From: Clostridiales bacterium
GTDB taxonomy: Bacteria; Bacillota_A; Clostridia; Christensenellales; Borkfalkiaceae
DNA: 38,321 nt
Reading direction: 5' to 3'
NCBI GenBank assembly: GCA_015055785.1
Contig: SVHQ01000003.1
Span: 1-38,321, forward strand
Shown: one piece after another, positions 1 through 38,321 of the stretch
Position numbering within the stretch: the stretch's first letter is position 1
Layout of the letters: the number at the start of each line of letters is the position of its first letter
Notes under the pieces: generated by a model
What the model was told of the DNA's origin: nothing
What the model saw: the letters and a program-made list of their open reading frames with translations, nothing else
The model's database searches: none
Translations under genes and position numbers: made by a program

Positions 1-2324
1 ACAGAAGATTCATTCAGATGTATTCCGACGTAGTTATGGAAGTAGGTAAAAAATATTTTGAAAAACTCATCGACAAGATGAAGGAAGAAAAGGGTGTAAC
101 CCTTGACGTTGAACTTACCGCAGAAGACTTAAAGGCTCTTGCAGAACAGTTCAAAGCAGAATATAAGGCTCAAATCGGTACTGATTTCCCCTCCGATCCC
201 GTAGAACAGCTTATGGGCGCAGTAAAAGCAGTATTCCGTTCTTGGGACAACCCCCGTGCAAACATCTATCGTATGGACCACGATATCCCTTACAGCTGGG
301 GTACCGCAGTTAACGTACAGATGATGGCATTCGGTAACATGGGTGAAACTTCCGGTACGGGTGTTGCGTTCACGCGTGACCCTGCTACGGGTGAAAAGGG
401 TCTTATGGGTGAATTCTTGACGAACGCACAAGGCGAAGACGTTGTTGCAGGTGTTCGTACCCCGATGCCCATCGCGCAAATGAAGGAAGTATTCCCCGAA
501 GTTTACGAACAGTTCCTTAACGTATGTAACATTCTTGAAAATCACTATCGTGATATGCAAGATATGGAATTTACCATTCAGGATAGAAAGCTTTACATGC
601 TTCAGACGCGTAATGGTAAGAGAACGGCTGCTGCCGCTATCAAGATCGCTTGCGATTTGATCGACGAAGGCATGATCACCGAACAGGAAGCTGTTATGCA
701 GATCGACGCAAAGAGCCTCGATATGCTCCTTCACCCTCAGTTCGATGCAAAAGCATTGAAAGACGCTGATAAGAACAACGTTGTTGGTAAAGGTCTTGCA
801 GCATCCCCTGGTGCAGCTGCTGGTAAAATCGTATTCACGGCAGAAGACGCAGTTATCGAAGGCAAGAAGGGCGAAAACGTTATCCTTGTTCGTTTGGAAA
901 CTTCCCCTGAAGATATCGAAGGTATGAAATATGCAAAGGGTATCCTCACCGTACGTGGCGGTATGACCTCTCACGCAGCCGTTGTTGCTCGTGGTATGGG
1001 TACGTGCTGTGTATCCGGTTGCGGCGATATCAAGATGCATGAAGAAGAAAAATATTTCGAACTCGCTGGTAAGATTTTCCGTGAAGGCGACGTACTTTCC
1101 TTGGACGGTTCCACGGGTAACATTTACGACACGCTTATCAAGACGGTTCCTGCAGATCCTAACTCCGGTTACTTTGGACGTATCATGGAACTTGCTGATA
1201 AATTCAAAGCTCTTGGCGTAAGAACGAACGCAGACAGCCCTGAAGATGCAAAGCAAGCTGTTGCATTCGGTGCACAAGGTATCGGTCTTTGCCGTACGGA
1301 ACACATGTTCTTCGATCCTTCCAGAATCGGTGCATTCCGCGAAATGATCTGCTCGGATACGGTAGAAGAAAGAGAAGCAGCTCTTGCAAAAATCGAACCT
1401 ATGCAGCAGGCAGACTTTGAAGGCTTGTTCGAAGCACTCGGCGGCTATCCTGTAACCATTCGTTTCTTGGATCCCCCTCTCCACGAATTCGTTCCCACTG
1501 CTGAAGAAGACATCGCAGCACTTGCAGCAGCGCAGGGCAAAACTGTGGAACAGATTAAAGAAATTATTGCTGGTCTTCATGAATTTAACCCCATGATGGG
1601 TCACCGTGGTTGCCGTTTGTCCGTAACCTATCCTGAAATTGCAGTAATGCAGACGAAGGCAGTTATCAAGGCAGCAATCAGCGTTATCAAAAAGCACCCC
1701 GATTGGAAGTTGATTCCTGAAATCATGATTCCTTTGACGGGTGAAACGAAAGAATTGAAGTTCGTTAAAGACATCGTTGTTAAGACGGCAGACGAAGTTA
1801 TCGCAGCAAGCGGCGTAGAATTGAAATACGAAGTTGGTACGATGATCGAAATTCCCAGAGCATGTCTTACGGCTGAAGAAATCGCAAAAGAAGCTGAATT
1901 CTTCTGCTTCGGTACGAACGACTTGACGCAGATGGCGTTTGGTTTCTCTCGTGACGATGCTGGTAAGTTCTTGCCTGCATACTATGCAAACAAGATTTAC
2001 GAATCTGATCCTTTCGCAAGATTGGATACGACGGGCGTTGGTAAGCTTATGAAGATGGCAGTTGACGGCGGTAAAGCAGTTCGTCCCGAAATGCACCTTG
2101 GTATTTGCGGCGAACACGGTGGTGATCCTTCTTCCATCGAATTCTGCCACGAAATCGGTCTTTCCTACGTTTCCTGCTCGCCTTACCGTGTGCCCATCGC
2201 ACGTTTGTCCGCAGCACAAGCGAACATTAAGAACCCCAGAAAAACGGAAGTAAGCGTTGAAGAAAAAGCAGCAAATGCAGTAAACAACGTTGTGAGCAAA
2301 ATTAAGGGTATCTTCAAGAAATAA
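1..2324 (+). CDS. ppdK: Pyruvate, phosphate dikinase, C-terminal part (5' truncated by window)
   Basis: The enzyme interconverts pyruvate + ATP + Pi and PEP + AMP + PPi in the cytoplasm. The frame is already open at base 3 and reads RRFIQ before the first Met (base 18), a continuation of the PPDK N-terminal nucleotide-binding domain, so the true start lies upstream. Visible landmarks, numbered from the Met at 18, are the phosphohistidine loop GGMTSHAAVVARGMG (His319), the PEP-domain stretch FCFGTNDLTQMAFGFSRDD, and the catalytic GICGEHGGDP (Cys697). About 768 of the usual ~875 residues are present. A strong terminator follows the stop by 16 nt, so this gene ends its transcription unit. The family call is essentially certain. 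Confidence 0.98.
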   Translation, partial: RRFIQMYSDVVMEVGKKYFEKLIDKMKEEKGVTLDVELTAEDLKALAEQFKAEYKAQIGTDFPSDPVEQLMGAVKAVFRSWDNPRANIYRMDHDIPYSWGTAVNVQMMAFGNMGETSGTGVAFTRDPATGEKGLMGEFLTNAQGEDVVAGVRTPMPIAQMKEVFPEVYEQFLNVCNILENHYRDMQDMEFTIQDRKLYMLQTRNGKRTAAAAIKIACDLIDEGMITEQEAVMQIDAKSLDMLLHPQFDAKALKDADKNNVVGKGLAASPGAAAGKIVFTAEDAVIEGKKGENVILVRLETSPEDIEGMKYAKGILTVRGGMTSHAAVVARGMGTCCVSGCGDIKMHEEEKYFELAGKIFREGDVLSLDGSTGNIYDTLIKTVPADPNSGYFGRIMELADKFKALGVRTNADSPEDAKQAVAFGAQGIGLCRTEHMFFDPSRIGAFREMICSDTVEEREAALAKIEPMQQADFEGLFEALGGYPVTIRFLDPPLHEFVPTAEEDIAALAAAQGKTVEQIKEIIAGLHEFNPMMGHRGCRLSVTYPEIAVMQTKAVIKAAISVIKKHPDWKLIPEIMIPLTGETKELKFVKDIVVKTADEVIAASGVELKYEVGTMIEIPRACLTAEEIAKEAEFFCFGTNDLTQMAFGFSRDDAGKFLPAYYANKIYESDPFARLDTTGVGKLMKMAVDGGKAVRPEMHLGICGEHGGDPSSIEFCHEIGLSYVSCSPYRVPIARLSAAQANIKNPRKTEVSVEEKAANAVNNVVSKIKGIFKK

Positions 2325-2340
2325 TTGATAAAGAATAAGA

Positions 2341-2372
2341 AAATCGCTACGGTTTTCCGTGGCGATTTTTTT
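2341..2372 (+). terminator. Rho-independent terminator after ppdK
   Basis: The stem AAATCGCtACGG pairs with CCGTgGCGATTT around a TTTT loop and runs into a T tract. It lies 16 nt after the ppdK stop. Confidence 0.9.
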
Positions 2373-2435
2373 GATATAAAGAAAAATTGCGCGATAGTCG
2401 CGTGGTTTGGTAAAGGTTTACCGATGAGCAAAAAT

Positions 2436-2640
2436 GTCATACCGACCGAGCGCAGCGAGTGAAGCGTATCTTAAAAAAGTGAAAAGGTAAGAGATGAGGA
2501 AATAATTAAAAAAGAGATACGCTCGACTACGCAATAAATTGCTCCGCTCGGTATGGCGAGCATACCGAATAGCAAGCTGAGCGGTATGACAAGCATATCG
2601 AATAGCAAACTGAGCAGTATGCCAAGGATTAATTTAGCAA
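2436..2640. repeat. Intergenic repeat region with inverted and tandem copies
   Basis: GTCATACCGACCGAGCG (2436-2452) is matched in inverted orientation by CGCTCGGTATGGC near 2545-2557. GAAGCGTATCTT (2461-2472) is likewise matched by AAGAGATACGCTC. Two 33-nt tandem units follow (2555-2587 and 2588-2620), each with CATA(C/T)CGAATAGCAA(G/A)CTGAGC(G/A)GTAT. No ORF of substance is present. It looks like a dispersed intergenic repeat of the kind that folds into an RNA hairpin. The rest of 2373-2738 shows no gene. Confidence 0.7.
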
Positions 2641-2738
2641 AGAAATAGCCCGTTGACGGGTAGCAAGTAACACGTGCATGACTGGCAGGTCAACCAAAGA
2701 GTACATTTGTACCACGTCAGTGGACATTTATTAGCTTC

Positions 2739-2767
2739 TTGACAGAATACTTTATTTTTGATATAAT
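2739..2767 (+). promoter_or_regulatory. Consensus sigma-A promoter
   Basis: TTGACA (2739-2744), a 17-nt spacer and TATAAT (2762-2767) match both boxes perfectly. It drives the 62-aa ORF at 2806 and perhaps the lipoprotein gene after it. Confidence 0.92.
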
Positions 2768-2805
2768 ACGAACAAGAACGGCAACGTTTTAATAGGAGAA
2801 AAATA

Positions 2806-2994
2806 ATGAATATCTTTAAAAAACTTTTCAGTAAATTGCAAAAGAAAAAGGAAAAACAAGAGGAATGTTGGTATAATAATTATCCTGAAAAAGAAAAAGG
2901 GATTCCAACAGAACCTATGGAGAACGTAGCGCTTTGCGCCCCTAATAGTATATATTACACTTCGGCTCAGGAAGCGGCGAAGCACCAAAATTAA
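2806..2994 (+). CDS. Small lysine-rich hypothetical protein (62 aa)
   Basis: I do not recognise a family. The product is a short soluble protein with a very basic N-terminal half (FKKLFSKLQKKKEKQ) and a C-terminal part rich in Asn, Ser and Tyr. It has no signal peptide or membrane segment. The ORF is supported as real by a perfect promoter 39 nt upstream and a ribosome site (AGGAG at 2793-2797) well spaced from the ATG. There is no terminator before the lipoprotein gene at 3102, so the two may be cotranscribed. The N-terminus could form an amphipathic, membrane- or nucleic-acid-binding helix, but this is speculation. Confidence 0.65.
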   Translation: MNIFKKLFSKLQKKKEKQEECWYNNYPEKEKGIPTEPMENVALCAPNSIYYTSAQEAAKHQN

Positions 2995-3101
2995 AAATTT
3001 ATGAACAATGGAATGCAACAAAAATGCGCTTTAATGTGTTTAATATATAGAAAAAAATAAAAACTTGGATAGTTTTTATATATAATAACGGAGGAATAAA
3101 G

Positions 3102-4331
3102 ATGAAAAAATTAAAGGCATTTTGTTGTGCGATTGCCCTTTTGGGGTCGAGTGTGGCAGTATTTGGCGGCTGTGGTAACGTGGGAGGGAATCCGACGGCT
3201 GAGCCTGAAAATATGAAAGATGCAGGGGCGGTGATGAACGTTTCCCTTAATCCCGAAGTGGAATTTGTGTTGGATAAGGAAAATAAAGTTATCAGCGTCA
3301 ACGCTTTGAATGAAGAGGGGAACGTGATTGTTAGTAGTGCAACGTTTACGGGCAAGGACGCAGATGAGGCTGTGGAGCTCTTTGTACAGGTTGCAGATGA
3401 AACGGGTTTCCTTTTTGAAGGGCAGATTAAAGCAGGGGAAAATCAAGTGAGCGTTTCCATTTCCGGTGATGAGGAAAAAGCGCAAGCCATTTATGCAGCC
3501 GTAAAGGAAAAAGTGAGCGCATACTTTACAGAAATGGACATTCAAGGCAAAATTGAGATGGCAAAAATGCTGACGAGAGAGGAATTGCAAAAGGTTGTAA
3601 CGGAATGTGCTCCTTATATCGACGCAGCAGAGGCACAGGCACTCAGCTATAAAGAAATGATTGAAACGATTTCCGCGGCGAGAAGGGAAACGGCAGAAAT
3701 CTATTCGCAGGAATTGAAGAACGCTTATTACGAAACCAAAGCTTTCGCAGTGCAGCAGGCGGAATACGAAGTATTAAAAACGCACATGAACGATGTACAG
3801 AAAACTATCTGTGACGCTGCTTTTGCGAACTATGAAGAAGCTGTGCAGGAAATCGAGGGAGCAAGATTGACGTATCTTGTAAATGCGGAAAGTGAATATC
3901 AAAAGGCATTAAAGAATTTCCAAGATGCCAAAGCGGCATATTTAAACTATCGTGAATATATTTCCACATTGAAAGAAAATGAAATCACCGATTTGATTAA
4001 TACAACGTTGGCAGGTTATGAAACGGCGTTAACGGCAACAGAAACCGCTTTGTTGACGGCAGGGAAAATGGCAAACGATATGTTGGATATTTCCAAGAAA
4101 ACGGCAAAAACGTTGTATGACGTTGTGATTAATGCAATCGGTTCTTATTCCACGATGATGGAAGAATACGCAACGGAAATTTCGACAAGCGTAGCGGCGG
4201 CAACGGATGTATGTATCGCACAGTTTGAAACGGAATATCAGGCTTCTATTGCAGCGGCGGAAAAGAGCTGGGAAGAGATGCTTGCAAAAATTAAAAGCCC
4301 TACGACAAACGAAGGGACTGAAAACGAATAA
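3102..4331 (+). CDS. Lipoprotein with RsgI middle-domain-like region and long helical C-terminus
   Basis: The first 24 residues form a lipoprotein signal ending FGGC (Cys24), so the protein is probably anchored outside the cell. Residues ~43-135 (MNVSLNPEVEFVLDKEN, then VISVNALNEEGNVIV and a following alpha/beta stretch) resemble the conserved middle domain of anti-sigma-I (RsgI) proteins, with its NPxxEF...NxVxxVxxLNxxG pattern. Residues ~150-400 are Ala/Glu/Lys-rich and predicted helical, probably coiled coil, with regular Ala/Tyr spacing. It lacks the cytoplasmic anti-sigma segment and transmembrane helix of true RsgI proteins, and no sigI is nearby. It may be a stand-alone envelope sensor or scaffold. 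A GGAGG site 8 nt before the ATG fixes the start, and a strong terminator follows. Confidence 0.72.
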   Translation: MKKLKAFCCAIALLGSSVAVFGGCGNVGGNPTAEPENMKDAGAVMNVSLNPEVEFVLDKENKVISVNALNEEGNVIVSSATFTGKDADEAVELFVQVADETGFLFEGQIKAGENQVSVSISGDEEKAQAIYAAVKEKVSAYFTEMDIQGKIEMAKMLTREELQKVVTECAPYIDAAEAQALSYKEMIETISAARRETAEIYSQELKNAYYETKAFAVQQAEYEVLKTHMNDVQKTICDAAFANYEEAVQEIEGARLTYLVNAESEYQKALKNFQDAKAAYLNYREYISTLKENEITDLINTTLAGYETALTATETALLTAGKMANDMLDISKKTAKTLYDVVINAIGSYSTMMEEYATEISTSVAAATDVCIAQFETEYQASIAAAEKSWEEMLAKIKSPTTNEGTENE

Positions 4332-4346
4332 GTAAATTTTATAAAA

Positions 4347-4385
4347 ACCGTCCGAAGCGGTCTGCTTCGGACGGTAATTTTTTAT
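4347..4385 (+). terminator. Strong Rho-independent terminator
   Basis: A perfect 12-bp stem, ACCGTCCGAAGC / GCTTCGGACGGT, has a 5-nt loop and is followed by a T-rich run. It ends the lipoprotein transcript. Confidence 0.95.
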
Positions 4386-4443
4386 AAATAAAGCCACCAT
4401 GTACGGATTGAGTTTATCACAAGCGATAAGGATAGAAAGAAAG

Positions 4444-4914
4444 TCATGATGCAACGGAACGTTGCTTGCGCATGACGTAATCATAATTTATCATGCCGTT
4501 TCCTAAATCAATCGTTTGTTTGCTGTCAATGATAAACCCGTTTTTCAAATAACAAGCCACAGCGCGCGCATTCCCTTGATTCACATTTAAAAGGATATCT
4601 TTTTTATAGCTTGCCAATTCGTCAAAAATAAGGGCAGGATATCCTTTTCCGCGCGCCGAGGGAAGCAAATACAGTTTGTCTATATAAATGCATTCCTCTT
4701 GTTCCACGAACACGAGCACGCCAACGTCATCGATTTTACGGTATTGATACCCTAAATCGCGAAAATGCACAATGGCAGCAGGGTCAAAATATTTCTTCAA
4801 AAGAAAATGAATTTGTTCTTTAGGCAGAATATCCCGATAGGTTTCTTCCCAAAGCGGTTGCATAAACGAATGTAAATTTTGAAAATCCTTTTCTGTAAAA
4901 TTCTGTAAAATCAT
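4444..4914 (-). CDS. GNAT-family N-acetyltransferase
   Basis: 156 aa, the usual size for a single GNAT domain. The acetyl-CoA-binding motif A is visible as IYIDKLYLLPSARGKGYPA (R-G-K-G-Y pyrophosphate loop). It is followed by the beta-5/alpha-4 segment LLNVNQGNARAVACYLKNGF, where Asn and Tyr sit in their normal positions. The acceptor substrate cannot be predicted. The start is set by AGGTGA just upstream of the ATG. The promoter lies within an inverted repeat shared with the divergent riboswitch promoter (4957-5017). The gene is monocistronic, with its 3' end facing the terminator of the lipoprotein gene. Confidence 0.9.
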   Translation of the reverse strand: MILQNFTEKDFQNLHSFMQPLWEETYRDILPKEQIHFLLKKYFDPAAIVHFRDLGYQYRKIDDVGVLVFVEQEECIYIDKLYLLPSARGKGYPALIFDELASYKKDILLNVNQGNARAVACYLKNGFIIDSKQTIDLGNGMINYDYVMRKQRSVAS

Positions 4915-4943
4915 TTCTCACCTATATACCAAGATATTTATAA

Positions 4944-4972
4944 ATTTTATCACTCGAAAAGCGGTTTGTCAA
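4944..4972 (-). promoter_or_regulatory. Minus-strand promoter of the GNAT gene
   Basis: On the minus strand, TTGACA (4972-4967), a 17-nt spacer and TAAAAT (4949-4944) form a promoter. The -35 lies in the left arm of the inverted repeat at 4957-5017. Confidence 0.75.
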
Positions 4973-5017
4973 TTGTAAACGTAAAAATTTTCAAAAAATG
5001 CTTGACAAACCGCTTTT
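4957..5017. repeat. 16-bp inverted repeat carrying both divergent -35 boxes
   Basis: AAAAGCGGTTTGTCAA (4957-4972) and its exact reverse complement TTGACAAACCGCTTTT (5002-5017) flank a 29-nt AT-rich centre. Each arm holds the -35 of one of the two divergent promoters. This could be a regulator-binding site or a copied promoter element. Confidence 0.85.
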
Positions 5018-5030
5018 GCGGGTATATAAT
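5002..5030 (+). promoter_or_regulatory. Consensus sigma-A promoter of the riboswitch transcript
   Basis: TTGACA (5002-5007), a 17-nt spacer and TATAAT (5025-5030). Transcription would begin just before the riboswitch P1 stem. Confidence 0.93.
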
Positions 5031-5037
5031 CATTACA

Positions 5038-5168
5038 CCATAAAGAGTGTACGAGGGACAAGCCCGTTGACTACACAGCAACCTGCTCTAAAAGGTAAGG
5101 TGCTAAAGCTTGGAAGATGGGATTTGATTGCGTGTACAAAAGCTCATCTTCGCCGATGGGCTTTTTTC
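5038..5168 (+). ncRNA. SAM-I-type riboswitch with transcription terminator
   Basis: Core SAM-I elements appear in order: AAAGAG, P2 strand GTGTA, GAGGGACAAGCCCGTTGAC, P2 strand TACAC, CAGCAACC, a short P3, then AAGGTGCTAAA. P1 pairs CCAT (5038-5041) with ATGG (5117-5120). The expression platform is clear. AAGATGGG (5114-5121) can pair either in P1 or with CTCATCTT (5143-5150). The latter also forms the terminator AAGCTCATC / GATGGGCTT plus T tract (5140-5168). SAM binding should therefore favour termination (an OFF switch). P4 looks very short or degenerate compared with typical members. Confidence 0.85.
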
Positions 5169-5213
5169 TTTTGCACTTCTTTGCGGTGAATAAGCAATAA
5201 AGAGGTGAAAATT

Positions 5214-5486
5214 ATGAAAGGACACTACCATGTACGCGTTGAAAACAAAAAAGAGAAAAGAGAAGCGATTGCTTTTTTAGAAAAAAGGGGCTTTGAGAAC
5301 GTTCAAAACCTGACGGAAGAAAATTATCATTTTCCCATTTTGATTATAAGAGAAAATTATTTCATGGGTACAAATACGACGTGTATGGCTTGCGCTCTTA
5401 CGCGAGGGGGCAGTAGGAATAAAATCCTTGCGTGGAACGAATTTCAAGCAATTTTAGGCAAAAAAACGCTAAAAATAGGGGATTGA
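5214..5486 (+). CDS. Small hypothetical protein under a SAM riboswitch (90 aa)
   Basis: No family is recognised. The ATG at 5214 is preferred over the in-frame GTG at 5205 because AGAGGTG (5201-5207) is correctly spaced for it. The N-terminal third is basic and resembles an alpha/beta fold (HYHVRVENKKEKREAIAFLE, then RGFENVQNL). The centre holds GTNTTCMACALTRGG with a CxxC pair, and the C-terminus is short and basic. There is no signal peptide or membrane helix. The riboswitch implies a link to methionine, cysteine or SAM metabolism, but nothing in the protein matches a known enzyme or transporter of that pathway. The stop overlaps the -35 of the next promoter. Confidence 0.75.
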   Translation: MKGHYHVRVENKKEKREAIAFLEKRGFENVQNLTEENYHFPILIIRENYFMGTNTTCMACALTRGGSRNKILAWNEFQAILGKKTLKIGD

Positions 5487-5511
5487 CGAATGTCCCAAAG
5501 TGTGCTATAAT
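5483..5511 (+). promoter_or_regulatory. Promoter of the HAD phosphatase gene
   Basis: TTGACG (5483-5488), a 17-nt spacer and extended -10 TGCTATAAT (TATAAT at 5506-5511). The -35 overlaps the stop codon of the preceding ORF. Confidence 0.88.
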
Positions 5512-5542
5512 AAGCGCAAAGGACAAAAAAGGAGCTTAAAAG

Positions 5543-6403
5543 ATGAGGAAAAAGCCTACGATAGCTTTTATGTATGATTTTGATAAGACGTTGTGCGATC
5601 AGGATATGCAGGAATACAGTTTTATTCCCAATTTAAATATGTCCAGCGATGAATTTTGGTCGGAAACGGAGCAGTTTAGAAAGAAGAACTACATGGAAGG
5701 CATACTTGGTTATATGTATTATATGAAGCACAAATGCCAAGAGAAAAACATACCCTTTACGCAGGAATATTTGCGTTCTTTGGGGAAGAATATCAAATTT
5801 TATAAAGGGGTGCAAAATTGGTTTAAGCGCATCAATCAATACGGCGAATCGATTGGCGTAAAGATAGAACATTATATTATATCCAGCGGTATTAAAGATA
5901 TCATTGACGGCTGTGCAATCAAGGACGAATTTAAAAAGATTTTTGCTTGCCAGTATTATTTTGATGAAAACGGTGAGGCGGTGTGGCCGAGCATTGCCAT
6001 CAATTACACACAAAAAACGCAGTATATTTTCAGAATTTCCAAGGGCATATACGATGAAACGGACAGCAAAAAAGTCAATGAAAAGATGAGTGATAGAGTA
6101 GTGGCTTATCAAAATATGGTTTATTTTGGCGATGGTATTACAGACATTCCGTGTATGACCTTTGTAAAAAAGCAAGGCGGGATTTCCATTGCAATTTTTC
6201 CCAAGGGCAAGAAAGACAAGGTGACAAATTTGCTTTTGGACAATCGTGTAAACTATATTTGCCCTGCGGATTATCAGGAGGGGAGCGATTTGGATTCCTT
6301 GGTGAAATGCATCATTCAGGAAATGCAACTGTCGCATACTTTGCAGTTAAAACAAAAACAGCAACGCACGCGCGAATCGAAAAAGGCGGAAAATAAGAAT
6401 TAA
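5543..6403 (+). CDS. HAD-superfamily phosphatase (SerB-like fold)
   Basis: A cytoplasmic hydrolase of 286 aa. HAD motif I is MYDFDKT (Asp12 nucleophile, Asp14 acid/base) and motif II is IISSG. Motif IV is FGDGITDIPCM, with the Asp pair that holds Mg2+. A helical cap of about 80 residues between motifs I and II fits the phosphoserine-phosphatase-like C1 group. The C-terminal ~25 residues are basic and low-complexity (QLKQKQQRTRESKKAENK), probably a disordered tail. The substrate is unknown. AGGAG lies 8 nt before the ATG. The gene has its own promoter and terminator, so it is monocistronic apart from possible read-through from the riboswitch unit. Confidence 0.9.
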   Translation: MRKKPTIAFMYDFDKTLCDQDMQEYSFIPNLNMSSDEFWSETEQFRKKNYMEGILGYMYYMKHKCQEKNIPFTQEYLRSLGKNIKFYKGVQNWFKRINQYGESIGVKIEHYIISSGIKDIIDGCAIKDEFKKIFACQYYFDENGEAVWPSIAINYTQKTQYIFRISKGIYDETDSKKVNEKMSDRVVAYQNMVYFGDGITDIPCMTFVKKQGGISIAIFPKGKKDKVTNLLLDNRVNYICPADYQEGSDLDSLVKCIIQEMQLSHTLQLKQKQQRTRESKKAENKN

Positions 6404-6440
6404 GCCGTAGAAATAAATTAACACATAGAAATAATGTATA

Positions 6441-6487
6441 AACACTCACTTTTGGTGATTATGAAAGCCGAAAGTGAGTGTTTTTTA
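6441..6487 (+). terminator. Rho-independent terminator after the HAD gene
   Basis: AACACTCACTTT pairs with AAAGTGAGTGTT around an 18-nt loop and is followed by a T tract. Confidence 0.88.
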
Positions 6488-6506
6488 GGATGTTTTGTAA
6501 AAGACG

Positions 6507-6535
6507 TTGACAAAATTTGTCGAATATGGTATATT
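6507..6535 (+). promoter_or_regulatory. Promoter of the small membrane protein gene
   Basis: TTGACA (6507-6512), a 17-nt spacer and TATATT (6530-6535), 32 nt upstream of the chosen ATG. Confidence 0.88.
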
Positions 6536-6566
6536 TTTGTTAAGTAATTATTATGGAGGTTTAAAA

Positions 6567-6995
6567 ATGGATTACTTAAAACTTCTTGGCAGCTTGAAAA
6601 AGGAATTTAAAGAAGCAGGTCGTGCAAGATACGAAAGCTTACACATCGTATTAAGAATTATTTGTACGATTATATTCATTCCTTTACGAGTTGCTTTCTT
6701 TTTTGGAAGAATTATTTTCTGGCTCACTTGGTTCTTCTTCAAGGCTCTTTCGGCACCTGTCGACTACCTTGAAAATTGGTTGAACAAACAAAAAGACGGT
6801 TTGGGTCAAGCACCTCAAGCAGTTATGTATTTTGTTTGCTTGCCTTTCATTTTCTTCCAACAAGTAACGTTGGCATTGAATGCATTCAGCTTTTTCTTCC
6901 AGTGGTTTGGGCTTATGATTCAGGCATTTGTTTTAACGCTCGGCGCTGTTAGATGGCAACCTGTAATTTCTGCCGCTAAATTTGATGAAGAATAA
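6567..6995 (+). CDS. Small integral membrane protein, unknown function (142 aa)
   Basis: The start at 6567 follows TGGAGG with proper spacing. The longer reading from 6507 would begin inside the promoter and is rejected. The first ~25 residues are charged and helical (LKKEFKEAGRARYESLH). Two to three hydrophobic aromatic-rich segments follow: LRIICTIIFIPLRVAFFFG with IIFWLTWFFFKAL, then VMYFVCLPFIFFQQVTLALNA with FSFFFQWFGLMIQAFVLTLG. A short acidic tail ends the protein. Phe content in the membrane parts is strikingly high. No family is recognised. It is flanked by its own promoter and terminator. Confidence 0.82.
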   Translation: MDYLKLLGSLKKEFKEAGRARYESLHIVLRIICTIIFIPLRVAFFFGRIIFWLTWFFFKALSAPVDYLENWLNKQKDGLGQAPQAVMYFVCLPFIFFQQVTLALNAFSFFFQWFGLMIQAFVLTLGAVRWQPVISAAKFDEE

Positions 6996-7012
6996 TTACA
7001 AATAAAAGCTGA

Positions 7013-7048
7013 AACGGACTTTGATTTTTTATCAAGGTTCGTTTTATT
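7013..7048 (+). terminator. Rho-independent terminator
   Basis: AACGGACTTTGA pairs with TCAAGGTTCGTT (two G-U pairs), followed by TTATT. It ends the membrane-protein transcript. Confidence 0.82.
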
Positions 7049-7174
7049 ATATGTCGATATAAGTAAAAAGCCTGAAAAATAAATTGGAAAAGGGATATAT
7101 TTGTCTATTCATTTCAAGCAAAAAAAATTTTTTGAAAAATTTTAAATTTTTTTTAAAAAAGCAGTGTAAAATGC

Positions 7175-7203
7175 TTGCAATTATTTTTTAGGTGTGGTAT
7201 AGT
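7175..7203 (+). promoter_or_regulatory. Promoter of the tRNA cluster
   Basis: TTGCAA (7175-7180), a 17-nt spacer and extended -10 TGGTATAGT (TATAGT at 7198-7203), just before tRNA-Val. A very AT-rich tract with A/T runs (7110-7165) lies upstream and could act as an UP element. Confidence 0.82.
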
Positions 7204-7218
7204 ATATAAGCTTTCGAC

Positions 7219-7294
7219 GGAAGTTTAGCTCAGCTGGGAGAGCATCTGCCTTACAAGCAGAGGGTCATAGGTTCGAACCCTATAACTTCCACCA
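7219..7294 (+). tRNA. tRNA-Val (UAC)
   Basis: The acceptor GGAAGTT/AACTTCC, D arm GCTC/GAGC, anticodon stem TCTGC/GCAGA with loop CTTACAA (anticodon TAC at 7252-7254), T arm ATAGG/CCTAT with TTCGAAC, and encoded ACCA are all present. Confidence 0.97.
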
Positions 7295-7314
7295 ATAAAC
7301 AGTGCGGATTATAT

Positions 7315-7389
7315 GCGGGAATAGCTCAGTGGTAGAGCGTCACCTTGCCAAGGTGAATGTCGCGGGTTCGAATCTCGTTTCCCGCTCCA
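7315..7389 (+). tRNA. tRNA-Gly (GCC)
   Basis: The acceptor is GCGGGAA/TTCCCGC. The anticodon stem is TCACC/GGTGA with loop TTGCCAA, giving anticodon GCC. The T loop is TTCGAAT and the 3' end TCCA is encoded. Confidence 0.97.
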
Positions 7390-7438
7390 ATATCCGCACT
7401 GTTTTTATTTTCTTTTGCTGATGGAGCAAAGCAGAGGT

Positions 7439-7513
7439 GGCGCTATAGCCAAGCGGTAAGGCCAAGGTCTGCAAAACCTTTATGCCCCGGTTCAAATCCG
7501 GGTGGCGCCTCCA
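7439..7513 (+). tRNA. tRNA-Cys (GCA)
   Basis: The acceptor is GGCGCTA/TGGCGCC. The anticodon loop CTGCAAA lies between AAGGT and ACCTT, giving anticodon GCA. The T arm is CCCGG/CCGGG and the 3' end TCCA is encoded. Confidence 0.97.
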
Positions 7514-7562
7514 AAAAACTCTGCATCTAATGTGGTGCAGAGTTTTCTTTTAAACAGAATAC

Positions 7563-7605
7563 GCTCGTGTGGTGGAATAGGCAGACGCAAGGGACTTAAA
7601 AGCTC
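7563..7605 (+). pseudogene. Truncated tRNA-Leu (5' half only)
   Basis: Bases 7568-7601 are an exact 34-nt copy of 7702-7735 in the intact tRNA-Leu, covering the D arm through the anticodon loop ACTTAAAA. After that the sequence diverges (GCTCTTGCGG...). There is no variable arm, T arm or 3' acceptor strand that would restore a tRNA. Confidence 0.9.
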
Positions 7606-7696
7606 TTGCGGAAGAAATTTCAATCATTTTTGTGAAAATTTAACATTTTTAGTCGCCGACCAAGCCATGCCTTGGAATATTCGGTAAAAAACATAC

Positions 7697-7783
7697 GCCG
7701 CTGTGGTGGAATAGGCAGACGCAAGGGACTTAAAATCCCTCGGTAGAAATACCGTGCCGGTTCAAGTCCGGCCAGCGGCACCA
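7697..7783 (+). tRNA. tRNA-Leu (UAA)
   Basis: The acceptor is GCCGCTG/CAGCGGC. The anticodon stem is AGGGA/TCCCT with loop CTTAAAA, giving anticodon TAA. A class II variable arm (CGGTA...TACCG) and T arm GCCGG/CCGGC are present, with ACCA encoded. Confidence 0.97.
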
Positions 7784-7789
7784 AGTCTT

Positions 7790-7844
7790 AATAGGTTGAA
7801 CCTCTTTACCGTTGGTAAGACGTTCGGCCTATTTTGTTTTATGG
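7790..7844 (+). terminator. Terminator of the tRNA cluster
   Basis: AATAGGTTGAAC pairs with GTTCGGCCTATT (two G-U pairs), with an inner helix CTTTACC/GGTAAG, followed by TTTTGTTTT. Confidence 0.8.
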
Positions 7845-7867
7845 AAGAATTTAATAATTTTACGGAA

Positions 7868-7906
7868 TTAAAAACGGCAGGCGTGCTTAATTGCACACCT
7901 GCCGTT
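7868..7906 (-). terminator. Minus-strand terminator below the 59-aa ORF
   Basis: AACGGCAGGcGTGC pairs with GCACaCCTGCCGTT. Read on the minus strand, the stem is followed by TTTTTAATT. This fits the end of a minus-strand transcript entering from 8006-8185. Confidence 0.8.
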
Positions 7907-8005
7907 GCTATTTATAATCGGGATACTAACGACAAACTCGTCCACCGTTCTTCTTAGCTTATACATTTACTTTTTTCTTAATCGGCGGTAATTTCTATGT
8001 TCTCA

Positions 8006-8185
8006 CTAAGATTTCTTCGTTTTATTCAGTTGATTTTGTTTGTTTTCCGTCCATTGGACGTAGTCCTTTTTGCCTTGCTCGGACAATAGATATTCACGTA
8101 TTGTCGGCAATAATACTCTCGCAAGCGACGTTACTTGATGTTCGGAAAGGTCGAAAGCGCTTTGAAAGCGTTTCTTTCTTGCCAT
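8006..8185 (-). CDS. Small hypothetical protein (59 aa)
   Basis: The frame reads MARKKRFQSAFDLSEHQVTS and continues with LARVLLPTIREYLLSEQGKK to a basic polar end (NKQNQLNKTKKS). It looks like a compact helical protein with a basic start and an amphipathic middle. I recognise no family. The ribosome site is weak: AGGAG lies over 20 nt upstream, where a short overlapping leader ORF could begin. The ORF ends about 100 nt before a good minus-strand terminator, which supports a real minus-strand transcript. It sits in an otherwise gene-poor stretch beside the damaged tRNA-Leu copy, so it could be a leftover of a mobile element. Confidence 0.5.
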   Translation of the reverse strand: MARKKRFQSAFDLSEHQVTSLARVLLPTIREYLLSEQGKKDYVQWTENKQNQLNKTKKS

Positions 8186-8560
8186 TTAACTATGTAAATC
8201 ATCATTCTCCTATCAAATTGGTTCCTTAATTGGATTCCTTATTTACACACTCTTTCTGTGTTAGTTTTACTTTTCTTTTTTATCAGCGACTTTGTATCTA
8301 TCATTCACGTATTATCATTCTAAGTCGCGCTATATTTGAATAAAACTTTATTTCTATCCGTTCTCGACTACAACGGAATTAGTTCGTCCACCAAGCCTTC
8401 TCTTCATTTTTAGTAAAAATTAAGAGTATATAAGACAGTTCCATAGGGAGTTTTGAGGAAAATAAAATTTTAGATAAAAATATCGAACGAATTAAACTCA
8501 AAAGCATTGACGAAGCGTTTTCTTGTTGCTTGATTTCAATATGGTATGAAGGGGAAAGAC
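8186..8560. other. Gene-poor stretch, possibly decayed sequence
   Basis: No convincing gene is seen on either strand. The segment GGTGGACGA on the minus strand near 8395 resembles one near 7940 inside a similar local context, suggesting repeated remnants. A short open plus-strand frame (about 8450-8640) runs into the 3' end of the AraC gene with no start signal and is not called. Confidence 0.4.
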
Positions 8561-9472
8561 TTAAACGATTTTGCTTTCGTGATAATTTTCGTTATCTTCA
8601 AAGAAATACAAGTTATCATTGTGAATTTCTTTTTCCTTAAACTCGGTAGGGGTGCATCCAACGATGTTTTTAAAATTTTCGATAAAGGATTGGATTGAGT
8701 TGTACCCTATGTCCTTCGCAATTTTTTTGATGGGAAAATTTGTATTTGCTATTAAGTTTTGGGCTTTTGTGATACGAGTTTGGTTGATAAATGCATGGAT
8801 GGAAATACTCAAATTGTTTCGAAACATTTTTTGTAAATGTGGTTCGGAGATTCCCAAATAATCTGCGACCTTTTTTACGGTCAAATTTTGATTATAGTTG
8901 GCTTGTATATAGGAAACGGCTTTTTTTATGTATATATTTTGTCCTGAAATAAAGTTGGACTCTTTAGTGCATTTCAATATTTCAATAAGAAGTCTTTTTA
9001 ATTCCAACTCGTAAATTTCATCTAAAAAAATATTGTTTGCATTTTCTGAGGTGAATTTTTTGAACTGGTTAAGGAGATAGGCGACATTTTGATTATCGTG
9101 AAAGATCAAAATATCTTGGAAATCGTTTAGCAGTTTTTGCGCCAATGGTAATTTGACTATATATTTTGATTTTTGCATATATTCAAGGATATCGCCTTCT
9201 TCCGTAACAAACTCCAGGCCTAAAGAAACTAACGAGGAAGGGATATTGACGCTGTGTAAACAGCCTGGTTTTACAATAAAAAATTGATGAGGAAAAAGAT
9301 AGGTTGTTTCTATCTTTTTTGTTTCTTCTGAATAAAATTCTAAAATAATTTCTCCGCTGATAATATAAGACAATTCTAAACTGGAATGTTGATGTAGCTT
9401 CATAAAACGCTTTTCACTGTCAACTTTGTAATTGGTGGATTGGAAAAGCATTAAGCGAATAGGATGTTTCAT
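8561..9472 (-). CDS. AraC-family transcriptional regulator
   Basis: 303 aa with two domains. The N-terminal cupin-like sensor (residues ~20-110) contains KLHQHSSLELSYIISGE and FPHQFFIVKPGCLHSV, typical of sugar-sensing AraC proteins. The C-terminal double helix-turn-helix (residues ~185-285) contains LTVKKVADYLGISEPHLQKM, then IKKIAKDIGYNSIQSF and the closing GCTPTEF. It is divergent from the 25-kb glycan array that begins at 9748. It is the only transcription factor nearby, so it is the likely regulator, binding in the 9522-9720 intergenic region and responding to an imported or released sugar (inference). AGGAGGT lies just before the ATG. Confidence 0.94.
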   Translation of the reverse strand: MKHPIRLMLFQSTNYKVDSEKRFMKLHQHSSLELSYIISGEIILEFYSEETKKIETTYLFPHQFFIVKPGCLHSVNIPSSLVSLGLEFVTEEGDILEYMQKSKYIVKLPLAQKLLNDFQDILIFHDNQNVAYLLNQFKKFTSENANNIFLDEIYELELKRLLIEILKCTKESNFISGQNIYIKKAVSYIQANYNQNLTVKKVADYLGISEPHLQKMFRNNLSISIHAFINQTRITKAQNLIANTNFPIKKIAKDIGYNSIQSFIENFKNIVGCTPTEFKEKEIHNDNLYFFEDNENYHESKIV

Positions 9473-9492
9473 TTGAAATACCTCCTGCTTTT

Positions 9493-9521
9493 ATCTTATC
9501 ATAAAGGATAGGTGTTGTCAA
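9493..9521 (-). promoter_or_regulatory. Promoter of the AraC gene
   Basis: On the minus strand, TTGACA (9521-9516), a 17-nt spacer and TAAGAT (9498-9493), 21 nt upstream of the start codon. Confidence 0.7.
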
Positions 9522-9587
9522 CCCCAAAATAAGTATTGAATAATTTAATTTTGTTAATTTTTCCAATTCTTTTTTCTTTTCCGTATA

Positions 9588-9616
9588 TTGAAAACAGAAA
9601 ATTTAGGTGTTATAAT
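9588..9616 (+). promoter_or_regulatory. Promoter of the glycan-utilisation array
   Basis: TTGAAA (9588-9593), a 17-nt spacer and TATAAT (9611-9616) form a promoter. The leader of about 125 nt holds a palindrome at 9679-9692 (AAGTCGaaCGACTT), a possible regulator site or RNA hairpin. Confidence 0.78.
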
Positions 9617-9747
9617 TGAAACAAAGATAGGATTAGAACAATAGGCGTTTTATTAACCATGGAAACGTACTTTGTTATAAGTCGAACGACTTGGTGGGTA
9701 TACTTACTAAGAAAAATTTGCAAGTGATTTAAAGCGGAGCATTAATT

Positions 9748-11133
9748 ATGAAGAAATATAATGTCAAGGAATTCGGCGCAGTTGCAGATGGGAAAACTTT
9801 ATGTACGAAAGCGGTGCAAAATGCTGTGGATTATTGCCATATGCAAGGCGGAGGCATTGTTCTCTTTGAAATGGGTAGCTACGTGCTGAGTACCGTTTTT
9901 CTCAAAAGCAACGTACATATAGAAATTGCGGAAAATGCGGAGATTTTAGGAAGTTTGAACTTTTACGATTACGCGCCGCAAGAGGAGGTCGATTATCCTA
10001 TTTATCAGGATGCGTCGCATACTTATTTCAATCTTTCTATGTTTGTAGGACGGGATTGTGAAAACATTTCAATCACGGGCAAAGGGAAGATTGATATGCG
10101 CTCCGTGTGGGATGAGGACGGAGTGCGTGGTAAAGAAATTAGGAACCGCGGTCCAAAATGTATTGCTTTGAAAGAATGTAAAAATATCGAAATCGGTGGG
10201 TTGGAAATCGTCAACGTCACTGATTTGGCGGTGTATTTTGCGGGCTGTAAAAACGTGGACGTGCACGGGCTGAAAATGTACGTATATATTGATGGGATTT
10301 CGCCTGATAATTCCAAAAATGTGCGCATATACGATTGTGCTGTGGAGGCAGGCGACGACGCGATTGTTTTTAAATCATCTTATACATTAAACAGGTTGGA
10401 TATCTGCAAAGATATAAAGGTTTGGAATTGTCAGTTAAAGAGCCGTTGCAATGCGATCAAATTCGGCACGGAAACCAACGGTGGCTTTGAAAACATTCAA
10501 ATTGAGAATATTGATATTCGTGAAACGCGTATTACAGGTATCGCCATAGAGAGTGTAGACGGAGCGATTATCGATGGCGTACATATCAAAAACGTGAAGA
10601 TGAGAAACGTCAATGCGCCGTTGTTTATCCATCTTGGACAACGAATGCGTGGACCACAAGACAGAGAGATTGGTCGGATTAAAAATGTCACGATAGAAAA
10701 TATTACAGCAGAAGGGCCGTATGAGCCTTATGAAATCGTTGCTTGGAATTACGATAGTTTTAAGGCGAATGATTATTATCAAGATCCAAAGGTATTTGGA
10801 AATGCGGCGGATTTTGACGGATCAAAATCCGCAGACGAATGGCAGATGACGTCAAACGTATGCGGATTAAAGGGCTATCCATTGCAAAATATTACCTTGA
10901 GAAATATTCATCTAAAATTAGACGGCGGGGTGAAAGAATACAATCAAAACGTACCCGAAGAAGCGCAGGATTATCCCGAAGTATACGTCTATGGCCGCAT
11001 TTTACCTGCGAAGGGTATTTATTTTCGATATATCGACGGCTTAACGCTTGAGAACGTGGCAGTTGAAACGTATCGAGAAGATACAAGAGATGATTTTATC
11101 TTTGAGAAAGTAAGCGGTTTTCAAAGAGTATAA
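9748..11133 (+). CDS. Glycoside hydrolase family 28-like (polygalacturonase fold)
   Basis: 461 aa, a right-handed beta-helix enzyme acting on pectic galacturonides or related uronic-acid linkages. The start KKYNVKEFGAVADGKT is the typical opening of this superfamily. GH28 signatures are GISPDNSKNV (Asn/Asp at 185-188) and EAGDDAIVFKS (Asp203-Asp204 pair). The usual Gly-His-Gly strand is replaced by CNAIKFGTETNGG (234-246). Many parallel-beta coils such as NIQIENIDI and NVTIENITAEG follow. It has no signal peptide and is probably cytoplasmic, cutting imported oligosaccharides. It is first in the array, and 98 nt separate it from the solute-binding gene. Its substrate may differ from polygalacturonate because of the altered third motif. 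Confidence 0.9.
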   Translation: MKKYNVKEFGAVADGKTLCTKAVQNAVDYCHMQGGGIVLFEMGSYVLSTVFLKSNVHIEIAENAEILGSLNFYDYAPQEEVDYPIYQDASHTYFNLSMFVGRDCENISITGKGKIDMRSVWDEDGVRGKEIRNRGPKCIALKECKNIEIGGLEIVNVTDLAVYFAGCKNVDVHGLKMYVYIDGISPDNSKNVRIYDCAVEAGDDAIVFKSSYTLNRLDICKDIKVWNCQLKSRCNAIKFGTETNGGFENIQIENIDIRETRITGIAIESVDGAIIDGVHIKNVKMRNVNAPLFIHLGQRMRGPQDREIGRIKNVTIENITAEGPYEPYEIVAWNYDSFKANDYYQDPKVFGNAADFDGSKSADEWQMTSNVCGLKGYPLQNITLRNIHLKLDGGVKEYNQNVPEEAQDYPEVYVYGRILPAKGIYFRYIDGLTLENVAVETYREDTRDDFIFEKVSGFQRV

Positions 11134-11231
11134 AAAAGAAAATGAGCATATTAGGTATGCGATGAAATGGAATCCACGTTGAATCATTCAACGTAAAAAT
11201 ATAAAAATAATTATATCTTTAGGAGGATATT

Positions 11232-12971
11232 ATGATGAAAAAGAACAAAAGAACAATAGCATTACTGTTAAGTACGTTGTTGGCATTTAGCACCATTGGA
11301 AGCTTGGCTGCTTGTGGAGGCAATAAAGAGAAGATTGACGAAAAAACGATTGTTGTCAAAACTAGAAAAGCGGGGTTTGGTACGGACTGGCTTTACGAAT
11401 TGAAAGGCAAGTTTGAGGCGGCGTATGCGCAGGAAGGCTATAAGGTGCTGATTAGAACGCCTGATAATGCGATCAAAGGTGATACGCTCGTTAAGGAATT
11501 GGCGCTCGGCTATGATGAAACAAAAGTTGACTTATATATCAGTACTGACGCGAATCCTGACACCGTAGGCGCTTTGGGAAACTATGGCGTTTTGGTGGAA
11601 AACATAGAAGAAAGCGTTTACAATCAACCTGCGATTTCTTACGACGGAACGGAAGAAGCGAGAACGGTTCGCGAAAAGATCAGCGCGGAAACTATTTCGT
11701 ATATGACGGATACGAAGGGCGAGCTGTATGGTTATAGTTGGGCGCAAACTTCTGCCGGCTTGGTTGTGAATACCAGAAAATTGGCTGCTTACGGTTTGGA
11801 TTTGCCGAAAACGACAAACGAAATGTTTGATTGCTTTGATAAGATTTATTGCGGGTACAATGGCATTGAAAACTCGATAGAATCGGGTACGTATCCGATT
11901 ACGTATGTTTCTGGCGGAAGCGGCTACGGTTTGGTTTTCCTGTACGCTTTGATGGCACAGTACGATATTGATGAGTATAACAAGTTTTGGACGTTTATGA
12001 CGACAGATGAAGCGGGCGCGTCCGTAAAACTGTCCGACGCGGCTTGTCAAGAACTCTACGACGATTCTATGCTTCTCGAAATGATGAAAGTTGCTTATAG
12101 AACATTCGACTTAAATATTTCTGCCCCTGGTAGCGCGGCGCAGGGCGTTGACCAAGCACAGGCAAAGGTTATGGGGGACGCAGACGGCGCGGTGTTTATG
12201 TTCAACGGCGACTGGATGCTCAACGAAGTGAAATTAAATTACGAAGAAGATTTGGGGGATATTGACTTTATTAACTTCCCCGTTATGTCTGCGGTCGGTA
12301 CGAAGGTGTTTGGAAAAAATACTGCGTATAACTTCGACGATGCGAAATGCGAAGAGCTTTTGTCCTATATCGTTGGCCTTGTGGACGAAAACAAGAGCAT
12401 TGACGAAATCATTGCGTCGGTAAAAGCAGAAAAGGGTGTTGACATTACGGAAGAGTCGGCAAGAGAAGTGGCAAGAGCAAGAGGCGTCACTTATGCGAGA
12501 GGACCTGAACACGTAGCGTATATAACGAAAGGCTCACCGAAGAAAGACATTGCCAGCTTGTTCCTTAGAATGATGAGTAGCGATGATTTTGGCGAAATGT
12601 TCAGCCGAGTGGCAAATGGCACCAGTCCTTACTGCGCAAAAGTAAATACGACGTCGCCGTATAAGTTTGTACGGAATGCGTCCAAAATTCCCGCGAATCA
12701 ATATTTTTCGTTGGTTTCTCGATTTGGTAGCTTGAAAGGGTACAGAGGGGAGATCAGTATGGGCGGTAATCTTCTGGGATTGTTTACTACGGAAGACCAT
12801 ATTCCCGATTATATTACCGCAGAAAGCACAGCAAGTATGTATACGGAATTGGGTGAGAGAAACGGTTTGACGGAGAGCGTATACACTACGGCAGCAGAGA
12901 AATTTTTAGCAGAAGAAAAATCGAACGTAATCAAGAATTGGGAAGAATATTTATCGGCCGCAGGATTATAA
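11232..12971 (+). CDS. ABC importer solute-binding lipoprotein (carbohydrate type)
   Basis: 579 aa, with a lipoprotein signal ending LAAC (Cys28), so it faces outward on the membrane. It fits the family 1 extracellular solute-binding proteins of the CUT1 sugar importers. Features include an N-terminal alpha/beta lobe with DTLVKELALGYDETKVDLY, the central YGYSWAQTSAGLVVNTRKLA loop region, and the late region FLRMMSSDDFGEMFSR. It is longer than the common 420-450 aa, closer to LplA-like proteins that bind larger oligosaccharides. AGGAGG (11221-11226) precedes two possible starts, ATG 11232 and ATG 11235. Both permeases follow directly, so the three form the importer. Confidence 0.93.
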   Translation: MMKKNKRTIALLLSTLLAFSTIGSLAACGGNKEKIDEKTIVVKTRKAGFGTDWLYELKGKFEAAYAQEGYKVLIRTPDNAIKGDTLVKELALGYDETKVDLYISTDANPDTVGALGNYGVLVENIEESVYNQPAISYDGTEEARTVREKISAETISYMTDTKGELYGYSWAQTSAGLVVNTRKLAAYGLDLPKTTNEMFDCFDKIYCGYNGIENSIESGTYPITYVSGGSGYGLVFLYALMAQYDIDEYNKFWTFMTTDEAGASVKLSDAACQELYDDSMLLEMMKVAYRTFDLNISAPGSAAQGVDQAQAKVMGDADGAVFMFNGDWMLNEVKLNYEEDLGDIDFINFPVMSAVGTKVFGKNTAYNFDDAKCEELLSYIVGLVDENKSIDEIIASVKAEKGVDITEESAREVARARGVTYARGPEHVAYITKGSPKKDIASLFLRMMSSDDFGEMFSRVANGTSPYCAKVNTTSPYKFVRNASKIPANQYFSLVSRFGSLKGYRGEISMGGNLLGLFTTEDHIPDYITAESTASMYTELGERNGLTESVYTTAAEKFLAEEKSNVIKNWEEYLSAAGL

Positions 12972-12977
12972 GGTATT

Positions 12978-13934
12978 ATGAAAATATTTGATAGGGTTAA
13001 GAAAAACTATTCAAAATTGGAAAGACGGGACTTTTTGTTTGCGTATTTGATCGTACTTTTTCCCGTAGCGCAGTTTTTAATTTTTTGGTTTTACGTAAAC
13101 GCGTCGTCTATCGGGCTTGCTTTTCAGGACAGCATGGGGAACTTCACTTGGGCAAATTTCAAAATGGTGTACAACGGCTTCGTGGATGAGGATATGTTGG
13201 GCATCAATCTCGGGGATTCGTTGTTGCGGTCGTTTATCTTATGGATCGTGGGTGAAGGGTTTATATTTCCCATCACGCTGATTACGACCTACGTGTTGAC
13301 GAAAAAGATCGTTGGACACTACGTATTTAGAGTTATCTATTATATTCCTGGTTTGATGGGCGCGATTATTTGGACGTTGCTTATCAAGGAAATGGTTGCT
13401 TATTCAGGACCTATCACTAAAACATTGTTGTCGTTGGGGGTTGATTTACCTTTGGGCGCGCGTAAAAACGGGCTTTTGCGTCACGAAGATACGGCGTTTG
13501 TCACACTTCTGACGGTGCGATCTATTATGGGAATCGTAGGGAATAACGCAGTTTTGACGGGCGCATATACGCGTGTACCCGACGAGCTTTTTGAATCGGC
13601 TGAATTGGATGGCGCAGGGTTCTTTACGCAGATGTTTAAAATTGCAATCCCTTGTATTTGGGCGACTATTTGTACGCTGTTGACGTTTGCATTGTGCAGT
13701 ATTTTTACTTGCGACTATAACGTATGGCTGTTTACGGACGGAACGGGACGATATGGAACGTCGACAATAGGGTTCCAGCTATTCAACTTGACGTATCGAC
13801 TGTCCACAGGTAGCGGTTCGACGGGCTACGGTTATCCCGCCGCGCTCGGTGTGGTTTTGACGGCGATTACTTTACCGGTTGTTTTGGTGGGTAAGCATCT
13901 GTTAGAAAAGATGTCGGAAAACGTGGAGGTTTAG
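12978..13934 (+). CDS. CUT1 sugar ABC transporter permease (MalF/LplB-like)
   Basis: 318 aa with about six membrane helices, starting with FAYLIVLFPVAQFLIFWFYV. The cytoplasmic EAA loop that contacts the ATPase is visible as LFESAELDGAGFFTQMFKIA followed by IPCIW. The gene starts 6 nt after the binding-protein stop and ends 1 nt before the second permease, so translation is probably coupled. No ATP-binding subunit is encoded in this window. As in many Firmicutes sugar importers, a shared MsmX-type ATPase encoded elsewhere is expected (family knowledge). Confidence 0.94.
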   Translation: MKIFDRVKKNYSKLERRDFLFAYLIVLFPVAQFLIFWFYVNASSIGLAFQDSMGNFTWANFKMVYNGFVDEDMLGINLGDSLLRSFILWIVGEGFIFPITLITTYVLTKKIVGHYVFRVIYYIPGLMGAIIWTLLIKEMVAYSGPITKTLLSLGVDLPLGARKNGLLRHEDTAFVTLLTVRSIMGIVGNNAVLTGAYTRVPDELFESAELDGAGFFTQMFKIAIPCIWATICTLLTFALCSIFTCDYNVWLFTDGTGRYGTSTIGFQLFNLTYRLSTGSGSTGYGYPAALGVVLTAITLPVVLVGKHLLEKMSENVEV

Positions 13935-13935
13935 T

Positions 13936-14823
13936 ATGACGAAATTGAAATTCAAAAAGACTCCCGTTAGCGTAAAAATTATCTACATATGCTTTTTCGT
14001 AATTTTCACGTTTTTTGCCGTTTTGTATTTATATCCGCTACTTTGGGCGATATTGAACTCTTTCAAGACAATGAAGGAATATTCCACGGATAGTTTGTCG
14101 TTTCCTGAAAATTGGCTGTTTAGACATTATCTCGAAGTATTTACCGAATTTCAGGCGGTACCTCTTTCAGGCGGCGAGCCGTTTAAATATCTCGATATGC
14201 TTTTAAATTCCTTGTGGATTTTGGTTGTCAACGTATTCGTAAACGTTGTGTCTAGCGCATTGCTTGCGTACGCTTTGGCAAGATTCCGCTTTCCTGGCAG
14301 TAAGTTTTTATACGCAGTGGTTATTTTTGCAAATACCATTCCTATCATTGGCGCTGGCCCTGCGCAGTATAAACTGGCGATGTCGTTGAATATGATCAAC
14401 AATCCTTCTACGATTTGGCTAATGTGGGCTGGGGGGTTCGATTTTGCCTTTATCGTGCTTTACGGTTACTTTAAGGGTGTTAGTCGCTCTTATTCGGAGT
14501 CTGCGAAGATAGATGGTGCAAATAACTGGACGATCTTTATCAAGGTTATTTTGCCGCAGGTGACACCTTGTATCGTTGCAATTGCCATTACGCAAGCGAC
14601 GGGGGTATGGAATAACTATTCGATCTCTATGCTCTATTTGCGTGATTATCCAAATCTTGCTTACGGTATGTATTTGTTTAAAGACAGTAGTTTCTTAGTA
14701 AAGGATTCCATGCCCATCTATTTTGCGGCGGCGGTCATTTCCTGTATCCCCATTATCATTGTGTATACTTGTTCGCAAAACTTAATTTTAAACAATATGA
14801 CAACGGGTGGATTAAAGGGTTGA
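13936..14823 (+). CDS. CUT1 sugar ABC transporter permease (MalG/LplC-like)
   Basis: 295 aa with six probable membrane segments, the first being IIYICFFVIFTFFAVLYLYP. The EAA loop reads SYSESAKIDGANNWTIFIKV followed by ILPQVTPC. The start lies immediately after the first permease stop (TAGT-ATG), with GGAGG at the end of the upstream gene serving as ribosome site. The last cytoplasmic residues (NNMTTGGLKG) match the usual C-terminus of MalG/LplC-type partners. It forms a heterodimer with the preceding permease. Confidence 0.94.
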   Translation: MTKLKFKKTPVSVKIIYICFFVIFTFFAVLYLYPLLWAILNSFKTMKEYSTDSLSFPENWLFRHYLEVFTEFQAVPLSGGEPFKYLDMLLNSLWILVVNVFVNVVSSALLAYALARFRFPGSKFLYAVVIFANTIPIIGAGPAQYKLAMSLNMINNPSTIWLMWAGGFDFAFIVLYGYFKGVSRSYSESAKIDGANNWTIFIKVILPQVTPCIVAIAITQATGVWNNYSISMLYLRDYPNLAYGMYLFKDSSFLVKDSMPIYFAAAVISCIPIIIVYTCSQNLILNNMTTGGLKG

Positions 14824-14863
14824 TTTTTGCTATTAAATATTATCACGTTGAGGAGGAGAAATA

Positions 14864-17761
14864 ATGAAAAAACTTTGGATAACATTCTTGATTTGTATGT
14901 CCTTTGTTTGTATAGCTTTTGCGGCGTCGTGCGATAAAGCGAAGCTTACTTTCAACGAAGGGTATTTGGAAGAGGTTGTCTTAGGCGAGCCGATTATGCT
15001 CGACGAATACATCGATCCGTCTTTGACGGATGATTATACGGCGATTTTGACCTGCGACGAAACTGGTCAAGAGCGCGATTTGAAAGAACTTGTACAATGG
15101 ACGACGGATAAACCTGGTACGTATACGTTGACGTATACGGTAAAATCGGGGGAATATAAAGGTACGATCAGCACGAAGATCGAAGTGGTGGTTTCCAAGG
15201 CGACTTGGAAATATTCCACGCCGATGCTCAATTACCGCGCGGGTGATACGATGAGTATGAACGTTTTCAAGCGTCAGTTGAACATCGCCGTGAATTCCTA
15301 TTACGATTATGAGTTTTACGTGGAAAAAGTAGTGTATAACGGCAAGACGGAGCAACTGCGCGGCGAAACCGCTTATACCTTCCCCGAATATGGCGAATTT
15401 ACCTTTACGTTCTGCGTGGAAACGAAGGACGGGCAGTTACTCTCTGCGGAGCATAAGATGAACGTTCGCAAGGAACAAGTTCTTGCGGAGGGCGCAGAAG
15501 ATTGGATGGAGGAAAATAATATTTCCGTAGATGCCGATGGCTATACGTACATATCTCCCGAAGGCTACGTCGAATTAGACGCAGGCTATATCAACGGTTC
15601 GTATTTCAAAGATTACGTTCCCTATCTTGCCTTCAACGGTGAAGACGGCGGTGACGGCTATGGCGCGAATACCTATGTGACGGTGGATTTTACGGGTAAA
15701 AATCTTCCCCAGGTTGCGTTCTTCTGCGATGAAGTAAAGCCTAGCTACTGCGACGGCGGAAAAGGTATACTCTTCTTTAACGGTTTTGCGTACGGCAGAA
15801 CGAACGTAGAGCCGCAAATCAGCCGTATGGTTATTTTTGGGCCGAACAAGGTGAGCTACGGCGAATTGGACAACAAGGGACGTTTTGTAGCGATTGGTTC
15901 TGCTACGGATCCTTGCCCTGCAAGCTGGAACAGCTTGGATGAAAACTGTCAGTACAGATATATCATTGGTATTGAAGACGCGAAGGCGACGTCGATGAAG
16001 GCGCGTATTCTATTGATCAACTTGACGACCAGTGAAAGAGTGTGGGATTTTACGCAAAAACTGAGCGGATATACGGTGACGAAATGTTCTCTGAATCCCT
16101 GTCCGCATACGAATGGCGGTTGTTCAGAACCGCTTAACTTAGATGACAGCTATTATAAGGGAAGTATTGTTTTGTACGGGATGTACGGTCATGACGCGAC
16201 GTTTGATAAGGTATATATGCCTGTAACGGATGTTGCTGATATTTATGATCTTGACCAAGCCGCAGAATTCAAAGAAGACTATAAGAAGAGTTATAATTTG
16301 GGTGATACGGCAAATATAGCGGATTATATCACGATTCCTGCGACGGATTACGAGTTCCGAGTAACTGCTCCCGACGGGTTGCCTGTAGCCATCGACGCTG
16401 ACGGCAACTTTACGTATAGCAAGAGTGGCGCATATAGATTGTACTATGCGCCCAGTGACGTGAATATCCGCCCGAGTTCGATCACCGTAAGGGTTATGTA
16501 CGATCTCGATAATCCTTTTGAAGCGGATTACTTTGAAACGCAAGGGGTGATCAATCCATTTGAAGGCAGTATACTTGCAGTGTCGAACACAAATATGAAT
16601 TTCGTTGCGGAAGGTGAACGGAGCATCAAGTATTATGCGGTAAATGCAACGGATGACTTCAACGTATTTGTTTCCAAGGAGTTTACCGATTTCGTATATC
16701 TTTCCAGATGGGCGCAGGGTATATCCTTTGATGTTTATAGCGAAGATGCGCTTAGCTTCCGCTTGAAAACGCTGACGGATGATCCTAAGAACAATGCTTA
16801 TCTCCGTGAAGACTATACGGGCGAAATTCCAGCGGAAACGTGGACGACAGTGACTTTGTCGCGTGCATTGATGATGAAGAATTTCGAAACGTATAAGTCT
16901 AAGCCCTACTCGATTGCGTTGGCGTTAGAGAAAACGGGTGGGTTTGGTACACAGGATTGCATATACATCGATAATATTCGGCTGATCATAGACGGTGAGG
17001 GCACGGTGGCAAGCGAAGCACAGACGTTTATGACGGTGAACGGAATAACGGGCTACGCTTACGATTCCATCAATGCGGATTTGAGCGTGGCTTTGAAGGC
17101 GGGCTATTATCAAGGCAGACCTGAGTACGACTCAGTGCAAATGAGCGATGACGACGTTCCTTATCTTGCATACAACGGCGACTACGGTGCAGGCAATTAC
17201 GTTGTGGTGGACTTTACGGGTAAGAACGTACCACAGTTCTGTTTCTTTGCAAAAGAAGTGACCTCGTCGCTTTTAGACGGCAAGGCAGGTATATACGTGC
17301 ATACGGGTATATCTAAGGAAAATGGCGATTATAACGACAGCAACGATGCTGGCCGTGTCACCTTCTTTGGAGCGAATAAGATTGAACACGCCCACATTAA
17401 TAACCAAGGGCGTCTTAGGGTATACGGGGTAGGAGTTAATTCTGATCCTAATCCTTCGCCGCTTTCTATCAACGGTTTGGTGGACGGTGTACATTATAGA
17501 TATGTAGCTGGCATCAAGAGTGCGAAAATCGGCGAGCTGGTAATAGAGTTGCTTTTAATCAACTTGGATACGAATACGGAAGTGGTACGTTATGAAACGA
17601 CGCTAAATGGTGCTTGGATTACGGCAGACTATATCAGCGGCAATATCGTAATGTACGGCAGATATAACGTCGCTATTACGCTGGATAAAATCTATGCGGT
17701 ATATGAAAACGTAAGCGATATCTATGCAATCGACAAGGTATCCGAAGTGCTTGGCGCGTAA
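14864..17761 (+). CDS. Large lipoprotein with two copies of an unnamed DFTG module
   Basis: 965 aa. A lipoprotein signal ends AASC (Cys23). Residues ~30-205 look like two beta-sandwich (Ig-like) domains. Residues ~210-465 and ~715-960 are two copies of one module. Each contains VPYLAxNG, an approximately DFTGKNxPQ strand (VTVDFTGKNLPQVAFFCDEV; VVVDFTGKNVPQFCFFAKEV), a FFGxNK-like strand, a (K)xRxxxGI strand, LLINLxT, G(S/N)IVxYG and a closing DIY(D/A). Residues ~550-710 form a jelly-roll-like carbohydrate-binding-type domain ending in IYIDNIRL. No catalytic motif is evident, so a surface glycan-binding or scaffold role is likely (inference). The same module recurs twice in the 2226-aa protein downstream. 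GAGGAG precedes the start. Confidence 0.88.
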   Translation: MKKLWITFLICMSFVCIAFAASCDKAKLTFNEGYLEEVVLGEPIMLDEYIDPSLTDDYTAILTCDETGQERDLKELVQWTTDKPGTYTLTYTVKSGEYKGTISTKIEVVVSKATWKYSTPMLNYRAGDTMSMNVFKRQLNIAVNSYYDYEFYVEKVVYNGKTEQLRGETAYTFPEYGEFTFTFCVETKDGQLLSAEHKMNVRKEQVLAEGAEDWMEENNISVDADGYTYISPEGYVELDAGYINGSYFKDYVPYLAFNGEDGGDGYGANTYVTVDFTGKNLPQVAFFCDEVKPSYCDGGKGILFFNGFAYGRTNVEPQISRMVIFGPNKVSYGELDNKGRFVAIGSATDPCPASWNSLDENCQYRYIIGIEDAKATSMKARILLINLTTSERVWDFTQKLSGYTVTKCSLNPCPHTNGGCSEPLNLDDSYYKGSIVLYGMYGHDATFDKVYMPVTDVADIYDLDQAAEFKEDYKKSYNLGDTANIADYITIPATDYEFRVTAPDGLPVAIDADGNFTYSKSGAYRLYYAPSDVNIRPSSITVRVMYDLDNPFEADYFETQGVINPFEGSILAVSNTNMNFVAEGERSIKYYAVNATDDFNVFVSKEFTDFVYLSRWAQGISFDVYSEDALSFRLKTLTDDPKNNAYLREDYTGEIPAETWTTVTLSRALMMKNFETYKSKPYSIALALEKTGGFGTQDCIYIDNIRLIIDGEGTVASEAQTFMTVNGITGYAYDSINADLSVALKAGYYQGRPEYDSVQMSDDDVPYLAYNGDYGAGNYVVVDFTGKNVPQFCFFAKEVTSSLLDGKAGIYVHTGISKENGDYNDSNDAGRVTFFGANKIEHAHINNQGRLRVYGVGVNSDPNPSPLSINGLVDGVHYRYVAGIKSAKIGELVIELLLINLDTNTEVVRYETTLNGAWITADYISGNIVMYGRYNVAITLDKIYAVYENVSDIYAIDKVSEVLGA

Positions 17762-17775
17762 AAGGAGGAAAAACG

Positions 17776-19332
17776 ATGAAGAAAAAACTTATAGCAATGT
17801 GTTTAGCCGTCGTTTCCGCTTGCAGTTTAGCGTTCGGTGGCTGCGGTGAAATTCCTGACGCTCCCGACTATTCGAATTCTATCCTGCAATATGATTTTTA
17901 CGGCTATTCTGCGTGTATTGACGGTTGGACAATCGACGGCGTAGGATATGACGTAGAGGAGGATTATCTCTCGGTAGAGCGCATTAAAGAATACAAAGAC
18001 GCGGGAATGACCATTTACTTTCCGCAAGCAGGCGCATTGGTGACGGATTCTACCGTACAAGATTTTGAAAATAGCACCGTAAAAAGAGCGTTGGATTATT
18101 CCTTAGAAGCGGGGATTGATAAGGTAATCCTTATGGATACTCGAATTCAAGCGCTTTCTAAGCCGAGCTTTGGGACGGAAAAGCAGGTTAAAGAAAAGGT
18201 TAATAACGGCACGATACTAGATGAAGCGGGGCTGATCGGCGAGGGCAAGCGGTTTAAAACCGAAGCGGATTTGGACGCATATATAGCGGCCTGTATGGAG
18301 CCCTATAAAAATCATGAAGCGTTTTACGGGATTATGCTTGGCGACGAGCCTTATTTCTACCACGCGGAAAACTATGGGCAGGTGTATCGTTCTATCAAGC
18401 GCGTTTGTCCTGAAGCGTATATTCAGTATAATCTGCATCCAATTTCTTCGACAGAGCAAGAAGAAAATCGTAAAATATACTTCACCGGGGTGAAAAACGA
18501 AGAAGGATTGACGCAGAATGAGAAGATGATTCAGGCATATGAGCAATACATACGCTTATTCCTGGACGCAACGGGCGCAGAATATATTCAATACGACCAG
18601 TATCCGTTTAGACGTGCAGATTCAGTGGATTTGTATTACATTCTCGGTTTACAGGTTGTGTCGAAGTTGGCGCAGGAATACGGCGTAGAGTTTTATTTTG
18701 TCACACAAACATACGGGCAGACGGACAATATAACAAATCCCAGAATGCTCACGCAAGAAGATTTGTATTGGCTTAATAATATGCTTGTGGGTTTTGGTAT
18801 CAAGCAGATATCTTACTTCACCTATTTTACTAAGGCGGACAATAACACAGAGCATTTCATTGATGGAAATTCGTTCCTTACTTGGAAAGGCGAAAAGACG
18901 GACATCTATCACTGGATGAAACAAATCATGGCGGAAGAGCAGAGGCTTGCGCCGACAATTTTGAATTTTGACTATCGCAGTAGCAAAATTTTTAGATTGG
19001 AAATGACGAATTTCGACTGTACCTATGCAATGCGTACCATAGAAACGCCGAGCTTCGTGGCATTGAAGAACGTTAACGTCAACAAAGAAGTAGCGTTGGT
19101 GACCGAGCTGTACGATGATGAAAAGCAAAATTATATGTATATGGTGCAGAACGTAATCGACTCTACCAAAAAGGGAAGCAAAGCATATCAGACGACGGTG
19201 CTTACCTTTGACAAGGCGTATAAGTATGCAGTGCTTTACGTAAAGGGCGAAAGAACGCTTGTGAAGTTGGATAAGGGAACGCTTACGCTAAAGCATAAAC
19301 CGGGCGAAGCGACCTACGTAATACCTTATTAA
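17776..19332 (+). CDS. Lipoprotein TIM-barrel-type putative glycosidase (DEP family, unassigned)
   Basis: 518 aa with a lipoprotein signal ending FGGC (Cys23). The layout suggests a (beta/alpha)8 barrel: EAGIDKVILMDT, then YGIMLGDEPYFYH (Asp190-Glu191), AYIQYNLHP, EYIQYDQYPF (Asp274), FYFVTQTYG and ISYFTYFT. The Glu in DEP sits where clan GH-A enzymes carry their acid/base residue. The second catalytic residue is less clear because no Glu ends the next likely strands; Asp274 is a candidate. A C-terminal beta domain (NYMYMVQNVID, YVIPY) resembles the all-beta domains that follow such barrels. Residues 25-518 align along their length with residues ~1708-2226 of the 2226-aa protein. I cannot name a CAZy family. 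Confidence 0.8.
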   Translation: MKKKLIAMCLAVVSACSLAFGGCGEIPDAPDYSNSILQYDFYGYSACIDGWTIDGVGYDVEEDYLSVERIKEYKDAGMTIYFPQAGALVTDSTVQDFENSTVKRALDYSLEAGIDKVILMDTRIQALSKPSFGTEKQVKEKVNNGTILDEAGLIGEGKRFKTEADLDAYIAACMEPYKNHEAFYGIMLGDEPYFYHAENYGQVYRSIKRVCPEAYIQYNLHPISSTEQEENRKIYFTGVKNEEGLTQNEKMIQAYEQYIRLFLDATGAEYIQYDQYPFRRADSVDLYYILGLQVVSKLAQEYGVEFYFVTQTYGQTDNITNPRMLTQEDLYWLNNMLVGFGIKQISYFTYFTKADNNTEHFIDGNSFLTWKGEKTDIYHWMKQIMAEEQRLAPTILNFDYRSSKIFRLEMTNFDCTYAMRTIETPSFVALKNVNVNKEVALVTELYDDEKQNYMYMVQNVIDSTKKGSKAYQTTVLTFDKAYKYAVLYVKGERTLVKLDKGTLTLKHKPGEATYVIPY

Positions 19333-19407
19333 CGGTGGACGTTTCTTTGGCTGGAAAAGGCTTAGAAAATCATAAAAAACAATGAAAATCTTCAAGGGAG
19401 GAAAAAT

Positions 19408-21948
19408 ATGAAGAAAAATCTTAAATTACTCTTAGCGGCTTTGATTTCACTTGGCTTGATGGGGGTTGCATCGGCTTGCGACTTTATTATTCCTGACACT
19501 TCGTCGGATAGCGGTTTGCAATCGGAATCTCCTGCGGTAGAGTATACAGTTACCTTTGTGGCAGACGGCGTAACGGTTGATACGGTCACCTATACGGAAG
19601 GAGCGGAAAGTATTACCGAACCTGCAGTTCCTGCAAAGGAGCATTACACGGGTGCATGGGAAGCTTATACGCTTGATGGCAATGTGACTGTAAACGCAGT
19701 TTACACCTTGATGGAATACACAGTCACCTTTGTAGCGGACGGCAAAACAGTGGCAGTAGAAAACTATACGATTGAAGATACGGAAATTACACAACCTACT
19801 GCGCCTGCGAAGGATCATTATACGGTGGCTTGGGAAGCGTACGAGCTCACTGGCGGCAACGTGACCGTAAATGCAGTGTATACAGCAATCGAATATACTG
19901 TGACTTTCGTTGTGGAAGGTACAACGGTAGGCACGCAAACGTACACGGTCGAAGATGAAACGATTACCGAACCAGCAGTTTCCGCAAAGGATCATTACGC
20001 AGGTGCTTGGGAAACGTATGCTCTTGACGGTGGAAATAAGACAGTTAACGCAGTATATACGCCGATCGAATATAAGATAACGTTCGTTGCGGACGGCACG
20101 ACGGTAAAAGAAGTTTCTTATACGGTGGAAACCGAATCGATCGAAGCACCCGCAGTTCCCGAAAAAACGGGTTATAAAGGTACGTGGGCAGCGTATGAGC
20201 TTGACGGTGGCGACAAGACGGTCAACGCAAGCTATGAGGCCAATACATATCAAATCACTTATGACGCAAAGGGCGGCAGTGTTGAAATCGAAAACCAGGA
20301 AGTCATCTACGGCGAAGCATATACGCTTGCAACGGCGACTGCATCCAAGTTTTATCAAGAGTTCCTCGGTTGGGTTGACGAGAACGGTAATTATGTGGTA
20401 TCGGGTGAAGCGTGGACAATCACTTCTGACGTAACCTTGACGGCAAAATATAGTAACGTTATCACGTTTGATTCGATGACGGAAGTTCCCTCGTATTTCC
20501 AGAACGGCGGCAGAGCGACTCTTTCGATTGTGGATGGAAACGGTGGCAAGGTGTTGCAGGCAACGTCGGAAAACAACGATCAAGGCAACGTACGTATTAT
20601 GATGACGGTTGCTGACCTTGCGCAATTCTTTGAAGATCCTTCCGTGCAGTATATGGCGTTTGACTTAAAGCTTCCCGAAGGCGCGACGACTCCTGTAAGC
20701 AGTATTATGTATCACAATCTTGAGCAGACGAATTATACGTCGTACGAAACGGGTGACCCGAGTAAATCGGGTAGCCAATTTGATACTACGCCTACGGACG
20801 CATTTAAGAGCTATTATTTGCCGAGATCTGTATACGAGGCATGGGTAGCGAACGGCAAAACGGAAGCTCGTATTTTGAACGTGCAAGCTGGCATTACGCA
20901 AGGGGCAAGCTATTGGGTGGATAATTTCCGTCCTGTTACCGAAGTGGACTACACGGCAGATTTATTTAGCTTTGAAACGGGCTCTTTGAGAAAGAATATG
21001 GATGACGGTCCTGGATTCTGTACGCCCAATTACAATCAGTTCCATTTCAAGATTACGGGCGCTGACGCATCGACGGCGAAGTTTACCAACGAAATCGTAT
21101 CTGACGGTATGCGCGCGATACAGTTTACTAAGAAATCGGGTGAAAGTGTCATGATGTTTAACCCGAACTCGGATCCCTCAATGGAAGTTGGGATGCGCGA
21201 AGCTGGCTACGTTTCCTTTGATTTGTACGTACCCGAAGGCTCGGACGCGAAAATCAAGCATCATAATCAAGCGTGGTACGGGGCATTAAAGCAGGGCTGG
21301 AACACCATTTATGAAAAAGTTGACGCAACGAACAATGAGCTTATAAGATTTGTCGATACGACTGCAAGCACGTACGTGATTGATAACTTCCGCCTTTTGA
21401 CAGAAGACGAATACAACGCAGCGAAGTTTGGCTTTGAAGCAGGCGGCGTACTTCGTGATAACAATGCGAACGATGATACGGCGAGTGGTTGGACGTACTA
21501 TTACGCTGGCTGGGATAAGGCAAACAACAAAGCTTCCATCCAGGTGACGGAAGGTGACTCTTTGGCGGTGCTTTCCAACGTACGCTTTGCTACGGAACAG
21601 GTGCACGGAGGCGACTATTCGTTGGCGTTCGATAAGAAAGCGGGCTGGATGGACTTGAAGATGGCGAGTGAATCCGAAATGTATGAGTTGTTGAAGGGCG
21701 GCTTTACGTTCTGGATTTACAGCACGACGGCGCTCAACGGTACGAGCAGTACTCAAATTGCCAATGGTTATGAAGGAAAGCTTCACGGCGGTGAGGGTAT
21801 AGATATTGAAGCGAATACCTGGACGAAAATTACGATAATGCCTGATGATATCAAGAGCGCGAGTCGTTTCTTGACGCTCACTGGAAGTACGGAGGGTACG
21901 ATATATATCGACGATTTTCAGGCGTTGTCTGAAACGGATGCGGAATAA
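19408..21948 (+). CDS. Surface lipoprotein: InlB-type repeats plus ~490-aa duplicated module
   Basis: 846 aa. A lipoprotein signal ends ASAC (Cys24). Residues ~45-278 are four tandem ~59-aa repeats (EYTVTFVADG...AWEAY...TVNAVY), related to the extended bacterial repeats of the MucBP/InlB type. Residues ~279-349 are one InlB B-repeat-like unit (YQITYDAKGGSVE...FLGWVDENG...LTAKY). Residues ~351-840 form a beta-rich region with repeated VDNFRP / IDNFRLL / IDDFQ ends, which looks like three successive carbohydrate-binding-type jelly rolls. This last region is almost identical to residues 340-825 of the 2226-aa protein. There is no clear enzyme motif, so glycan binding and a stalk function are likely. 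AGGGAGGAA precedes the ATG. Confidence 0.88.
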   Translation: MKKNLKLLLAALISLGLMGVASACDFIIPDTSSDSGLQSESPAVEYTVTFVADGVTVDTVTYTEGAESITEPAVPAKEHYTGAWEAYTLDGNVTVNAVYTLMEYTVTFVADGKTVAVENYTIEDTEITQPTAPAKDHYTVAWEAYELTGGNVTVNAVYTAIEYTVTFVVEGTTVGTQTYTVEDETITEPAVSAKDHYAGAWETYALDGGNKTVNAVYTPIEYKITFVADGTTVKEVSYTVETESIEAPAVPEKTGYKGTWAAYELDGGDKTVNASYEANTYQITYDAKGGSVEIENQEVIYGEAYTLATATASKFYQEFLGWVDENGNYVVSGEAWTITSDVTLTAKYSNVITFDSMTEVPSYFQNGGRATLSIVDGNGGKVLQATSENNDQGNVRIMMTVADLAQFFEDPSVQYMAFDLKLPEGATTPVSSIMYHNLEQTNYTSYETGDPSKSGSQFDTTPTDAFKSYYLPRSVYEAWVANGKTEARILNVQAGITQGASYWVDNFRPVTEVDYTADLFSFETGSLRKNMDDGPGFCTPNYNQFHFKITGADASTAKFTNEIVSDGMRAIQFTKKSGESVMMFNPNSDPSMEVGMREAGYVSFDLYVPEGSDAKIKHHNQAWYGALKQGWNTIYEKVDATNNELIRFVDTTASTYVIDNFRLLTEDEYNAAKFGFEAGGVLRDNNANDDTASGWTYYYAGWDKANNKASIQVTEGDSLAVLSNVRFATEQVHGGDYSLAFDKKAGWMDLKMASESEMYELLKGGFTFWIYSTTALNGTSSTQIANGYEGKLHGGEGIDIEANTWTKITIMPDDIKSASRFLTLTGSTEGTIYIDDFQALSETDAE
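19540..20241 (+). repeat. Four tandem ~177-nt coding repeats
   Basis: Repeats start at 19540, 19714, 19891 and 20068, each encoding EY(T/K)(V/I)TFV...W(E/A)(A/T)Y...VNA(V/S)Y. They have diverged at the DNA level but keep near-constant length. Confidence 0.85.
20464..21927 (+). repeat. Long direct repeat, copy A (in the 846-aa protein gene)
   Basis: This 1.46-kb segment is highly similar at the DNA level to 23212-24668. One long exact stretch runs from the codons for TGDPSKSG to RSVYEA (about 20748-20837 against 23500-23589). Confidence 0.9.
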
Positions 21949-21969
21949 TGAATTAAAAAGGGTCGCAAG

Positions 21970-21998
21970 GCAATCGTCGCAAAAAATGCGGCGATTGC
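21970..21998 (+). other. Intercistronic hairpin
   Basis: GCAATCGTCGC pairs with GCGGCGATTGC (one G-U) around AAAAAAT. No T tract follows, so it is more likely an mRNA-stabilising or attenuating hairpin than a full terminator. Confidence 0.7.
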
Positions 21999-22024
21999 TG
22001 ATTGCGGTATAAAGGGAAACGATA

Positions 22025-22171
22025 ATGATTAAAAAACAGGAAAACGAAATAATGGAAAAGAAGCCTTACGTTTCGATTTGGCTGGAAAAGATTAGCTTTG
22101 ATGGGGAAGACATTGTAACGACGTCCGATCCGCAAAAGGATAACGATTTTACGCAGGACGACATATTTTGA
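22025..22171 (+). CDS. 48-aa acidic small protein before the giant protein
   Basis: The frame encodes MIKKQENEIMEKKPYVSIWL, then EKISFDGEDIVTTSD and an acidic end (PQKDNDFTQDDIF). AAGGGAAA precedes the ATG, and a second in-frame Met lies at 22052. The pattern 'xxKPYxxP/S...(F)xxEDxVTTS' recalls short peptides I have seen beside surface-protein genes in gut Clostridia, but I cannot name the family. There is no signal peptide and no Cys. It ends 22 nt before the 2226-aa gene, which suggests translational coupling or a leader role. Confidence 0.55.
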   Translation: MIKKQENEIMEKKPYVSIWLEKISFDGEDIVTTSDPQKDNDFTQDDIF

Positions 22172-22193
22172 TTGAGAAAGGAGTAACGGCAAG

Positions 22194-25100
22194 ATGAAGA
22201 AAAAAACACAAAAAGCGCTACTTTCTGCATTGATCGTTGCATCTGCGGCAACATTGGCGGCGGCAACGGTGCTGTCTGCAAAGATCGCTGTAGCGGAAGT
22301 GGCGGGTACGACGCGTTTTGAAATGGTGGAAGGTGCATCCATTCGTTATAGCGAGCCTTTGGGTTTGCGCTTTATCGCAGAGCTTGGTGAGCAGGAATAT
22401 GCCGATCTTACAACGCCTGAAAACGGCGTGACGAAGAAGATGGGCATGTATATTATGCCTTGGGAGTCTATTTCGGAAAATGACGTAATTACGACGACGG
22501 ATTACGCAAGCATAGAAAAACTTGATTACGTTTTCTATTCTAGCGATGGCTCGGTGGATGAAAAAATCTACGAATATGAAGCTGAAAACGGTGAAACGTA
22601 TTATCGTGCGAACGGCGTTATCTCTAATCTAAAACTGCACAATTATGCCAAAGAGTTCGTAGGTATCGGTTATATTGCGGAAACGGAAAACGGAGTAACG
22701 ACGTATACGTATACGGATATTTGCAAGGAAGGTAACGTGCGTAGCTCGGCGTACATAGCAATTGAGGCGCACGCCGACACGAAATATGCTCAAAGCACGA
22801 ATGCACTTTCGGCATTTGAGAAATATATTGACGGCGCGCAGTTGTATACTACCTGGGGCGTGACGGAAAAAGCAGGTGACAACGGCGTAAAAACCTATCA
22901 ATATAATAGCAAAACGTATAATTCTTTAACCGAAGTCAAAGCTGCAATCACGGATTACGCATATTCGCTGAAGCTTGACAGATCGGTTAAGTACATAAAA
23001 GAGAAAGGTACAGCGCAGCTTAATGCAACGATTAAGGATACGACCCATGACGTTGTTTTTAACGGCGCACACGCGGTGTACAGCTCATCGAACGAGAACG
23101 TTGTTAAGGTAGATAAAACGGGTAAGCTGACGTGGGTAAAAAACGGTACGGCGACGATCACTGCGGAATTTGCAGGGGCTAAAATGACCTGCGAAGTAGT
23201 TTCGGGTGTAATCGACTTCAACGACGGCAAATTGCCTTCGTATATCCAAAACGGCGGTAGAGCGTCGCTTTCGGTTGTAGACGGAAATGGCGGTAAGGTA
23301 TTACAAGCAACATCGGAAAACAACGATCAAGGCAACGTACGTATTATGATGCCGCTTACGCACCTTGGGGCGTTTTTTGAAGATGAAAGCGTAGAATATT
23401 TGGCTTTCGACTTAAAGCTTCCCGAAGGCGCAACGACCCCTGTAAGTAGCATTATGTATCACTCTGTCGATCAGACCAGCTGGACGTCATACGAAACGGG
23501 TGACCCGAGTAAATCGGGTAGCCAATTTGATACTACGCCTACGGACGCATTTAAGAGCTATTATTTGCCGAGATCTGTATACGAAGCATGGGTGGCGAAT
23601 GGAAAGACGGAAGCTCGTATTTTGAACGTGCAAGCAGGCATTACGCAAGGCGCAAGCTATTGGATTGATAATATTCGCGCAGTAACCGCTGATGATTACA
23701 CGGCGGATTTGTATAGCTTTGAAACTGGTTCTTTGAGAAACATGACTACGGCGATTGGATACTGCCAGCCGAATTATAATCAATTCCATTTCCAAATTAC
23801 GTGCGTTGACGCATCGACGGCGAAGTTTACGGGCGAGATCGTATCCGATGGTATGCGTGCAATACAGTTTACTAAGCAAGCGGGCGAAAGTATAATCATG
23901 TTCAACGGAAACTCTGATCCTTCCATGGAAGTTGGGATGCGCGAAGCGGGTTATGTTTCCTTTGATTTGTACGTACCTGAAGGCTCGGATGCGAAAATTA
24001 AGAAAAACGGTCAAGCGTGGTATGGTGCATTAAAGCAGGGCTGGAACACCATTTACGAAAAAGTAGATGCAACGAATAATGAGCTTATAAGATTTGTCGA
24101 TACGACGGCAAGCACGTACGTAATTGATAATTTCCGCCTTTTGACGGAAGCAGAATATAACGAAGCAATGTTTGGTTTCGAAGCAGGTGGCGTACTCCGT
24201 GATAACAACGCTAACGATGCTACGGTTGCCGGCTGGACGTATTACTACGCAGGTGCGGATAAGGCGAATAATGCAGCTTCGATTCAAGTGACGGAAGGTA
24301 GCTCTTTGGCTGTGCTTTCCAACGTGCGTTTTGCTACTGAACAGGTACACGGTGGAGACTATTCGTTAGCGTTCGATAAGAAGTCGGGCTGGATGGACTT
24401 GAAGATGGTTAGCAATTCAACAATGTATGCGTTGTTGAAAGACGGCTTTACGTTCTGGATTTACAGCACGACGGCGCTCAACGGTACGAGTAGTACTCAA
24501 ATTGTCAATGGTTATGAAGGGAAACTCAACGGCGGTACGGGCATAGATGTTGAGGCGAACACTTGGACGAAGATCACGGTAATGGCTGACGATATCAAAG
24601 CGGCTTCTCGTTTCTTGACCTTGACAGGGGGTACGGCAGGTACGATCTATATCGATGATTTCCAACCCATTAAAATGAGCAATATAACCTATGATACAGG
24701 CGATCTCGGTACGGTGGCGCAGGCGACGCAATCGGTTGTGGTCGGCGATGCATATACGCTGGCAACGCCTACGGCATATCGCGATTTCCTTGGTTGGTAC
24801 AACGGTGACGAGCTTGTGCCTACGTCTGGAACTTGGAATATTGACGGCGACGTTACCTTGACGGCGCGCTATGCGGATACGTTGTCCTTTGACGATGGCG
24901 TACTGCCTACGTATATGACCAAGGCAGGATCTACCGAATCTCTTTCCATCGTTGAATTGGACGGCAATAAGGTATTGCAGATCAAGTCGACGGCAACTAC
25001 CAACAATCCTATCATGAACGTTCCTATCGAATTCTTGGCTTCCTTCTTTGAAGGTACGGACGTGGCGCACATCGCGTTTGACGCCAAGACGGGTTTGTCG

Positions 25101-28100
25101 AAAATAGGTAACTTCCGTCGTTCTACAATGAGATCTTCGGGCTGGGGCTATGAGCCGTATGAAAACGATAACGGCTTTAACGGTATCGACACCACCTATA
25201 AGACCTTCTTCTTCACAAGAGCGGACTATGATTATTGGGTAGCAAACAATAAAACAGTGGATGCCTTTATCTTTGCGCAGGGCGTGAATAATGGCGACAG
25301 CATTTACGTGGATAACATTAGACCTGCAACGCAGGAAGAATACGAGCTGATGATGTACAGCTTCGGTAGCGGTGGCGTTCGTCAGTACTCGGATAGGGAA
25401 TTGTTCTTCTATTCGCCGTTGACCACGGTTGCAGATCGAACGTTTGGTATGCTTTTAGACGAAGGTAAGGCATTTACCAACATTGGCTACGTAGAAAATG
25501 GTACGGATGGCAACCGCGCGTTCCAGTTTACGAAAGTAGCAGGCAACGTACAGCTCAACTTCCCTTCGGATAAAAAGGGTTACACCACGATTGTAACCAA
25601 GACGGGCTATTATGCAGTAGATATTTATATCCCTGCAAATTCCGACGCTACGTTTACTTATCATACGACGGAGTGGTCGGGCGTAACGCCTATGAAGGGC
25701 GCATGGACGACCTTCTACGCAAAAGGAAACAACGTTGTACAATGGACGGATACGACGGGCGGTACGTATCTGGTGGACAATATCCGTTCGATTCCCCAAG
25801 AAGAGTATGAAAATGCGTTGCCCGAGCCTGAACCTGTTTACAATTGGCATAATGCGGAGGTCGGCGAAACGGATGAAAACGGCGTAATTAACGGCATTAC
25901 ATTTAATGCAAGCACGCATACGAACACATCTTCGACTATTTTGCCACAACCCACCGATACGGAAGATATGTCCTATTACCATTTCGGCGGCGACTACGGC
26001 TTGGATGATTTCCTTGTGTTCGATTTCACTGGCAACAATATGCCGATTTTGTCCTTCTTCAATACGGAAATTGGCAACACGATATATAACCATGCGGAAA
26101 ACGCAGATGTAAAGGGTTGGATTGTTGCGAACGGGGTAACCAATAGCGACGGTACGCCGCATAGCGGCTGGTCGGGCGCATACGCAAACCGTATTAACTT
26201 AATAGGGCCGTATAAGATTTCTTATAAGTTTGACGATAACGGCTCGGGTACGGCAACGCTTTCGCAAGTGAGAGCGGCGGTTGGTTCGAGCTCTTTGGTT
26301 ACAATGGCGAAGCTGAACGGTTCTACGGACGAATACCGTATGATAGTCGGCTGGGTGGAACATGCTACAAAGACCAACGCTATGAGTTTGCGTGTGGTTG
26401 CATGGAATTTGACGACGGAAGAACTCATTGTTGATTTCACGGAGGGAGAAGTTCCTAAGGCGGATTGGACGGGAGATATCGCTCTGTATGGGCATTTCGG
26501 AAGAACGACGACCGTTGACAAGCTGTATCCCGTCGTAGAGGGCTTGGATAATGCGCTTGCGTTGTATACGCCTACTACGGTAAGATATAATACTACGTGG
26601 GACGGCGATGACCTGATCTTGAACGCAAGCTCGTATGAAGGTACGATTGTTGCGCCTACGTCCGCAGATATGTCCTATATCGCTTTTAACGGCACGTACG
26701 GCATGAACGATTTCGTTGTATTCGATTTCACGGGCGATAATATGCCTTTCGTTTCCTTCTTCAATAATCAGGTGACGAATACGGTATTTAACGCTGCGGT
26801 GGATACGAGTGTAAAAGGCTGGGTAATTGTAAATGGCTTACGGCAAAACGCTACGACGATTTGGGGAAGCGGCACCATCAATGAGAAGCGTTTATTGGCT
26901 GTTGGACCGAATAAGATTAAAGATGTCACTAGTAATGATGGAAATACGCGTGCTTCTTTTGGTACTCTTGAAGCCCCCAATATTCTCAGTATCGGACAAC
27001 TGCAGGAAGTGACCGACACCTATCGCGCGATTATCGGCTGGACGACCAGTGAAAGGTCGGATAAGCAGTATATTCAAATCGGCGTTATCAATATGATAAC
27101 GGGCGAAGTAATATACAAAACGACACAGGATTTTGAAGTATGGACGACGGAATACACCGAAGGCAGTATCGCTTTGCACGGTCAGTTTGGTAAAGAGACG
27201 GTGCTCGATAAGGTCATCGGCGTGGAAGAAAACACTACACTTGACGCGTTGCTTGAAAAATATGCTACGAAGGATAGCGATTATTCGGATGAAGAAGCTG
27301 TCACGCTCGACCGTTACGGCTACGCAAGCCTTTCCAACGGTCAGTGGCAAATTGACGGTGTTAATAAGGTTGAAAATCCTACCGATTGGAGAGACGCTAC
27401 CAATCTCAACAGCGATGGGAAGAACCAGTATCAAGTGTATAAAGAAGCAGGTTTCAATATCGTGCTTGCGCAGGATATGATCAATCCTGACGTAGACGCG
27501 GCAACGTGGGAGGCGGAAGGCAAGAAATATATGGACTATGCGCATGAAGCAGGGTTGAAAGTAATCTTGACCGATTGGCATTTCCAAATTCTTTCCAAGC
27601 CTATCACGATAGCCAGCGGCGGCGTTGTTCAGATATCCCATGAAACGTATAAGCCTTGGATTATTGCAACGGATGCGTCGGCGACGACGGGGCTTGCGAA
27701 GGATTACTTGGATGCATTGGCAGCAGCCGGGCTTACTGCAGATACGACGAGATTTGCAAGCAGGGACGCGTTGGATAACTACGTCAGAGAGCAACTCGCT
27801 ATGTATAAGGATCATTCAGCATTTTACGGCGTAATGCTCGCCGACGAGCCTTCCTATCATAACGCATACTGTTACAGCGAAATCTATAAATCGATTAAGC
27901 GCGTTATGCCCGAATGTTACGTACAGTACAACCTGCTTCCTATGGAATCGGATACTGTCGCGATAGAAAGATATTATACCGGAGTAGCGAACGAGTCGGC
28001 AACCAGCGCGCAGATCGAAGCGGCGTATAAACAATATGTGGAACTCTTCCTCGATGCGATGGGTACGGATTATATCCAGTATGACGATTATCCCTTCAAG

Positions 28101-28874
28101 TCGGCTACGGATGGTATGTGGTTCTGGGAAACGACTACGCCGTATATTGATACTACCTCTTTGCGCAATATCCAGCTTGTAGCGGAGATTGCAAAGGAAC
28201 GCGGTCTTTCCGTGAAGGTGGTAACGCAGTCCAGCTTGATGAGAAAAGGCGGATCTGACGGCGACGTGCTTATCCGTCAGATTACGGAAAACGATGCGCG
28301 TTGGCTCAACAACTATTTGATGGGCTTCGGGGTAAAGCAGATCAATTACTTCACTTATTGGACGAAGTATGCGAATAGCACTACAGGCGAATATTTCGAG
28401 GACGGCGGTTCATTTGTCAACCGTGACGGTACGACGACGGCGGTGTATGACTTCATGAAGACGATTATGGCGAACAATACGGCGTTTGCGCCTACGATTA
28501 GCCATTTTGATTACAATGCAAGTAAGGTGGTCGGCTCGAATAACGGTAGCCAGAACAACGACCATATTACTTGGTCGAGCAGTTTGACGGCGGATACTTC
28601 GTTCCGTTTGCTTACAAGCGTAACGACAAATCTTGAATACACGCTTGTAACGGAGTTGTACGATAAAGAAAACTATAACTATATGTATATGGTTATGAAC
28701 ACCATTGATCCGAATGAAGGCGGTACGCAATCTGTTACGGTAACCTTTGCCGATACGATTGATACGATCTACGTATATGATCAGACTGGTACAAGAACGG
28801 CTGTAACGCTTACGAACAACACGTATACCGTGACGCTTACGGCAGGTCAAGCGGTTTATCTGTTGCCGTACTAA
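22194..28874 (+). CDS. Giant secreted modular protein with C-terminal putative glycosidase (2226 aa)
   Basis: A non-lipoprotein signal peptide (residues ~1-35) is followed by these domains: ~45-215, an N-terminal domain with IRYSEPLGLRFIAEL and MGMYIMPWE, common in large clostridial surface proteins; ~262-337, a Big_2-like Ig domain (WVKNGTATITAEF); ~340-825, the ~490-aa module shared with the gene upstream; ~826-897, an InlB-type repeat; ~898-1210, a diverged partial copy of the shared module; ~1213-1456 and ~1463-1682, two DFTG modules (FDFTGNNMPILSFF, FDFTGDNMPFVSFF); ~1708-2226, a TIM-barrel-type enzyme with GVMLADEPSYH (Glu1885) and YIQYDDYPF (Asp1964). No LPXTG, SLH or dockerin is seen, so it may be released or held by partners. 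GAAAGGAG precedes the ATG. Confidence 0.9.
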   Translation: MKKKTQKALLSALIVASAATLAAATVLSAKIAVAEVAGTTRFEMVEGASIRYSEPLGLRFIAELGEQEYADLTTPENGVTKKMGMYIMPWESISENDVITTTDYASIEKLDYVFYSSDGSVDEKIYEYEAENGETYYRANGVISNLKLHNYAKEFVGIGYIAETENGVTTYTYTDICKEGNVRSSAYIAIEAHADTKYAQSTNALSAFEKYIDGAQLYTTWGVTEKAGDNGVKTYQYNSKTYNSLTEVKAAITDYAYSLKLDRSVKYIKEKGTAQLNATIKDTTHDVVFNGAHAVYSSSNENVVKVDKTGKLTWVKNGTATITAEFAGAKMTCEVVSGVIDFNDGKLPSYIQNGGRASLSVVDGNGGKVLQATSENNDQGNVRIMMPLTHLGAFFEDESVEYLAFDLKLPEGATTPVSSIMYHSVDQTSWTSYETGDPSKSGSQFDTTPTDAFKSYYLPRSVYEAWVANGKTEARILNVQAGITQGASYWIDNIRAVTADDYTADLYSFETGSLRNMTTAIGYCQPNYNQFHFQITCVDASTAKFTGEIVSDGMRAIQFTKQAGESIIMFNGNSDPSMEVGMREAGYVSFDLYVPEGSDAKIKKNGQAWYGALKQGWNTIYEKVDATNNELIRFVDTTASTYVIDNFRLLTEAEYNEAMFGFEAGGVLRDNNANDATVAGWTYYYAGADKANNAASIQVTEGSSLAVLSNVRFATEQVHGGDYSLAFDKKSGWMDLKMVSNSTMYALLKDGFTFWIYSTTALNGTSSTQIVNGYEGKLNGGTGIDVEANTWTKITVMADDIKAASRFLTLTGGTAGTIYIDDFQPIKMSNITYDTGDLGTVAQATQSVVVGDAYTLATPTAYRDFLGWYNGDELVPTSGTWNIDGDVTLTARYADTLSFDDGVLPTYMTKAGSTESLSIVELDGNKVLQIKSTATTNNPIMNVPIEFLASFFEGTDVAHIAFDAKTGLSKIGNFRRSTMRSSGWGYEPYENDNGFNGIDTTYKTFFFTRADYDYWVANNKTVDAFIFAQGVNNGDSIYVDNIRPATQEEYELMMYSFGSGGVRQYSDRELFFYSPLTTVADRTFGMLLDEGKAFTNIGYVENGTDGNRAFQFTKVAGNVQLNFPSDKKGYTTIVTKTGYYAVDIYIPANSDATFTYHTTEWSGVTPMKGAWTTFYAKGNNVVQWTDTTGGTYLVDNIRSIPQEEYENALPEPEPVYNWHNAEVGETDENGVINGITFNASTHTNTSSTILPQPTDTEDMSYYHFGGDYGLDDFLVFDFTGNNMPILSFFNTEIGNTIYNHAENADVKGWIVANGVTNSDGTPHSGWSGAYANRINLIGPYKISYKFDDNGSGTATLSQVRAAVGSSSLVTMAKLNGSTDEYRMIVGWVEHATKTNAMSLRVVAWNLTTEELIVDFTEGEVPKADWTGDIALYGHFGRTTTVDKLYPVVEGLDNALALYTPTTVRYNTTWDGDDLILNASSYEGTIVAPTSADMSYIAFNGTYGMNDFVVFDFTGDNMPFVSFFNNQVTNTVFNAAVDTSVKGWVIVNGLRQNATTIWGSGTINEKRLLAVGPNKIKDVTSNDGNTRASFGTLEAPNILSIGQLQEVTDTYRAIIGWTTSERSDKQYIQIGVINMITGEVIYKTTQDFEVWTTEYTEGSIALHGQFGKETVLDKVIGVEENTTLDALLEKYATKDSDYSDEEAVTLDRYGYASLSNGQWQIDGVNKVENPTDWRDATNLNSDGKNQYQVYKEAGFNIVLAQDMINPDVDAATWEAEGKKYMDYAHEAGLKVILTDWHFQILSKPITIASGGVVQISHETYKPWIIATDASATTGLAKDYLDALAAAGLTADTTRFASRDALDNYVREQLAMYKDHSAFYGVMLADEPSYHNAYCYSEIYKSIKRVMPECYVQYNLLPMESDTVAIERYYTGVANESATSAQIEAAYKQYVELFLDAMGTDYIQYDDYPFKSATDGMWFWETTTPYIDTTSLRNIQLVAEIAKERGLSVKVVTQSSLMRKGGSDGDVLIRQITENDARWLNNYLMGFGVKQINYFTYWTKYANSTTGEYFEDGGSFVNRDGTTTAVYDFMKTIMANNTAFAPTISHFDYNASKVVGSNNGSQNNDHITWSSSLTADTSFRLLTSVTTNLEYTLVTELYDKENYNYMYMVMNTIDPNEGGTQSVTVTFADTIDTIYVYDQTGTRTAVTLTNNTYTVTLTAGQAVYLLPY
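23212..24668 (+). repeat. Long direct repeat, copy B (in the 2226-aa protein gene)
   Basis: Partner of 20464-21927, with the same orientation and reading frame. The copies differ mainly at third positions and in a few short insertions. The 2.7-kb spacing makes recombination between them possible. Confidence 0.9.
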
Positions 28875-28891
28875 GGACTAAAAACAAGGTG

Positions 28892-28924
28892 CGCCGAGAA
28901 ATTTTATTAAAATATTTCTCGGCG
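28892..28924 (+). other. Hairpin after the giant gene
   Basis: CGCCGAGAAAT pairs exactly with ATTTCTCGGCG around an AT-rich loop. There is no T tract after it. It could be a partial terminator or a 3'-end-protecting hairpin that lowers expression of the downstream enzymes. Confidence 0.7.
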
Positions 28925-29008
28925 TGTCGTCGTATAATTAAAGATAAAGTTTCTTGAAAAATAGGAAGCAATTTTAACGAAAAGTATTAAGAAAGGACAT
29001 AATAAGAA

Positions 29009-30439
29009 ATGAAAGAGTACTTATTGCCTACGAGAGTTGTAGGCGGTGCTAAAATCGAGAATGAGGATACGCTTTTCCGCTCAAAGGGCTTGTATGCTAC
29101 AATTAATTATAGTGTAGAGGATAGAAAAAATTACTTAAAAATGGAGGGCGTAGGGTCGTTTATCATCTTGGATTTTGGCAAGGAAATGAATGGCGGGATA
29201 CGTATGATTACCAATTTTATACGTCAAGACAGTTGTAGAATACGCATTCGTTTCGGGGAAAGCTTGGGTGAGGTGAACGCAAATATTAAAGAAAAAAACG
29301 CCAGCAACGTTCACGGTCCACGCGATTTCGAAACGCTGATCTGCTCGTATGCCGACGTTACGATGGGGCAAACGGGCTTCCGTTTTGTGCGTATCGATAT
29401 TTTGGAAGAAAAATATATCTACTTCAAAAATATCTTTTGCGTAAACAATATCTTTTCTAAAAAAGCGATTTACACCTATCAAGGTGCCGATAAGAGAATT
29501 GCTGAAATCTTTGCGGTGGCAAAGCGTACGGTGGATTTGTGTGCCGCGGAAGGCTACGTTTGGGATGGGGTTAAGCGCGATAGATTGTTATGGGTAGGTG
29601 ACTTAGCCCCCGAAGTTATGGCGTTGACTTCTATCTACGGTAGATTGTATGTTGTAGAACGGTCTTTGGATTTAGCGAAAAAATTAGCACCCTCGCCTAA
29701 ATTTATGAACGATATTTACACCTATTCTATGTGGTGGATAATTATTCTTGCTGATTATTATAAGGAATTTGTTTGTAAGGAATACGTAAAAAAACACATA
29801 CCTTATTTGGTGGAATTGCTGGATCTATTAGATGGCTTGGTAGACGAAAAGGGCGATTTGAACAGAGAAATCAGATACTTGGTGGATTGGCCCACGAAGG
29901 ATTCTGTAGATGAACTGGTCGGCGTTCGCGTGATCTTCCTGATGGCGATTAATGGTGCGGCATATCTGTTAAACGCATTCGGTTTATCTACGGACAAAGT
30001 AATGCGGATCAAAGAAAAATTGTTAAAGCGAGACTTGATTGTACTGGAGAAAAAACAGGTAATTGCCTTGAAATATTTTGCTACGGGTCAGCTTACGGAC
30101 GAAGAATATAACAAGTTGATTGATGGTGGTGTAAAGGGCTTCTCTACCTTTATGAGTTATTATATTTTATCGGCAATCGCTTCACGTGATGAAAAGCTCG
30201 CAATCGAGCTGATGAAAGAATATTATGGTGCGATGCTCGATAGAGGTGCAACGACGTTCTGGGAAGATTTCAATATAGATTGGCTGGAGGGATCTGGGCG
30301 TATTGATGAGTTCGACGATACTAAGAAAGATCTTCACGGGGATTACGGCGCACACTGCTATGTGGGATTTAGACATAGTCTTTGCCACGGCTGGTCGGCG
30401 GGGGTAGTGAAGTTTATAAAGGAACATTGCCGTAATTAA
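29009..30439 (+). CDS. GH78-like alpha-L-rhamnosidase
   Basis: 476 aa. An N-terminal beta domain (~1-145) is followed by an (alpha/alpha)6 barrel. GH78 hallmarks are WDGVKRDRLLWVGDLAPE (186-200, with Asp186 in the place of the general acid) and GATTFWEDFN (near 410). The helical segment near the C-terminus contains SLCHGWSAG. It is shorter than the 700-1000 aa of multi-domain rhamnosidases, so accessory domains are missing. No signal peptide is seen, so it probably acts in the cytoplasm on imported rhamnose-containing oligosaccharides. AAAGGA lies ~11 nt before the ATG, and the next gene follows after 24 nt. Confidence 0.88.
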   Translation: MKEYLLPTRVVGGAKIENEDTLFRSKGLYATINYSVEDRKNYLKMEGVGSFIILDFGKEMNGGIRMITNFIRQDSCRIRIRFGESLGEVNANIKEKNASNVHGPRDFETLICSYADVTMGQTGFRFVRIDILEEKYIYFKNIFCVNNIFSKKAIYTYQGADKRIAEIFAVAKRTVDLCAAEGYVWDGVKRDRLLWVGDLAPEVMALTSIYGRLYVVERSLDLAKKLAPSPKFMNDIYTYSMWWIIILADYYKEFVCKEYVKKHIPYLVELLDLLDGLVDEKGDLNREIRYLVDWPTKDSVDELVGVRVIFLMAINGAAYLLNAFGLSTDKVMRIKEKLLKRDLIVLEKKQVIALKYFATGQLTDEEYNKLIDGGVKGFSTFMSYYILSAIASRDEKLAIELMKEYYGAMLDRGATTFWEDFNIDWLEGSGRIDEFDDTKKDLHGDYGAHCYVGFRHSLCHGWSAGVVKFIKEHCRN

Positions 30440-30463
30440 GTTTTAATAGCAAAGGAGAAAAAT

Positions 30464-32077
30464 ATGGGGAAGCTCGGTAAATACTTTGGTGTAATGCTGG
30501 ATATGTCTAGAAATGCCGTAATGAAACCGCAACAGGTAAAGATATTTGCTTCGCTTATACGAAAAATGGGCTATAATATGTTACAGCTTTATACGGAAGA
30601 TACGTATGAGGTTGATAACGAACCGTATTTTGGTTATATGCGTGGCAGGTATACGCAAGAAGAATTAAAAGATATCGTATCCTATTGTGAAAGTATTGGC
30701 GTTGAAGTGATACCTTGCATTCAGACTTTGGCGCATTTAGCGCAGATTTTCCGTTGGAAACCGTATAGCGGAATCAATGATTTTGCGGATATTTTGTTGG
30801 TGGGAGAAGACCGCACGTATGAATTGATTGAAAATATGTTCAAGACGTTGCGCAAGTGCTTTTTCTCGCACTATGTGCATATCGGTATGGACGAAGCGCA
30901 TATGTTGGGATTGGGAAAATATCTTGAAAAACACGGGATTGAAAACCGTTTTGAGATTTTGCAAAAGCACCTTTCCCGCGTAGTGGAAATTGCAAAAAAA
31001 TATGATTTTAAGCCGATTATGTGGTCGGATATGTTTTTTCGCTTAGCTAACAATGGGGAATATTATCCCAAAGATCCAATTTTCTCGAAAGAAGTTGCAC
31101 AGATGCTGCCTCCAAATTTGGGATTGGTGTATTGGGACTATTACCATACGGAAAAAGAATATATGGCAAAGATGATGCGCGCGCACCTGCAATCGGGAAA
31201 CGACACTTGGTTTGCAGGTGGGGCATGGACATGGACGGGTTTTGCAAGCGGTAATAAATATACCTTGGAAACGATGTTGCCCGCGATGGAAGCAGCTACG
31301 GAATGTGGCGTGAAAAATATTTTCTTAACGCTTTGGGGAGATAACGGTAAAGAGTGCTCTTTTTATTCGGTATTACCTTCTCTGTTTACTATCAAAAAAG
31401 CATACGACGGAGTGGTGGATGAGAATGCCATAAAAGAAGAATTTAAGGAAATTGTTGGTGTAGATTACGACGCAATGATGGCGCTGGATATCCCGAATTA
31501 CGTGGGCGGTGATGCGGATTGCAAAAAAAATATCTCCAAACGTATGTTATATAGCGATCCGTTTGTGGGAGTATTAGACACTACGGTAAAGGCGGGGTGC
31601 GTTGCTGAATATAAAGCGCACGCAAAGCATTTGCGCGGATATGCAGTGGGACAATACGCATATTTGTTTGAAAGCGCAGCGGCGTTGTGTGATTTCTTGT
31701 CTGTAAAATATGATCTCGGCAAGCGGACTCGTGAAGCGTATAAAAACAAAAATACCGATACCATGTCTGCGTTGATTGAAGATTATAAAAAAGCGGAAGC
31801 CAATTTAGACATATTTTATGAGTCCTTTCGAAAGCTTTGGCTTGCGGAAAATAAGCCACAGGGTTTTGAAGTACATGACATTCGTTTAGGTGGGTTGAAA
31901 CAGCGTCTTGTTCATTGTCGCAGACGCCTTACCGAATACGTAAACGAAGAAATTGAAAATATTCCTGAATTGGAAGAAGAATTGTTGGATTATTTCGGTA
32001 ACGGAAAGGAATATAGCGAAGAGGTAGGGGCTGCATGTCTTACGTGGTGGCGTTCGGCTCTCGTGCATTTGATGTAA
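30464..32077 (+). CDS. GH20-like beta-N-acetylhexosaminidase family enzyme
   Basis: 537 aa, cytoplasmic (no signal peptide). The start KYFGVMLDMSRNAVMKPQQV and the barrel segments MGYNMLQLYTEDTYEV, EVIPCIQTLAHLAQ and YVHIGMDEAHMLGLG are typical of a GH20 branch. Asp143-Glu144 is the catalytic pair used in substrate-assisted cleavage. WWRSALVHLM closes a helical C-terminal region, with FEVHDIRLGGLKQRL before it. The enzyme would remove terminal beta-GlcNAc, beta-GalNAc or a related sugar; some members of this branch have other specificities. AAAGGAG precedes the ATG. Confidence 0.9.
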   Translation: MGKLGKYFGVMLDMSRNAVMKPQQVKIFASLIRKMGYNMLQLYTEDTYEVDNEPYFGYMRGRYTQEELKDIVSYCESIGVEVIPCIQTLAHLAQIFRWKPYSGINDFADILLVGEDRTYELIENMFKTLRKCFFSHYVHIGMDEAHMLGLGKYLEKHGIENRFEILQKHLSRVVEIAKKYDFKPIMWSDMFFRLANNGEYYPKDPIFSKEVAQMLPPNLGLVYWDYYHTEKEYMAKMMRAHLQSGNDTWFAGGAWTWTGFASGNKYTLETMLPAMEAATECGVKNIFLTLWGDNGKECSFYSVLPSLFTIKKAYDGVVDENAIKEEFKEIVGVDYDAMMALDIPNYVGGDADCKKNISKRMLYSDPFVGVLDTTVKAGCVAEYKAHAKHLRGYAVGQYAYLFESAAALCDFLSVKYDLGKRTREAYKNKNTDTMSALIEDYKKAEANLDIFYESFRKLWLAENKPQGFEVHDIRLGGLKQRLVHCRRRLTEYVNEEIENIPELEEELLDYFGNGKEYSEEVGAACLTWWRSALVHLM

Positions 32078-32193
32078 AAGTGCTAATTTAATGTCGTTTA
32101 TGCGCCAACTAAGCAATTTTGAAGATATGATGCACGGATGACGAATATAGATTAGAGCCGAAAAGCAGTAGGTTGGAAATAGGAGAAGAAGAC

Positions 32194-33273
32194 GTGGCGC
32201 AGAAATTTGGCGAATACAATTTGGATATTTACATGAAACCCTTATGGGACGGTGACATTGTGTATAACGAAACGTTGATGTTTGTAGGGGAAGAGGACTG
32301 CGCACCGCTGTTATATCCAGTAGTAGAGATTATTTCGGTAAGGTCATACGATTCAACAAAAGAATATGTTTGTGGGGTGGATTATGAGTATAATGCAAAG
32401 AGAAACTGTATTGTATTGAAAGAGGGTACATCGATGCCGTATATCCCGCTTGATGAATATTATCTTTCTAATCCTCGTCCAGGCGTATCGTTTCCCTGTA
32501 CGTTGCAAGGAAAACCGTATATTTCATTTCGTGAAGGGAACTATTTTTCCTCTAAGCAGGTTGCGGTGACTTATCGTCATACAGGACAAAAGAATTTGCC
32601 GATACCCAAATCCCAAAAAGAAGCGTTTGTGGGCGTAATTGATAAAATGCGAAAAAACCAAGCGCCCAAAATTCTTTTTTATGGCGATTCAATTACTGTA
32701 GGAGCTAATTCCAGCGGGTTTGTTAATTATGCACCATATGCAGATATTTGGGCGAAAATGGTGTTTGACAGTATAACCAAGAAGTACGCTTGTACCAATG
32801 CGGAATACGTTAACACAGCAGTGGGCGGATGGAGTTCCCAGGACGGAATAAACGCTCTGGATACCTCTGTGATTGCGCACGCGCCCGACGCGGTATTTCT
32901 TGCGTTTGGGATGAACGACGTGAGCTTGACCCCGAAACAGCATCTCGACAACGTGAAAACGATGGTTTCGCGTATTCGCGCAGCGTTGCCCGATACGGCG
33001 ATTTGTTTGGTTTCGACAATGCTTCCCAACGAAGAGGTAAAGGGTTTTTATGGCTCGCAGGATATGTTTTGTGAAGAGTATTTATCGTATCTAGAGGAAA
33101 TAAAGGCTATGGGAGAAACGAAGATTTGCGTTGCGAATGTAACCGAAGCGCATAAGAAAGTTTTAGAGGTTAAACGTTACTATGATATGACGGGGAATAA
33201 CGTCAATCACGTCAACGATTTTATGGCGCGTGTGTATGCGCAGACGGTATTTCAAACGATTTGCGGGAAATAA
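32194..33273 (+). CDS. SGNH/GDSL hydrolase (probable carbohydrate esterase)
   Basis: 359 aa from GTG 32194, which is chosen because AGGAG (32181-32185) lies 8 nt before it. An alternative TTG at 32173 has no good ribosome site. An N-terminal beta domain (~1-135) is followed by the SGNH fold: block I FYGDSITVGANSSG (Ser166), block II Gly in AVGGWSSQDG, block III FGMNDV (Asn241) and the final NNVNHVNDF (His339). It probably removes acetyl or similar groups from imported oligosaccharides. It is the last gene of the array, and there is no signal peptide. The gap after the GH20 gene (116 nt) has no terminator. Confidence 0.87.
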   Translation: MAQKFGEYNLDIYMKPLWDGDIVYNETLMFVGEEDCAPLLYPVVEIISVRSYDSTKEYVCGVDYEYNAKRNCIVLKEGTSMPYIPLDEYYLSNPRPGVSFPCTLQGKPYISFREGNYFSSKQVAVTYRHTGQKNLPIPKSQKEAFVGVIDKMRKNQAPKILFYGDSITVGANSSGFVNYAPYADIWAKMVFDSITKKYACTNAEYVNTAVGGWSSQDGINALDTSVIAHAPDAVFLAFGMNDVSLTPKQHLDNVKTMVSRIRAALPDTAICLVSTMLPNEEVKGFYGSQDMFCEEYLSYLEEIKAMGETKICVANVTEAHKKVLEVKRYYDMTGNNVNHVNDFMARVYAQTVFQTICGK

Positions 33274-33279
33274 GTGAAC

Positions 33280-33311
33280 ACTTTATACATTTTCCGTAAG
33301 AAAGTTTTTTT
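33280..33311 (+). terminator. Probable terminator of the glycan array
   Basis: ACTTT with an inner TAC pairs with GTA and AAAGT, followed by seven Ts. The stem is weak, but the T tract and position fit. Confidence 0.55.
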
Positions 33312-33758
33312 GGCTTATCAATATGCTAAACAGATTTCAGATGTGTATGTGATAGAATTGAAAAGCTAAATTAAGTTTTTGCATTTTGGTATAGTGGTAA
33401 ATTTTACGTTTGCTCGTATTTTTTGTTAACTATCTCGAAAAGTCTCGTGCAAATATAGTTGGATAAGATGTTTTTTCAGTTTGATTGAAACCTTGTATTA
33501 TGGATTAAGAAATTTATTTTAGTTTGGGGAAAGGTGGGGAAAGTGTAATTTTTGAACAAAATCGGGTTGTTCACGGATATTGTGATTTTGGGGTGTTTTT
33601 TATAGTGTTTCAAACAATACCTTAGAAAATATTTTAATTTATTATCATAAAAACTTGAAAAAAATCAATTTTTTTGTTTATATCCTTAAAAATGCGTTTA
33701 TAAATAAAAGAACTCGATTTTGACGGAGCGAAAAAATGCCTCATGTGTATATTCGTTG
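33312..33758. other. AT-rich intergenic stretch
   Basis: Stops are frequent in all frames I checked and no gene, RNA or repeat is evident. It separates the glycan array from housekeeping genes. Confidence 0.6.
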
Positions 33759-33788
33759 TTGACAAAAAAGGGGAAAGCGTGATATAAT
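33759..33788 (+). promoter_or_regulatory. Promoter of the SecB-like gene
   Basis: TTGACA (33759-33764), an 18-nt spacer and TATAAT (33783-33788). Confidence 0.9.
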
Positions 33789-33819
33789 AGACGCAGAAAA
33801 AAATTAAAGAGGTATTTTT

Positions 33820-34251
33820 ATGAAATATGCATTGAGAGGCATCACTGCCGAAGAATTAAACTACTCCATCAATCGTATTAAGGTGGATAAAGACACGAAA
33901 ATTGAAATCAAACCCCAATTTTCTCGTACGGTAAGAAGAGTGCAGGAAAATGACAAAGTTTGGTTTGTTTCCTTGGAAGTAAAAGTAGAATCTTCTGAAA
34001 ACGAACCCAAACCCTTTAATTTGAAAGCTCGTCTTGTAGGTGTGTTCGAAGCGGAAGACATTAACACGGATGAAGACAGACAAGACCTTGTTATCAACAT
34101 GACGGAAATCGTTTATCCTTATCTCCGTGCAGCAGTTTCTTCGTTGACGGCAAACGCATTTATCAATCCTTTGATTTTGCCCGTTATTCCTGCTGGTACG
34201 ATGTTCCCTGAGGACAGAGGGGAAGCTCCTGCAAGCAGTGCGGTAAACTAA
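33820..34251 (+). CDS. SecB-like protein (preprotein chaperone fold)
   Basis: 143 aa, close to the size of SecB. The pattern of long beta strands (KIEIKPQFSRTVRR, WFVSLEVKVESS, NLKARLVGVFEAEDIN) followed by IVYPYLRAAVSSLTANAFI and NPLILPVIPAGTMF matches the SecB family, where 'YPY.R..I..LT..G.FPPL.L' is the conserved C-terminal helix region. In Bacillota, SecB-like proteins act as general or toxin-antitoxin-linked chaperones, or have unknown roles. No toxin-antitoxin pair is adjacent here. GAGG precedes the ATG (AAAGAGG), with its own promoter and terminator, so it is monocistronic. Confidence 0.78.
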   Translation: MKYALRGITAEELNYSINRIKVDKDTKIEIKPQFSRTVRRVQENDKVWFVSLEVKVESSENEPKPFNLKARLVGVFEAEDINTDEDRQDLVINMTEIVYPYLRAAVSSLTANAFINPLILPVIPAGTMFPEDRGEAPASSAVN

Positions 34252-34262
34252 TTGCGAATAAG

Positions 34263-34293
34263 AAAAATCGGCTTTACACGAGCCGATTTTTTT
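34263..34293 (+). terminator. Rho-independent terminator after the SecB-like gene
   Basis: AAAAATCGGCT pairs with AGCCGATTTTT around a 7-nt loop and continues in Ts. Confidence 0.93.
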
Positions 34294-34311
34294 ATAAACG
34301 AAAGAAAAGTG

Positions 34312-35067
34312 ATGAAAATTTTAGGAAAATTAGCACAGAAAATTCGTGTTTTTGCCGCAGGCAGAGGCTACGTATGCGATTGCTGCGGCGGAGAAGTCTT
34401 TGAATATCCGTTGCGGCGTTTTTGCGCGGATTGCCAAGAAAAGATGCGCTTAAACAACCGTTTCACCTGTCAAAAATGCGGCAGAAAAACGATGACGCAA
34501 GGGGTTTGTCTGTTGTGCAAAGAAGAATTGCCGAAATTTTCCAAAGGCATCTCGCCGTTTGTGTATGAAAAGGAAAGCGCGGCGTTGATCAACCGCGTGA
34601 AAAACGGCAAACGGCGCTTGGCGTATTATTTTGCGGAAGCTATGGCGGATAGGTTGATGGCTGAATACAAAGAAAGAATGGCAACAGAACGTTTTTTAAT
34701 CACCGCCGTACCCATGACGTCTGCGCGCGTAAGGGAACGCGGTTTTAATCAAGCCGCAGAGCTGGCGGAAATCATCGCAACAACGTTGGAAAAGAAAGGG
34801 GTTGAGGCGGATTTGGACTGTGAAATATTACAAAAACGCATAGATAGCACTCCGCAAAAGCGTATGGATTTTCGCGAAAGAAGAGAAAATGTGAAAGGGG
34901 CTTACCACGTGCATAAACGCAAAGAATGCCACGATAGGACGATTGTGCTAATCGACGATATTATGACGACAGGTGCAACGGGCAGCGAATGTGCGGCGCG
35001 GCTTTTAGGGGCGGGCGCGAAAGAAGTGATATTTCTTGTTGCCGCTGCTTTGCCCGAACGTATATAA
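34312..35067 (+). CDS. comF: ComF-like phosphoribosyltransferase-family protein
   Basis: 251 aa from ATG 34312. The earlier in-frame start at 34252 is rejected because it runs through the upstream terminator. Two zinc-type Cys clusters are visible near the N-terminus (CDCCGGE...CADC and CQKCGRK...CLLCK). The PRPP-type loop IVLIDDIMTTGATGSE lies near the C-terminus, preceded by VPMTSARVRERGFNQAAELA, a segment typical of ComF. ComF family proteins assist DNA uptake in competent bacteria, but many species keep the gene without known competence. The ribosome site is weak. No promoter is clear, so read-through from the SecB-like unit is possible. Confidence 0.9.
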   Translation: MKILGKLAQKIRVFAAGRGYVCDCCGGEVFEYPLRRFCADCQEKMRLNNRFTCQKCGRKTMTQGVCLLCKEELPKFSKGISPFVYEKESAALINRVKNGKRRLAYYFAEAMADRLMAEYKERMATERFLITAVPMTSARVRERGFNQAAELAEIIATTLEKKGVEADLDCEILQKRIDSTPQKRMDFRERRENVKGAYHVHKRKECHDRTIVLIDDIMTTGATGSECAARLLGAGAKEVIFLVAAALPERI

Positions 35068-35140
35068 ATTAAAAAACAAGTTCATTTCGCGCAACAACAC
35101 GCTGCAAAAAACAAAACAATAAACTAATATCAACAAAATA

Positions 35141-36058
35141 TTAAACAAACCGCCTTGCTTCGATATAGTAATTCCAACGCGAGGTGGTCATTTTTTCTAT
35201 GCGGGCGTAATCGGACGCAGTGTGCAGGATATAATTATTGCCCAAATACAGCGCAACGTGTCCCACCCTTTCAATGCCAGTGTTATATTGCCGATCTTCA
35301 TTGGTGAAAAATATACAATCGCCGCGCTGTAAATCGTTGGGATGCACGTATTTACCCTGCTTCACCTGCGCGCGTGTGTGCAGACCTAACATTGTATCCG
35401 AACCATGATAGAAAATATACTGCATCAAGGAAGAGCAGTCGAACTTTTGCACGTTAAAACCAGAAAGCAGTTTGCCGTTACCGTTATGCAGACGCACTGC
35501 GCCGTAAACGTAGGGGGTGCCAATAAGTTTATATCCTTCGTCGATAACGTCTTCCACGTCGGAGTCTTTGCTTTTTTCAAGTGTGAATACTTGGGCGTAC
35601 GAAGCGTAAATATATGCCACTTTATTTCGATAGTAAGTCTTATACCAATCGCCTTTTTTCTCAATCAACGTGTACATGGTGCCTTGTTCTGCGCTTCCAA
35701 GTATGCTAAATTCGGTGCCTGCTCCTGAGCGGATATTTACATTGTTGCCCGTGCAACGTATGTATTGCGCTGACGCGACAACGGGTTTGGGGGGCGTGGA
35801 GGTGGAGCCGTTATTATTGTTTGGAGGGTTGGTAGGGGTAGTCGGAGCGGAAGATTCAGGCGCAGAAGATTCAGGAGAGGAGGAATCTGAGGGAGAATCA
35901 AGAGCGGAATCCGTAGAAGAATCGTTGCTTTCCGAATCGCCCGATTGTGAGATAGAGGGGGGGATGAGCGCTGTGTTGTCGCAGGCGTATAAAGCTGTGG
36001 AAAAGCTCAGCATACCAAACGATAACAGCAAAGCTAAAAATTTTTTTCTGTTTTTCAT
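35141..36058 (-). CDS. NlpC/P60 peptidoglycan hydrolase lipoprotein with SH3 domain
   Basis: 305 aa. A lipoprotein signal ends LYAC (Cys26). Residues ~28-95 are a Ser/Pro/Asp/Asn-rich linker that would span the wall. Residues ~97-158 form an SH3b domain (NNVNIRSGAGTEFSILG, GDWYKTYYRNKVAYIY). Residues ~165-305 are the NlpC/P60 domain with the catalytic KFDCSSLMQY (Cys208), VGHVALYLG (His267) and ILHTASD (His279). The expected activity is a D-Glu-gamma-diamino-acid endopeptidase on cell-wall stem peptides. It converges with the ComF gene. AGGAC lies before the ATG. Confidence 0.93.
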   Translation of the reverse strand: MKNRKKFLALLLSFGMLSFSTALYACDNTALIPPSISQSGDSESNDSSTDSALDSPSDSSSPESSAPESSAPTTPTNPPNNNNGSTSTPPKPVVASAQYIRCTGNNVNIRSGAGTEFSILGSAEQGTMYTLIEKKGDWYKTYYRNKVAYIYASYAQVFTLEKSKDSDVEDVIDEGYKLIGTPYVYGAVRLHNGNGKLLSGFNVQKFDCSSLMQYIFYHGSDTMLGLHTRAQVKQGKYVHPNDLQRGDCIFFTNEDRQYNTGIERVGHVALYLGNNYILHTASDYARIEKMTTSRWNYYIEARRFV

Positions 36059-36127
36059 AAATATGTCCTCATTTTTGATGTAATAGCGATTTAGTCGGTA
36101 AAAAATGCACGAAAAACCGCTGAGAAG

Positions 36128-36156
36128 ATTTTACAAAAAGCAAAGGGGAAAATCAA
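36128..36156 (-). promoter_or_regulatory. Candidate promoter of the NlpC/P60 gene
   Basis: On the minus strand, TTGATT (36156-36151), a 17-nt spacer and TAAAAT (36133-36128). Confidence 0.55.
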
Positions 36157-36296
36157 TAGTGAGAAAAAGGAAGAAAAGGGAAAATTAGGCAGGCAGGTAT
36201 TTGATGAAAGGTTTTTCTACATAATATAAGGAAAAGTGTTGATTGTTAAATATTGGCGAAAAAGGTAAAAAAATATAAACGAAAGCTTTTGTGTAG

Positions 36297-36325
36297 TTGC
36301 GGTTTTTTATTAAGTGTGCTATAAT
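36297..36325 (+). promoter_or_regulatory. Promoter of the PHP gene
   Basis: TTGCGG (36297-36302), a 17-nt spacer and extended -10 TGCTATAAT (TATAAT at 36320-36325). The stretch AAGTGTGCTATAATAAGC is the same as at the HAD gene promoter (5499-5516). Confidence 0.82.
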
Positions 36326-36366
36326 AAGCTATAGGGTAAAGCATAAAAACAGTGAAGGAGAGCGAG

Positions 36367-37185
36367 ATGGAGAAGTTTTTAACGGACGTGCACGTACACA
36401 CCGCTTTTTCCCATGATGGCAGAGAAGAATTGAAAACGATGTTGGCGGCAGCGCATAAAAAGGGCTTAGCGTTTTTTGGCATTTCCGAACATTTCGATTA
36501 CGACGTATTTACCGTGAAAGGGGTGCAGGGGATTGACGACGAGGAATATTTCCATGCGGCGCGCCATTTGCAAGAGGATTATGCTGGTTGTATGAACGTG
36601 CTGATTGGCGCGGAGTTTGGATACAGTGATGATGAAAAGGTGCAGGGCATGTATTTGTCGACGTATGAAAAATATCATCCCGACTTTATTATCAATAGTG
36701 TACATGGTATGCTTGGCGAGGACTATTATTATCGTACCCTTTTTGGGGATAAGGAAAAGCGTACGAAGGCGGATTCTTACGGCGAATATATTACGTTGGT
36801 TCGTCGAAGTTTGGACGCGCCCTATCCTTACGATATTGTGGGGCATTTTGGTTATCTCACGCGTTATGCGCCTTATGAAAATAGAGATTTGACGTTATTG
36901 GAATTTGGCGAACAAATCGATGATTTGTTGCAAACAGTGATTCGAAAAGATAAAATTTTAGAAGTGAACAGCTCGACAAAAGGCATGGGGATTTCTGTGC
37001 CGAATGAAGAAATTTTACGCCGTTATTACGAACTTGGCGGCAGAAAAATATCCTTTGCGTCTGATGCGCACGAAAGCGCACGAATCGCAGACAAGCGTGA
37101 AGAAGTGGTGGAAATGCTCAAACGGATTGGCTTCACTTATATCACCGTACCCTGTCGCGGCGAACACATCAAAATAGATATTTAA
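36367..37185 (+). CDS. PHP-domain phosphatase, HisK/HisJ-like histidinol-phosphatase
   Basis: 272 aa from ATG 36367, chosen because AAGGAG (36355-36360) is properly spaced; an in-frame GTG at 36352 overlaps that site. PHP metal-binding motifs are DVHVHTAFSHDG, GISEHFDYD, LIGAEFGYSDD, NSVHGM, VGHFGYLTRY and FASDAHESARI. The whole-length pattern (KILEVNSSTKG near 200, SDAHES near the C-terminus) fits the histidinol-phosphatase branch used in histidine biosynthesis by many Firmicutes. Other phosphoester substrates are possible, as no his gene is adjacent. The following 69-aa ORF starts 11 nt after the stop. Confidence 0.9.
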   Translation: MEKFLTDVHVHTAFSHDGREELKTMLAAAHKKGLAFFGISEHFDYDVFTVKGVQGIDDEEYFHAARHLQEDYAGCMNVLIGAEFGYSDDEKVQGMYLSTYEKYHPDFIINSVHGMLGEDYYYRTLFGDKEKRTKADSYGEYITLVRRSLDAPYPYDIVGHFGYLTRYAPYENRDLTLLEFGEQIDDLLQTVIRKDKILEVNSSTKGMGISVPNEEILRRYYELGGRKISFASDAHESARIADKREEVVEMLKRIGFTYITVPCRGEHIKIDI

Positions 37186-37196
37186 ACGAGGCAACC

Positions 37197-37406
37197 ATGT
37201 CAGAATTGGATATTTTAAAATTATTACAACATTACGGTGAGGAAACGGATATCGCCGATTTCACCCCCGAAGAACTGCAAGAATTATTAGACCGAATGGA
37301 AGCAGACGGCGCTGTCTTGCCTTTATCCAAAGAAGCTTTTAAAGAAAAGTATTTCGCATATTACGATGATGTGAAGGATAAGTCCCTTAAAAAGCAAGAC
37401 TGGTGA
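37197..37406 (+). CDS. Small acidic hypothetical protein (69 aa)
   Basis: No family is recognised. It is predicted mostly helical and acidic, opening SELDILKLLQHYGEETDIAD and continuing FTPEELQELLDRMEADG. It has no signal peptide. It follows the PHP gene by 11 nt, with GAGG before its ATG, so it is probably cotranscribed and translationally linked. The basic end (KSLKKQDW) runs to the edge of the tandem repeat array. Confidence 0.72.
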   Translation: MSELDILKLLQHYGEETDIADFTPEELQELLDRMEADGAVLPLSKEAFKEKYFAYYDDVKDKSLKKQDW

Positions 37407-37425
37407 AAAAACGTGTATATGCGTC

Positions 37426-37846
37426 GCAATACGGTGTCAGGCTTGCGTTTTTCCTTGTTCGTTTACGCATAGTAAACTCCCGTCGGAAAAGCCGCGCCTT
37501 CCTTGTCTTGCTCGCATCTCCACATTTTTTCTTCGCTCGAGTGTTATAACGAGGAAGAATGGGCATCTTAAGGCACTCGCAATACGGTGTCAGGCTTGCG
37601 TTTTTCCTTGTTCGTTTACGCATAGTAAACTCCCGTCGGAAAAGCCGCGCCTTCCTTGTCTTGCTCGCATCTCCACATTTTTTCTTCGCTCGAGTGTTAT
37701 AACGAGGAAGAATGGGTATCTTAAGGCACTCGCAATACGGTGTTAGGCTTGCGTTTTTCCTTGCTCGTTTACGCATAGTAAACTCCCATCGGAAAAGCCA
37801 CGCCTTCCTTGTCTTGCTCGCATCTCCACATTTTTTCTTTGCTCGA
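37426..37846. repeat. 153-bp tandem repeat, about 2.75 copies
   Basis: Units begin at 37426, 37579 and 37732 with GCAATACGGTGT(C/T)AGGCTTGCG. Within each unit, GTTTACGCATAGTAAAC forms a small hairpin. The period is a multiple of three, so the minus strand carries an open frame repeating KNASLTPYCECLK. That frame has no usual start region and looks like a by-product. The units differ by only a few bases. Confidence 0.92.
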
Positions 37847-37932
37847 GTTGAATTGGAAATCAGCCTTACGTTTCCTTCGCTTGAGTTGGATAAGAAGTAT
37901 AATAACGATAGACTAAATAAGGATAACAATAT

Positions 37933-38321
37933 ATGCAAACCGAAAACAAAAAGACAAGAACACCCAAACGAGGGGGGCAGGTACGTGTTGAAAATAAGCG
38001 CACGCATATACAGAGCAAGCCGTTGAGCAAAACGGTGACGCCGAAAGAAGCGTACAGAGCCGCAAAAAAATCGGGTGTAAAACCCGTAAAAGAGGAGCGG
38101 ATTAACGGTGCGCCTATTTATACGGCGACGTATAAAGTCAATCGCAGTGATGAATTGTTGGAATTTTTATTGCGCAAATGCAACACGTCGCGCAACAACG
38201 TCAAGGCGCTGCTCGTGAGAAAACAAGTTCTCGTCAATGGCAGTGTGGTAACGCAATACAATTTCCCTTTGGCAAAGGACGACGAAGTAAAGCTCAGCCG
38301 AAAACTTATGAAAGAGGGGGT
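37933..38321 (+). CDS. RluA-family pseudouridine synthase, N-terminal part (3' truncated by window)
   Basis: The ATG at 37933 follows AAGGAT with good spacing, and the frame stays open to the window end (129 codons). The first ~70 residues are a basic, low-complexity extension (ENKKTRTPKRGGQV, then RTHIQSKPLSKTVTPKE). Residues ~73-125 form an S4 RNA-binding domain: YKVNRSDELLEFLLRKCNTS, then VKALLVRKQVLVNGSVVTQ. This domain is the usual N-terminus of RluA-type enzymes that modify 23S rRNA or tRNA. The catalytic domain with its Asp lies outside the window, so a different S4-containing protein cannot be excluded. A TATAAT lies at 37898-37903 without a good -35. Confidence 0.75.
   Translation, partial: MQTENKKTRTPKRGGQVRVENKRTHIQSKPLSKTVTPKEAYRAAKKSGVKPVKEERINGAPIYTATYKVNRSDELLEFLLRKCNTSRNNVKALLVRKQVLVNGSVVTQYNFPLAKDDEVKLSRKLMKEG

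Follow-up and report, generated by a model that had tools for sequence, protein, structure and literature searches.

A family of DFTG modules in exported Clostridia proteins with a predicted concanavalin-A-like fold and a probable role in glycan binding

What is the module, marked by the motif DFTG, that recurs in two neighbouring exported proteins of a Clostridiales bacterium, and does it hold sugars? We addressed this question in the window, the whole stretch of 38,321 nucleotides that was analysed. The reading frames of both carrier proteins, P0001 and P0002, are open as the preliminary description stated, and they and their closest neighbours are arranged as follows.

14864..17761, + strand: P0001, exported lipoprotein of 965 aa with two DFTG modules (from its ORF; Cys 23)
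15482..16273, + strand: DFTG module 1 (S1), P0001 residues 207-470 (profile match; blastp to the other copies)
17006..17755, + strand: DFTG module 2 (S2), P0001 residues 715-964 (profile match; AlphaFold2 model)
17776..19332, + strand: P0004, 518 aa, GH-A-type TIM barrel with a C-terminal beta domain and, by eye, a lipoprotein-like N-terminus
19408..21948, + strand: P0003, 846 aa, List_Bact_rpt repeats and unnamed modules in common with P0002
22194..28874, + strand: P0002, exported protein of 2226 aa (from its ORF, family scan, blastp and profile)
25851..26555, + strand: DFTG module 3 (S3), P0002 residues ~1220-1454 (profile match)
26547..27257, + strand: DFTG module 4 (S4), P0002 residues ~1452-1688 (profile match)
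27261..28871, + strand: C-terminal barrel of P0002 (residues 1690-2226), a homologue of P0004 at 38% identity

In the P0001 family, 67 of the 82 rows in the alignment retain the Cys at position 23. P0002 combines a weak Big_2-like region, modules also found in P0003, the DFTG pair and the C-terminal barrel. P0003 has no DFTG module by the four-copy profile; in one group of relatives, the protein at its position carries DFTG copies. Residues 336-840 of P0003 match residues 314-826 of P0002 at 82% identity, against 26-38% for the other shared parts, which points to a recent event, either duplication or gene conversion, in this further unnamed stretch.

The four segments were found where the preliminary description had placed them, by profile and by blastp, and aligned with each other over their whole length. 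Within each protein, the copies are 35% identical (S1 and S2, E 6e-45) and 36% identical (S3 and S4, E 3e-39) in pairwise blastp, while the four cross pairs between P0001 and P0002 reach 26-30% (E 4e-18 to 2e-15). Composition does not explain this likeness, because a search of 10 further translated window proteins, exported ones among them, gave the four-copy profile no match at E <1.

Searches with module 2 (95 proteins) and with the P0002 pair (71 lines, 69 new proteins, from the best-sharing 7992 candidates scored) gave, together with the window, 344 near-complete copies, or 113 once those at least 70% identical were removed. Columns conserved in 75% or more of the 113 copies include the Y and G of Y-A-x-N-G, DFTG-x-N-x-P, FF, the G-P and K of GPNK, YR, NL, G-x-I and YG, and DK; most of the residues named in the preliminary description as shared are among them. 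In model numbering these columns include Y50, D66, N71, R114, K122, R133, Y161, R162, D224 and K225. The four segments are one domain family, with the shared motifs distributed across one whole beta-sandwich.

The suggestion that no named domain has this pattern was borne out for Pfam and NCBIfam: neither database offers a credible family for any of 15 copies chosen as representatives. Scanned singly, these copies gave isolated weak matches, none common to several copies, with a best E of 0.03 in Pfam and 0.008 in NCBIfam (a translation-factor model); the Pfam scan included no lectin family and no PF09224 match. For whole P0001 and P0002, both databases gave only weak matches outside the DFTG segments and below curated cut-offs. 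Profiles built from 4 and from 15 copies found nothing credible among PDB sequences, with one match at E 0.89 and then none at E <=10. The literature search, from which most subscription journals lay outside, returned no paper on a DFTG domain or motif and no title or abstract opening describing the module. The sequence family is new relative to Pfam and NCBIfam; the concanavalin-A-like (ConA-like) fold assigned to it below is itself old.

AlphaFold2 modelled module 2 (P0001 residues 718-965) with a pLDDT of 95.7. The model shows a discrete fold, as a carbohydrate-binding module (CBM) has in the CAZy sense, and is predicted to be a ConA-like jelly-roll, as in plant and animal lectins; the prediction is confident and of a single lectin type, where the absence of a common fold would have spoken against the preliminary description. 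Lectins were the best Foldseek matches, with YesU and CBM66 also present, and all query-normalised TM-scores were <=0.46. The CBM-numbered chains among the matches listed were CBM66 and CBM40 only, which says nothing against other CBM families.

We compared the family with known ConA-like families by hhalign. Probabilities were 0.09-0.13 against L-type lectins, LamG3, DUF1080, GH16 and YesU, including 0.09 against five PF18483 members and 0.12 against two PF09224 (YesU) members, and 0.21 for the barrel as negative control. Sequence homology to these families was rejected on this comparison, the scores being no better than the control. The method is weak for this fold: it caught the same-fold links of lectin with DUF1080 (36) and of LamG3 with DUF1080 (92) and missed those of lectin with LamG3 (1.7) and with GH16 (0.07).

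A GH16-type beta-glucanase, an ulvan lyase and PL14 structures are also among the Foldseek matches, which would fit a catalytic ConA-like domain, either glycoside hydrolase or polysaccharide lyase. The GH16-type catalytic centre is ExDxxE. This centre is missing from the DFTG family, because no Glu reaches 75% conservation in the 113 dereplicated copies and Asp does so at only two columns. Several catalytic copies in front of another barrel would also be unusual, and we regard catalysis by the modules as very improbable. Basic residues among the conserved columns may hint at an acidic glycan, as a guess from the sequence.

Of the 95 proteins from the module 2 search, 82 have two copies, 10 have three and 3 have one. 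The 69 from the P0002 search comprise 59 with copy-copy-barrel, 3 with four copies and a barrel, 1 with five and a barrel, and 6 with another layout or none; thus the modules precede a glycosidase-like barrel in 63 of 69. Relatives of P0004, searched among proteins of similar length, consist of the barrel only in 120 of 120 listed of 300. In a FastTree analysis of 276 copies, restricted to proteins that have two near-complete copies and no more or fewer (which set aside 68 copies), P0001-type and P0002-type copies split at support 1.0. The first and second P0001-type copies (77 each) form one clade each, with support of 0.87 and 1.0, and the first and second P0002-type copies (61 each) are each one row short of a clade (0.89 and 0.99). 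The P0001-type slots are not clades in the broader 113-copy set, where relatives with more copies are also present. We infer that in the main group the duplications predate the spread of these species and that the copies have not been homogenised.

Across GTDB species genomes, a pattern scan found seventeen DFTG loci, every one in a record titled as a Clostridia or Clostridiales MAG; 16 of the titles give a hindgut sample from goat, roe deer, sheep or water deer, and that of L011 (SIG403) names no sample. In the twelve genomes behind these loci, the number of matches at E 1e-5 ranges from 4 to 12, counting partial and weak ones. With a cut-off of E 1e-6, the profile found 3 of 396 genomes in the order sample (G002, G036 and G419) and 1 of 398 in the phylum sample (G002), draws that overlap, with G002 and G036 also in the family sample. 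Viral carriage was considered and rejected, since a pattern scan found no relative among viral contigs. Several divergent forms were seen. The protein encoded at L061 (770-9690; 1454 aa) is divergent and joins three DFTG-like modules to a barrel; genes for an FGGY sugar kinase and an L-rhamnose isomerase lie nearby. That at L060 (5964-7787; 607 aa) has one DFTG module, at its C-terminus, and no Pfam match at E 0.001; its gene adjoins a DFTG lipoprotein and barrels. One in-frame TAG lies within the large DFTG-barrel reading frame of a relative (L055, G005:C59:32286-33764), and matches in G153 and G001 each contain a single stop.

The constant partner of the modules is a barrel family for which we found no Pfam model, since no Pfam family matches P0004 or the barrel at the end of P0002. 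GH-A enzymes carry their nucleophile Glu at the end of strand 7. In the barrel, the Asp-Glu of strand 4 (E191) is invariant, and the end of strand 7 holds a Gln (Q311), invariant in 53 of 53 rows. Of the GH-A catalytic pair on strands 4 and 7, P0004 thus has only E191. The GH42 beta-galactosidases are the closest to this barrel, which differs from them in lacking a Pfam match and in having Gln in place of the strand-7 nucleophile.

The remaining genes of the locus are as follows.

8561..9472, - strand: AraC-type regulator
9748..11133, + strand: GH28-family protein, no signal peptide by eye
11232..12971, + strand: solute-binding-protein-like lipoprotein of an ABC importer, without a credible Pfam match and named from its place before the permeases
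12978..13934, + strand: ABC importer permease 1 (weak BPD_transp_1 match, below cut-off)
13936..14823, + strand: ABC importer permease 2 (BPD_transp_1)
29009..30439, + strand: short GH78-like six-hairpin protein
30464..32077, + strand: GH20 (GH20C-type) protein
32173..33273, + strand: GDSL/SGNH hydrolase

Outside this set, the window encodes an RsgI_M anti-sigma-factor-like protein upstream of the locus (3102-4331) and an NlpC/P60 protein with SH3 domains, of cell-wall hydrolase type (35141-36058). The placement of the modules beside glycan enzymes holds: the DFTG genes adjoin ABC importer and glycosidase genes, and the tandem copies precede a glycosidase-like barrel. In the 15 stretches read, DFTG modules lie beside a barrel and mostly also an importer.

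This context bears on whether the modules bind sugar at all. They may instead be structural or protein-binding sandwiches of LamG or thrombospondin type, spacing the barrel from the cell or joining the lipoprotein to the long protein. ConA-like folds are also found in domains that bind protein only. This fact, the modest TM-scores, the missing profile-profile link to known ConA-like families, the missing sugar and metal motifs of lectins, and the finding of GH78 near some loci only all weigh against the explanation favoured below, binding of a plant glycan. We nevertheless judge the structural alternative unlikely, as the best fold matches are lectins, with YesU and CBM66 among the others, the modules keep company with the barrel and mostly the importer in the 15 stretches read, and the four slots have remained separate, a feature not required of a mere spacer.

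As for the ligand, GH78 lies within ~10 kb of DFTG genes at no fewer than nine places, several of them orthologous and so not independent (G001:C13, G001:C32, G005:C59, G009:C37, where the gene is an N-terminal part ending at the contig edge, G011:C26, G012:C157, G031:C22, G042:C78 and G096:C7). None was found near the loci of G008, G010, G133 and G157 among the scanned genes and matches listed. GH36 occurs near DFTG loci in G002, G010, G031, G042 and G157, and GH28-like proteins in G008, G042 and G157. Per genome, GH78 is present in 19 of 22 with DFTG and 103 of 179 others (p 0.006), and RhaA in 17 of 22 and 100 of 179 (p 0.04), both uncorrected for kinship. Because these enrichments are modest and kinship is uncorrected, the rhamnose reading is tentative; our best guess for the target is a rhamnose- and galactose-containing pectic glycan. 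The same binding role with a host mucin-type or bacterial ligand overlaps with this explanation and differs in the ligand alone. The Gfo/Idh/MocA fold is common to GH109, and such genes lie near the loci of four relatives; GH20 is within the window cluster, and YesU binds fucosylated host-type glycans. Set against these points, the recurrence of GH28, GH78 and GH36 at DFTG loci and the GH78 counts make a host or bacterial ligand possible but doubtful.

The four modules are homologous, have one confidently predicted fold, occupy four separate slots and are tightly linked to the barrel and importer. We consider it likely that they represent a new family of probably non-catalytic ConA-like glycan-binding domains in a Gram-positive capture locus; the predicted lectin-type fold and the gene context support the carbohydrate-binding role guessed in the preliminary description. 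With two modules on the membrane lipoprotein and two before the barrel on the long secreted protein, DFTG and barrel proteins would together capture and trim glycans outside the cell, as the outer layer of a polysaccharide utilisation locus. We infer that the modules bind a complex heteroglycan from plants, likely one that contains galacturonate, rhamnose and alpha-galactose (rhamnogalacturonan side chains, for example), that oligosaccharides then pass to the solute-binding protein and through the ABC permeases, and that GH28, GH78-type, GH20 and, in relatives, GH36 enzymes complete the breakdown in the cytoplasm; no signal peptide is visible by eye in the three window enzymes. On this model, the modules probably help the cell grip complex plant sugars before uptake.

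A more far-reaching version, which we think rather unlikely, is a new Gram-positive glycan-capture apparatus that would do the work of SusD and surface glycan-binding proteins. Its four fixed, non-interchangeable slots would read different parts of one complex rhamnose-containing glycan and present it to the barrel. The barrel, which has Asp-Glu on strand 4, an Asp on strand 6 and a Gln on strand 7 instead of the usual GH-A Glu pair, would use an unusual mechanism or be a pure binder. The glycan-binding proposal gives a testable fold and role to a module found at 4 to 12 per genome in twelve uncultured hindgut Clostridia genomes. Should their ligands prove to be rhamnose-rich fragments of pectin, the modules would have use as reagents and would shed light on the way in which these small-genome bacteria compete for such fragments.

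Among known systems, the L-type lectins (ERGIC-53/LMAN1, VIP36 and legume lectins; PF18483, PF00139) share ~10% identity with the modules, with no Pfam or profile-profile match. Their ligand and metal motifs, ADG and EFDT or EFDN, are not conserved in the DFTG family; among five fetched bacterial PF18483 lectins, ADG is present in 3, and EFDT in 4 with EFDN in the fifth. The counterparts in the modules, drawn by topology and not from coordinates, are DFTG-x-N-x-P-x-x-x-FF, with no conserved acid after the DFTG Asp, and G-[IW]-x-x-x-x-G. YesU of Bacillus subtilis (PDB 1oq1), which we take to be DUF1961, is 9% identical without a profile match, and PF09224 matches were found in B. subtilis; YesU is a single-domain protein, whereas DFTG modules stand in tandem on exported proteins. 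CBM66, which is ConA-like and according to PMC5320581 occurs on GH32 enzymes, is a sandwich module joined to a glycosidase, as the DFTG modules are to a glycosidase-like barrel (Foldseek E 2e-3 to the DFTG model), but is smaller (161-163 residues; TMq 0.36-0.39) and has no sequence match. According to the same source, a Gram-positive polysaccharide utilisation locus (gpPUL) brings together a polysaccharide-degrading enzyme, a carbohydrate transport system and a regulator, all of which the window cluster contains. The gpPULs of Roseburia and E. rectale, as presented there (PMC5320581), likewise have enzymes, an ABC importer and an AraC regulator in one cluster; in comparison with them, the extracellular layer here is made of two families outside Pfam, the DFTG modules and the GH-A-like barrel.
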